Assembly: GCA_026075535.2 (NCBI GenBank)
Contig: AP026538.1
Span: 13,648,337-13,712,336, forward strand
DNA: 64,000 nucleotides
From: Tricholoma matsutake
Lineage: Eukaryota; Basidiomycota; Agaricomycetes; Agaricales; Tricholomataceae
Direction of reading: 5' to 3'
The notes under the pieces are model-generated. The model saw nothing but the letters and a program-made list of their open reading frames with translations, was not told the DNA's origin and did not search any database. Positions 1-64,000 of the stretch are shown here, in pieces (the first letter of the stretch is position 1; each line of letters begins with the position of its first letter). A program made the translations under genes and the position numbers.

Positions 1-1249
1 CACCGCCTGGATCAAGGAAGCACGACGGGAATGGCGGGCAGCCACTGTAGCTGCACGCATGGACCCTGACCACACACCAGATCCGATGATCAATCATGAT
101 CATGACGTCATCACAGAACTATTCAACAACCTTGACCTTGGTGATCAGGCACATCAATTCCACGCCTTGATCTTGGAGATGGTAGATTTTGATCCCGAAT
201 CACTGGAATTTGAGGATGATCCTAAAACATGGGAGGAGGCTAGAAGTTCTGTTGATGCTGAGAGATAGAGAGAGGGTTATTTAGAAGAGTTGAAATTGCT
301 GAAAGACATGGGTGTTTACAAACTCATCCCCCGGGACGACGTACTGCAAGGGAAGCGAATCCGAAAAGGGAAACCAATTTTCCACATCAAGCGGGACGAG
401 ACTGGGAAAGCTGTTAGGTGGAAAGTACATCTGGTTTTCAAGGGTTTTGAACAGATCTATGGAAAGGACTACACCAAAACCACCTCACTGACAGCACGCA
501 TGGAATCATGGCGAATACTTTTACACCTGGCAGCCTCTCTTGGTTGGGAAGCACAACAAATTGATGTTAAAACTGCATTCCTCTATGGACTACTACCAGA
601 CAACGAAGTGCAATACATGCAACAACCAGCAGGTTTTGAGGAGTCTGGGAAGGAAGATTGGGTGTGGCAATTACAACGTGGATTGTATGGTATGAAGCAG
701 AGTGGGCATATATGGAACCAAACACTCAACGCTCAGATGATCAAATGGGGTTTCACTCGCCTATCTTGCGAGTCCTGCATTTATTACCGCAAATCTGACT
801 CAGGAATTATTATTGCAGCTGTCCATGTTGATGATTACCTGTCGATCGCCTACACAAAGGATGAAAACGAGCATTTCAAGACCCAAATGAAGAAAGTATG
901 GACTATTTCGGAACTGGGCACTGCACGCTTTATCGTCAGAATTGCTGTCACCTGGGACAGGGCTACTCGAACCGTCGCGCTCTCACAGACCACCTTGATT
1001 GATAAAATCACTGACCAGTTTGGACAGAACGATGCCCACCCAGTATCAGCACCCCTTGAACCCAGTTCCAAATTACGCTGAACAAATCGACAAGCCATGT
1101 CCACTGAGGACCAACTCCAACTCAGTAAACTTCCATACCATTCACTAGTAGGTTGCCTACTCTATTTGGCCATATCTACATGCCCCGACATTTCATATGC
1201 GGTTCAACAACTATCACAATATCTTGATTGTTATTCCTTCAAACACTGG
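1..1249 (+). pseudogene. Ty1/copia reverse transcriptase (RVT_2) fragment
   Basis: Reading frame 2 encodes the Ty1/copia-type reverse transcriptase that would copy element RNA into cDNA in the cytoplasmic particle. Visible landmarks are the opening block around 290-480 (MGVYKLIPR then KARWVxKG-like residues), the QIDVKTAFLYG block near 560-600, the LYGMKQSGHIWN block near 685-720, the catalytic HVDDY motif near 820-840, and the downstream YHSLVGCLLYLA block at 1138-1172. The frame is interrupted by TAG at 266-268 and TGA at 1079-1081 but continues in the same frame after both. It enters the window already open and is cut off at 1249 by the LTR of element A, so gag, protease, integrase and most of RNase H are missing. 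A dead fragment; family assignment is firm. Confidence 0.93.
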
Positions 1250-1650
1250 TGTTAGGGCGACACCCACTATCTGCTAGCTAAGACCATGCGGGTTCTCTCT
1301 ACAAAAGGGGGCGGGATCTGCGCGCGTGATGGGGAAATTGATGGTTTTGATGCAAGGGGTTATTAATAGGTAAGTTTGTTGAGATAGGCCTTTCACACCG
1401 AAAACATAGGTGGAATACCTAAGAGAACACACCTGGGGTCCCCTAGGCATATATTTAGGGTTTATATACTATGTTACATATATTGTACATTGTTGTTACC
1501 GACGCACTCATACATGTGCGTACATTTTGATGCGTGCGAAATAAAATTCTCATGCTATCAAAATGTAGTGTCATTTGGCGTCATGTAGCGTAATTCGACA
1601 TAATAAAATAAAAATGAAAGTTTATTAGGTAATGGGGTGGTTTCCTAACA
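1250..1650 (-). repeat. Family A 3' LTR (401 bp)
   Basis: Matches 7067-7468 over its whole length with scattered mostly C/T and G/A differences. In plus orientation it begins TGTTAGGGCGACACCC and ends TTTCCTAACA. Further copies or pieces lie at 8953-9155, 10887-11249, 14466-14685 with 15302-15326, and 24399-24529. Confidence 0.95.
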
Positions 1651-1666
1651 TTACCCCCCTTTTATG
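1651..1666 (-). promoter_or_regulatory. Family A polypurine tract
   Basis: On the minus strand the bases just before the 3' LTR are purine-rich (AAAAGGGGGGTAA). This is the expected primer site for plus-strand DNA synthesis. The family B and D tracts also contain a run of five or six G next to the LTR. Confidence 0.7.
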
Positions 1667-4600
1667 CCTTGACTTCCAGGCAAGAAAATATTATGTTTGT
1701 CCCCTCTGTGAAATTTTGGTAAGGCCGGAATTTCATCCCCTCATACACCATTCTCGCAATGCGATGCGGAGCATTCGGATTACGTTTAAAGAATTGGGCG
1801 ATCGCGTTATGTGCTCGCTTACAATTCTCTTTGGGTTCCCATGAATTATTTTTGTCGGTATAGTTTTTCCACTTTATTAAGAACTCCAATTTGTTCCATT
1901 GAAGATGTGAGTCTAGAATTTCTTCAACTATGTATTCTGGAGCACCTTCTACTATTATCAGAGGTTGCGGAGTAGTTTGTTGGCCAGGAATAGTGGGTGG
2001 ATGGTAAGGGCGTAGGCGGGATACGTTAATCTCGGGATCAATCTTAAATGATCGGGGTAATTTTAGCACTACCGCATTAGGCGAGATCACTTTAGAGATC
2101 GCATATGGGCCAACTTGTTTCTCCGTAAGTTTCTTTGAAGGTCGTGGAATATTCAGGTCCTTGGTACTTAGCCATACCAAGTCACCAACTTTGTACTCTG
2201 GAGCGCGTGCTCGAGTACAATCCGCGTGTCGCATCATGTCATCACGTGCTTTCTTCAATGCCGCCTCTGCTTCCTCTTGTACCCTTTGCATCTTAGATAC
2301 AAAATCTTCTACTGACTGTACTTTGACTTCCCTTCTGGGTTCTACTCCCATGCGAGGATGATATCCATAATTCGCAAAAAAGGGTGACATATGAGTAGCC
2401 AAATGGAATTTGTTATTGTGGGAAAATTCGGCAATTGCCAACCATTCGGGCCAGTCAGTTTGTCGGTAGTTGACAAACATACGTAGGTACTGCTCCAACT
2501 CCTGATTCATTCTCTCTGTCTGCCCATCAGTCTGTGGGTGATATGCCGTAGATAATTTAGTTTGAATTCCCAATATGTTGTTTAGTTCTCGTATAAACGC
2601 AGAAGCAAATTGTGGTCCACGATCGGAGATAACGGTATCAGGTAACCCATGTAACCGCCATACCTGATTTAGATAAAGGTGCGCCAAGCCCAATGATGAG
2701 GTTTCTGTAGTAGTAGGAATAATATGGACCTCCTTTGTAAAGTGGTCGCATACTACGAATATTGCATCATACCCTTGAGCCTCGGGTAATCCGGTAATAA
2801 AATCCACAGATATATCTCGCCACGGCGCTTTAGGTATAGGGTTCGGCATTAATTTTCCTGCAGGTTTCTCTGGAAATTTCTTCCCCCTCATGCACATATC
2901 ACATCCATCCACATACCCCAACACATACTTCGAAATTCCGGGCCACCAATAATTTCTCATTACTAATTCCAACGTCTTCCATCTTCCTGGGTGTCCAGCA
3001 ATCAGCATATTGTGATGTAACTGGACAATCTCCCTTCGCAAATCCTGATCCTTTGGTACATACACTTTTCCTCGAAACAACACCAACCCTTGTTCCTCAG
3101 CCCATTCGTCTCCTTTGATATTACTTTACTTCTCTCCCTTCAGAGCTTTCACGGCTTCCACTACTTCATTGTCCATTTCCGAGCATTGTCTAATTTTAGA
3201 CAACATTTCCGTTTCCGAGCTATCTATTAATAGATGCCCTTGATGCATAGTGCAAATGCGAAAGTATTCGGGTTTGAGTAAGGTAACATTTTTATTGTCC
3301 TCCTCCACCCCCCTTTTATGATCAATACGTCTGGATAAGGCATCTGCTTTCCTCATTAAGCTTCCTGCTTTATGGACCAAGTGAAAGTTGAAATGCGATA
3401 GGAATAGTGCCCAATGTGCTTGCCGGCGATTAAGCTTTTTAGCGGACATGAAGTATTGCAGATTTTGATGATCCGTCCAGATCTCAATTTGATGCGTACA
3501 TCCCTCCAAATAATGCCTCCACACCTCCAATGCTCGTATTATCCCCAACATCTCTTTGTCATGCACATCATAATTCCTCTCCACATCATTCAACCCTTTT
3601 GACAAGTATGCACAAGGATGCCATTTGTCATCTTTGCACAGCATTGATAATACCACTCCAGTAGCAAAATCGGATGCATCGGATTCCACTTGCAAAGGGC
3701 ATGTGAAATCTACTGGGGCTAATATTGGTCCCTCCACAAACTTCCTCTTCAACTCCTCAAACACTGTCTGCTGCTGCTCTCCCCACCTCCACACTACTCC
3801 CTTTTGCGTAAGGTTATGTAAGGGTGCGGCAATTTTAGAAAAATTGTGCACAAAGCGACGATAATAATTTGCGAGTCCCAAGAAGGCTTGAACCTCCTTG
3901 ACATGGGTGGGCGCAGGCCAATCTGTGATCGCCTGTACCTTGATCAGATCCATTTTGATCCCGTCAGGGCCAATCAATAATCCTAGGAACTCAATCTCGC
4001 TTGCCCCAAACACACACTTCTCTGGTTTCAAAAATAGATCATTCTCCACCAACCTCCGTAACACCTCCTGCACTATCGCCTCATGATTCTCTTCATCCTC
4101 CATGAATATCAGAATGTTGTCAATAAATATTATTACCATGCCTTTGTCTATTACGTCCTTGAAAATATCGTTCATCATATTTTGAAAGGTCGGGGGACTA
4201 TTAGTCATCCCAAAAAACATGACAAGCGGCTCAAAGGATCCTCAACGCGTGGCAAATGCAGCCTTCCACTCATCTCCTTTCTTTATTCGTACATTGTTGT
4301 ATCCCCATCATAAATCCAATTTTGTAAAGACCTTGGCTTTTCCCACCTTATCAATTATTTCTGAGATCAACAGCAGGGGGTACACGTTCTTCACTGTCCA
4401 CTCATTCAGATACCTATAATCGGTACACATCCTCTTCCTTTGGTCTTTTTTGGGCACGAAGAATATTGGTGATGTCTGCGGTGATTTTGAAGGTCATATG
4501 TATCCTTTGCGCAATTGCTTCTTCAGGAATGCATCCACTTCTTCTTGTTCCATCGGAGATAATGGATATACCTTTGACTTCTTCAGCACAAACCCTGGCT

Positions 4601-5462
4601 TCATCTCAATTGCATGATCCCATGGCTTCCGCACCAGCATTCACTCAGACTCCTTCTTTTGGAACACTGACAAATGTTCATGATACACCTTTGGCACCCA
4701 TTCCTCCACTGGCTTCTCCACCTTCACGATATTCTTGTCCCATGACTGTCCTCCACGAACTGCTCTAAAGGTTTGCTTCTGCTCTTCTTTCTCGATCATG
4801 ATCGGAACTTCCCCATTTGGCATTTCCTCATCCTCCACTTCCTCCATCGTAACAGAATACTTCCTCGGATGTTCTTTCTCTTTCTTTTTCCTTTTTTCTT
4901 TCTTCATCTTCCTCCCATACACATTACATTCCTTAGGACAATGAGTCATTTGTACTTTCCCAGTTTTCCAATCAATTTCAGGATTATGCTTCCGTAACCA
5001 TGGACATCCTATTATTAGATTGGTTTTCCCAAGATCGCACACTTCGAATACAGCTCGCTCCTGATGCTCCTGATACTTTAGTACCATAGTCACCTCCTCC
5101 TTGATAGTTCCTCCACGGTTGACTGTTCCATCAATATTGTACACCATTATAGGTTGCACCAGCTTGCATGTGTTAATACCATTTCTGGTAATTAAGGATC
5201 GATTAATAAATAATCCTGTAGCACCACTGTCAAGCAACACTTCCACATCAATAGCTGCATGCATGTCCACTGTCTTCAGTCCCACAGTCAAGGTGATTTC
5301 GGGTTCTATTCGCGCAGAGCAAATAAAGAATTTAGGGGTTTTCGGAAATGACATGTGACAATTTTCTTTGTTGCGTGATTCGCAACAGTTGTACTCCTCC
5401 TCGATTTCCTTTTCTGATTTACTCTGGGTTTCCTCGGATACTAATACATTGTAATGATTCTA
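1662..5462 (-). pseudogene. pol: Family A Pol (protease-RT-RNase H-integrase-chromodomain), multiple stops
   Basis: One continuous reading frame on the minus strand. Protease active site LLDSGATG lies near 5240. RT spans about 4620-3900, RNase H about 3700-3300 (ESDASDFATG and the HDKEML block), integrase zinc finger (H-H-C-C) about 3030-2890, and the DDE core about 2840-2440 with DFITGL, SDRGPQF and the GQTERMNQELEQ glutamate. A chromodomain near the C-terminus (EYIVEEILDS to FFKRNP) marks it as a chromovirus whose integrase tail would read chromatin marks. In-frame stops are TAG 5460-5462, TGA 4641-4643, 4494-4496, 4308-4310 and 4242-4244, and TAA 3126-3128. Each fits a C-to-T change from CAG, CGA or CAA. 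The RT catalytic box reads FIDN instead of YxDD (about 4121-4116). The integrase part from 3086 to 1662 is intact. Confidence 0.92.
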
Positions 5463-5482
5463 GGTCACCAATGGGGAAACCT

Positions 5483-6580
5483 TCACTGGGACTCTTCCAC
5501 AAAATTCTCCTGCTTGCCTTCCTCCTGCTTCACTTCCTCGATTGTAGCTCCCCTGATCTTTCTCTTCTGCTTGCAATACTTAGAAATGTGTCCTAACTGC
5601 CCACAGTTAAAACATTTAAGTGGGGCTTGTCTCCCCACTTGATCAACCTCCATTGCCTCTGCTGGTGCTGCTGACTCCATAACTATAGGTGTCACTGCCA
5701 TGGCTGGTGGCTGTGCCCTCAGAGCTTGCGCCTGAGGTGCCTTTCCTTTCTCAGACTTTCCTCCTGATGACTTTCCAAATTTACTACTTCCGTACATCAA
5801 CTTTGACTCCGCCTGTTCCTGCCGATATTGCCGGTCAAGGTGCATTGCCCAATTATACCACTCATCCAACTTCTCTGGCATAGAAGGTAGTCGGTAGATA
5901 GACTTGAATAAAGAGGGATTTAATCCTGCTTTCAAAAACTCTACCAACGCGGCTTCTCCCATGTCCGTTTGCGAAGCTTCTGCTTTGAACTGCAAAATAA
6001 ATTCATCCACCGTTAAGGAACCTTGGCGCATGGTCTTTAATTTAGCATTGGCTGTTGCCTTTGGATTAGGGTCTCCAAACTGTGCCTCCAATCTCTCCAG
6101 AAATTCCTTGAAGGTTGCAAATAGTTTATTTCCCACAGCAATTTGATTAATAGCCTCGTTTCTCCAGAACTGTGCTTTCCCCCCCTGAATGTATGAGAGA
6201 GCAAACATAATCCTAGACTCAGCTGTATGAAACTCGGGCTTCCTCCCATGGATGTACAATACTATAGAGCTGATGAAGGATTTTGTATTCTCCATGGTAC
6301 CATCAAAGATTTGTGGGGGCGTGTACTTAGGTAAGCGCGCTTTTCCATTTCCGGATTTCTCCACTGTCTCATCCTCCTGCGATATCCACTCCACCATCTC
6401 CTCCATCTCATCATCTCTTTCTCCTGTCATCTCTGGCTGTACTTCCACTTGTCTGGGCTGTGATGCTGCCAATACTGACACTAATTGCAACATTTGCGCT
6501 GTGAGCACATCAATTTTCGCCTCTAGTGCTGGTATGGGAACAGGATTAGGACCGGGATTAGAAGTTGAAGGTTCGGACAT
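5483..6580 (-). CDS. gag: Family A Gag
   Basis: A 365-residue structural protein that would form the retrotransposon particle and package RNA. The N-terminal third is Pro/Ser/Glu-rich and acidic, the middle (about residues 85-230) is the retrotransposon Gag fold with the YIQGGKAQFW block, and a single zinc knuckle CFNCGQLGHISKYC lies near residue 330. The ATG at 6580 is preceded by the untranslated leader after the 5' LTR. The frame is uninterrupted, unlike pol. It ends at 5483 while the pol frame already runs one base back, so expression of Gag-Pol would need a -1 shift. The second A copy (11600-12696) gives an independent alignment of the same protein. Confidence 0.9.
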   Translation of the reverse strand: MSEPSTSNPGPNPVPIPALEAKIDVLTAQMLQLVSVLAASQPRQVEVQPEMTGERDDEMEEMVEWISQEDETVEKSGNGKARLPKYTPPQIFDGTMENTKSFISSIVLYIHGRKPEFHTAESRIMFALSYIQGGKAQFWRNEAINQIAVGNKLFATFKEFLERLEAQFGDPNPKATANAKLKTMRQGSLTVDEFILQFKAEASQTDMGEAALVEFLKAGLNPSLFKSIYRLPSMPEKLDEWYNWAMHLDRQYRQEQAESKLMYGSSKFGKSSGGKSEKGKAPQAQALRAQPPAMAVTPIVMESAAPAEAMEVDQVGRQAPLKCFNCGQLGHISKYCKQKRKIRGATIEEVKQEEGKQENFVEESQ

Positions 6581-7066
6581 AATTGTAAAATCTGTGATGA
6601 ATCACTTCTTCGACAAATTCAAAATTTTACTTCGAGACCTCTCCAAACGTCTATGGGTCACGTGATAAGGTTCGTCGAGGTTCGTCAATGGTTCATTGTT
6701 CGTCGGGCGCCTATTTTGACACTTCAGATCAACAACCCTTCCAACAGTGCCTGATTTCGGAGATATCACTGAATTTGGCTTGTAACTAAAATAGTCGTCC
6801 GAATAGAGTGATGTAAATCGTAACTAAACCAGATCTGATCAGTTGTCTGGTTGCAGCTGTCCTAATGATGAGCGCTGCCTCTCGATCACTGGCAGTCGCA
6901 ATGTAAGGCGAGGCCTGGCATCGGCTTACAAAAGAAAAGGTAGATTACGTATATACAAGTACTTCCGGCTCGTGCCAAAAGGATGAGTAATCGGATGTGG
7001 TGCGGTGAAACAATGACATATGCGCAGGTAAGAGAAGGTGCACTGATATGGGAAGTTGTGTTCTTC

Positions 7067-7468
7067 TGTTAGGGCAACACCCACTATCTGCTAGCTAAGA
7101 CCATGCGGGTTCTCTCTACAAGAAGGGGGTGGGATCCGCACACGTGATGGGGAAGTTGATGGTTTTGATGCGAGGGGTTATTAATAGGTAAGTTTGTTGA
7201 GATAGGCCTTTCACACTGAAAACATAGGTGGAATACCTAAGAGAACACAACTGGGGTCCCCTAGGCATATATTTAGGGTTTATATACTATGTTGCATATA
7301 TTGTACATTGTTGTTACTGACGCACTTGTACATGCGCGTACATTTTGATGCGTGCAAAATAAAATTCTCACTCTATCAAAATGTAGCGTCATTTGGTGTC
7401 ATGTAGCGTAATTCGACATAATAAAATAAAAATGAAAGTTCATTAGGTAATGGGGTGGTTTCCTAACA
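7067..7468 (-). repeat. Family A 5' LTR (402 bp)
   Basis: Pair of the LTR at 1250-1650. Internal sequence starts at 7066 and reads GAAGAACACAACTTCCC on the minus strand; the same 17 bases follow the LTR of the second A copy at 11250. No TGG-type tRNA primer site is obvious next to the LTR. Confidence 0.94.
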
Positions 7469-8243
7469 GTGAAGAAAGCTTCATATTCCCACATCCAGTG
7501 TGCGGAATCTGTCGGGTCATTCAGACCAGGCTCAAACCAACTGAGAGCTGATCCCTTAAGATAAGAAAGGATGAATATGATCTTTTTCTCATCAGAGGAA
7601 AATACATGTGGACGGTCATGGAAATGAAGGTTGCAGGAGACTAGGAAGTCTCTAAGTTTCTTCGGATTGGCGCCATCAAAAGTGTCGGGGTTGTGACCTT
7701 TGATTTTCTCGGTCTTGGGTGCGTTATTCTGACAAAGGGTGCGGATACTCTCTGAGAGGTTGTAAAGGACATCTATGAACCTATCCCCTGGGTCAGGGTT
7801 TTCCCCCATGGGAGGTTGATCCTCTGGATCATTGGGATTGAGGTCACCCCCATGGCCGTCAGGACCACTAGGGTTGTTGGGTCTGCCGGGGGGTCCGTCC
7901 TCTAGACCAGGATCTTCCAACCCAAAGGGTTCAGGCTGGTTGATGCCCCCTACATACTCAAGGGGAGTTCTTGATCGAAATGGCGGAAGGGTGCGGGGCA
8001 TGGGTGGACATGAGATTGGCACTGATTGAGGGGGCTCCTGAGCCAATTTGTCAGAATATGTTTGAGGGTCTGGAAGACACTCTGAAAGTAGTGGCGGGTC
8101 GAGGGTCAGAAAGGGTGGATCGCTGGATTGCAGAGATCCCTGGGATAGTACTGGTGCATTGGGAATTTCTTGTTGTGCACTGGCCAGTCTCAGTAGGGGT
8201 CATAGAGAGGAATGGGACGAGTGAAGTGTGAGTTTGTATATAC
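7469..8243 (-). pseudogene. Family B Gag fragment, N-terminal part
   Basis: On the minus strand, residues corresponding to the N-terminal half of the family B Gag at 45393-46772 are recognisable: TPLEYVGGINQPEPFGLEDP, then GDRFIDVLYNLSESI, then FILSYLKGSALSWFEP. The frame is broken off at 7469 exactly where the family A LTR begins, in the middle of the block that reads MWDYEAF in the full-length copy. The rest of this Gag is not found on the other side of element A, so DNA has been lost. The fragment is contiguous with a family B 5' LTR at 8244-8952. Confidence 0.88.
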
Positions 8244-8952
8244 TGTTAAGAACTGATCCTGGAAGGTTCATCAGAATCCGATTGGACCCTGCGGGTGATG
8301 ATAGCGGAAGGTTGTCAGGTCATTGCAGATTCTGTGGGAGGGGAAACGGAAAGGACTTGGCTTCAGCTTGTAAGAAGCTGCGCCCCTCACCTTGTCTGGT
8401 GTCATAATTTCAAGTTGAAGGTTTGGAGGTAGGAGCAGGAAAGTGTGGGTAAATGCAGGAAGGAGTATGGAGGGATTTAGGTTAAGTTCAGATGATGAGG
8501 TTAGAACTTCAGAGGGAGACTAGAGGTCGAGTCAAATGGAGTTCAGACTCTTAGAGAACTGAGGTTGGAGTAGAAGGAGGTGTGGATTGGCAGATTAAAG
8601 TCGAGTCTATGTCAATATACGAACTGAGGAACACAAGGCGAAACTAACTAAGCTTAAATACTGTAGTCCAGAATAATGCGGAACAGGAATGAAGACTGTG
8701 GCAGTGTCTCGACTGCATAGATACATTACTAGTGGGAGCCGCACAGGAATCCATAGTCAAATTTGCAATAGAGACAGCAGCCATGGGAAGGCAGCCATGG
8801 ATGCTGTACAAGGCGGCCTGGTGCACAGCAGTGTGGGCAGTGCAAGGTGGCCGGGAACGAATTCGGGAGGAGTAGACAAATGTTGGGTTCAATGTGTGGA
8901 AAAGGGTCAGACAGATGCGGGTATCTGATCGGGCGAGGAATGGTTCTTGACA
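8244..8952 (-). repeat. Family B 5' LTR (709 bp)
   Basis: In minus orientation it begins TGTCAAGAACCATTCC and ends AGTTCTTAACA. It is homologous to the paired LTRs at 44658-45355 and 51688-52385 and to copies at 16259, 23800 and 24530. It is the 5' LTR of the Gag fragment at 7469-8243. Its outer end abuts a family A LTR piece at 8953. Confidence 0.9.
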
Positions 8953-9155
8953 GTAAACCTTAAATATACACCTAGGGGACCTCTTAGGTATTCCACCTAC
9001 ACTTGTGGTGTGAAATGCCTTTCTCAACCAGCTAATCTATAAATAACCCCTTGCATCAAAACCATCAATTCCCCCATCATGTGCACATCCCACTCCCTTC
9101 TTCTAGGGAGAACCCACATGGTCTTAGCTAGCAGACAGTGGGTGTCGCCTTAACA
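8953..9155 (+). repeat. Family A LTR fragment fused to family B LTR
   Basis: Contains the A-LTR blocks TTAGGTATTCCACCTACA, TTGCATCAAAACCATCAA and GGTCTTAGCTAGCAGA, and ends GTGTCGCCTTAACA. It starts immediately at the outer end of the B LTR, and the same A/B junction with near-identical flanking sequence recurs at 24529/24530. Confidence 0.85.
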
Positions 9156-10254
9156 CAAACGACATCTGTCATTCTTTGGTCCTGATGTGACTGGTTTGTG
9201 GCCATTAGTGGCATTAGTTGATGTGGGAGTGGGCATGGGAGTGGTGATGGTGGGTAGTGATGGAGGTGGTAGAGGTGTGAGGAAGGGCATTGTTGTTGAT
9301 GGTGGTCACTGCAAAGGATTAGGCATCAGAGCGGAGTTTTGAAAAACAACAAAAATGAAAAGTGAAAATGAAAGTGAAAATGATCATTTTTGTAAAAGTG
9401 AGGGCAGGGTTCAATTTTTCAAAAATGATCATTTTTAGGTTCATATTCATCTCATTCTCAAGTCCATTTTTGAAAAATGAGATTAAAAATGATATAAAAA
9501 ATGAGCTGAAAATGGCCTGAAAATGGCTACCATGAACAACCCTAATGTTTTCTGAGTGCAATATATTTTCCAGGTATCACCTGGCAGCTCGGCAAACACA
9601 ATTTGAAACTACAATGTTTCCAGATGCTATGGGAAGTCATCCGATTAGGGTTGCTGAAGTTCAGTTCAGTCCAGTTCTTGGCACTTTTTGCTGAACACTG
9701 AACTAAACTTCTACTACTTTTCCTGGACTAAACTGAGAACTGAACTGAACTGGAAAGAACTCCTTCTCAACAGCTAAGTGCTCAGTTTGAACTGGTGAAC
9801 CAAGTTCTTGTTTCTCTAAAATCATCTACAGTAACCTATCTATCAAATCTGAATAAATTGTGAAAGCAGCTATGTTTTCCAAGGATGGAGGGGCAGAGTT
9901 CACACCTTGTCATTTGGGTGGCCTGGACTTAGCAGTGTCACTAGTTTCTGAGATAAATACGATGCATACATATGAGTAAATTGTGACTGGAAGAATTTGC
10001 AGCTTTTGGGTGATTGGAAGGCAGCATGCTGGCACCTGACCCTACCCTGGAGGATAGATTTGGGAGCCATTTGCCACTGACCTTTTTGGTGGGGCTTTGT
10101 TCTTCAATCCTGGGAGAATATTGTTGTCACTATCTGATGTCCATTGAGCTAAGCTATTGGATCTTTTGGGGGTTAGTGAAGGTGATATGATGGCTCTTGT
10201 CACTAGGAGAGTTCAGCCACTGAAGCTCAGTCGCATCCTTGAGGGTGCCATCAC
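9156..10254. other. No gene recognised; low-complexity and transposon-end-like DNA
   Basis: No convincing protein or RNA gene. 9320-9560 is A-rich with repeated TGAAAATGA-type motifs and ends in TACCATGAACAACCCTA, which resembles one end of a hAT-type MITE, but no matching opposite end was found. 9645-9800 is dense in GAACTGAACT and CAGTTCAGT motifs, again like hAT subterminal repeats. The remainder looks like unique non-coding sequence. Confidence 0.5.
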
Positions 10255-10848
10255 TGTTCAATGCACAATCCCCTCCAGACAGGAGGCACCCCCTGACTCA
10301 TGCCTGAGGCATGTCCTTGACACCAGACACACCCACAACACATGCTGATGACATGCATCTGATCCCCTTCCCATGGAAGGCACCCTTGATGCATGGTGAC
10401 TCTGTGCACCCCCACACATGCTGTGATACTGCGACCCCTTGACATTGGATGCCTCATGCTAGGCATGAGGCTTATTGTTTCTATTCTTACTTGATACACA
10501 TCTATCTTTCCAATTGGACGATAAGGACCTCCCTCCTAGTATAAGTACTGCGACTCATAGTAGGGATGTCCTTAGTTTATATCTAGGCAATCTACAGCCT
10601 TAACCTGTGAACGCATAAACTTACTCGAAACTACTAATGAAGCCCCTTAGTATGTGAACTTACTTGAAACCACTAAGGAAGCCCCTTAGTGCATGAACCC
10701 CGACAACTCTACATAGAAGGCCTGCTAGAGTGCACTATCCATCTTACGTTGGACGCTCCAAGTAAGACTACTGCTGAACAACCCATTGAGGAAGCACCTT
10801 GTGGAATGACATCAACTAGATCAAGTGGTTCAGGCTTTGCCCTTAACA
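10255..10848 (+). repeat. Family C LTR remnant
   Basis: Homologous along its length to the solo LTR at 52414-53169: shared CCCCTCCAGACAGGAGGCAC, the CTCATGCTAGGCATGAGG palindrome, GGACCTCCCTCCTAGTATAA, and the end AGATCAAGTGGTT through CCCTTAACA. The first part is shortened and several internal pieces are missing. No target duplication could be identified. Confidence 0.8.
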
Positions 10849-10886
10849 CCAAGTCCTGAATCAAGAACCAGAATCATCCATCTGAG

Positions 10887-11249
10887 TGTTAGGAAACAGC
10901 CCCATTACCTAATAAAGCTTTATCTTATTTTATTTTATTATGTCAAATTATGCTACATGATGTTATATGCATGGGGTGTGAGAATTTTATTTTGCACCCA
11001 TCAACATTACATGCATGTATGTGCACATTGGTAGCAACAATGTTCAATATATGTAGCATAGTATATAAACCTCGAATACACCCCAGTTGTGTTCTCTTAG
11101 GTATCCATCTACATTTGTGGTGTGAAACACCTTTCTCAACCAACCACTCTATGAATACCTATCACATCAAAACCATCTGTGGATGCTGCCCTTCTTGTAG
11201 AGAGAACCTACATGGTCTTAGCTAGCAGATAGAGGGTGTCACCATAACA
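10887..11249 (+). repeat. Family A 5' LTR of copy 2
   Basis: Begins TGTTAGGAAACAGCCCC and ends GGGTGTCACCATAACA, the reverse-strand equivalent of the LTRs at 1250 and 7067. It is followed directly by GAAGAACACAACTTCCC as in copy 1. At 363 bp it is about 40 bp shorter than the other LTRs. Confidence 0.93.
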
Positions 11250-11599
11250 GAAGAACACAACTTCCCATATCAGTGTGCCTTCTTTTACTTGCACATACAT
11301 CATTGTTTCACACATCTGATTACTCAACCTTTTGACATGAGCCTAAAGTACTTGTTCATATGTAATCTACCTTTTCTTTTGTAAGCTGATGCCAGCCCTC
11401 ACCTTACATTGCAACTGCCAGTGATCAAGAGGCAGTGCTCATCATTAGGACAGCTGCAACCAGACAACCATTTGGATCTGGTTTAGTTACAATTTACATT
11501 ACTCTATTCAGACAACTATTTTAGTTACAAGCCAAATTTGGATAACTCCAAGATCAGGCACCTTAGCCAAAGAAGTGATTCATCACAGATCTATCTGTT

Positions 11600-12696
11600 A
11601 TGTCCAAACCATCAACTTCTAATCCTGGTCCTAATCCCATTCCCACACCAGCACTGGAGGCAAAGATTGATGCACTCACAGCGCAAGTATTGCAATTAGC
11701 GTCAGTGTTGGCAGCATCACAGCCCAGGCAAGCAAAAGTACAGCCAGAGACGACAGTAGACAGAGATGATGAGATGGAGGAGATGGTGGAGTGGGTGTCA
11801 CAAGATGATGTGCAGATGGCAGAGAAGTTTGAAAATGGAAAAGCATGCTTACCTAAGTATGCTCCCCCACAAACCTTTGATGGTACCATGGAGAATACAA
11901 AGTCATTCATCAGCTCTATAGTATTGTACATCCATAGGAGGAAGCCAGTGTTTTGTACAGCCAAGTCTAGGATAATGTTTGCTCTCTCATACATCCAGGG
12001 GAGCACAGTTCTGGAAAAATGAGGCTATTAATCAAATTGCCACAGGAAATAAACCATTTGAAACTTTCAAGAGACTGGAGGCACAGTTTGGGGATCCTAA
12101 TCTGACAGTGACAGCGAATGCCAAATTAAAAACCATGCACCAAGGTTTCTTAATGGTGGATGAATTTATTGGGCAGTTCAAAGTGGAAGCTTCACAGATG
12201 GACATGGGAGAGGCCACACTGGTAGAATTTTTGAAAGCAGGATTGAATCCCTCCTCATTCAAGTCTATCTACAAACTATCTTCTATGCCAGAAAAGTTGG
12301 ACAAGTGGTATAATTGGGCAATGCACCTTGATTGGTAATATTGGCAGGAACAGGCCAAATTGAAGTTGATGGATGTATGGAAGTAGCAAATTTGGAAAGT
12401 CATCAGGGGGAAAGTTTGAGAAAGGAAAGCCACCTCAGACACAAGTGGCAGTGCAAACTCCGAGGGCACAGCCACCAGCCATGGCAGTGACACCTATTGT
12501 TGCAGAGTCAGCAGCACCAGACACTATGGAAGTTGATCAAGTGGGGAGATGTGCCCTACTTAAGTGTTTTAACTGTGGGCAGTTAGGACATATTTCTATG
12601 AATTTCAGGCAGAAGAGAAAGATTAGGGAAGCTACAATTGAGGAAGTGAAGCAGGAGGAAGGAAAGCAGCAGAATTTTGTGGAAGAGTCCCAGTGA
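11600..12696 (+). pseudogene. Family A Gag, frameshifted copy
   Basis: Aligns end to end with the Gag at 5483-6580: N-terminal PSTSNPGPNP, the DDEMEEMVEW acidic block, the SRIMFALSYIQG block, and the zinc knuckle region CFNCGQLGHISMNF, in which the last cysteine has been lost. It is split over three frames: 11600-12022, 11979-12338 and 12373-12696, with the first shift near 12010 and a stop at 12336-12338. Not functional. Confidence 0.88.
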
Positions 12697-13636
12697 AGGT
12701 TTCCCCATGGGTGACCCAGAACTGTTACAATGTACTAGTAACAGAGGAAACTCAGAGCAAATCAGAAAAGGAAATTAATGAAGAGTACAACTGTCATCAA
12801 TCATGGGACAAAGAAAATTGGCAAACACTATTTCTGAGAACCCCTAACCTTTATTCGCTCTGCATGAATGGAACCTGAAATCACTTTGACTGTGGGATTG
12901 AAGACAGTGGATGCACATCCAGCAATTGACATGGAAGTGTTGCTTGATAGTGGTGCTACATGATTATTTATTAATCAATCCTTAATTACCGGAAACAGTA
13001 TTAGCACATGCAAGCTATCGCAACCTATAATGGTGTATAATATTGATGGAATGATAAATCATGGAGGAACTATTAAGGAGCAGGTGACTACAGTACTGAG
13101 GTATCAGGGGCATCAGGAACAAGCCATATCCAAAGTGTGTGATCTTGGGAAGACCAATCTAATAATAGGATGTCCATGATTATGCAACATAATCCTGAAA
13201 TTGATTGGAAGACTGGGAAGGTACAAATGACTCATTGTCCTAAGGAATGTAATGTGTATGGGAAAAAGATGACAAAGGAGAAGAAGGAAAGGAAGCAGAA
13301 AGAAAACCCAACAAAGTATTCTGTTACAATGGAGGAAGTGGAGGATGAGGATAAGCCAAATGGGGAAGTCCAGTCATGATTGAGAAAGAAACACAGGAGC
13401 AAATGTTGGTGGAGGATGGTCATGGGATAGGAATGTAGTGAATGTGGCGAAGCCAGTCGAGTGGGTACCAAAAGAATATCACAAATATCTGTCAGTCTTT
13501 CAGAAGAAAGAGTCAGCAAATGCTGGTGTGGATACCATGGGATCATGTGATTGAGATGAAGCCAGGGTTTGTGCTGAAGAAGTTGAAGGTGTATCCATTA
13601 CGTCTGAAGGAACAAGGAGAAGTGGATGCATTCCTA
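12697..13636 (+). pseudogene. Family A protease and RT start, broken
   Basis: Continues the pol frame after gag (VSPWVTQNCYNVLV), including the protease region LLDSGAT near 12945-12960 followed at once by a stop (TGA). The spacer IIGCPW region is near 13165, the HNPEIDWKTGKVQMTHCP block is near 13190-13240, and the [15 protein letters not shown] opening of RT lies near 13556-13600. Homology stops near 13636. Several frameshifts are present. Confidence 0.83.
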
Positions 13637-14465
13637 AACACAAGGCCAGCCTCATAATTTCTCCTTTCTGAAATATAGGTAGAAATTCTTTGCGAAATAT
13701 TATATTTGAGACCAAATTTCTACAAACAGAAATTCAAAAAATTACCCATTAGAAATATACTTTGAAAATCAATATTTCTGGTTAAATTTCTCATGACATT
13801 TCAGTGTAGATACTGGAAGTATTTCTGTAAGGCGATGTTTAACTTATCAATTGCCTGAAAGGCTTTCAGAAATTAGATCAGAAAGTTTTATTTTCTGGTC
13901 ATGCTTTCTGATCCATCAAAGAAATTCACAGACTTTGACCAACCAGAAAGAAATTCTTTTATGGATCAGAAAGCATGACCAGAAAATAAAACTTTCTGAT
14001 CTAATTTCTGAAAGCCTTTCAGGCCTGCCTGCTTATGTCAACATTAGTGGCTGTGCCCTTGACCTAAACAGGCAGGAGTTTCTTTTTCTCCAGGTGAAAA
14101 TCTGGCAAACATGAGGAGAAAATTGCACTTTTCCACATGCAATTTTCTAGGCCAAAATTTGTAAGAAATAACTTGTATTCTCCAGAGATTTCTGATTTGC
14201 TCTTGCAGGAAATATAACTTTTTTTTCCTAGGAAAAAATCAGGGGGAAATCAAGAGGAAATAAGTTCTTTTCACTTCAGATTCTCCTTTTTTTCTCTCCA
14301 CACAAATGATATATTTTCCCATAGCAGATTGCAGAGAAAATAAAGAGAAAATAATCTATTTTCACCAGTTTTTCTTTACTTGTTTGCTACATGAAAAAGT
14401 GTAATTTTCTCCACATTTTCTCCACATTTTCTCTCTGGGAAAGTTTTGCCCTGCCTGTTGTGTCA
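13637..14465. other. AT-rich insert with long hairpin, origin unknown
   Basis: No family A homology and no gene. It is rich in TTTCTG/CAGAAA motifs and contains a perfect 64-bp inverted repeat (13853-14024). The right end reads CCCTGCCTGTTGTGTCA and the left ACACAAGGCCAG, only weakly similar as inverted ends. It could be a MITE, a replacement during deletion, or the decayed remains of another element. Confidence 0.45.
13853..14024. repeat. Perfect 64-bp inverted repeat with 44-nt loop
   Basis: The left arm 13853-13916 and right arm 13961-14024 are exact reverse complements by eye over all 64 bases, starting GCCTGAAAGGCTTTCAGA and ending TCTGAAAGCCTTTCAGGC. The 44-nt spacer is also rich in CAGAAAG motifs. 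Absence of any mismatch contrasts with the heavy decay of surrounding elements. Confidence 0.9.
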
Positions 14466-14685
14466 GTAGCAACAATGTACAATATATGTAACATAATATA
14501 TAAACTCAAATATACACCTACCCCAGTTGTGTTCTCTTAGGTATTCCACCTACACTTGTGGTGTAAAACACCTTCCTCAGCCAACAATCTACTAATAACC
14601 CCTTGCATCAAAACCATCAATTTCACCATCATGCACATACATCCTTCCCCCTTCTTGTAGAGATAACCTGCATGGTCTTAGCTAG
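14466..14685 (+). repeat. Family A 3' LTR piece, interrupted
   Basis: Contains the A-LTR blocks CCCCAGTTGTGTTCTCTTAG, TATTCCACCTACACTTGTGG and TTGCATCAAAACCATCAA, and stops at GGTCTTAGCTAG. The LTR resumes at 15302-15326 (CAGATAAGTGGGTGTCACCC to TAACA) after a nested solo LTR. Confidence 0.85.
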
Positions 14686-15296
14686 TGTCAAGACTGATTC
14701 CTCCAACCAGATTTCTGATTGTTTTCCGCCACCTTTCCTGGCCACCTTGCATGACACCCCACCTCCTATCAGCAGCACCACCTAGAGATGAAATTCCCTC
14801 ATTTCCAATTCAACAAAACAGTTTCAGGATATTTGTCTCAGGAGGCTGGGTTGCAAATTATCACAGCCTCAGAAACTCTGATCACCTCCAGTCCTTAGTA
14901 TTTAAACTAGCTACTTTCATCTTGTATTAGGCAGTTTGTAAATCAACAAAGTCATCCACTTTAATTTCAACCAAGTTAAACACCTCCAACCCTCTTCTAA
15001 GTCTACCTCGAACTTTACCCCATTCTCCCCAGAAAACCTCCAGACCTCTTATCTCCCTCTTAACCCTTGTCTTGAAATTAGGGACACCTGACGAGGAGAA
15101 GGGCACAACATTTTACAAGTTGAAGCCAAGTCCTTTCTGTTCCCCTCACACTTGGTGCATCACATCGAGTGGACTCTGCCCTGGAATCCCATCAGGTTTC
15201 CTTTCCTACTTCTGTTCTCCCTTTATCCTTTGACTGCTAGTGACTGGGTACAACTGGAAATCTGACAACTTCCTTCATCCAGCTTAGAACTTAACA
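14686..15296 (+). repeat. Solo LTR, family B-like subfamily, nested in A LTR
   Basis: 611 bp starting TGTCAAGACTG and ending CTTAGAACTTAACA, flanked on both sides by the 5-bp duplication GCTAG (14681-14685 and 15297-15301). It shares with family B LTRs the late block ACGAGG then GAAGCCAAGTCCTTTC, but is clearly diverged, so it is a separate subfamily. A solo LTR left by LTR-LTR recombination. Confidence 0.9.
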
Positions 15297-16258
15297 GCTA
15301 GCAGATAAGTGGGTGTCACCCTAACAGTCCCCCTGACTGCAGTCATGGAAGAACGTGGTGGATCAAATTCTGCTATACATGATAACCTTCTTGCTCCAGA
15401 ATGGGTTATGCAAGAACCTCAGGTGGCCAATGAGCCAATTTGGCCATATGTCAGCATGGTCAACTTCTGACACTGGTTGAGTTACTGAGGCTCATGTACA
15501 AATAATAGAAACAGCAAGACTATGTCTTGGAGTTTGTGGGACAAGTGGATGAATTGCTGTAGGCATCCCTGTCTTGGCAGGCATGGTCCATTGGCAAACA
15601 AGTTTGCAACCACCGTCCATTCAATAAACTGGCAATTTGGAGATGCATCAATTGTTCACTAGGAAGCATGCTTTGCCAAACATGTATGCATGTAACACAC
15701 AGGCAAAATCCCTTCCACCACTTTGAATGCTGGACCAGCATGCACTTCCACTGGGCTGAGCTATAGGAGGCTACCACATACCTTTTAGTCCAGCACCAGA
15801 CAGATTAGCCAATTTGCAATGCTCTTGACTTCCAAATGAGATATCTAGAGACATTCAAAGACATGAAGGATAAAGCAGAGCAAGAGTCAGCCAATTGGCA
15901 GGCTGACAGTTGGCATCAGCATTAGTGCTTTGAGGTCCGGTCTGGTCCAGTTTTTTTACCCCAAATGAGGAAGGACCAGAACCAGAACCGGTCCATAGTT
16001 TCTTCATATCTTGGAAAAACCGGACTGAACTGCTTATGACTGGTCCATGTAACAGGTAAGGTATGGACTGGACTGGTTTAAACTGGTCCACTGTGCAAAA
16101 AGTGCAACTGCACTTTTTAATGAAATATCATGGGAGAAACCCCTGTGATGAGGCATGGACATCTTTTTCAGCAAATTTCTATCAAATATCATGAAAAATA
16201 ACAGTAAAAAATGCAGGGGTACTTTTTGATGACATATTGTGGGAAAAACCTGCGAGTC

Positions 16259-16964
16259 TGTCAAGAACCGTTCCTTGCCCAATCGGAACCCGCATCCATC
16301 CGACTCTTTCCCGCACGTCAAACATGACTTTTGTCTATGCCTCCCAATTTCATTCCTGGCCACCTTGCACTGCCCACGCTGCTGTGCATCAGGCCGCCTT
16401 GTACAGCATCCATGGCTGCCTTTCCAAGGCTGCTGTCTCTATTGCAAATTTGACTATGGATTCCTGTGCGGCTCCCGTAGGTAATTTATCTACGCAGTCG
16501 AGACACTGCTGCAGTCTTCATTCCTGTTCCGCATTATTCTGGACTACAGTATTTAAGCTTAGTTAGTTTTGCCTTGTATTCCTCAGTTCGTATATCGACA
16601 TAGACTCAACTTTACCCTGCCAATCTAAAACCTCCTTCTACTCCAACCCCTGTCCTCTAAGAGTCTGAACTACATTCGACTCAACCTCTAGTCTCCCTCT
16701 GAAGTTCTAGTCTCATCTGAACTCAACCTAAGTCCCTCTGTACTCCTCCCCGCATTTACCTGCACTTTCCCGCTCCTACCTCTAAACCCTTGACTTGAAA
16801 TTAGGACACCAGACGAGGTGAAGGGCGCAGCTTCTTACAAGCTGAAGCCAAGTCCTTTCCGTTCCCCCTCCCACATAATCTGCATCGACCTGACAATCTC
16901 CTGCTATCATCACCCACAGTGTCCAGACGGATTCCGAAGCGGCCTCTAGGATCAGTTCTTAACA
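16259..16964 (+). repeat. Family B solo LTR nested in hAT element
   Basis: Starts TGTCAAGAACCGTTCC, ends ATCAGTTCTTAACA, and is flanked by the 5-bp duplication GAGTC (16254-16258 and 16965-16969). 706 bp, close to the 698 bp of the paired LTRs of the complete B element. Confidence 0.93.
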
Positions 16965-16993
16965 GAGTCATGGTGACATGACTGGCGGGTTTA

Positions 16994-17670
16994 CTATCAC
17001 TTACTGAGTGTTTCACCACGATTTACTGATTACTAAATTACACCACATCGACTACAAAATTAAACTGATTGCATATATGGTTCAAAAGATAGGCTTCATT
17101 ACTTCCAGAAAATATAATTATCTCAATGAACGGTGAGGATGAAGCAACAATGAGCCCCCATGTCAAAAAGTACCTAGTCTTTCACCACCATGTCACCCAA
17201 AAGTAACACAGAATTCTGTGATCCGATGTTGGCATCTGACAAGCCGAAGTATGTTTTCATAAAAACATTTGTTGACCAAGTTTGCCCAAAATAGCACACT
17301 TGTTGGTGTTTAAATTCTGTCCATGAAATGTCATGGTGAGCCAGAAAACCACAAACTGCTCTATGATCATGGTGAAACTACTCTCAGTCTATGGGAAATA
17401 GATATTATTGCTTTGAGAAAAAAAATGGGAAGGATTGGTTCACTCCTCATATCTCAATGTCAGAAATATGTGATTCATCCCTCATAATGTAGCTTTTACC
17501 AACCTTGACCTCAACCGAAAATCAGGGAAAAATCAGAGGAATGTTTGTAATACTTATAACCTCTCAGATCGTCAATTTGAAGATGGTTGGAGATGTTTTG
17601 GGGATTAGAAAGTGTTATCAGTGTGGTGGTGAAACACTAGTACCATGGTAAAACACTCAGTAAGTGATAG
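16994..17670. mobile_element. Small TIR element with TA flanks (MITE)
   Basis: Inverted ends CTATCACTTACTGAGTGTTT (16994) and the complement ending 17670, each bordered by TA, as expected for a Tc1/mariner-type target duplication. No coding capacity. Superfamily is uncertain because only the ends and a 2-bp target support it. Confidence 0.7.
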
Positions 17671-20135
17671 TACCCCCTGCAATGAGGCATGGACATCTTT
17701 TTCAGCAAATATCTATCAAATATCATGAAAAATAACAGTAAAACATGCTGGGGTACTTTTTGATGACATATTGCAGGAAAAACCCCCTGTGATGAGGTGT
17801 GGACATTGAACCATTGGTCCTGGTTTGAACCAGTTTAGACCAGTTCTTTTCCAGTTCAACTACTAATCTACAAATGGAAGGACCGATAACTGGACCATTC
17901 TTGAACCAACTAGAACCATGAAGCACAGTTTTATAGTACCGGTTCAAAATTGCAGTCCAGTCCGGTCTGGTTCTCGGTCCTATGGACCGGACCTCAAAGC
18001 ACTAATCAGCATTCTGTGCATCACTCAGGATCAACATTGGCCCCATCTGGTGACTCGGCATCAGGAATGACAGACAGTACAGCAGGTAAAATTGGGGCCA
18101 GTGCAGCATTTTTTGATTGCCTCAATGCCCTTTGGCATCAAGGAAAGGGCAATATCAAGCACATTGAGGATAGTTTACAAGACTTATTTGATGGTGATGA
18201 TGAATGTGAAGTTGAACATTCCAATGAAGGCATCCATGAGTTTGAACCATATTTGCCTAACCCTGATAGGATGCAAGGGAATCAAACAGTGGAACAAAGC
18301 ATAGGGACTGATGCCAAGTTGACTACCACACTGTCAACTGCCAATACCAAGCTGACCACTGCACTGCTGACTGCCGATGCCTTGAACAACAGTCAAATCA
18401 GTGTGGCACATATGAATGCAATACATCACTTAGTGATGGTTACCTGCCACTGTCAGGGGGAACACCAAATTCCCTTGGACCTAGTAACCAGTCACTTACT
18501 ACCCACAAGCTTCACCAAAATACAGACTCCTTTCACCATAGGTCCTAGACCATTTTTCGCTTTGTAATCTGGAATTGAAGGCATTGGCCTATCAGTTTTA
18601 CCAGCTGATTTTGCATGTAACATTGCTGATGAGGCCTGCCAAAGTGGTCAATCTCTACCAAGATCCATTGAATCCCAAACCAGGATCACTTGCCAATTTC
18701 TGTCTAGCCTGTCCTCAAGTAGGCATAAATATACCAGAAAATTGGAAGCATGATGTGAACCAGTGAGTGAGTAAATACCTGGATTGGGCAGTGGCATCTA
18801 AGATGATACTACAGCATTCAGATTTTAAACACATGTTTGTGGCCAATGGCAATTTCAAAGCTGACCATGTTCAGCAAAAAAACTCCTACTGATATATGGC
18901 TATGGGATGGAGCTGGGATGGCCCCAGATCAGGCTGAATATAAGCAGTTCCTCCAGGCTGCTGGAGAACAATTAATGGTAGATACACTTCACTTGGCTGC
19001 AGCCATTGCTGCCCCCAATGCTGATGCTGGTCTGATCTGTACCTGGGTTTCCAGAAGGCTCCTTGCAAAAATAAATTCTGAGCCATTGCGAATGCTCTTC
19101 TGGCATAGAATGCCTGTGATAGGACTGCCATTGCAAGTGCACAGCATGGCTGTTGCACCCAATGCATTGGTAGACTTGTTTTGGGGAGAACAAAAAAAGA
19201 ATGTCAACTTTGCTTTCTTTCAAGTGCTGAAGACTACTAGGGTTGACCCTCAGCAGGGAGTTATGCTCATTTATGACATTTTCTGACAGTATATTATACA
19301 CATTCTGGAGTGTATTGGTGCACATCTTCCAGCTGGCTTGATCATTGACCAGGCCATTGGGCTTTTCCATGTTCATAGCCACAAGGATGAATGCTTTTTT
19401 TGCTATGCTCCAACTTTCATTCCAGGGTCTGGCATTGTAGAAGGAGAAATACTTGAGTCTCTGTAGTCTACTTGAGTCTATGTGGTCATTGCTGAATTCC
19501 ATTTCCCTGACAGTCAGAAATCAAATCACCAGGAAATGCTCAGCATGACAGTTACACTGTGCTCAAAATATCAAGAAGCCCTTGAGATCTCCAGACAACT
19601 CAGCAAGCACCACATGGAACTGATGACAACATTCAGCCAACAGGCAATCAAAAGATGGGAAGATGAAGTGACAACAGCAGAGACATCAGCAGAATTGCTA
19701 AGGCTAGCAGATGTAAAGGTAATGGATATGTATGCCACTCAGGGATTGGGATCAGGATTGGGCTTGGGATTGGGAACAGAATCTGGAATGGGACCAGGAC
19801 TGGGATTGGCCTCTTCCTCAACACCAACATTGGTTCAATCTGCAGTTGAGGAGTGGACTGATTTCACTATCATCTTTGAACAAATGCAGTGAGTCATACT
19901 GCTTACCAGACCACATTTCACAGCTCATCAGGATTGAATTATGAGACAAAGTCCATCAACTTGGTGAATCCCCACAGGTTTCTGATACATAATATGTTGA
20001 ACGGACGGTCCTTGATCTAGTACCGCCACCATCTCAACTTTTCCCACAGCCTCAACACCAGGGAATGAGAGAGTGGGGCAACTATAAGGATAGAATAGCA
20101 TCGATACATCACCTGCATACCCTTTACATAGCCCT

Positions 20136-21681
20136 ATGGGTACTATGCCTCAATCTCCTGGAGCCCCAACCCCAATGACCAGACAAAAAACCAACTTAAT
20201 CATGCAATCACAACAGGAACTGGAAGAAGCCGATGGGCAAAACACAGATGTTCAATCAAAAGAACAAGCCATAGACTTCCTAATGGTGAAACAATACATA
20301 ACACCTGGTAATCCGATAGACATCCAGACTCTCGCTTACATCCTCCTACAGATAGGAAACACAATGACCAGAGGACAAAAACAGCTGACAGACGCAATCA
20401 GAGTGGTCGCCTTCTTACTAGCCAATGCAAATGTACAGAAAATTGTGGACGAGATCACTGTAATGGTCAAGAATCAGATACAAGAACACATAGAACACTT
20501 CACTATGGAAATAGAAAGCATACAAGAAACGACGGAACAGCTGTCCCAAACAGCACAAGAACTCATAGACAAGACAATGGAACCATCAAACAAAACATCA
20601 ACAAACCCAGATCCCATGCTTCAACCAACGACCTATGTGACAGTAGCGCAACAAGAGCCACATGCAGATCACGCAGAGGTAATAACAAGAGGATATACCA
20701 CTGACAAACAGATCCTGATACAGAAGGACAAAAATGCCACTGAGAATGCACTGGATAGTCTATCAGAGAAGGACTTAGTCGCTAAGGCAAATACTGCGCT
20801 GGATCTCATGGGGTTATCGGGCATGGACAAGCCTCGGCATACAGCCTTCATAAGAGCAAAAAAATTAAGAAACAGTAACATACTATACCAATTGAACACT
20901 AAAGAAGCAGCCGCCTGGTTACGGGCACCAGAGGTGCAAAAGGCATTCATAGAAAAATACAGCGGGACCTCCAACATACGCAACAAACTACACTACGTAA
21001 TAGCAGAATTCATCCCGGTCACCTTCAATGCTGGATCTAGCTTTGTGCATGCATAGGTAGAACAAGACAACTTCATAGGACTAGCTAGACTCGATCGCAT
21101 ACTCAAAATACATCAAACCGCCACACCTCCATACTGACAACCAGAGGGTAGCACACATGATTTTTGGCTTTATGAACCAAGAAGACGCCAACACTGCCAT
21201 CACCACAGGCATGTTCATCAAAGGTAAGCACTCTAATGTACGCAAAATGCTAACCAAACTGAGAAGATGCCTCAAATGCCAAAAGTATGGCAACTATGTA
21301 TCGGACTGCAAAGCTATGGAAGATACTTGCACAAGATGTGGAGACCATCACCGCACCACACACTGCATGGTTGACGACACGGCCAAATATCGATGCACCA
21401 ATTGCACAAATAATCAAGCGATAGGACATGGAGCGGTGGACAGAGAATGCACCACATTCAAAGAACAGAGCCAAAAGATACAAGAACACATACCAGAAAA
21501 TAAGTACAAATTCTTCCCAACATCAGCCCCCTCAACATGGAAATTACTAAATGGACCAGAACCACATATAGACAGAGCACGACCAACACAACACCACAAC
21601 GTCCACCAACCAACAGAATCATTGAATGAGTGCCATCAACAACGCTTCATGGAAGAATGGCAAACAGCACAAAGACAGTGA
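20136..21681 (+). pseudogene. LINE ORF1, Gag-like nucleic-acid-binding protein
   Basis: The N-terminal 300 residues are helical and Gln/Glu-rich. The conserved fold with LRNSNILYQLNTKEAAAWLR lies around 20870-20930, followed by MIFGFMNQEDAN and three Cys/His knuckles at about 21270-21450: RCLKCQKYGNYVSDC (histidine position changed to Asn), TCTRCGDHHRTTHC, and a third starting RCTNC. Breaks: TAG at 21054-21056 and a frame change between it and 21157, where reading moves from frame 3 to frame 1. It would coat LINE RNA. Dead copy. Confidence 0.85.
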
Positions 21682-21973
21682 GGCAGGCCTGCCCTGCAGA
21701 ACCAAACACAAGACGATGGATGGCCAGTATGGCCAGTCCAAAGAACAATCAATGAATACTTGGGGTACTCACAAAAACAAGGGAGTTCAAACAACAACAC
21801 AGCTCATCAAAGCATATACTGGGGAGACAGCAACCCCAATAAAACAGGACCGGGACCGAGACCAGATGCTATGACACAGAGGAGAGACCACACACCCCTC
21901 GAATATGTCTGAAGACCATAACCAAGACAACACACAGAAGCCCATCCAAATATGACAGCAAAACGTCAACAAA

Positions 21974-24900
21974 TTGCTAATAAGCCAACTGGACCTACTA
22001 CAGAGCCTAAGACAAGACGACTATGACATTTGTATTATACAGGAACCCTTCATCGACTTTAGAGGCAAAACGAGAGCTAACCAACAATGGATTACAGTGT
22101 ACCCAAATACCCACAATGAACATTCGGAAAAAACTAGGTCGGTTATACTCGTCAACACTAACATCTTAACAGATACATGGAAACAGCTGTACTTCCGACA
22201 CCCAGACATCACTGCCATAGAACTCACAGGCAAGTTCGGTACGCTACAAATTATTAATATCTACAACAATGGCAACAACAACAATGTGTTAACACATGTA
22301 TCAACATTCATGCGAGACCAAGACAGACAACACCAAACAGCAGGCCCCACACACACAATGTGGATGGGAGACTTCAACAGACACCACCCGATATGGGACG
22401 AACCCAGAAATGCACACCTTTTCACATGTGAAAACCTAGACCTAACACAGCTGCTACTAAACCTATTAGCATGTCACAGTATGAAAATGGTGTTACCGCC
22501 ATACATCCCGACCCTATGGGCCCACAACACAGGGAACCACAGGAGGGTCAACAACGTCTTCTGCACCGAAGACCTCATGAACGCGATCATCAAATGCAAC
22601 ACAGACAAGGCCTCACAACCAGTCAAAACAGACCATTACCCTATCATCACACTCCTTGACATCCACGCAACTAGAACAGCTTGGGAACCCAGATGGAACT
22701 TCAGACTAACAGATTGGATTGAGCTGATAAAAACCCTAAAAATAAACCTGACTAACGTCCCCACACCCACAGAGATCAAAAACATCCAAGACTTCAACGC
22801 GTCACTGAACAATTTGAACCAAGCAATTCAAGATGCAATAGCAAAACATGTCAAAGTAACAAAACCAAGCCCATACTCCAAGAGATGGTGGACAACAGAG
22901 TTAGCTGTGGAAAAGAAAGCAATGCGATGCCTAGGAGGAAAGTCAAAATACCACAGAACAAGCCCACAACACCCCATACACGAGACGTATCGACAACAGA
23001 GAAACCATTACTTGGAGATGATTGAGACAGCCAAAGCTGAACACTGGCTAGAGTGGCTAGAGGGCATAGATGAAACGAGCATCTGGCAGGCAAGTAGATT
23101 GGTCACCTCACCGGCAACTGATGCAGGAAAGGCGAAAATCCCGACAATACAAATCAAAGACCCAACAATGAAACAGATAATCAGGGAAGCCATGGACAAC
23201 AAAAGCAAAGGCCAACTCTTTTACAAGACCTTCTTCCCACCCCCGAACCCAGAGTTAGAACCCGTACCTCAAGACTCCCAGTACCCACCACCACGCTGGA
23301 ATTTCAAGAACATCACAGATGACCAAATCCACCACGCTATAAAAAAGCTGAAACCCTACAAAGCCAGCAAGAAGGGATTGGTAGCAAACTTGGTCCTAAT
23401 AAACGCTAGAGAAGAACTCGTCCCATTTCTTGGCCCACTCTATCACGCCACTAATACACTAAAGTACTATCCACAGGAATGGGCATGCACAGAAACCCTC
23501 ATTCTCAAAAAACCAGGCAAACCAGATTATACATCCCCATTGGCATGGTGCCCAATTGTGCTATCGGATGGCATTGCCAGGCTACTCAACAGCTGTCAGG
23601 TGGTAGACATAACCACCATGTGCGAAAGACACAACATTCTCCCAGCCAACCACTTTGGGGCAAGACTGGGGTGCACCACAACAGACTCAATACACCTACT
23701 TACAAAAATGATTGAGGATATGTGTAAAGGCCAGATGGCTTCGGTTCTCTTCCTCGATGTCAAAGGTGCCTTCCCAAGCATAGACATTGACCGACTCATT
23801 GTCAAGAACCGTTCCTCGCCCGATCAGAACCTGCATCCGTCTGACCCTTTCCCACATGTCGAACCTGACATTTGTCTATGTCTCCTGATTTTGTCCCTGG
23901 CTGCCTTGCACTGCCCACACTGCTGTGCAACAGGCCGCCTTGTACAGCATCCATGGCTGCCTTCCCAAGGCTGCTGTCTCTATTGCAAATTCGACTACGG
24001 ATTCCTGTGCGGCTCCCACTAGATAATGTATCTATGCAGTCGAGACACTGCTGCAGTCTTCGTTCCTGTTCTGCATTATTCCGGACTACAGTATTTAAGC
24101 TTAGTTAGTTTTGCCTTGTATTCCTCAGTTCATATATCGACATAGACTCGACTTTAATCTGCCAATCCAAACCTCCTTCTACTCCAACCTCAGTTCTCTA
24201 AGAGTCTGAACTCCATTTGACTCGACCTCTAGTCTCCCTCTGAAGTTCTAACCTCATCTGAACTTAACCTAAGTCCCTCTGTACTCCTTCCCACGTTTAC
24301 CTGCACTTTCCCGCTCCTACCTCCAAACCTTCAACTTGAAATTAGGACACCAGACGAGGTGAATGGACCAGCTTCTTACAAGCTGAAGCCAAGTCCCTTT
24401 ATGTGATGGGGGAATTGATGGTTTTGATGCAAGGGGTTATTTATAGATTAGCTGGTTGAGAAAGGCATTTCACACCACAAGTGTAGGTGGAATACCTAAG
24501 AGGTCCCCTAGGTGTATATTTAAGGTTTACTGTCAAGAACCATTCCTCGCCCGATCAGATACCCGCATCCATCTGACCCTTTTCCACACATCAAACCCAA
24601 CATTTGTCTATGCAGTCGAGACACTGCCGCAGTCTTTGTTCCTGTTCTGCATTATTCCAGACTACAGTATTTAAGCTTAGTTAGTTTTGCCTTGTGTTCC
24701 TCAGTTCGTATATTGACATAGACTCGACTTTAATCTGCCAATCCACACCTCCTTCTACTCCAACCTCAGTTCTCTAAGAGTCTGAACTCCATTTGACTCG
24801 ACCTCTAGTCTCCCTCTGAAGTTCTAACCTCATCATCTGAACTTAACCTAAGTCCCTCCGTACTCCTTCCCGCATTTACCCGCACTTTCCTGCTCCTACC

Positions 24901-26655
24901 TCCAAACCTTCAACTTGAAATTAGGACACCAGACGAGGTGAGGGGCGCAGCTTCTTACAAGCTGAAGCCAAGTCCTTTCCGTTTCCCCTCCTGCAGAATC
25001 TGCAACGACCTGACAACCTTCCGCTATCATCACCCACAGGGTCCAATCGGATTCTGACAAACCTTCCAGGATCAGTTCTTAACACTCATTCACAACATGA
25101 GGAAACGAGGAATCCCAAAGGAATACACAGAATGGATGAAGAGACCACTGGAAAACTGACAAACTACAATATCATTTGACGACTACCGGATGGAAGACTT
25201 CAAAGTACTGAATGGGCTTGACCAAGGAGACCCATACTCGGGCGTCTCATACCTTATTTATAAAGCTGATCTACTAGAAATCCCAGTTCTCAAAACAGGA
25301 GAACAGATACTGCTCTTCGTTGACGACACAGTGATCATAGTCTGTGGCAAAAACTTCAACAAAACACACAGCAAGCTATGCAACATCATGAACTGTGCGG
25401 GAGGAGTCTTCGATTGGGCCAAATCACATAATTGTGAATTCGGAATCGAGAAGTTTCAACTGCTCGACACAACAAAAAAATGAGTCCCAAACCCAGTCAA
25501 CCCAAGAAAAAGAATTCTGACACCAAGACAAGCACTGATACTAGGTAACCAGCGCATACAGTCAAAGGACACGGCACACTTCCTGGGCATAATAGTGGAC
25601 AACAAATTGAACTAAAAGGCACAGTGTGCAATGGCCCTCGCCAGAGGGCAAGATTGGCTCATTCAATTCGGGCGTCTGGCCTGCACATTGATTGGAATAA
25701 ACACAAAACATATATGACAACTATACCTCTCCATTGCAGTTCCTCGAATTTTATATGCAGCTGATATATTCCTCACCCCGCAGCAGAACATAGGTAAAAG
25801 AACAAAGTACGGATGCACTAACCAAGCAGCGGTCAACAAACTTGTGTCGATTCAGAGACGGGCCACAATCATGATAACGGGCGCCATGAAAACAACCGCC
25901 ATGGTCGTCCTGGAAGTTATGGCCAACCTACTCCCATTTCACTTGCTGGTCGATAAATACTGACACCTAGCAGCCATATGCCCAGCAACCTTACCGAGCG
26001 CTCACCCTCTACACAAACCAGTCACAAACACAGCAAACAGATTAGTCAAATGACACCCGACACCTTTACATGACCTCATGCACAGATACAGTATCCAACC
26101 ACAAAAGATCGAAACGGTGGCAGCCGTACATTTCGATACAAGATGGAAGCCAGGACTAACCATGGAAGTAATAACCAATACTGATAAAGTGATAGAAAGT
26201 ATACAGAATGACAACCCAGACATGAAAGTCTTCATGGATGGCTCAGGGATGGAAGGTAAAATAGGAGCGGCAGCAGTTCTATACAGAAACGAAGCCCTCA
26301 AGACCAAGTTGAGATATCAGCTTGGATCGCAACTCCACCACACAGTCTATGAGGGAGAAGGAGTGGGCGCTATATTGGGTTCCAAGCTTATCGCCAACGA
26401 ATGGAACATATGGTCGGCTAATATCTACATTGACAATTGTGCCACAGAACTAATGAAACCAAATCCAGGGCACTACATCTTCGACGCACTCTACAGAAGC
26501 ATAACAGCAATACAGAAAAAACATTAAAAATCATGGTCAAATGGGTACCAGGACACAAAGGAGTCGGGGGCAACAAGCAAGCAGACGAAGAGGTGAAGAA
26601 AGCGACCACAGAAGGGAGCAGTGAGACACATAAGCTTCCAAAATTGAGTCTGTGA
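21974..26655 (+). pseudogene. LINE ORF2: endonuclease, reverse transcriptase, RNase H
   Basis: Frame 2 throughout. The exonuclease/endonuclease fold starts near 21974 (CIIQEPFIDF, then MWMGDFNRHHPIWDE near 22360, then TDHYPI near 22630). RT covers about 23300-25480, with LFLDVKGAFPSIDIDRLI cut at 23799 by the LTR insertion and continuing at 25090 with HNMRKRGIPKEY; the catalytic box reads FVDDT near 25320. The RNase H domain covers about 26220-26600 (VFMDGSG, EGEGVGAILG, WVPGHKGVGGNKQADEE). After removal of the insertion the frame carries stops near 25158, 25482, 25614, 25718, 25963 and 26053, most of them TGA where CGA is expected, plus TAA in place of CAA, and a shift near 26525. Not functional. 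Confidence 0.9.
23800..25084 (+). mobile_element. Chimeric insertion: B LTR / A LTR fragment / B LTR
   Basis: Flanked by the 5-bp duplication CTCAT (23795-23799, 25085-25089). It consists of a family B LTR lacking its last roughly 100 bp (23800-24398), a 131-bp family A LTR piece in minus orientation (24399-24529), and a second B LTR (24530-25084) with a deletion of about 160 bp near 24610 between TCTATG repeats. There is no gag or pol. The A/B junction at 24529/24530 is the same as that at 8952/8953. Confidence 0.85.
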
Positions 26656-29600
26656 GATGGTTTCTTGATGATTGGTTCAGACCCAATCATCAAGTCACCA
26701 CCATCATCATTGAAGACACACTTTGTAGTTGCTGCTGGCTTGTATGCAGGAGTAGGTGGTCGCAGCACCTCAGGCTCTTGCGGAAGGTTTGAGAGTGTGT
26801 CCTCAAACATCATGATGAAGTCTCGGTGAGTGACAGTACTTTTGCTAGTGCAGTGATCTGGCACAGTGAATAGGGCTTCCATGAGCTTATGTACCAGAGA
26901 CAAGAAGGGATGAAAGTAGGGCGAGAAGCCCGAGAAAATGAGAAGTTCGGGACTCTGTAGGTGACCTTGCTTGTTGGCTCTGAGCTCTGCTTGTTTTATT
27001 GTATGATCATTCCAATGCATGATGGTGAGATCCTTGACATCTTTCCTCAAGACACCTGGGGATTCATAAGTCATACAAATCCATATTAAGACATAGAGGA
27101 AGGATTCTAGATCATGTTGATAAACATGAACAGGTGTCTGATCTTTTCCAGGGCAAAGGATTTCGATTGCGATGAATGGGAGTGTACCCTAGTACATAAG
27201 GACAAACATCAGCACATGCACCAATATGATATATAATACATACTGTTTTGTCAACTTTGGAGATCGTGTGTGGGGCATCTGCCAACCAAATGGCATAGTC
27301 AAAATCTATGAGGATGCCTCTTCAAATGGGAGCAAATTCTTCGCCATGACTATGTATGCTGGTGCATGCCAGGGCGAGATTCATATCACGGTGAAGAATC
27401 TTGGCTTTAACTAATGCCTCGTGAGCTATAATATACAAATATATCTCCAACAGCACAAGACTTTGAGACAACTTGAAATGTACCTTTGATGCAGTCAATA
27501 AATCCAAGGAGGAGCTCCTTTCGCAACCTGAAATGCTAGATTGATGCACAGACGGGGTCGAGCAACAATCAGCAGTGAACTCGATCTTCAATATCCCCTT
27601 GCAAAGCCAGAGGTCAATGCAATATGATGGAGTCAGGCTTGCCATTCACTACCATTTCTTCTGTACAATGCAGCTTTGTGACATTCATGATCTGATGCTT
27701 GGTACACACATCTAGAAATTCTTGCTCCTTATACTGATGCTGGACATCTACCCAGCTGTCCTTTACTACAAGCTGCTTGCCATCCTTCATAACAAGCCAA
27801 CAGACAGTAGCTCTGCCTTGTAAGACATCACTGGAAAAGATGATGTTCACAACAGAGTACCATTCATTGTTCATCCATAATTTGTGTAAATTTCCATGCA
27901 GGTCCCTCTCCAGAGTCAAGTCATATCCAAGTAACTCTTCTGAACCATAGGCCAAGCCAGCGATAAGCCTGACATATGTTTCTTTGGAGGCATAGGTCCA
28001 ACAGGCCTTGATTTCGCCTGAGCAGTCGAAGAGGGTGGCTCCAAAATGGGCATGCATCATCCACGCTGATAGGTTGTCTCCTCGGCTCAAAGACCGATTC
28101 ACCGTTTCGACCACATTCTAATCACATTGGATAACTTGCACGAGGTCCCAGAAGCAGCACGACCACTCCCAACCAAGTCTACCGAGTGTGAGCATCGTAT
28201 CAAATGCGATCGAACATCATCGAACATCAAAAATTGACATCGGACACTATATCGCTATCCCAATGGTCATCGCACACATGCCAGACGTATCCCCTACCAT
28301 TGTTGAACAATATTGCACCAATATCGGGCCACAAACGAAGTCAGAAGAATCTTCAAAAATCTTCGAAAAACATTGAACCTCGAAAAACATCGTTGGACAC
28401 AGTATTTCCTATTTGAATGATCTTCGGATGCATGATGGACACATTGGACACTATATCGAGTATATCGAACACATTTCGACTGCATGTGCATGCATACAAT
28501 CCGCTCGAAGCAGTTTCTGATCTTCTATTCAATTTATAACAAGGACAGTCTGGTTTTAGCTATTCTTTCTTATTATTTCTTCATCATGTGTTATATTCAC
28601 CCTTTCTAGGCTCGCTTTATTGTTCTGATATACTTATATTGTCTTTTGCCTCGAGTTTTCCACATGTTTGCCTCATGTTCTCTAGCCTTTTTAGGTACTT
28701 TCTTTATTTTATATAAAAAGATGTACTAGATACAAAGAAAAACAAGAAAGTCATCGTCTTCCTCCCAGATCACAGTGATTTGAGAGTACAGTTTAGTCTT
28801 ATTCAGTCTGAAGTTTGGTGTTTTACGCTAAACTTCCTTGAAATTCCTTGAAATTCCTCGCATTATGCTATTTTCGCTCTCACTTCCCTCGATTAGCCTT
28901 TTCTTCACTTCTACTACTCGTCTAGTCCCCCGATCTTGCGTCCGAACATATCTGCACACTCGAAATTCCTCGAAACCTCTTCGAAAAATATCGCAACATC
29001 TCGAAAAGCATCGCAACATCTCGAAAAGCATCGCAACATCTCGAAAAGCATCACAACACCTTGCAAATCATCGCAAGTCCTCGAAACACATTCTTTTAGC
29101 CTCGAACTGCTTTGACAAGCAGTCCTTTTATGACTATTTGACAGTCGGTCTGACAGGTGACATCTAGAGGGCCTCACAACCTTCCTCTGACTCGTGTTAT
29201 ACCATCTGAAGCCATTTTGTGGGTTTTGTTTGGGTTTCCGGGTTGAGTATCATCAATGCAGTAATGACATATCAATGAGAATGTTGAGCGCTAAAAATGA
29301 GGAATGCTTTACACCTCAAGGTGGAATGGGGTGGGGTAGATTTGCTATTGGTGGTGACTTCAAGGACAGAATGAACCAATTTCCAATCGAGGGTGTGCTC
29401 GGGTAGAGCTTCATTGTAAAGAATAATATCGGGTTTGTGCAAGTGAACTGATCCAGACAAAGGGCGATTGTGAGCAGATGCGCTCCACTTTTGTGTTGAG
29501 GTCTTTTCGGTATAGTTCCCAATTAGGCTGATGATATGATTAAGGTGATCAGCAGTATGCGCTTCACTGCCAACATTACACCATTGATGGATTGGGAGGA

Positions 29601-29930
29601 TATTGGGAGGTAGCACTTCTGGGGTAACTTGAGCATGTTCAAAGGCTTGCATTGCATCGAGCTTCAGAACGATGGGAGCGATCTCAAAGCCTAATGCCTT
29701 GTCCATAAATATTTCATTGATGAAATTGTTATGGGTGATTGTGGCTCCTTCAAGTTTGTGACTGAGGATGGGGTCTAGAGATTCGCGAAGCCACGCAGAT
29801 TAAATGTTGAATGCTTTGCACATTGGGGGGGTTGTCTTTAGATTAGGAGGCAGGAGAGAGGTGAAGCTTTTGTAGGCCATGTGAGTCATATTCGGGATGC
29901 TTGGATCCATGTCCTTGTCCATATCGATGT
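26656..29930 (-). pseudogene. FunK1-type fungal protein kinase, broken, with a nested solo LTR
   Basis: Minus strand. N-terminal part 29922-29260 has LHKPDIILYNEALPEHTLDW and CKAFLIFSAQHSH. The gene then resumes after the inserted LTR with MMHAHFGATLFDCSG, GRATVCWLVMKDGKQLVVKD and WVDVQHQY (28060-27610). Catalytic loop AKILHRDM is near 27390, the DFG-equivalent GILIDFDYAIW near 27310, then GTLPFIAIEIL and QHDLESFLYVLIWIC near 27180-27080, and a C-terminal part to 26656. This is the basidiomycete FunK1 family (Pkinase_fungal). Two introns fit GT..AG: 27426-27483 (58 nt) and 27189-27243 (55 nt). At least six stops interrupt it: TAA near 29805; TGA near 29265, 27625 and 27575; TAG near 27545; TGA near 27330. 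All fit C-to-T from CAA, CGA or CAG. The exact start is uncertain. Confidence 0.85.
28067..29255 (+). repeat. Family D solo LTR nested in the kinase gene
   Basis: Begins TGATAGGTTGTCTCCTCGGC and ends GGGTTGAGTATCATCA, matching the paired LTRs at 41180-43201 and 61875-63059 in reverse orientation. The 4-bp flanks are ACGC (28063-28066) and ATGC (29256-29259), which agree except for one C-to-T change in a CpG. Removing the LTR and one flank copy restores the kinase frame. The central part contains three tandem copies of a CTCGAAAAGCATCGCAACAT unit near 28980-29060. Confidence 0.9.
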
Positions 29931-30512
29931 TGATAAAGGAGTGACTAGCAATAACTTTGGTAAACAAACATGATCACACATGTCATGCATATCAATGTGA
30001 CTAATTGATAAATTGGGAAATTTTCTCTGCCCCAGGTTTCCTGATGTTAATGGTAAAGTGATAGTCAAAAATCAGGATTCATCAGGCTCTAGTGTGCAAC
30101 TTAATTTCACATGACCTCGGCATACGCATCACCCGACTTTTCTTTTTAAGGTAGATGACTTTCATAATCGACCAACGTCACATGCTTGGTGTGACAACTT
30201 TTGAGAATTTACGTTTTGCACATAATGAGTTGTTTTCTGGGAAATTGACAGCCAACATTTTCAATACTGTAGACACATGAGCCTATTGTCACAGGAAAGT
30301 AATGCCATGTGACATTGGTCGATTATGAAAGTTGTCTACCCTACTGAGTGTATGTGGTGTGACCATCTTGAGTGACAGATCTCGAACGCCACATTTCAAA
30401 CTTTCACTCAGCGCCCTGACTGAAGTCAGAATCAGACTGAAGCACCTATAGTCCCTCCTATACATAAAGGTGTTGACCCCCATAAGTTGAGGTTTCAGCC
30501 TTCAGGTTATAT
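29931..30512. other. No gene recognised (upstream of the kinase remnant)
   Basis: Probably the 5' flank of the kinase gene, AT-rich. It contains an inverted pair around 30160-30200 and 30280-30330 (GATGACTTTCATAATCGACC and GGTCGATTATGAAAGT), spaced about 115 bp, so a small fold-back element is possible. No coding region supported. Confidence 0.4.
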
Positions 30513-30756
30513 GAGTACTTTACACTCCCCCACCTATTCTGGTTGGATTCTGGTTCGTCCAGCCGGAATTTCCAGAATTTCTGGAATCCGGTGGAATTTT
30601 TTTTGTATGTAGTTTTCCCTATGCAGCACAATTCCGGTTGGAATGAGGATCCAATTTAGAGCCGGAATCCCCGGAAACTGACTGGACTCATCACAACCAG
30701 AATAACAGGAATAACTGGAATGCACGAGCTTTCCCAAATAAAAGTTCGACACACAT

Positions 30757-30828
30757 CAAGAATTGAACACTTGACCTTGGGTCTGCATACATAACAGCAC
30801 ACTTAACCACTGAGCTACCAAGCAATTA
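30757..30828 (-). other. tRNA-like sequence (outward facing), E1 left
   Basis: On the minus strand it reads GCTTGGTAGCTCAGTGGTTA (box A-like TAGCTCAGTGG) and about 35 nt on GGTCAAGTGTTCAATTC (box B-like). Nearly identical to 54140-54210. It points toward the nearest end of E1, about 245 bp away. Decayed box B, so not a functional tRNA gene. Confidence 0.7.
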
Positions 30829-31128
30829 TTCTGGGGCGTACATTTAATACTTTTATTACCCAACCAAGGTATGTAGTTAATCACAGCCATTAACGGAATA
30901 ATTAATAAGTATGCATATGCATGACATGTGACATGTGACTGCCAGCTCACAACCACCACCACTGTTGCCAACGCCGCCTCCTCCTCCTCTCCACTCTACC
31001 ACCACCACTGTGTGTGCACCCACCACTACCATTCCCACACCCAATGCCACCATCACCACCACCTTCAAACGAGCCGACTGGACAGAATGCGGGCCCAAAC
31101 GATGCATATCGCGTCGTTTGCGGCCTAA

Positions 31129-31593
31129 GTATGTTTTTTTTTGTTTGCTTCTTGTTTTTTCATACTAACTAACTTGTTTCGTTTGTTTTATAGGTTCTAC
31201 TCGACTGCCAGACATAACATGGGCCCAAACGATGCAGATCGTGTCGTTTGGGCCCTAAGTAAGGTTTTTTTCGTTTGCTTTTTGTTTTTATAAACTAACT
31301 AACCTTTTTTTTAGCTTTCTAGGTTATAATCTACTGGCAATGATGCCACCACTCGCAAACGAGCCAATGTGGGCCCAAACGACGCAGATCACGTCGTTTG
31401 GGCCCTATGTAAGTTTTTTTCATTCGGTTTTTGTTTTAATAAACTAACTAACTCATTTTTTTAGTTTTCTAGGTTATAATCTACTAGTAATGATGCCACT
31501 ACCCGCAAACGAGCCAACATGGGCTCTATGTGAGTTTTTTTCATTTGCTTTTTGTTTCCATAAACTAACTAATTGTAATTTATTGCTTTTTAG
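31129..31593 (+). repeat. Tandem intron-like cassettes alternating with palindromic pseudo-exons
   Basis: Four segments look like complete spliceosomal introns: 31129-31193 (GTATGT..TTTTATAG), 31259-31322 (GTAAGG..TTTCTAG), 31409-31472 (GTAAGT..TTTCTAG) and 31530-31593 (GTGAGT..TTTTTAG), of 65, 64, 64 and 64 nt. Each has a T-run after the 5' site and an ACTAACTAA branch-like motif. They are separated by 57-86-nt blocks, most ending in the palindrome GGGCCCAAACGA...TCGTTTGGGCCC. The blocks have no shared open frame. Confidence 0.75.
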
Positions 31594-32054
31594 GTTGTAT
31601 ACTACTGGGGACAACCTGCCATGACAAAAAACACGCAACCCATGCCCATGCCCACCCGATCCCCTCCTCCCCATTCAAATGGGATGTGAGGCTGTCGACA
31701 TGGGCTAGGAGGGTGCAGAGGGATGCCAGGAGACCCCGGAAGGGGGGTACCTGCCTAGTAAGCACCCACCAACCTCTGTACTCATGCCTTGTCGCACTGA
31801 CGTGCCCAAACCCCCCCCCCCCAAAAAAAAAAAGAAAAAAACAGAAATCCAGACAGGGGACAACACCGACGAACGACGACAAGCCACCCACCCCCAGCCT
31901 CATGAGCAACTGCTTGTGGGGTGGATCGTGGGTGGAATGACACCCAGGTGCAGGGACAGGAGATGACAACGACACACCACCCACCCCCAGCCTCACGAGC
32001 AACTGCTCGTGGGGTGGATCATGGGTGGAAGGACAGACAATGGCGGGGTCACGT

Positions 32055-32335
32055 CCCCTCCCCCTCTTCCGCACTTCGTGTGGGGAGGGATTTTTTTTGT
32101 ACTTTTAATTATTTATTAGTATTGTGCCCCCCCTCCCCCATTTTGCGTGGGGGAGGGATTTTTTTCTTCATGTTTTTACCTCCCCCCTCATGTTTGGTGC
32201 GAGGGGTTAGCTTTTTATGTATATAAATAAAACTCCCTCTCGCATCTTGTGAGAGGGAGGACTTTTTGTTTATCTATGTAATCACAATCATCCCCACTCC
32301 CTCACATTCAATGTGAGGGATGTGGTTAATTAAAA
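32055..32335. repeat. Series of five GC-rich hairpins, E1
   Basis: Five short hairpins spaced about 55-60 bp by A/T-rich DNA, e.g. CCCTCTCGCATCTTGTGAGAGGG near 32235 (shown in part) and CTCCCTCACATTCAATGTGAGG near 32300. Stems are about 10 bp, loops 3-7 nt, and stem sequences differ from one another. The same five recur in reverse order at 44220-44500 in E3. Confidence 0.75.
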
Positions 32336-32407
32336 AAATTTGATCTTTCACTACTCCGAAAAAAATTAGAGTGTCATGAATAAACATTATATTACCATCT
32401 AATAATT

Positions 32408-32492
32408 CTCCTGTGGCTCAACTGGTTAAGCACACATGTTTGGTTTGTCATGTGATCACTCTAATCAAGATGTCTTGAGTTCAATCCTTACT
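32408..32492 (+). other. tRNA-like sequence (outward facing), E1 right
   Basis: Reads TCCTGTGGCTCAACTGGTTA (box A-like) and, about 50 nt later, TTGAGTTCAATCC (box B-like). Equivalent to 44062-44146 in E3 and 34448-34530 in E2. It points to the right end of E1, about 245 bp away. Confidence 0.7.
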
Positions 32493-32737
32493 CTGCACAA
32501 ATATATTTTGTAGGCACTTTGACAACTTAAGACTTGAAATTTGACTATCCATTAGGGTATATACTCTAAGTTGAGGATCTGGAGTAACCAGAATCTGGTC
32601 GGAATAACCGGAATAACTGGACTCCAACCAGAATAACTGGACTCCAACCGGAATAACTGGACTCTGACCGGAATAACTGGACTCTGACCGGAATAACTGG
32701 ACTCTGACCGGAATAGGTGGGGGAGGGTAAATTACAG

Positions 32738-34171
32738 CAAGCAATGGCCAAGTATTGGAAGGTGGCTGGTCTTGTTGGACCCATCAAGCTTATGAATTGA
32801 GACAATGCTTCCACAGCTGCCACTGGTCCCTTGGGTGCACAAACTCATGCTCTCGAAGTTTCCACAGGTGGTGCTGTGAGGTTGACGCTGTTGGTAGGTA
32901 TGTTACTACATCACAAAGACGACAAGAAAGGTCAGCAAGATTCATTCCACATTTTCTTTGAGCTTCACCTGGGTTATGCAATTCAATTCCCAGACACGAG
33001 TAACACCCAGTTTCAATCCCACTGCAATGCAGCTGTTGAACTCATTCTACATCTCCCATACTACCTTGAGTTCCTGCTCCTTGTCCGTGACAAGAAAGAC
33101 AAATGAAACTTCAACCACCTGGAAGCCAATGTCTTCAACAGCCTAAAAGATATACCGACACTCACCAAACTCTGTGTACTCGCTCTGTATTCACAAGCCA
33201 TTAGTCATCCATATATGCGCATGGTTCGAGGCTCAGGTGAGCGGTGGATGAATGCAGTTGAGCTTGGACCCTTGCACATGAAGGTACAAGCTCCTTGCTG
33301 CTGTCATTGAGAATCCACAGCTCTTGCTCGCGTCAGATGTCGACTTTAAAACCGGTGCACTAGATGGCAAACTTTGGGAATGGCCTGAGTTATTCTATGC
33401 CATCCAGAGAATGTCTGACTCACTTCCACATCTTGAGCCATGCCTTATAGCATTCTTCAAGGGTGCACTCAAAACATGGGACTGTTTCTCTTCTGAATTT
33501 GCAGATGGCAAAGCAATCTCTCAGTTGTCAGAAGCCGAAAAAAACCCCGTGTTCATTCCTGCTACCAATGACCATAACGAAGGAGCCCTGGGCAGTGTGC
33601 AACAAACTTGGCAGCATGCACCCAACATGATGATCAGCCAATACAATGCTCGAGCATTATATAAACAGAATGGCAGGGGTAGTTTCATTCGAAGTGTGCT
33701 GGGGCCCCAAGACTGCAGATTTCTTAGAAAAGAGGCCCATAAAGTTGATGGAAGTGGAGCAGAGAAGAGGAGCAAGCACAGTACAACCAGCAGATGGTGG
33801 ATGTGAAGAGAAAAGCAGCCATTGAGAGGCAGGAGAAGCTAGATGCCCAAGAAGCACAGATTGATGCAGTAACACCGATACTTGATATGGAAGAGCTAAA
33901 ACAGAAAATTAAACAGCTAACTAATTCTGAACTTACATTACAGATAAACTGGCATTGTCGACATGACACAGATGGGAAGATTCTCTCCAAGACCACAATA
34001 GGAAAGATGAGGAAGGAGGATAAAATGATGCAACTGATTGTTGCTGTCAAGAGGTATAACATGTCATTGGTACCACTGGCCGTAGCGTCTCCAGTCAACC
34101 AACATGATGTAACCGAGGAAACAGCAATGGATTGGGAGGCAGCAGAGGACGTCAAGGATGCTGACATGGAA
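32738..34171 (+). pseudogene. Conserved basidiomycete protein of unknown function, broken
   Basis: A long coding region survives in pieces: 32831-33106 and on to about 33280 in frame 2 (DSFHIFFELHLGYAIQFPDT, then LKDIPTLTKLCVLALYSQAI), then 33324-33800 in frame 3 (GALDGKLWEWPELFYAIQRM, PATNDHNEGALGSVQQTWQH, QYNARALYKQNGRGSFIRSV), then 33794-34171 in frame 2 (Lys/Glu-rich helix, then TPILDMEELKQ and KMMQLIVAVKRYN). One TGA at 33104-33106 stands where CGA is expected, and there are frame changes near 33285 and 33765. I recall similar proteins as repeated families in Agaricomycete genomes, but no function is known to me. The 5' end is removed by E1, and E2 sits just after the stop. Confidence 0.65.
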
Positions 34172-34447
34172 GATTGATAATAGTATTGATTTAGCAAATA
34201 CTCAAGCTTACGACACATTCCTTTGATTCCGCAGTACTTTACAGTCCCCCACCTGTCCTAGTAGACTCTGACCGGACTGACTAGAGTCCACTGGAGTCTG
34301 GGTGGAGTCCAACTGGAGTCTGGGTGGAGTCCAACTAGAGTCCGAGTAGAATGCATTTCAACCAAATGATAGGTCAATTAGATATGAGCTCAAAGGACTT
34401 TGGACTTGGTGAATTTCATAAAGTACCCACAAAATAAATTTGTGTAC

Positions 34448-34530
34448 TGCAGGAATTGAACTCAAGACTTCACCATAAGGAATCACATGACAAACCAAAC
34501 AAGTGTGCTCAACCACTTGAGCCACAGGAT
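34448..34530 (-). other. tRNA-like sequence, E2 left
   Basis: On the minus strand: TCCTGTGGCTCAAGTGGTTG (box A-like) and later CTTGAGTTCAATTCC (box B-like). It points toward the left end of E2, about 215 bp away. Confidence 0.65.
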
Positions 34531-35916
34531 ATTTATTAGGGATCAATATAAGGTTTATTTATGACTCAACTTTTCATATTCTTTGAGGAGGCATTTTTCA
34601 AACAATTAAGATCAAAAAATTTTAATTAACCACATCCCTTGTGTAGGACACGAGGGGGGGATTTGTAAGTACTACAATATATATACCCCTTGCATTCGGT
34701 GCGAGGGGGGGGCAGAGATAAATTAAAAATAATAAAGACCCCTCCCCACGCAAAATGCAGGGGAGGGGGGGTTGGGGGATGCAGTCTGGGGTGTCGTTGC
34801 CCACCCCTCCTTGCACGCATCCATCGCCGTAGCAAGCTGCACCCATCATCCACCCTATGAGTAGAGGCTCGTAGGTGTGGGGATGGGTGCCGTGGTTGTC
34901 GTAACCTTGGTGTACCTGCCATCCACCCGACGAGCAGGTGCTCGTGAGCATGGGGTGGGTGTGTTGTCGGTTTTGTGGGTCTCCTAGTTCAGAGGGGTTG
35001 GGGGGAGGGGTCAGTGATGTGGCATGCAAGGGAGGGGGTAGGTGGGTGCTTACCAGGTGGGTATCCTGCTCCGCAGGTCTCCCAGTACCCCTCTGCCATC
35101 TCCTATCCTTTATCGACACCCTCACATCCCGTTTGGACAGGGAGGAGGGGGCTGGCATGGGTGTCATCGGGTCTGGGTCGTTCTGGGTCCTGGTGCTGGT
35201 AGGCAGTGTTGTTGTTGTTGTTGTCGACTGCACACACTCACAATCCACCCTATGAGCAGGGGCTTGTAGGCGTGGGGTGGGTGTGTTGGCTTGTTTGCAG
35301 GTGGTGGTGTCGTTACTAGTAGATTATAACCTAGAAAACTAAAAAAACAAGTTAGTTAGTTTATAAAAACAAAAACCAAACAAAAAAACTTATGTAGGGC
35401 CCAAATGATGCGATCTGCATTGTTTGGGCCCACGTTGGCTCGTTTGTGGGTGGTGGTGTCATTACTAGTAGATTTAAAAAAATGAGTTAGTTAGTTTATA
35501 AAAACAAAAACCAAACAAAAAAACTTACATAGGGCCCAAACGATGCGATCTGTGTTGTTTAGGCCTGCATTGGCTCGTTTGTGAGTGGTGGTGTTGTTGC
35601 CAGTAGATTATAACCTAGAAAGCTAAAAAACAGGTTAGTTAGTTTATAAAAACAAAAAGCAAATGAAAAAAAAACTTATGTAGGGCCCATCCATTGGGCT
35701 CGTTTGCGGGTGGTGGTGATGGCGGATTGGGCATGGGAGCAGTGGCGGTGGGTGCCCACACAGTGGTGGTGGTAGAGAGAGGAGGGAGGCGGCGTCGATG
35801 GTGGTGGTGGTAGTGGTGGTGAGTGATGAGCTGGCACATTTGATGATGCAGCTATATGCTTTGTCATACACAGATGCACCATGGTACCTAACACAAGTAG
35901 ATGATACCTTACACAA

Positions 35917-35993
35917 GGTACTGTGGTGTAACAGTTATATTGTATATTATTATTACATAAGCAACCTATAGGGATCTGGGTTCGATTCCTTTT
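35917..35993 (+). other. tRNA-like sequence, E2 right
   Basis: Reads GGTACTGTGGTGTAACAGTT (box A-like TGGTGTAACAG), and about 45 nt on GGGTTCGATTCC, a near-perfect box B. A different tRNA-like type from the other five, in the equivalent place, about 255 bp from the right end and pointing to it. Confidence 0.65.
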
Positions 35994-36257
35994 CTTACAC
36001 ACTTTTTCAGTGGAATCCAACTGGACTCCCAGTGGACTCCAACTGGACTCCAACCGGACTCCACTGGACTCCACTGGACCAGTCCGAGTGGAATCCGGTG
36101 TTTGAGTGGATTCTACTTGGAGTCTGGTCAGACTGGACTGGGACTGGACTGGCAACTTTGCAGGCAGTTGGCTGGTGACCAGTCCCAGTGGACTCCAGTC
36201 GGAGTCCAGTCGGAGTCCACTAGGAAAGGTGGGGGAGTGTAAAGACCTCTGATTCCG

Positions 36258-37353
36258 TTAATGATATTCTTACAGTAATTCTTAATACTCTTACTTACTC
36301 AATTCTACATACACAAGTGATTTGGGACCAGAATGGCTTATGTAGATAAATATCGGACATGCTCGGGATGCACTAAGTGCAGCTCGATTGATCAGTGATC
36401 AGGACATGACTTCCAAAAATGGCAATACCATTTCTGTCACACTTTGTTGGTGGGATTGCTGGACCCCATTTGAAGAACTGTGACTGTTTCGCATCGCAAT
36501 CACGTGTCGAATGTACCCACTTATTTAACACAATTTCTTTCATTTATCCTACAAACACCATCCCCTGCTGAATCGCCACACATGCTCCTCATTGCTGAGC
36601 TTGATGACGTGGGGGCCTCACCATCTTCCCCACCTCTCTTAGATGGAATCTCACTACCACCACCATCTTCTCATCTCTGCCAGGATGCTGCCACAGCACC
36701 AGCATCCTCCTCCTTGACTCTGTCATCCCCCCCTTTCACAAGCACTGCATCACCTCAAGCACTTGACCCCACTCCAGAGAGAACACTGCTGTTAAATCAG
36801 ATGAGGTGTGTGCAGGTCTACAGTGGTTGAGTCTGTTTCCCTTGCTGAATCTCCTACAGCCCCCCTCCCCTCCTCTATCCCACACCCTGTCGCCTACAAA
36901 CACTTCTCAGTGACTATGTTGCCTGCAATGAACTGCTTTCTTGTGCAGCCATGATCAAGGCTTGTGACTCTGAGATTAAAGATGATTTCCTTGCACTTCA
37001 ATCCTCTGGCCTCCAACCTGGGACCCTGCTTCAGGAAGGAGCTTCAAAAGGCAGCTGTTTTGCCCCAGAGTCCACTACACTCAAGCCTCAAAACCAGCAG
37101 CCAGTGGAAAAGCCCTCCCCTGCGTTTATGATTCAGACCTCAGTGAACCCAATCCCATGGCTTTCCAGGTGGAGAGCCAGAAGTGTGTGCATGAGATGGG
37201 GGGGAATGCTGGTGGATTGTGGATGTGAGCAACTCAGGCTTCCTTCATCTCCTTTCACCCCTTTGCTAAGAGCAAGACAGCTATGGACCACCATGTGCCC
37301 CTCCATCCACAGCCCAGCAGTCCCCCAAGCTGCTCACTGCAACACCTGCTCCA
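36258..37353 (+). other. Possible N-terminal exons, Ser/Pro-rich; nothing firm
   Basis: Open frames at 36480-36830 and 36951-37433 give Ser/Pro/Thr-rich low-complexity protein of the type that often precedes the domain encoded from 37354. Whether they are exons of that gene cannot be decided from sequence alone. The first bases after 36258 are the 3' flank of the protein gene at 32738-34171, displaced by E2. Confidence 0.35.
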
Positions 37354-38950
37354 GTGCCGAAGAAGCGACAAAAGACTGCACCAGCTTCAATCGAGGTGAC
37401 TCAGCCCCTGGAAGCAGCTGCCCCCATGAGTAAAAGGGTCAGGAAGAGGGGCCTTGGGTCGAAGAGGCCGAGGGCAGGGAGAGAGAAGCAGGAGCAGAAG
37501 GCAGGCATGAGTGAGAGCAGAATGCACTGGCTTCATGAGCAGACCTTCCAAGAGGGAGAGGCAGTGTGCTCAGATGAGTTCTCAATGCAGCAGCATGGCT
37601 CCGCATCTTCATCAGGTTGGCAAGGTCAGGCCCCACCGAAAAAAATACAGGAAGAGCTCAGGGGGTTGTACAAAAGTGGAGAGATCCTGCAGCTATTGCG
37701 GGTGTTCTTCCCCATCCCCTACCCGGTGCCCCCCAGGTAAGTAGAGCCCTTGCATGTGGAAACAAACCCCCACTGATCACAGGGAAAGTGTTCCAAAAGA
37801 GCGGGGGACCTTCCTCGTGGATGCCGATGGCTGTGTGTTCACCTACCGCTCCTTTCAATCCCAGTGGCTCTGCTCTCAGGCCGGTGAGCTCTCCAAAGCA
37901 ATACAGGCCCTACTCAGCAATGCCCTCATGGACCAATTGCTTGAGAAGAAGTGCAAGCTTGGGCCCCATGGGCCCCACTTCCCCTGTATTATTGGGCACC
38001 AGCAACAGTACCAATGGGTAAGCCTGTCCATCCTGAAGCCCAAGGGGGTCTTCTGACACCCCTGGGTTTTTAGAGCACAGATCTCACTGTGTTCCACAAA
38101 AACAACCTTGCAAAAGTTGAAATCTTCATGAAGGCGCCTGTCATAATTTGGATAAAGTGAGTCATTGGAGCACTTGGCCACCTCTCTTTCTGATGCCCAC
38201 ACAGCAGGTGGGTGGAGCAGGTCATGTGGCAGGTTTTTCCTGGGGTTGCCGAGCACTTTGATGAATCCTCTAGTTGGTACAAGAAGAGGGGCATCACGCC
38301 TCTCTTCAGCATGTGTTGGAACCTGTGCATAAACACCTCCTTCCCAAATCAGGTGCAAATACACTGTGGCCCCCATGCAGACTGAAAAAACATAGTGGGC
38401 ATCTGCACCCTGCTGGTCTATGAGCTTCCTGGCAGTCAGTGCACCTTTCTTCAGAGACAGATTGCTCATGGGGTTTTCAGTGAACTTCAACCACACAATG
38501 AGGTCCTGGCTTGTCATCTGGGAGGCAGGGGTTGTGATTGAGCTCCCACTCTGGGTGCTCCTTCTATACCCATCCTCTCTCTTATACCACTTCAACATTG
38601 ACATTCATGGTAGGTCTCCCAAAAGGTTTTTTTTACCTATCTTACTGCACCCCAGCTATTCAGTTCCTGGCAACAGATGGTCCGCAGCGACCAACTCCTG
38701 CAAACTCCAGGCCTATCACAGCAGGTGATGAATGTGGTCGAGGAAGCCTGGTGTACTTTAACCAGGCAACCATGTACCAGACATCAGAGGCAGGGTATGC
38801 AACAATTGGGGAAGCTGTTGAAGCAGGGCACTCGGGTAAAGTGGACTATGGAATGAGTGCCCAAGCAGCGTTCACAAAGTATGCAAAGTACTTTCCAGTA
38901 GTGTTTCAAGGTCCAGTTGGGTTGCAGTCTTTTGCAGTCTTTTTAAAATT
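37354..38950 (+). pseudogene. 2OG-Fe(II) dioxygenase-like protein (JBP/TET-like), broken
   Basis: A basic Lys/Arg-rich segment (37354-37600) is followed by IQEELRGLYKSGEILQLLRV, a likely intron 37737-37782 (GTAAGT..TCACAG), GTFLVDADGCVFTYRSFQSQ, and GPHGPHFPCIIGHQQQ up to 38016. In other plus frames come VFPGVAEHFDESSSWYKKRG, CWNLCINTSFPNQVQIHC and GPHAD (H-x-D iron ligands, near 38360-38372), then SWLVIWEAGVVIELPLWVLL and YPSSLLYHFN with the distal histidine near 38590. The tail is GDECGRGSLVYFNQATMYQT. This order fits the double-stranded beta-helix dioxygenases expanded in mushrooms, related to JBP/TET enzymes that oxidise 5-methylcytosine or thymine. A TGA directly after HAD and frame changes show it is dead. 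Family call is from memory of motifs and moderate. Confidence 0.55.
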
Positions 38951-38993
38951 TAAACTGCCTCCTACTACCTCAAACAATAAGATAAAATCATGA

Positions 38994-39884
38994 AAATATT
39001 TGAGGAGATAGATCTGGCCAAAGACCAGGGGGTCATCTCTGGAACATAAGGATTTTGGTCAGTGATTGTCAATATAATCACAAATTTAATCATGGATAGA
39101 GAAGTAAAAATAATGGGGGGTCCTCTCTTTGATGAAATGATTTCATCCAGTCATTGCTGAGATACAGCAAAACAGCAAAAGACTGGACCTTGAAACACTA
39201 CTTTCCAGTAAAGACAGCACCATGTGCACATAAGCTGAACTTGAACAAAGAGCATTATTACTATGATTATCTGAGGACTAGCAACTGTAATAGGAGTCTT
39301 TCCTGCTTGATAGTGAAGCTGAACATCTAGGAATCACTGGTACCTCTCTGTACTTGTGTGATAATTATACCAGCCCACTGCACAAAGATAAGGACAAGAT
39401 CCAGGGCTTGTGCTCTCAGTACCATCTACATGCAAATGAAAATCTGAGGGAGTATGGATTTATCTATGCTTGTTATTGTATCTGTATGGTATCAAGATCT
39501 AATAGTCTTTGGTAAGTCCTGCATTACTTCTCTACACTACAAAATCTAATTAAATGGGCTAGGTCTTTCACTGGAGAGGATGAACATTGGACTATGCTTC
39601 CCTCTACCAAACCTCTGCAAGTGTTGGCAGGGACTCCCTCCCTTTTAGAAGAACAAACATTACACCTGCAAGGAGGTGCATCAGCAAGAGTATCCACTGG
39701 ATCACATCTTACTGCCCCCCACTCTGATGTCATTATGGCAGGCAACTTTCAAAGGGTGAGGAATACCTAGGACAGCAGAGGACAATACTGGAGGGGACAA
39801 GTTGACTGATTTACTTATTGTACTTGAAACAAATTGTGTTTGACTTTACCTCTTGAGTTCTTTGTAAATCATCTTGTCAATTGC
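38994..39884. other. No gene recognised
   Basis: AT-rich sequence without a supported gene, RNA or element end. It separates the dioxygenase-like pseudogene from the tandem repeat. Confidence 0.5.
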
Positions 39885-40270
39885 TAAGCCTCAGTTCAGA
39901 GCATTCCAGCTGCAAATAAATTAATGAAAGAATTGGCTGGCCCTTCCACCACATTCCAAAGCATTGCAACTCTTTCCAAGCATTGTGAGCCTCAGTTCAG
40001 AGTAATGTCAGCATTCCAGCTGCAAATAAATTAATGAAAGAATTGGCTGGCCTTTCCACCATATTCCAAAGCATTGCAAGTATTGTGAGCCCCAGTTCAG
40101 AGTAATGTCAGCATTCCAGCTGCAAATAAATTAATGAAAGAATTGGCTGGCCTTTCCACCATATTCCAAAGCATTGCAAGTATTGTGAGCCCCAGTTCAG
40201 AGTAATGTCAGCATTCCAGCTGCAGATAAATTGATCAAAGAATTAGGCAGCCCTTCCACCACATTCCAAA
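39885..40270. repeat. Tandem repeat, about 100-bp unit, four copies
   Basis: Units begin with GCCTCAGTTCAGAG or GCCCCAGTTCAGAG at about 39887, 39988, 40088 and 40188, each carrying GCATTCCAGCTGCAAATAAA and CTTTCCACCATATTCCAAAG. The two middle units are almost identical; the outer ones are diverged. The last ends near CACATTCCAAATA. Confidence 0.9.
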
Positions 40271-41022
40271 TAGGGATGGTAATGTTCAGTTCAGAACCGT
40301 GGTTCAAACCTGAATGCAGCCAAACCTGAACGAACCTGTAGATTGTATGTAGTATATGGGATGTAGGTACTATAAGTTAATCTGCAAATTGTGCTGCTCA
40401 CATCTAGGCACGTTGTTTATGTGACTAGATCATGTGTCCTCGCATACATGTTGTTTACATCTGTTTATCAACATCACCAAACAATCAGCAACTCACACTA
40501 GAAAGTTCAAGTTTTCAGATTGACTCAAAACATTGCTGAAATTAGAAGCTTCTGTAAAAAAATTAGGACCACTAAAAACAATACTTAAACTAGCAGCTTC
40601 AGTGTAATGTAAATTTATGTCGAAACGACAGAATTTAGTAGTGTTCTGAGGGTACCCAAAACTGGGTCAGAAATCAAATATTTCAGTTTGTCTGAAATCT
40701 CAATCAGGGTTTCAAGTTTTGGAATTGATTTCAGCAAACCCAACATTAATCGTCTCTAGAATGTTTTTATAGTAGTCTAATCGGGCAGCATGATGATCCG
40801 GCCTGGACCGTGAACTTTCCCTTCCTGGTTTCTGAAACCATCTGTTCCTGTGCAAGCGATCCGCACATCCCAGACTTGTAGAGTTCAAGCCTGTGCTTGT
40901 CTACTCCCTCAAGTTTGCTGTCTCCAGAAGTTTTTGTGCTCTATTTGATTTCTGCTAAATCAATCATCCTCACATCTTCAAGTGGTATACAATTGACCAT
41001 TCATCAACACGAACTCACTGCA
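40271..41022. other. Upstream region of gene H; possible hAT-type end
   Basis: No gene. TAGGGATGGTAATGTTCAGT at 40269 resembles the ends of hAT-type MITEs, but no matching opposite end is visible. The stretch ends 5' of the ATG of gene H. Confidence 0.4.
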
Positions 41023-41179
41023 CATGGCTGATGGAACAACTGACACAACAGGAACCCCTATTCTTGGAGGCCCTGGAGTCACCACATCAAATACTCAAGT
41101 CACTGGATCTGGTAGAGCAAGTGCGCTTGACATCGATGCATTCATCACAGCAGGCCTGGCCAAAGAGCTGGCTACACGT
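41023..41179 (+). pseudogene. Gene H, 5' part (split by element D)
   Basis: ATG at 41023 opens MADGTTDTTGTPILGGPGVT and continues IDAFITAGLAKELATR to the family D insertion. With one copy of the 4-bp target duplication removed, the frame joins directly to 63064 onward. See the 3' part for the description. Confidence 0.65.
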
Positions 41180-43201
41180 TGATGGTACTCAACCTGGGAA
41201 AACCACCAAAACAGCCAATGAGGCAATTGATGATATTTGCGACAAGTCAGAGGAAGGTTGCGAGACGTTCTGAATGCTTGTGGTCCAACCTATGGGAAGA
41301 TAGCTAGTTGGTACTAGTTGCAAAGGTAGTGCTATAGGAGACAAAGGTATTTGACGTGGTCCGATGGGGTATCAATCGATATCGAGGATGATCGACGAGA
41401 TCGACGGCGAACAAGTTTTATTGTCAATGGTTGAAGTGTAAATTTTGAGGACCTTTCGATAGGTCGATAGTATACAAAGACTATAGCCGATGGCTAGGAA
41501 GTGTTGGAATAGTTGCTAGTGCTAACAATCAGAGGATCATAGGAAGATTGAGGATGCGATGATCGCAGAGGTTTCTTGTCGATCGAGAAAACTCGTAGAG
41601 ACTTAGATTGTTTTTAGAAGATTGATTGGATGCTTAGAACTGTATACGAGACGATAGGTGAAGATGATTCCTTGTATTTCCAAGTAGATACTACAGAGTT
41701 TTATATGTTTTCAAGAAACTTCCTAAAATGGAATGAGAAACATGTGTAGAACATGAGGCAAAAGATATGAGTTAAGGCACAAGGCCAAAAAGGAGACTGG
41801 AATCCAAACAAGAAAGATATATATCATATGATGAAAGAGTAATAAAGGGTATAAAACTAAAAAGGGACTGTCCTTTGTGTAAAAACCGCGCTAAGTCTCG
41901 CAATAATTTGTCCAGCAGGTTCTGTGCGCGATACGGACTTGGAACGAGGCTGACCTACTATCAGCAGGTTTGAGCACGAGTTGGAATACTTTCTGGCACA
42001 TGGTATTCCACCATATAGATAACAAATGTGGTGCCCAATGTCGCTCGTAGTCTCTCGATATTGATCAATAACGCTCGACGATGTTCGATCACGGTCACGG
42101 TTTGTTCAACGTTGATCGGGGATGTTCGATGGTCGTTTAGAGGGATCTTAGGGGCTTTCGAGGTAGTCCTAAGGTTGTGTGATGTGGTTTCTCAGCACAA
42201 ATGATGTCGCTGGTGATGTTTCAATGCGGTTGATATGATATCGCTAGTGTTTAAAGGTCCAGTCTGTAGGACCGAAAAAAAGACCGAGACTGAACTGAAC
42301 TGGACCGATTAGGACCGGACCAGTGGTCTATTTATGGACCGGTCTTTTTCAGTCCAGTTGCTGGTCTTTCACTTTGAAAAATATAGTAGGACCGATCAAA
42401 AACCGGTTAAAACCGGTTGCGACCGGTCTTTCGTCCCAACGTATGTTGGACCTTACTCCCACACATATTTACTTCATTTTCGGTCCCTGGATCATCAAAA
42501 ACGGTCAAGAATTGGTTGAGATATGACCAAAAACATTTTTGTACAAGTATTTTGTTGTATCAGAACAACTTTGATTGCATTGCTTATTACCTGAGCTATA
42601 ATTTTTTTTGTACAGCTATATGACATCATAAAAGTAGCAACAACACACATAATTATCTGTACCATGGGATTTTATTCATATAATAGCCCAAATGAGTGCA
42701 ACTACAAACTACAAATTACAAACCCCAAACTGCAACTTGAATGCATGTCCTTTCGGTTTTGGCCATATCTCAGTCAAATCTTGACGGAATTGCTTAAATG
42801 TTGGATCGATCTACGGAGCATTACAATCTCTATCCCTGAATATAATATATATGAGGTAATGGTCACATTTGTTGAGATACATATGGGTTATTTGACACAA
42901 TAAATTTTACGACAAAAAACCGGTCCAAACCAGTCTTTTTTCGGTCCATGGACCGATTAGGACTGGTCCTAAAGGGTCCGGTTGTGGTCCTCCAATATCT
43001 GGGTCGGTCCTAAACCGGTTGCGGTTGCCGGTTGCCCCATTTTGAAGTCAAAAACCGGACTGGACTGGACCTTTAAACACTAGATATCGCGATCAATAGA
43101 CTGGGTCGCGCTGCATCTGGCACCTCGTAGGAGTTAGCCGATGTGATTAGAATGTAGTTAGAATGGTGTATCAGCCTTTGAGCCGAGGAGACAACCTATC
43201 A
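41180..43201 (-). repeat. Family D 3' LTR, interrupted by hAT MITE
   Basis: Without the 838-bp MITE and its 8-bp duplication it is 1176 bp, against 1185 bp for the 5' LTR. The difference is explained by a 9-bp tandem duplication (GAGATCGAC) in the latter near 62096. Differences between the pair are largely C/T and G/A. Confidence 0.92.
42245..43082. mobile_element. hAT-like MITE (838 bp) in D 3' LTR
   Basis: Inverted ends TAGTGTTTAAAGGTCCAGTC (42245) and its complement ending 43082, flanked by the exact 8-bp duplication GATATCGC (42237-42244, 43083-43090). Dense GGACCG/CGGTCC subterminal motifs as in the larger element at 15922-18004, so probably the same family. The intact target is preserved in the partner LTR near 62939-62947. 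No coding capacity. Confidence 0.95.
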
Positions 43202-43214
43202 TCCTCCCCCTTAC
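43202..43214 (-). promoter_or_regulatory. Family D polypurine tract
   Basis: On the minus strand AGTAAGGGGGAGGA lies immediately before the 3' LTR, the expected plus-strand primer. A 21-bp identical copy of this stretch occurs inside pol at 57154-57174. Confidence 0.7.
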
Positions 43215-44061
43215 TGAAATTCTGACTGTCCCGGTCAGTCGAGCCAAAATAACCGGGTCATGTGACATTGTTGATCATTGATTTAAGATGCATCGTGGTT
43301 CGAACTTCTCTCTTTCCATTTGATCTCTTTCATCACCCTCCTTGACAACATGTCCATCCTCACTGAACTCACCCTTCCCATCCTTGATCATGCCAAATTG
43401 ATGCCCGAGGCTGGCAAGGCCGAAGAGTTCGATTTCAAAATCTGGGGTCAAACCTTTTGTGAGAAAATGGTGTGTTTTACCCTTTCCTTCGTTTATCTGC
43501 TTCCTGACTTTGTTAATAGGCTGAATACAACGATCTCATCGGATCATTCGATGAGGCACGTGACAACCAGGTGCAAGCTACATTGGACGAGGCAATCGGC
43601 CTCTTCGCACCTTTCGCTCACGAGGCTTGGGTTTCTTGGGGTGGAAAATATCTTTTTGAGCAGTACTCAAGGAGAATTGAGGGAGAGAGGCAAAGAGAGG
43701 AGGAGAGAGTTGCTCATGAGGTGGCCATTGAGGCCAAAGCAAAGAGGATCAAGGAGCGACACAAGGCGCTGGTTGAGGCTCGTCATGCATTCTTGGCTGT
43801 AATTTACCCTCCCCCACCTATTCCAGTCGGAGTCCAGTTATTCCGGTTGGAGTCCAATTATTCCAGTCAGAGTCCAGTTATTCCAGTCAGAGTCCAGTTA
43901 TTCCAATTGGAGTCCAGTTATTCTGGTCGGAGTCCAGTTATTCCGGTTATTCCAACCAGATTCTGGTTACTCCAGATCCTCAACTTAGAGTATACAGCCT
44001 AATGGATAGTCAAATTTCAAGTCTTAAGTTGTCAAAGTGCCTACAAAACATATTTGTGCAG

Positions 44062-44146
44062 AGTAAGGATTGAACTCAAGACATCTTGATTAGAGTGATC
44101 ACATGACAAACCAAACATGTGTGCTTAACCAGTTGAGCCACAGGAG
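44062..44146 (-). other. tRNA-like sequence, E3 left
   Basis: Minus strand: TCCTGTGGCTCAACTGGTTA then, about 50 nt on, TTGAGTTCAATCC. Nearly identical to 32408-32492. It points toward the nearest element end, about 265 bp away. Confidence 0.7.
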
Positions 44147-44219
44147 AATTATTAGATAGTAATATAATGTTTATTCATGACACTCTAATTTTTTTCGAAG
44201 TAGTTAAGATCAAATTTTT

Positions 44220-44500
44220 TTAATTAACAACATCCCTCACATTGAATGCGAGGGAGTGGGGATAATTGTAATTATATACATAAACAAAAAATCCTCCCTC
44301 TCACAAGATGCGAGAGGGAGTTTTATTTATATACATAAAAAGCTAACCCCTCGCGCCGAACGCGAGGGGGGAGGTAAAAACATGAAGAAAAAAATCCCTC
44401 CCCCACGCAAAATGGGGGAGGGGGGGCACAATACTAATAAATAATTAAAAATACAAAAAAAATCCCTCCCCACACGAAGTGCGGGGGAGGGGGAGGGGAC
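44220..44500. repeat. Series of five GC-rich hairpins, E3
   Basis: Hairpins with stems of about 10 bp, including CCCTCACATTGAATGCGAGG, CCCTCTCACAAGATGCGAGA, CCCCTCGCGCCGAACGCGAG and CCCTCCCCCACGCAAAATGG (each given in part), spaced 55-65 bp by A/T-rich DNA. Where one arm has CA the other keeps CG, as expected from CpG decay of once perfect stems. Confidence 0.78.
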
Positions 44501-44657
44501 GCGACCCCGCTGTTGTCTGTCCTTCCACCCACAATCCACCCCACGAGCAGTTGCTCGTGAGGCTGGGGGTAGGTGGCTTGTCATCATTGTTGTTCCACCC
44601 ACGATCCACCCCACGAGCAGTTGCTCGTGAGGCTGGGGGCGGGTGGTGCGTTGTCGT

Positions 44658-45355
44658 TGTCACGATCCATTCCTTGCCCACTCAGAACCCACAACCTTCT
44701 GATCTTTTCTGCTTTTCCTAACTCAACTCCTACCACCTTCATTCCGGCCCCCTTGCACTGCCCACACTGCTGTGCACCAGGCCGCCATGTACAGCAACCA
44801 CGGCTGCCTTCCAAGGCTGCCATCTAGTTTTGCAAATTCGACTACGGATTCCTGTGTGGCCTCCGCTAGGCAATTTATCTATGCAGTTGAGACACTGCCG
44901 CAGTTTCCGTTTCTGTTCTGCTCTTGTTCCGGACTCTAGTATTTAAGCTTAGTCAGTTTCACTTTGTATTCCTCAGTTCATATATCGACATAGACTCGAC
45001 TTTACCCTGTCAATCTAAAAACCTCCTTCTACTCCAACTCCTGACCTCTAAGAGTCTGAACTCCATTTGACTCAACCTCTAGTTCCCCTCTGAAGTTCTA
45101 GTCTCATCTGAACTTAACCTAAGTCCCTCTGTACTCCTTCCCGCATTTACCCGCACTCTCCCACTCCTATCTCTAAAACCTCTACCTGAAATTAGGACAC
45201 CAGACGAGGTGAAGGGCGCAGCTTCTTACAAGCTGAAGCCAAGTCCTTTTCATTACCCATCCGCATAATCCGCTACGACCCAACAATCTTCCGCTCTCAA
45301 ACACTTGCTGGGTCCGACCAGATTCCGACGAGCCCTTTCAGATCAGTTCTTAACA
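44658..45355 (+). repeat. Family B 5' LTR (698 bp)
   Basis: Starts TGTCACGATCCATTCC and ends ATCAGTTCTTAACA. It differs from the 3' LTR mainly where the latter keeps CG, for example CCATTCCTTGCCCAC here against CCGTTCCTCGCCCGC there. Confidence 0.95.
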
Positions 45356-45392
45356 GTATATACGAACTCACACTTCACTCGTCTCTTCTCCT

Positions 45393-46772
45393 ATGACCCC
45401 AACTGAAACTCGCCAGCGCACAACCAGAAACTCTCAGTGCGCCGGTACCATTCCAGGGATCTCTGCAATTCAGCGATCCACACTTCCTAGCCCACGACCC
45501 GCCTCAACATTCGGAGTAACTTCCAGACCTTCCAACATTTTCCGACAAATCGGTTTCGGAGCCCCATCAATCAGTGCAAACCTCATGTCTACTCAAGCTC
45601 AACAATCTCCCGCAAATCCGGAAGAACCCCGACCCACGACTCCCCTTGAGTACATAGGGGGCATCAACCAGCCTGAACCCTATGGGTTGGAAGATCGTGG
45701 TCTAGAGGACGGACCTCCCGGTGGACCCGACGACCCTAGTGGTCCGGACGGCCCTGGGGGTGACCCCAATCCCAATGATCCTGACGATCAACCTCCTGCA
45801 GGGGGAAACCCTGATCCAGGGGATAGGTTCATAGATGTTCTTTACAACCTCTCGGAGAGTATCCACACCCTCCAACAAAATAACGCACCCAAGACCAAGA
45901 AAATCAAAGTTCGCAACCCCGACACCTTTGATGGCTCCAACCCAAAGAAACTTAGAGACTTCCTAGTTTCGTGTAACCTTCATTTCTGCGACCGTCTGCA
46001 CGTATTTTCTTCTGATGAGAAAAAGACCATATTTATCCTTTCTTATCTCAAGGGATCAGCTCTCAGCTGGTTTGAGCCCAGTCTTAACGACCTGACCAAT
46101 TCCGCACACTGGATGTGGGATTATGAGGCTTTTCTTGCCAAACTAGAGAGTAACTTCGGCCCGCACGACCCACTCGGGGATGCGGAAAAAGCTCTTTCCG
46201 ATTTAGCAATGAATAAAAGTGGTCACATCACAAAGTATAACATTGACTTTTGGGAATTAGCTTCTAGGGTCAACTGGAATGAGGCAGCCCTCCATGACCG
46301 CTATTTCTGCGGTCTTCCACTCCAACTTCGTATAGAAGTCCTTCGGGGTGGTAAACCCGACACCCTTGCAGGACTGCGCTTGAAAGCACAGGACTGTGAC
46401 AATATCTACTGGATGCAGGAAGATGAAACCCGGTTCGAAACTAAGAATTACGGGAACTCTTCTAACCCTGTCAAGAAGGACAACCCCAAAGGTTCCTCCC
46501 AGTCCACCAATCAATCCTCATCGAGCTCCCCTTGGGGAAACTCCTCCAACCAGCAGCCCTCCACGACAAAGAACACTTCCAAGTCGTCCATCTCCAACAA
46601 GTTGGGGAAGAACGGCAAACTTACTGCGGATGAACAAGAATGTCGCATGCGGGAAAGACTTTGCCTCTACTGCGGTGAAGAAGGGCACATAGCAGGAAAC
46701 TGCCCGAAGTCTAAAGCCACAAAAGCCTGCACATCCACTGTAATTCCCAATTCTGCGGACTCGGAAAAATAG
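45393..46772 (+). CDS. gag: Family B Gag
   Basis: 459 residues. The N-terminal 140 are Pro/Gly/Asp-rich (GGPDDPSGPDGPGGDPNPND), then the retrotransposon Gag fold (RNPDTFDGSNPKKLRDFLVS, then FILSYLKGSALSWFEP, then SNFGPHDPLGDAEKALSDLA) over about residues 170-340, a Ser/Asn/Gln-rich linker, and one zinc knuckle CLYCGEEGHIAGNC near residue 430. It would assemble the particle. No internal stop. The pol frame overlaps it in the -1 register at the end, where GGAAAAATAG contains the Gag stop. Confidence 0.92.
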   Translation: MTPTETRQRTTRNSQCAGTIPGISAIQRSTLPSPRPASTFGVTSRPSNIFRQIGFGAPSISANLMSTQAQQSPANPEEPRPTTPLEYIGGINQPEPYGLEDRGLEDGPPGGPDDPSGPDGPGGDPNPNDPDDQPPAGGNPDPGDRFIDVLYNLSESIHTLQQNNAPKTKKIKVRNPDTFDGSNPKKLRDFLVSCNLHFCDRLHVFSSDEKKTIFILSYLKGSALSWFEPSLNDLTNSAHWMWDYEAFLAKLESNFGPHDPLGDAEKALSDLAMNKSGHITKYNIDFWELASRVNWNEAALHDRYFCGLPLQLRIEVLRGGKPDTLAGLRLKAQDCDNIYWMQEDETRFETKNYGNSSNPVKKDNPKGSSQSTNQSSSSSPWGNSSNQQPSTTKNTSKSSISNKLGKNGKLTADEQECRMRERLCLYCGEEGHIAGNCPKSKATKACTSTVIPNSADSEK

Positions 46773-49700
46773 TCCGCAACCCTCAGGATACAGCCATTGG
46801 GGCTGGGGGTTGTGTTGACCTTACCCACTTGGCTGCCTACGTCCATCTCAATGCGTCTGCTCTTTCCGACCCTGACTCCCTAATCATCCTCTTAACTATT
46901 CCTGACCTTTCTGCCCCTGTCCGAACCCTCATTGATTCCGGTTCATCCCATTGCTTTCTTGACTCCTCTTTCATGTTGAATAACCAACTCAGCACGGAAT
47001 CCATTAACCCAATCGGTTTACGACTCTTTGATGGATCTTGCAACTCCACCATAACTCAAGTTGCCCAACTTCCGGTCACCTTTCCTACCGGTGAAATGTT
47101 CAATCTGTCATTTTATGTAACCTCGCTAGACTCTTCCTGTTCCACAGTACTTGGTCATAACTGGCTGAAGCAATACAATCCGTTGATTGACTGGTCTTCA
47201 GGCCAAATCACTTTCCGCTCTGCTGATCATAGAGGTTCAGCACCCCAGACATCTCCTTTGTCCCTGAACCTTCCGGTAGAAATCCTTGAATCCTCCGCAT
47301 TTTCTGAACCCCCCATTCCTCCTAAGTTTACACCTCCCAACATCTCTTTCATCAACGCTGCTGCTTATGCGCGTGCTAGCAAACTCCCTGGGGCAGTAGC
47401 CTTCCAGATGACCTTCGCTCCAGAAGGGTTATCCGCCCGCTCGACCCAATCCTCAATCCCGCCAGATTTATCCGACATTCCCGCCGAGTATCATGAATTC
47501 GCTGATGTCTTTAATAAGAATAAGGCAGACACCCTTCCTCCACATCGTCCTTACAACCTCAAGATAGAGATGGAGGATAATGCTCCTCCTCCTCCGGGTT
47601 GCATGTACTCCCTCTCTCCCTCCAAATTAGAAGCCCTACAAGTCTTCATTGACGAAAATGTCTGCTCAGGCTTCATCCATCCTTCTAAGTCTCTGCATGG
47701 AGCTCCTATACTTTTCGTCAAGAAGAAGGACGGTAGCCTCCAACTTTGTGTCAACTACCGAGGACTCAATTGTCTTATGAAGAAAGACCGCTATCCCCTT
47801 CCTCTCATTTCCAACCTCCTTGACTCTCCCTGAAAAGCCCGCTTGTTCACCAAGATAGACTTGCGGCATGCTTATCACCTAGTCCGCATCGCGGATGGTG
47901 ACAAATGGAAAACTACTTTCTGCACCTGCTACAGATCCTTCGAGTGGTTGGTGGTTCCCTTTGGACTCACTAATGCACCCGCAGCGTTCCAGCGTTTTAT
48001 GAACGACATCTTCAGTGACATGCTGGATGTTTGTGTCATCGTGTACCTCGACGACATCCTGATCTATTCAGATGACAAGTCCCAGCATGGGACTCACATT
48101 AAAGAAGTCCTCTGCCGTCTCCGGAAAAATGGACTTTACGCCTCCCCACAGAAATGTGAGTTCCACAAAGACACCGTTGAATATTTAGGTTTCATCCTTT
48201 CACCGGATGGACTTCAGATGTCCGAGGATAAAGTCAAAACTGTGCTCGACTGGCCCGAGCCTAGGAAAGTTAAGGACATCCAATCCTTCTTAGGCTTCTG
48301 CAATTTTTACCGCCATTTCATTAACGGTTATTCAGACATTGTCATCCCACTTACCCGCTTGACACGGAAATCTGCACCTTGGAACTTCAACAAGAAGTGC
48401 CGCGACAGCTTTGAGAGGCTCAAACAAGAATTCACTCACACACCCGTCTTAACCCAATGGGTACCCGACTCACAAATGGTACTCGAAACAGACACTTCCG
48501 ACTATGCCCTAGCTGCTATCCTTTCGGTTTACACTGCGGATGGAGAAATCCATCTGGTCGCTTTTCATTCCTGCTCCTTCAATCCCGCTGAACTAAATTA
48601 TGACACACATGACAAGGAACTCTTGGCCATTTTCGAAGCCTTCAAACACTGGAGGCAGTACTTCGAGGGTTCCGCAAACCCAGTTGATGTGGTCACAGAC
48701 CACAAAAATCTTGAGTACTTCAGCACTACCAAGTTGCTCACCCGCCGCCAGGCCCATTGGTCTGAGTACCTTTCCCAGTTCAATCTTGTCATCTGCTTCC
48801 GCCCTGGGAAACTAGGGGCCAAGCCAGACGCACTCACTAGACACTGGGACGTCTACCGCGAAGGGGGAAATAGTGACTTCGCCTCTGTAAACCCGACCAA
48901 CTTCCAACCTGTATTCACACAGGAACAACTCTCCTCTTCCCTCCGCGCCACTTATCTCGCCACACCCATCCTTTGACAAGCAGTAATCATGGACATTGAG
49001 AAACTCCACAACAACATCCGCACCTCTCTTCCCCTTGACCCTATATCTTCCGTTCATCTCCCGACACCTGTTGACCCCAACTGGACCATAGATGAGGCAG
49101 GACTTCTCCGCCACTTTGACAGGATTTATGTTCTGGACATTGTGGATCTCCACCTCAAAGTCCTCCAATACAAACATGATCATATCCTCTCTGGCCACTT
49201 CGGACAAAACAAAACCCAGCAGCTTGTCCACTGGGAATACGTCTGGCCAAACCTCCACACCTTCGTCCAGGAATTTTGCAAATCCTGTACGACTTGCAAA
49301 CGATCCAAATTGCCTCGACACAGGCCCTATGGGTTCCTAAAGCAACTTCCGGTTCCGGAACGACCTTGGAATTCCATCTCCATGGATTTCATTGAACAAC
49401 TACCCGACTCCACTGGTCACACTGCTATCCTAGTCATCGTTGACTGCCTCACCAAACAGGGCATCTTCATTCCAACTGTCAATAAAATCACAGCCCAAGA
49501 ACTAGCCAACCTGTTTGTCCTCCACGTCTTCTCCAAGTATGGTGTTCCATCGCACATCACTTGCAACCAGGGATCCAAGTTCGTCTCTCATTTTTTCCAC
49601 TCTCTCGGAAAAGCACTCGACATGCAGATCCACTTCACTTCCAGTTATCATCCACAAGGTGATGGTCAGACAGAATGACTTAACCAGACCTTGGAACAGT

Positions 49701-50453
49701 ACCTCTGGATCTTCTGCAACTATCAGCAGGATGACTGGTCTCACCTCTTGCCCTTGGGCAAATTTGCCTACAACAATGCTCCTTCTGCCTCTACAGGCGT
49801 ATCACCTTTCTTTGCCAATAAAGGTTACCACCTGAACATTTCCATCTTTCCAGAGCACGACTTAGCTTCACAGCACGCCCGCAAATTCATCGTCGATTTA
49901 GACGACCTTCACCAGGAACTTCAGAAACAACTTGTGGCCACTCAAGAACGTTATCAAGGTCCTGCGAATAAACATCGGGCACCTGCACCTGACTTCAACA
50001 TTGGTGATTTCGCTTATGTCACTGCAGAAAATATCCGCACCACCCATCCCTCCAAGAAACTCTCCGAAAAGAACCACAGTCCTTTTGAAATCATCGCCTG
50101 CCCGGGAACTCACTCAGTTACCCTGTGGCTCCCGGATCACATGCGGGCTATTCACCCTGTTTTCCATGTCTCTCAACTAGAGATACACTCCCCGAACACA
50201 ATTCCAAATTGAGTACAACCTCCACCTCCTCCGATCACCATCAATGACAAGCTCGAATATGAGATCGCGAAGTCCTCGACTCCAAAGTTGACAACCGACG
50301 TCGCTGCAAGATTCTCTACCTTGTCCGATGGGAAGGTTACCAGGGAACTGACGAAGAGACTTCCTGGCTACCTGTTAAGGAACTTGACCACGCCCAAGAA
50401 CTCCTTGCAGATTTTCACACCCGCTACCCACAGAAAATCGGACTGTTACCCAC
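46773..50453 (+). pseudogene. pol: Family B Pol (protease-RT-RNase H-integrase-chromodomain), stops present
   Basis: Frame 2. Protease with TLIDSGSSHCFLD near 46930; RT with FTKIDLRHAYHLVRI and the intact catalytic VYLDDILIY near 48040; RNase H with ETDTSDYALAA and YDTHDKELLAIF; integrase zinc-binding region (HDHILSGHFGQN, then CKSCTTC) near 49175-49300; DDE core from 49385; chromodomain near 50273-50450 (VRWEGYQGTDEETSW). In-frame TGA codons at 47831-47833, 48974-48976, 49676-49678 and 50210-50212 each stand where CGA is expected. The second integrase aspartate is changed to Asn (49565-49567, NQGSKF for DRGSxF). One base appears missing near 50272, shifting the chromodomain frame. A recently active but dead copy. 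Confidence 0.93.
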
Positions 50454-50540
50454 TTAAAGACGATTCACGTTACTTATTCACTCAGTCTGAACTCAGAACA
50501 AACTTTATTGAAAAAAGAATTTTTGGATCCGACCGGATCC

Positions 50541-51555
50541 CTAGACTACCTCCGCTTCTCCCTCTCCATCTTCGTCATCCTCTCCTCCGACTTCACCACC
50601 TTCCTCCGCTTCTCCACCTTCCCCGCCTTCATCCTCCTCTTCCTCACCCTCGCCCTCCTCCACATTGTCTGCCTGCCTTTTTTCCAAATATCTTTGGAAT
50701 CCTGCCCAGTTGTCTCCAGACTGGCAGATCCCGTGCCTTTCCTGTCAGGACTCTCGTACTGCCCGCTCCACTTCCTCCTCGTCCTTGTCACTCCCCCCCT
50801 TGATACTTTTGTCCACCTCCCACTCCGGGTCCATTGCATCCTGGATCTCCTCCATCGACTCCCTCACCGCTGTTGCCACCTCCCCAAACCATTTCCTCAC
50901 CACCTTCACCAGCTGCCATAGCAGCTCCGCCACTTCTCTGCTGTTTTCCGGTGGGCCTGCTGTTCCCGCTCCGGACCTCGCTTTTCTTACTGTTGGGGCC
51001 TCCTGCCCCTCCCACATGACCTCCTCGCACTTGTGCTTAACGTGCGTGCAGTTATCACACACGCATCCCTTTGCACCCATCTTGAAGCACGAAATTTTTT
51101 GATATTGGCACCTAAGCCATTTGTCAGTCCGAAAACATTGAAAGAAAACCAACTACGCACCTTTTGCAGGGCAAGGCGGCCTGCACCCACACTGGACTCG
51201 CCGATTCTTCTGACCCCACCCGCGCCCTTGACGTGGCAATCTTCTTCTTCTTTGGGGACTTGCTCCCCTCGGCCTCGTCCTCCAAACCCGCAGCCACAGC
51301 CGCCCGCTTCTTCTCTGCGCATTTTGTGGCCGAAGCCTCTTTTTTCCACACCGCTGCCTGGCGCACCTCCTCTGCCTTCGCAGCCTCCTCTGATGCCTTC
51401 TGCACCTCCTGCGCCCGACGTTCCTCCTCCCTTGCCACCTCCTCCAATTCTCTCACCTCCTGCTCCATCTGTTCTTTCATCTCCCGCTCCCTCTGTTCAT
51501 ACTGAGCCTTCATTGCGGCCAATTTCAGTTGAGCGGAGCCTGCTGGGGGGGACAT
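50541..51555 (-). pseudogene. Antisense accessory gene of retrotransposon B: coiled-coil protein with Zn2Cys6-like cluster
   Basis: Minus strand, between pol and the 3' LTR. ATG at 51555 (MSPPAGSAQLKLAAMKAQYE), then a long charged helix (EREMKEQMEQEVRELEEVAR), a basic patch with KSPKKKK, and PCKRC at the end of exon 1. Intron 51112-51160 (49 nt, GTGCGT..GCTTAG) joins the halves of the cluster, which becomes CKRC-x6-C-x9-C-x2-C-x6-C, the spacing of fungal Zn2Cys6 clusters, including the CxRCxxxKxxC signature. A helical region follows, then a Glu/Asp/Gly-rich acidic tail to TAG at 50541-50543. One TGA near 50745 probably replaces CGA. Same domain plan as the antisense gene of D, with little sequence identity. 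Function unknown; DNA binding is an inference. Confidence 0.78.
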
Positions 51556-51673
51556 TTTGTATAGGTGATGGAAGAAGGAAAACAACAAAATTTTTCAACC
51601 AATTGCCGCATTCGGGAGTCAACCAACTTCCTCATTTGGACTCGAACCTTCACGTGCCTCGTAGGCTCGGCAC

Positions 51674-51687
51674 TAAGGGGGAAATAC
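51674..51687 (+). promoter_or_regulatory. Family B polypurine tract
   Basis: TAAGGGGGAAATAC ends one base before the TG of the 3' LTR, the expected plus-strand primer site. Confidence 0.65.
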
Positions 51688-52385
51688 TGTCACGATCCGT
51701 TCCTCGCCCGCTCAGAACCCACAACCTTCCGATCTTTTCTGCTTTTCCTAACTCAACTCCTACTGCCTTCATTCCGGCCCCCTTGCACTGCCCACACTGC
51801 TGTGCACCAGGCCGCCATGTACAGCAACCACGGCTGCCTTCCAAGGCTGCTGTCTAGTTTTGCAAATTCGACTACGGATTCCTGTGCGGCCTCTGCTAGG
51901 CAATTTATCTACGCAGTTGAGACACTGCTGCAGTTTCCGTTTCTGTTCCGCTCTTGTTCTGGACTCTAGTATTTAAGCTTAGTCAGTTTCACTTTGTATT
52001 CCTCAGTTCGTATATCGACATAGACTCGACTTTACCCTGTCAATCTAAAAACCTCCTTCTACTCCAACTCCTGACCTCTAAGAGTCTGAACTCCATTTGA
52101 CTCAACCTCTAGTTCCCCTCTGAAGTTCTAGTCTCATCTGAACTTAACCTAAGTCCCTCCGTACTCCTTCCCGCATTTACCCGCACTCTCCCACTCCTAT
52201 CTCTAAAACCTCTACCTGAAATTAGGACACCAGACGAGGTGAAGGGCGCAGCTTCTTACAAGCTGAAGCCAAGTCCTTTTCGTTACCCATCTGCATAATC
52301 CACTATGACCCGACAATCTTCCGCTCTCAAAAACCCGCCAGGTCCAACCGGATTCTGACGAGCCCTTGCGGATCAGTTCTTAACA
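51688..52385 (+). repeat. Family B 3' LTR (698 bp)
   Basis: Starts TGTCACGATCCGTTCC, ends ATCAGTTCTTAACA, same length as the 5' LTR. Followed by GTCAT, which continues element E3. Confidence 0.95.
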
Positions 52386-52413
52386 GTCATCTCCTATCCC
52401 TGCACCTGGGTGC

Positions 52414-53169
52414 TGTTACAATTCTCCTTGTAACTCATGGAACCCGACGCACCCGATGATCCCCTCCAGACAGGAGGCACCCCTTGATTCATGCCTAGGG
52501 CATGTCCTTGACATCAGACACACACACGATGCATGCCAACTGCATGCATTCGATCCCCTTCCCGTGGAAGGCACCCTTGACGCATGGTGACTCCATGCAC
52601 CCGAACCCACTCCCACACATGCTGTGATATGACAGCCTCCTGACATGAGGTCCGTGATGTCGGACTCTCACAATCGACATGCGTCGCAGCATGTCCTTGA
52701 CATCAGATCCTTGACATCGGATCTGTGACATTGGACGCCTCATGCTAGGCATGAGGCTTATCTGTTATTGTTTCCTGACATGCTGCGCCGCAGCACTCTG
52801 TGACATCGGATGCCTCATGCAAGGCATGAGGCCTATTGTTTCTATTATTACTTGATACGCATCTACCTTTCTGATTGGACGATAAGGACCTCCCTCCTAG
52901 TATAAGTACTGCAACTTGTAGTAGGGATGTCCTTAGTTTAGATCTAGGCAATTAACAGCCTTAACTTGCAACTCACAAACTTCCTCAAAACCACTAAGGA
53001 AGCCCCTTAGTGTGTGAACCTGAACGACTCTACGCAGAAGCCCTGCTAGAGTGCACTACCTATCTTACGTCGGATGCTCTGAGTAAGACTAGTGCTGAAC
53101 GACTCGTCGAGGAAGCACCTCGTCGAATGACATCGACTAGATCAAGTGGTTGAGGCTTCACCCTTAACA
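52414..53169 (+). repeat. Family C solo LTR nested in E3
   Basis: 756 bp starting TGTTACAATTCTCC and ending CACCCTTAACA, flanked by the exact 5-bp duplication GGTGC (52409-52413, 53170-53174). It contains several copies of the CATGCTAGGCATGAGG-type palindrome and GACATCGGA-type short repeats. The element's internal region is not present in the window. Confidence 0.92.
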
Positions 53170-53624
53170 GGTGCTGTTCCACCCATGTTCCACCCCATGT
53201 TCCACCCCACGAGCAGTTGCTCATGAGGCTGGGGGCAGGTGGTGTGTCGTTGTCATCTCCTGTCCCTGTGCCTGGGCACTGTTCCACCCACATTCCACCC
53301 CATGAGCAGTTGCTCGTGAGGCTGGGGGTGGGTGGCTTGTGGTCATTTGTCACTGTCGTCCCCTGTCTGAATTTCTGTTTTTTTCTTTTTTTTTGGGGGG
53401 GGGGGGGGTTGGGCACATCAGTGCGACATGGCATGGGTACAGAAGTTGGTGGGTGCTTACTAGGCAGGTACCCCCCTTCCGGGGTCTCCTGGCATCCCTC
53501 TGCACCCTCCTAGCCCATGTCGACAGCCTCACATCCCATTTGAATGGAGAGGAGGGGATTGGGTGGGCGTGGGCGTGGGTTGCGCATTTTTCATCGTGGC
53601 ATGTCGTCCCCAGTAGTATACAAC

Positions 53625-53837
53625 CTAAAAAGCAATAAATTACAATTAGTTAGCTTATAAAAACAAAAAGCAAATGAAAAAAACTCACATAGGGCCCAAA
53701 CAATGCGATCTGTGTTGTTTGGGCCCATGTTGGCTCGTTTGCGGGTGGTGGCGTTGTTACTAGTAGATTATAACCTAGAAAATTAAAAAAATGAGTTAGT
53801 TAGTTTATTAAAACAAAAACCAAACAAAAAAACTTAC
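53625..53837 (-). repeat. Intron-like cassettes of E3
   Basis: Two cassettes on the minus strand, 53775-53837 (63 nt, GTAAGT..CTAG) and 53625-53688 (64 nt, GTGAGT..TTTAG), each with an ACTAACTAAC- or GCTAACTAAT-like branch motif and a T-run. Between and beside them are the palindromic blocks GGGCCCAAAC...GTTTGGGCCC. Confidence 0.7.
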
Positions 53838-54139
53838 ATAGGGCCCAAACAACACGATCTGCGTCGTTTGGGCCTGTGTTCCGTCCAGTCGGCTCGTTTG
53901 AAGGTGGTGGTGATGGTGGCATTGGGCATGGGAATGGTGGTGGTGGGTGCGCATGCAGTGGTGGTGGTAGAGTGGAGAGGAGGAGGCGGCACTGGCAACA
54001 GTGGTGGTAGTGGTTGTGAGCTGGCAGTCATGTGTCACGTGTCATGTGTATGCATACTTATCAATTATTCCATTAATGGCTGTGATTAACTACGTACCTT
54101 GGTTGGGTAATAAAAGTATTAAATGTATACCAAAGAATA

Positions 54140-54210
54140 ATTGCTTGGTAGCTCAGTGGTTAAGCGTGCTGTTATGTATGCAGACCCAAGGTCGAGAGTT
54201 TGATTATTGA
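54140..54210 (+). other. tRNA-like sequence, E3 right
   Basis: Reads TTGCTTGGTAGCTCAGTGGT (box A-like) and about 40 nt on GGTCGAGAGTTTGATTA (box B-like). It matches 30757-30828 on the other strand and points to the right end of E3, about 260 bp away. Confidence 0.72.
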
Positions 54211-55435
54211 TGTGTGTCGAACTTTTATTTGGGAAAGCACATGCATTCCAGTTAGTCCGGTTAGTCCGGTTATTCCTATTATTCTGGTTGTGATGAGTCC
54301 GGTCAGATTCTGGGGATTCCGGCTGTAAATTGGATCCTTATTCCGACTGGAATTGTGCTGCATAGGGAAAACTACATACAAAAAAACTTCCACCAGATTC
54401 CAGAAATTCCGGAAATTCCGGCTGGACGAACCAGAATCCAACCGGAATAGGTGGGGGAGTGTAAAGTACTCATTCTTGGCTGAAGTCCGGGCCAAGACCA
54501 TTTCGAAGGACAAATTCCGGGATCATACTGCTGCGCTCAAGGTCATGCACCTCTCAATCGATCAAGATGAGGCCAAAGAAGAAGAAACTCTGGTTGATGA
54601 CCTACCAGTCATCGAGCAGATCATTGAGAAGAGGAAGGCCGATGAGTTGGATGAGGAGAAGGAGGGTGAGGACGAGCTGGATGAGGAACCTGTGGTCACA
54701 AAGTGGGTGCGGCTAGAGGAAGGTGAGCTGATCACCTTCCATGGGCTGGTAAGTCGTCGTTTTCTTTCAATATCATTCAGACTAATCAGGCTTTCCATTT
54801 TGATTTAGTGTGATCATTGCACAGGGCTGAGGATGTCTCCAGAATGCACCATCGAGGAGGGCACCCCAAAGTGCAAACGATGCACTCAAGGCCTTCAGGG
54901 GTGTTATTGGGAGGGAGTGTCAAGGTGAGGACTCCATCAAGGCGAGTCAAGGAAAACGGCGGGCTATAAACAAGCTACAAAGGCTACTGAGGAGTTGACG
55001 GAGGTGTCGACTCCAAGATGTAGTAAGTGATTCTTCTCGATAATGAGGATGATTGCTAATCTGTACGATTACTTAGCAGTACACATCCCAGCTATCCAGC
55101 CCATCCAAAATGTGGAGACTGGGCCCTCAAAAGTTGATGAGCGCCCGAAATGAATGATGAAGGCAAAGTTGAAGTCGGCTGAGAAGGACAAGGGGAAGGG
55201 GAAGGGGAAAGCTAGAGCGCGAGAAGTCGAACCCAAGGTCGCGGGTATGGTTGAGGGGGCATCAATGGCAGTGGAGGACGAGATGATGCAGTTGGATGCA
55301 GCAAGACTCCGTCGTCGGTATCTGGCAGAAGTACTGGTGCAGAAAAAGCTGGAGGTGGAAGTTTTAATGGAGGAAATTGAGGTGTTGGAGAGGAAGTGGG
55401 AGGAATCCCAATACAATTTTGTTGTATTGTTTTAA

Positions 55436-55740
55436 TTTTATTGTTTTTCTTGTGTCTGAGCGAGATAAGTTTGAAATGAGAAATATTGCATGCGATCAAA
55501 GCCAGGAAATGTAAGATATATGCAAAAAAACATAGGAGAGAAAAAGAAAAAGAAAGTAAGATGGACGATTCATCAAAATGAGACATAGGGGAAAGGCTCA
55601 GAACTCCTTCATAGCCGAAAAACCCCATCAAGCTTGCACGAACACGTTTCGAACGATATTGCAACTTGTAATAGTACACTGTTATAAGATCGAGAGTTTG
55701 TTTTAATATCGCAAGTAAGAAAAAGAAAAGGAAAATGCTC
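55436..55740. other. Intergenic gap between antisense gene and pol of D
   Basis: About 300 bp between two convergent genes of element D, AT-rich with GAAAAAGAAAAAGAAAG tracts. It would hold 3' ends and terminators of both; no further feature seen. Confidence 0.45.
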
Positions 55741-58700
55741 TATTCGTCTTCATCAAGGTCAGGATGCCTTCGTCGATGTCTCCGTCGACCTCCGATGTTG
55801 TTCAAAGTTGTTCGAGCCAATGATCGTCGATATTGAAGAAGTTTGGAGGAAGGGGAATCGATTTTTGTGCTAGATATGGTAGAACTCGGAAAGCAGCTAC
55901 TGGTCGATAAAGAACTGAACCGTCGAGCTCGCAAAGAATATAAGCGCCACCGTAGTTTCGTGCGATGACAGTGAGTGGGCCGAGATATCGAGCTCGCATT
56001 TTTCAATTAAGAGCTTTGTCGATCTGTGTGTTTCACATGAGTACGAGGTCACCTTTTTCGAAATAGTAGTCTCAAATTGTTCGCTTGTGAACTTCTTCGA
56101 AGCGTTTTGCAGCTTCTCATTGAGCAGTGTAGACTCTAGAGTAGAGTACTTCGAGATCAATCAAGCGTTTCTGTAGTGCGATAGCGCATCGGGCGATGAG
56201 ATCAGTGGAGGAGAGTATCAAATCGGGTGGCAGTTGTAGATATGTTGCTTCTGAGATGTCGAGAGGGATGAGTGGATGGGAACCTGTGATCACAAAATAA
56301 GGCGAACAGCCCATTTGTTTTCGAACTGTTACCCATTCTGCCCAAAAGACCGAGTAGGTCCCAACTGACCATCGAGTTTGATCGCCATCAATGGCCTTGT
56401 AGAGTGATTGTCATATGTCGAAGTAGGCTCATTCGACGAGGCCGTTGGCACGAGAATTGTAGCCACTTATCCGAATGTGATTGATATGATAGCACTTCAC
56501 CAAGTATTCGAGAGCAGCAACAAATGCTGGGCCATTGTCAGTAATGATCTCGTAAAGCGAGCCCCATCGACAAATGATTTCTTTGAAGATCCAATTGCTG
56601 ATGGTCTTTGCTGTTTCATTTCGAAGCATCCTGAACTCTGGCCAGTACAATATCAAACATCGACCTTGTACTATATAGCAATATCCACCAGAAGGTGGCA
56701 TATGCATTGTGTCGATGTAGACTTTTCCAAATAGAGGGGCGGGGGTGGTGATGATTGGTGGAATAAGAAGATTTCGAGTTTGTCGCAACTGACAGTAGTG
56801 GCACATTTGGACGTACCATGCGATATCAGCTTTCAGGTTGGGCCACCAGAATCGTAGGGCAACATGAGACTTCGTGGCGAAGATCATTTTGTGTCCGATG
56901 TGGTCGTGTGATGACCGGATAATATCAATGTGACGTTCTGGAATCACGACAATCTTGTGTTCTCTGTGGCGATCTTTTTGTCAGAGTTTTCTGGAATCTA
57001 TGAAGAACTTGGTGCAATATTGCAAGAAGGTAGCGTACTCGGTGTCTGATAGATTTGGGGGTCGCACCATATTGTCTAACCATCTATGAATGAGCAGTAA
57101 TCGTTTGTCTTCTTTCTTTGCTTTGTCTGATCAAGGTATGTCTTCATATGAAACATCCTCCCCCTTACTGAAATCTGAAGCTTGGGCGAAAGTGGGATAG
57201 GTCGTGTGAGAGGGGAAAGGTCAAATCGAGATTGGGTTGATTTGGTGAATGAAACCATGTAGTTTGTCGATCCAGTCACCAAATTCTTCTTCTACTTTGA
57301 TATTGTCATCTTCGGTTTGTCGAGGACATCGCAAAAGACTGTCCGGCCCATGGTGCATACCTGCAACATGAACTAGCGTGAAGTGGAATGTTAGAATGGA
57401 AACGATCCATCAGTTGATGCTAGCGCTAGGCGCGATATCGGGATTTGAGAGCATGCCTTTGATATACCTCGCATCGACCTCGACAATAAGGTTTCATACC
57501 CCTATCAAATATAAACGAAGTGCACCAAGAGCTCGATATAGACCATAAAGCTCTAGTTTTGGTTGCAAGAACCAGGATTCATGGTCGTTGAGTGTGATCG
57601 AGCCGAATTGACTGTAGTATCGTTTTCAAGGGTTATCGCGGTCGCATTGTGCTAGGAAATAGCTGATCGGGATGCTCAATGTGTCGACTGCGAGGATGAC
57701 TGGGGTGTTCGCGGTATAGTCGATGGCTCAAATCGCTGGCAAGTTTAGGAGCGCTTGCTTGAGATCTTCTTGGGCTGCTACCTGAGATGGGCCGAATTTG
57801 AAGGGCACATCTTTTCGAGTAAGGTTGATTAGCACAGCTGCTCGATGTGTGAAACTCTGAATGAAAATTTGACAAACTCCGATCGTTCCTAAGAATGCCT
57901 TAACTTCTGTGAGTGTACAACATGGACCCCACTTCTGAATCTTATCAATATGTGTCGGGTCAGCCATTCAACCTTGAATATTGCATCAATGACCTAAAAT
58001 GATTATTTTGGGAACACAACCAAATAGTTTTGGTCCTGAGAACGTCCCACCACAATACTTCATGCGCTGGATGATACAATTCAGATTCTTGAAATGCTCC
58101 CATATGAATTGTCAAATGCCTGAGTTGTCGGCGATCATTTTGTACGACCCACCGATCGTTCGATAGTCTGATTTTGGACCCTTCACTGGTGTGTCATCAA
58201 TATAAGGGATTGTGATATGAGGGACTTTGGATTGTAGGATGAAAGTGACATTGTCGTGTAAGATCAGAACCGAGTTTGTCCAACCCATCGGTAGGGTGAC
58301 GATTCGAAGTGCACCAAATGGGGTCTGGAAAGTCATTAGATCTCGAGAGGATTCAGATACAAGCCTTTCATCGAATGCAACATATAAATCCAACATTCCA
58401 CCACAAGCGTGTCCTCCAAACTGTTTGGCTAAATGCTCGGGGATTGGGACAACACCTGAGTGCTGAATCATAACTTGGTTTAGTGGCTCGAGACTGTGGA
58501 CTATTCGGAGTGATTTTGCGTCTTTCTTTGCAATGCAAAACCATTGCGATCGGTATGACGAGTTCGACGACTTGTAGACTCCTGCTTTGATCTTCTTTGT
58601 CAGCATTTTGCAAATATGTTCATACAAACCAGGTGGTATGGGGATATTGTGTTCGACCCAAGGAGTGTGAGGGACAACTGGGAACTTGATAGGGGGGAAG

Positions 58701-59700
58701 AAATCTTGTCAAAACTTTCCTCATTCATTTTCGGTCCATGCAAACCCCACTTGCTGGTTTCGAATGAAATCATGCATGAGATCTTGTTCTTGAGGCCATG
58801 GAAAATTGCCTGGATGATTTCTATCAATGATGTTTTTGCGTTCGAGGTTATATCAGGGAGTTGGTTTGAATATCAGAGGATGGGGATTTAGTGGAGGCAT
58901 GTCTTTGAGGGGATCGCCCTCGATGTGTTGAATAATTCGAAATTGATCGGGTAGTCTGGCCACGATTGGACGGACCTTCTGTGCGACGGGTTTATACTTT
59001 TTCTTTGTCAATAAATAACTAGACTGGCGATTGTCAGAAATAACAGAGGAAGGGGAAACATATGATGAAGAAGTTCGCATAGGTATAAACACCATCGAGG
59101 TGTTTCAAGGAATGTGGAACTCGTCGCACGCAGATAAATATAGGTCAGAAAGCATTGCAGATAATTCTTCAGAGGAGTTGATTTCAGGGATATTTGCAGT
59201 GCACTCAATAAATATAGAGGAGTTAGAAGAGTCGAACGAAATGATGAAAGTGCACTGTTCCGAAATTTCATTCTCTAACACTGAAAATCCTCACAAACTA
59301 CTTTTCGATGACGGTGTGATCTAGGGATTGAGGGAATGGTAGCAATCCGAGTTGAGTTCGGGTCGCATATTGTGATCATTTGGGCTTTGTTCTGATAGTT
59401 TCTAATGACACTTTCCGTTAAGACGTCGAAAGGTCATCCGAGTAGAATATCGTAAGCCGGGTCCCGAATAACATGTATCTGCATGTATAGGGTGATTCCA
59501 CCAAGATCGCAGGGTACGTTGCATGCTAAACTGAGTGTTTCATCCACAGTGCCATTGGCAGACTGCATCGGAAGCCGAATCGAGGAGTTGTATGCCAGAC
59601 TGAGTTTGTGACAGACATCTTCGGCCATTGATATGATCGAGGAACCTGGATCGACGACACTTTCTACCTGGTTGTTACCATGGACATCCATAATAACTGA
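55741..59700 (-). pseudogene. pol: Family D Pol (protease-RT-RNase H-integrase), many stops
   Basis: Minus strand. Protease with ESVVDPGSSIISMAEDVCHK near 59650 (DPGS in place of DSG/DTG). RT about 58630-58110, with GMLDLYVAFDERLV and the catalytic IPYIDDTPVKGP near 58200. RNase H start about 57970-57500 (EVKAFLGTIGVCQIFIQSFT). Integrase with HDHIGHK, then CHYCQ zinc-binding residues, near 56900-56770, then core residues in YIDTMHMP (about 56720), ITDNGPAFVAAL (about 56550) and the glutamate in SRANGLVE (56430). The chromodomain seen in A and B is not evident; the tail ends near 55741. Stops include TGA after NGLVE and after AYDILLG, both in place of CGA. The YIDD-VKGP type of RT marks a different Ty3 lineage from A and B. 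Confidence 0.85.
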
Positions 59701-59754
59701 TCTAATTGATGAAGTTTCTTTAGCGATGACAAAAGGCTGAGGGATTTCACTGGG

Positions 59755-61794
59755 TCAGAGACTGCTAATATAGGTCTCATATGGGTCAGGCATGATAATC
59801 GCATCAGGACTAAACATGTTCATCGCATTGTTTCTGGTTTGTGGTACTCGTTTCGGTGTGACCTGTTCTCTCCATTTCGTTTGAACCTCGGGGGATAGCG
59901 AGAGTAGTTCTTCTGATGTAAGTGTGACAATTGGCATCTTCATCCAGCACAAAAAGATATCGTGCGCGATTTTCTTGTTCTGTACTGGTGCCTGTGTCGC
60001 ATACAATGGTCCGTCTTTTTCCTTACCCTTCGATGCGCCAGGTAAGTTCCTTTCATGTGGTGGTAAATAGGCATTCTCCCTGACCGATGTGTAGGGGTGT
60101 ACTGAGGTTTGCGTTGGGGGTATGGTTGTCGATGGCAAAGTGGTCGATGCGGGTGAGGTCAATGTTGATGCCGATGTTGGAGCTGTAGTTGAAGTCGAAG
60201 GGTTGACCATTGTTGATGAAGATGTCAAGGGTGCTGGGACTGGAGCAGAAGACATCGACGATGCAGGGACAGGGGTTGTCGTGGCCGGAACCGAATGTCG
60301 AACCTCTTTGTTCGGATGCGAAAATGGTTGACCATTTCGAAGCGCGAATATTTTGTGCTCGAGAGCCGCTATTCTATCTTCAGAGTCAGCAGTCAACATC
60401 GAGTTATGATAAATGCCTTTTGTTTCTGATCCCAATGTAGAAACTGCATCTGACTCTGTTATCGAATTGATCACAGCTGAGGTTGAATTAGTTGAAGTCA
60501 AAAGTACCGATGGTGCGATGCTAAATAAAAGTGTGGCTGCTGGGGTTGTGTCTGGGTTGTGTTTCCACCATTTGTCGATGCATTCCTTGATAAACCTGCC
60601 AGGAATACTTCGAGGGGTGAATTGTCCATTTGGAAGTATGATCTTTCCTTCCGCATTTCGCTTACACTTCCCTTCGTTCAAGTACAACTGACAAACCATA
60701 CAGTCAGGAATAAAATGTCCCGATAAACTGCAAAATATGCAAAGGAGTGCGTTGATGTGTGCCTGTCTGTCTGCCGAATTAGCGTGAGGATTTTTAGTAC
60801 CTGCGATATGCGTAGCGATGGTGCTAGCAAATCATTTGAACATTGCGTTTAGATCTTCAGTTTTAATCATAATAGTTCCGGGTGATGAGGTGACCATATT
60901 TCCAATGTTTGATGTCGAGTGCAATGAAGAGGTTGATTGGTGGATTACTGAGTTTGATGTGTTAGAGCCTGCTAGTACAAATTTTGCCGCATCGTGAATG
61001 TCGTTGAGTGGATATGGATCATCGATATAATGGTCGGGGAATTTGAGTTTGAGTCATCGAGCAATTCGAGTCCATAAGCCGGGTTGGAATCCTCGAACAT
61101 AAGCTCTGCTTTTCTCGGCTTCTGAGATCCTATTATTTGCTCACAAAAAGTGAGTAATGTTGTAGAATGCACAATAATACATTCCTAGATATTTTGCGTC
61201 AAATATCCCAATGTGTAGCTGTTCTCCCACTAATTTGTCCATGTCCAATATGCTCCACTTGTGATCATCTTCCGAGCTGGGATAGAGTTTATGTACTGCT
61301 GTTCAAAATTCGTTGAAGGAAGTGCCTGGCTGATATTCTGGAAGCGATTCCCAGAGTTTGGAAGAGTCGATGTCGAGATAGCGACAAGCGTGTTTCTTCA
61401 TTAGATTCGATTCAGTGATGCCACAGGTTGGGAACAATAATTCAAGCTCTTCAAAGTATTGTTGGAGCTCTCGAGGCTGAGTAGGGTCGAACTTCGGAGC
61501 AGTCGAATGACCACGAGCTGGCATCGCAGTTTGGGTAGTCATGAATGCGATGACTCTAGGGGTAGGGGTTAAGACTTGTGTAAAGGATGGTAGAGGTGTC
61601 GAAGTTGTTGGAAGGATGAACGAAGAGGTTGATGATGATGACAAAGAAGTAGATGATGATGTGGAAGGCGATGTTATAGGTGAAGGAAATAGTCTACGAT
61701 GAGTAGATTCTGCTTCAGAAACAGGAATTAGGATATCTCCCAATTGTTTGAGAGATTTGAAGGCGTGGTGAGTATCAATACGAAGGTTTCTCAT
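59755..61794 (-). pseudogene. gag: Family D Gag, several stops
   Basis: Minus strand. Start ATG 61794 (MRNLRIDTHHAFKSLKQLGD), a Ser/Thr-rich stretch, then the Gag fold (KFDPTQPRELQQYFEELELL, then LWESLPEYQPGTSFNEF) to 61303. It continues in the same frame after TGA codons near 61301 and further TGA codons downstream, through a single zinc knuckle CIFCSLSGHFIPDC near 60735 and on to MVCQLYLNEGKCKRN. A long Ser/Thr/Pro/Ala-rich segment and a C-terminal block (ETYISSL) end at 59755. The TGA codons again stand where CGA fits. Unusually long for a Gag (about 680 residues if joined). Confidence 0.78.
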
Positions 61795-61874
61795 TTGTGT
61801 TGGCCTAAGCCAAGGAAGTTGAGGTTGGTCCGACGATGAAATGATTCAGAAACCCTCGTGGTGGGCTCCAAAAA

Positions 61875-63059
61875 TGATGATACTCAACCGGGGAAAACCA
61901 CCAAAACAGCCAATGAGGCAATCAATGATATTTGCAACGAGTCAGAGGAAGGTTGCGAGACATTCCGAATGCTCGTGGTCCAACCTATGGGAAGATAACT
62001 AGTTGGTACTAGTTGCAAAGGTAGTGCTATAGGAGACGAAGGTATTTGATGCGGTCCGATGGGGTATCAATTGATATCGAGGACAATCGACGAGATCGAC
62101 GAGATCGACGGCGAACAAGTTTTATCGTCGATGGTTGAAGTGTAAATTCTGAGGACCTTTCGATAGGTCGATAGTATACGAAGACTATAGCCGATGGCTA
62201 GGAAGTGGTGGAATAGTTGCTAGTGCTAACAATCAGAGGATCATAGGAAGATTGAGGATGCGATGATCGCAGAGGTTTCTTGTCGATCGAGAAAACTCAT
62301 AGAGACTTAGATTGTTTTTAGAAGATTGATCAGATGCTTAGAACTGTATACAAGACGATAGGTGAAGACGATTTCTTGTATTTCCAAGTAGATACTACAG
62401 AGTTTTATATGTTTTCAAGAAACTTCCTAAAATGGAATGAGAAACATGTGTAGAACATGAGGCAAAAGATATGAGTTAAGGCACAAGGCCAAAAAGGAGA
62501 CTGGAATCCAAACAAGAAAGATATACATCATATGATGAAAGAGTAATAAAGGGTATAAAACTAAAAAGGGACTGTCCTTTGTGTATAAACCACGCTAAGT
62601 CTCACAATAATTTGTCCAGCAGGTTCTGTGCGCGATAGGGACTTGGAACGAGGCGGACCTACTATCAGCAGGTTTGAGCACGAGTTGGAATACTTTCTGG
62701 CGCATGGTATTCCACCATATAGATAACAAATGTGGCACCCAATGTCGCTCATAGTCTCTCGATATCGATCAATAACACTTGACAATGTTTGATTGCAGTC
62801 ATGGTTTGTTCGACGTTGATCAGGGATGTTCGATGGTCATTTAGAGGGATCTTAGGGGCTTTCGAGGTAGTCCTAAGGTTGTGCAATGTGGTTTCTCGGT
62901 ACAAACAATGTCGCTGGTGATGTTTTGATGCAGTCGATATGATATCGCAATCGATAGACTGGGTCGCGCTGCGTCTGGCACCTCGTAGGAGTTAGCCGAT
63001 GTGATTAGAATGTGGTTAGAATGGTGTATCGGCCTTTGAGCCGAGGAGACAACCTATCA
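61875..63059 (-). repeat. Family D 5' LTR (1185 bp)
   Basis: Pair of 41180-43201. On the minus strand it starts TGATAGGTTGTCTCCTCGGC and ends GGTTGAGTATCATCA. Just inside (61874 downward) the minus strand reads TTTTTGGAGCCCACCACGAG, with a TGG-starting stretch that could be a tRNA primer site. It preserves the empty target of the hAT MITE found in the other LTR. Confidence 0.94.
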
Positions 63060-64000
63060 ATGTGGTGTTCTTGCAACCTGTGACGGACATGTCTCAGACT
63101 ATAGGAGTCTTCACATCTCAAAAGCATCTGCTCTTGCAAACATTTACACAACTCTCATTGTGGCAATTCCTGAAGGAGGAGCAGTGGAGAAACCTTTCAG
63201 TCAATATATCAGAATCATCGAGAACCATGACTGGTTTATTGCTGCTGCAGGCAAACATGGAATGAGAGACCAATCGCCCACCCCAGAGGAGGACAATGAG
63301 GAGGGTGAGAAGGAAATGCACCTGATTGGTAAGAGGACTCACCTCGACGCAATGTCGGACAGTCCCACCAAGCCAGCATACACCTGGAATACAATGCTTG
63401 CAATACAGATCGTTTTACTGGTTAACTTGGAGAAAACTTGAAAGTTACTCAAGCTTTACACCGACGACCCCAAAGGTGCAAAAGCTGACTTGCTTAACCA
63501 ACCCAACTGCCCTGAATTTCCTGATGGAGAGTGGAAGAATGCCCTGTCAGGTCGCACAGTCAATCTTGATAGCATCTTATCTGGGTATCACTCCACCTCA
63601 AACAATGATGAACATGTTGAAATCTTGGGGAACCTGGAGCTCAAAGTTCCGACGGTCACTCCAAACAAAGTCATCAGCACCACGGGCAATTGGAGTGTCA
63701 CATGGAACAAAACTGCATGCACAACCATCTTTGCTTTCCCACACAGGTCAAAGGAGCTTACAGTCTATGGCAAAACTATCATCAGTCTCTTTGCAGCAAC
63801 CCACGTCAACTTCCATTCATGCGTCATTGCATACAATTGTGCTGTTCAGCGTCGAGTTGGTTCAAGGTGTGATCTTGAGCTCACAGACTACTACGAGTTT
63901 CTTGACTTACGCACCAGTCATATGGACACGATCGGTGCAGCTGTTGTCCACACTGCTGATGCATGGGAGCAAAGTGCACCACAGAAGAAGACTGAAGTGT
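63060..64000 (+). pseudogene. Gene H, 3' part (continues beyond window)
   Basis: Continues the frame of 41023-41179 once element D and one ACGT copy are removed: GVLATCDGHVSDYRSLHI, then IPEGGAVEKPFSQYIRIIEN, an acidic stretch (PEEDNEEGEKE), ADLLNQPNCPEFPDGEWKNA, TGNWSVTWNKTACTTIFAFP, HRSKELTVYGKTIISLFAAT, and LELTDYYEFLDLRTSH to the window end. One TGA at 63439-63441 interrupts an otherwise open frame of about 360 codons in total; CGA would fit. I recall similar proteins as a repeated family in mushroom genomes, possibly part of another mobile element, but cannot assign a function. Split by D, so not expressed as a normal protein here. Confidence 0.65.

Follow-up and report, generated by a model that had tools for sequence, protein, structure and literature searches.

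Element B, a Ty3 chromovirus in a 64,000-nt stretch of the Tricholoma matsutake genome (hereafter the window; contig AP026538.1, 13,648,337–13,712,336), carries between pol and the 3' LTR an antisense gene whose intron keeps its position and whose reading frame is under selection across subfamilies B and B2; a second case is found in element D. Two distant lineages in one genome both keep an antisense gene under clear protein-level selection, and the cysteine clusters of the two proteins suggest DNA binding. Element B probably makes its own regulator.

Structure of element B and its antisense gene

Element B spans window positions 44658..52387 on the plus strand, as delimited by self-comparison of the window, with a 700-bp 5' LTR (44658..45357, +) that is 95.6% identical to the 3' LTR (51688..52387, +) in the same comparison. 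The gag gene (45393..46772, +) is recognized by Pfam Retrotrans_gag and DUF4939, and pol (46829..50457, +) contains protease, RT–RNase H, integrase, SH3_Tf2-1 and chromodomain matches in Pfam. The pol frame is broken in the window copy, and its end is placed at about 50457. The chromodomain (PF00385) lies at the integrase C-terminus and scores 32.6 bits in B copy L025 against a cut-off of 25.1. A truncated B-type element, consisting of an LTR and the start of gag only, is also present in the window at 7475–8955 on the minus strand.

The antisense gene runs from 51555 to 50541 in two exons on the strand opposite to gag–pol. Exon 1 (51161..51555, –; 395 nt) starts with the ATG at 51555, 132 nt from the inner edge of the 3' LTR, and encodes a Lys/Glu-rich N-terminus, a basic stretch and the first cysteine. 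The 49-nt intron (51112..51160, –), with the signals GTGCGT..CTGAC..TTAG in the window, lies within the cysteine cluster C-x2-C-x6-C-x9-C-x2-C-x6-C, which occupies 51027..51168 (–), intron included. Exon 2 (50541..51111, –) encodes the remainder of the cluster, a predicted helix, the acidic tail and the stop. Position, strand, intron length and cysteine spacing agree with the sequence-only reading from which this analysis started, though the window copy is broken by a premature TGA at codon 254 (50745..50747, –).

In most open copies the B protein has 321 aa and consists, in order, of the Lys/Glu-rich N-terminus, SPKKKK, the cluster PCKRC-x6-C-x9-C-x2-C-x6-C, WEG, the helix and the acidic tail; SPKKKK resembles a nuclear signal. 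An additional window cysteine inside the x9 loop is Arg, His or Cys in the translated B copies, a CpG-type change, and is cysteine in both B2 copies. A structure prediction of the cluster had been proposed as a check, and it gave a divided answer: in a single-sequence model of a 121-aa exon 2 piece, the helix (residues 61–80) is confidently predicted (block pLDDT 93–94), but the cluster, present in this piece without its first cysteine, reaches only 38–43 and is not resolved.

A sense ORF that overlaps the antisense gene (51033–51857) was considered and rejected: the sense frame open over antisense exon 1 in B copy L022 has a ratio of 1.31, with two stops in B2 copy L070. Over exon 1 it is open in all 21 B copies. 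The stretch GGTTCGAGTCC (51638–51648, –), which resembles a tRNA B box, lies in the interval from the polypurine tract to the antisense ATG and is found without change in 14 of 20 B copies. ARAGORN, run with bacterial settings, called no tRNA beside the antisense gene, and an Rfam search on the question of a tRNA-like stretch gave only an lncRNA match elsewhere, below the cut-off. No clear pattern of CGG/CCG triplets was seen in the LTRs.

Conservation of the gene among B copies

A DNA search with the antisense gene returned 619 first-look candidates, of which 40 were scored, and all 40 match the gene at 91%–100% identity; since only these were scored, the copy number of at least 40 is a lower bound, and because loci were found by their match to the gene, B elements lacking it would go unseen. 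The best 20 of the other 39 scored loci were compared with the window, giving 21 copies. The distance of 132 nt from the antisense gene to the 3' LTR, seen in the window, recurs in all 20 fetched loci. Both LTRs were found in 17 of the 20 loci, the pairs being 92.8%–96.6% identical, and an exact 5-bp duplication is seen at the ends taken in 7 of these 17.

The intron ends GT and TTAG are kept in 21 of 21 copies and CTGAC in 20; all six cysteines are likewise kept in 20 of 21. The frame is stop-free in 12 of 21 copies, with the window copy among the broken ones. A TGA at codon 251, at codon 254 or at both is present in eight of the nine broken copies; the remaining one has TAG at codon 96. The donor GTGCGT has decayed in 10 of 21 copies to GTGCAT (8) or GTGTGT (2), with loss of the CpG. 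Across the 21 copies, 162 of 167 exon CpG columns are variable compared with 48 of 799 other columns, and near-total variation of CpG columns is the mark expected of heavy cytosine methylation. The sequence-only reading would have been contradicted by the lack of a similar gene in other copies or by a frame random across them; a similar gene is present in 20 of 20 loci, themselves chosen by their gene match, and 12 of 21 copies are open.

Selection on the B antisense gene

Within the B burst, no significant synonymous excess is found (p = 0.14 for transitions and 1.0 for transversions), in keeping with decay of the copies once inserted. Selection was therefore tested between subfamilies B and B2. 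Using the related LTR at 16258–16965 as a query, 40 of 1671 candidates were scored, and among these at least eight same-strand B2 LTR pairs lie 5.8–7.0 kb apart, at least four of them near 7.0 kb. Both stretches examined before the 3' LTR, from two of the ~7.0-kb pairs, hold the antisense gene. B2-type LTRs also flank window 16258–25084, which holds a LINE-like endonuclease–RT ORF (21974–24022) and an apparent ORF1.

In the two B2 copies the gene is 75%–76% identical to the B gene at the nucleotide level, and about 135 nt separate its ATG from the edge of the LTR. The cluster is kept as CKRCKYQKIACFKMGAKGCMC.NC..VKHKC, and an intron of 50 nt occupies the same position as in B, with GT, CTGAC and YAG in both copies. 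L070 contains one internal stop; in L069 there are several, and its tail is shifted.

Each of six B copies, out of the 21, was counted against L070 only; these comparisons, which are not independent, gave dS of 1.06–1.22, dN of 0.16–0.19 and dN/dS of 0.14–0.16. Without CpG codons, the ratio is 0.12–0.15 (Fisher p 1e-21 to 1.9e-24). When L022 and L070 were compared in six frames per exon, the gene frame gave ratios of 0.20 and 0.28 and the codon-aligned mirror frame, which contains stops, 0.36 and 0.37, with no other frame well below 1. A chance frame is excluded, because the ratio is well below 1 only in the gene frame and its codon-aligned mirror. Between B and B2, exon 1 is 80.3% identical, exon 2 71.5% and the intron 75.5%; as intron identity is not below that of exon 2, the intron can be called kept by its position and signals alone. 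These substitution counts indicate that the B antisense frame has clearly been conserved by selection since the split of B and B2.

Element D carries a second antisense gene

Element D lies on the minus strand, with its 5' LTR at 61875..63059 (–) and its 3' LTR, itself interrupted, at 41180..43201 (–; 93.8% and 95.8% identical to parts of 61875–63059). Remains of integrase and RT occupy 56429..58393 (–; Integrase_H2C2, 1.7e-15; tblastn with the B RT). The D RT is 20% identical to the B RT over 302 aa (tblastn, 8e-9).

The D antisense gene is read as four exons encoding 406 aa in all. Exon 1 (43350..43469, +), defined by alignment with locus L071, starts at a distance of 148 nt from the edge of the D LTR; exon 2 runs from 43520 to 43784 (+), as far as a nested insertion, and its remainder, encoding an acidic part, lies at 54471..54748 (+). 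Exon 3 (54809..55022, +) encodes the cluster C-x2-C-x8-C-x8-C-x2-C-x6-C, and exon 4 (55077..55414, +) encodes a basic stretch and a helix-prone tail. In exon 4, nine of 10 other copies have TAG where the window has TAC. The insertion that splits the gene (43785..54470) is an element that also matches window 30511–32746, with B inside it, and CATTCTTGGCTG is present at both of its junctions; element B consequently sits inside the D antisense gene. The claim that B and D are distant Ty3 families with an antisense gene in the same place is supported by the RT identity and by the ATG distances of 132 and 148 nt. For D, the place beside the LTR edge is seen in L066 and L071, and the pol side in the window only.

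With the D gene as query, 514 candidates were obtained, and the 40 that were scored match at 81%–100% identity. This indicates at least 40 copies; as they were detected through the gene, D elements lacking it would escape notice. Ten of the remaining 39 were compared together with the window. Codons at window-gap columns were left out of the alignment, which makes the L066 row one alanine short. A further 707 bases beside L066 revealed the start of the gene, with an additional exon and, ahead of the cluster, a helix-prone segment rich in Lys and Glu. Six cysteines are kept in nine of 11 copies, and in the part read only L066 of the 11 is stop-free. The ends of the introns at 54749–54808 (60 nt) and 55023–55076 (54 nt) are kept in all 11 copies. 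In these introns 12 of 45 and 13 of 46 non-CpG columns are variable, an unexplained smaller share than at third positions.

Among the non-CpG columns of the 11 D copies, 89 of 200 at third positions are variable compared with 84 of 435 at the others (p 1.3e-10), the 200 and 435 columns including about nine codons past the D stop. Over 55 pairs, pN/pS is 0.26 without CpG codons (0.31 with them), with single pairs ranging from 0.17 to 0.55. In the start region, window versus L071, the ratio is 0.31 (p 4e-9), and 0.29 without CpG codons (p 7e-6). By these counts, the D antisense gene is also under protein-level constraint, and the proposal that selection keeps the gene in both families is borne out. 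A weak match to the D cluster in a LINE ORF1 (window 21157–21681; E 0.59) was set aside as ordinary knuckle-like cysteines.

Comparison of the two genes and their spread

The B and D genes have in common the strand, the place, the distance to the LTR and a charged tail, and the proteins share a Lys/Glu-rich N-terminal stretch and a six-cysteine cluster, with WEG soon after the last cysteine in B and in 10 of 11 D copies. They differ in the number and positions of introns and in cluster spacing. The idea that the two are one shared module gained no support: the similarity of the two clusters is not above that of shuffles with the cysteines fixed (p 0.12–0.15), and profile comparison with hhalign gave no match. 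A common origin of the two genes is no more than possible.

Such a gene is not universal among the Ty3 elements of this genome. Element A (window 1250–7468), whose RT is 42% identical to that of B, has no room for one, because its integrase–chromodomain ORF extends to 1662, next to the LTR end at 1650. A survey of chromodomain loci scored 30 of 150 loci (5153 candidates) with about 1.5 kb of flank each; 29 of the 30 belong to one abundant family, in two clusters distinguished only by the strand on which the loci were cut, and tblastn with the antisense proteins of B and D as queries found nothing in the 30 loci at E 1. The abundant family has, at L033 718–1401 (–), a sense ORF with two zinc knuckles, below the Pfam cut-off, after the chromodomain.

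Relation to Zn2Cys6 proteins and database searches

Zn2Cys6 domains (PF00172) follow the spacing C-x2-C-x6-C-x5..12-C-x2-C-x6..8-C, and their regulators usually carry a coiled coil after the cluster. The B and B2 clusters fit this consensus, which agrees with the earlier label "Zn2Cys6-like". The D spacing (x2-x8-x8-x2-x6), with x8 in both inner loops, does not fit it, and the profile evidence for B stays below the threshold: the full B protein has no Pfam Zn_clus match, a typed 59-aa B piece scores 18.3 bits against a 21-bit cut-off, the window's own 39-aa piece scores 9.7 bits, and the B2 and D pieces give none. A Zn_clus search of the genome gave 81 matches. The second half of the B cluster, CDNC-x6-C, aligns to the start of the Zn_clus profile. 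Compared with the fungal Zn2Cys6 regulators, the B protein is canonical in spacing and reversed in order, with its putative coiled coil before the cluster.

No Pfam family reached its cut-off with either antisense protein; the scans contained no CCHC match for B or D, no bZIP match for B and no TRP28 (PF04195) for B, B2 or D. Nothing was found for the B protein in PHROGs, and nothing significant in the PDB by sequence. Protein searches returned nothing at E 1e-3 for the 253-aa window B protein and nothing at E 0.1 for the D alignment. The exon 2 alignment found one relative, L208DRAFT_694466 (hypothetical, partial, T. matsutake; E 4e-32), which matches at 76% over 32% of the query, in the C-terminal part without the cluster. 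Its 76% match to L070 suggests that it is a B2 gene copy.

Possible role of the antisense protein

Taken together, the cysteine cluster, the acidic tail and published precedents suggest that the B protein is most likely a nuclear DNA-binding regulator of its own element. The gene would be expressed as its own spliced antisense transcript, starting in or just before the 3' LTR. Because the genomic RNA has the opposite polarity, splicing would not remove the introns of the antisense gene, and they may be spared in retrotransposition; antisense placement would then help to explain how introns can persist in a retroelement. The protein would enter the nucleus, dimerize through the N-terminal coiled coil and bind DNA through its zinc-held cysteine cluster, and the acidic tail may act on transcription (or silencing) of element B itself, a target and a sign of effect that we infer. 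A comparable action has been suspected of antisense proteins from retroviruses and plants, namely HBZ and gene23 of Grande. We give this full account, from spliced antisense transcript to a dimeric zinc-cluster protein acting in the nucleus on its own element, even chances of being right.

Other roles can be read from the same features. The strong CpG decay of B copies means that relief from methylation would pay, and the protein could counter DNA methylation or heterochromatin on its own copies rather than act as an ordinary transcription regulator; with nothing linking it to demethylation and no domain match, we consider this unlikely, though worth keeping in mind. A part in targeting or import, in which the protein would accompany the pre-integration complex and direct nuclear import or the choice of insertion site, is rather improbable. 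SPKKKK would suit such a factor, but chromodomains serve in targeting, so that B already has a domain able to do so, and making the protein from an antisense RNA of its own would be an unusual route into a particle. Import has been raised by the authors of a review as a possible role of antisense proteins (PMC7264820). A cysteine cluster with basic stretches would also be compatible with an RNA-binding or nucleocapsid-like chaperone on element RNA, and the zinc-knuckle ORF of the abundant chromovirus family offers a parallel; the lack of a CCHC match and the acidic tail make this reading improbable.

Two further explanations would deny the protein a function in the element. The gene has introns, as host genes do, and a T. 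matsutake database protein matches it, as would be seen for a captured host fragment carried as a passenger. Against this, it occupies the same place in 20 of 20 B loci and in both B2 copies, it has been constrained since the B/B2 split, and the database match is probably a B2 gene copy, which together make capture very improbable. That the antisense RNA alone matters, through double-stranded RNA control, with the open frame incidental, has been proposed for antisense transcripts of LTR elements (PMC7264820). The strong protein-level constraint in B and D argues against it, and dN/dS largely refutes it, leaving it scarcely credible here.

Comparison with known antisense genes

HBZ is a bZIP protein and not a cysteine-cluster protein. 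Antisense accessory genes in Ty3 elements are already known from plants (Grande, Retand) and from fungal Boty, according to the published descriptions. In the window and in all 20 fetched loci, the B gene has the aORF-3R placement: it runs antisense to gag–pol and is situated between pol and the 3' LTR. A term search found no "antisense" in the main text of a survey of fungal LTR elements (PMC3248453), and no antisense gene with a cysteine cluster in a fungal LTR element is named in the titles and abstract openings of open-licence papers among the matches listed.

The closest fungal parallel is brtn, reported by Zhao et al. (2011) as an antisense gene in Boty-like Ty3 elements of Botrytis cinerea (PMC7264820, PMC8365987, PMC4227169). 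As in B, the element is a fungal Ty3 with a chromodomain, and the gene lies between pol and the 3' LTR; unlike B, the host is an ascomycete, and the passages describing brtn mention neither a cysteine cluster nor an intron. In plants, the antisense proteins of Grande (gene23), with nuclear location, and of Retand (TRP28), with predicted DNA binding, are both encoded between pol and the 3' LTR (PMC7264820, PMC11963269), and TRP28 antisense ORFs occur in 97% of Retand clusters (PMC11963269). These resemble the B gene in orientation, place and suspected nuclear or DNA-binding nature, and are present in most copies of their families by the same accounts. The differences are that Retand is a plant non-chromovirus, that TRP28 is not found in the B, B2 and D proteins, and that the accounts of gene23 and TRP28 describe no cysteine cluster.

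Beyond Ty3 elements, HBZ of HTLV-1 is likewise described as an antisense accessory gene near the 3' LTR (PMC11963269, PMC7264820). Its product is nuclear, and its coiled-coil part bears a loose likeness to the B protein, with no common ancestry claimed. A broader and still tentative proposal, to which we would give less than even chances, is that distant mushroom Ty3 lineages share a class of self-encoded, spliced antisense cysteine-cluster proteins that would bind DNA and either regulate their own LTRs or relieve them of silencing. Such a class would be a fungal counterpart of HBZ, with either a single acquisition followed by transfer across lineages or several separate gains.
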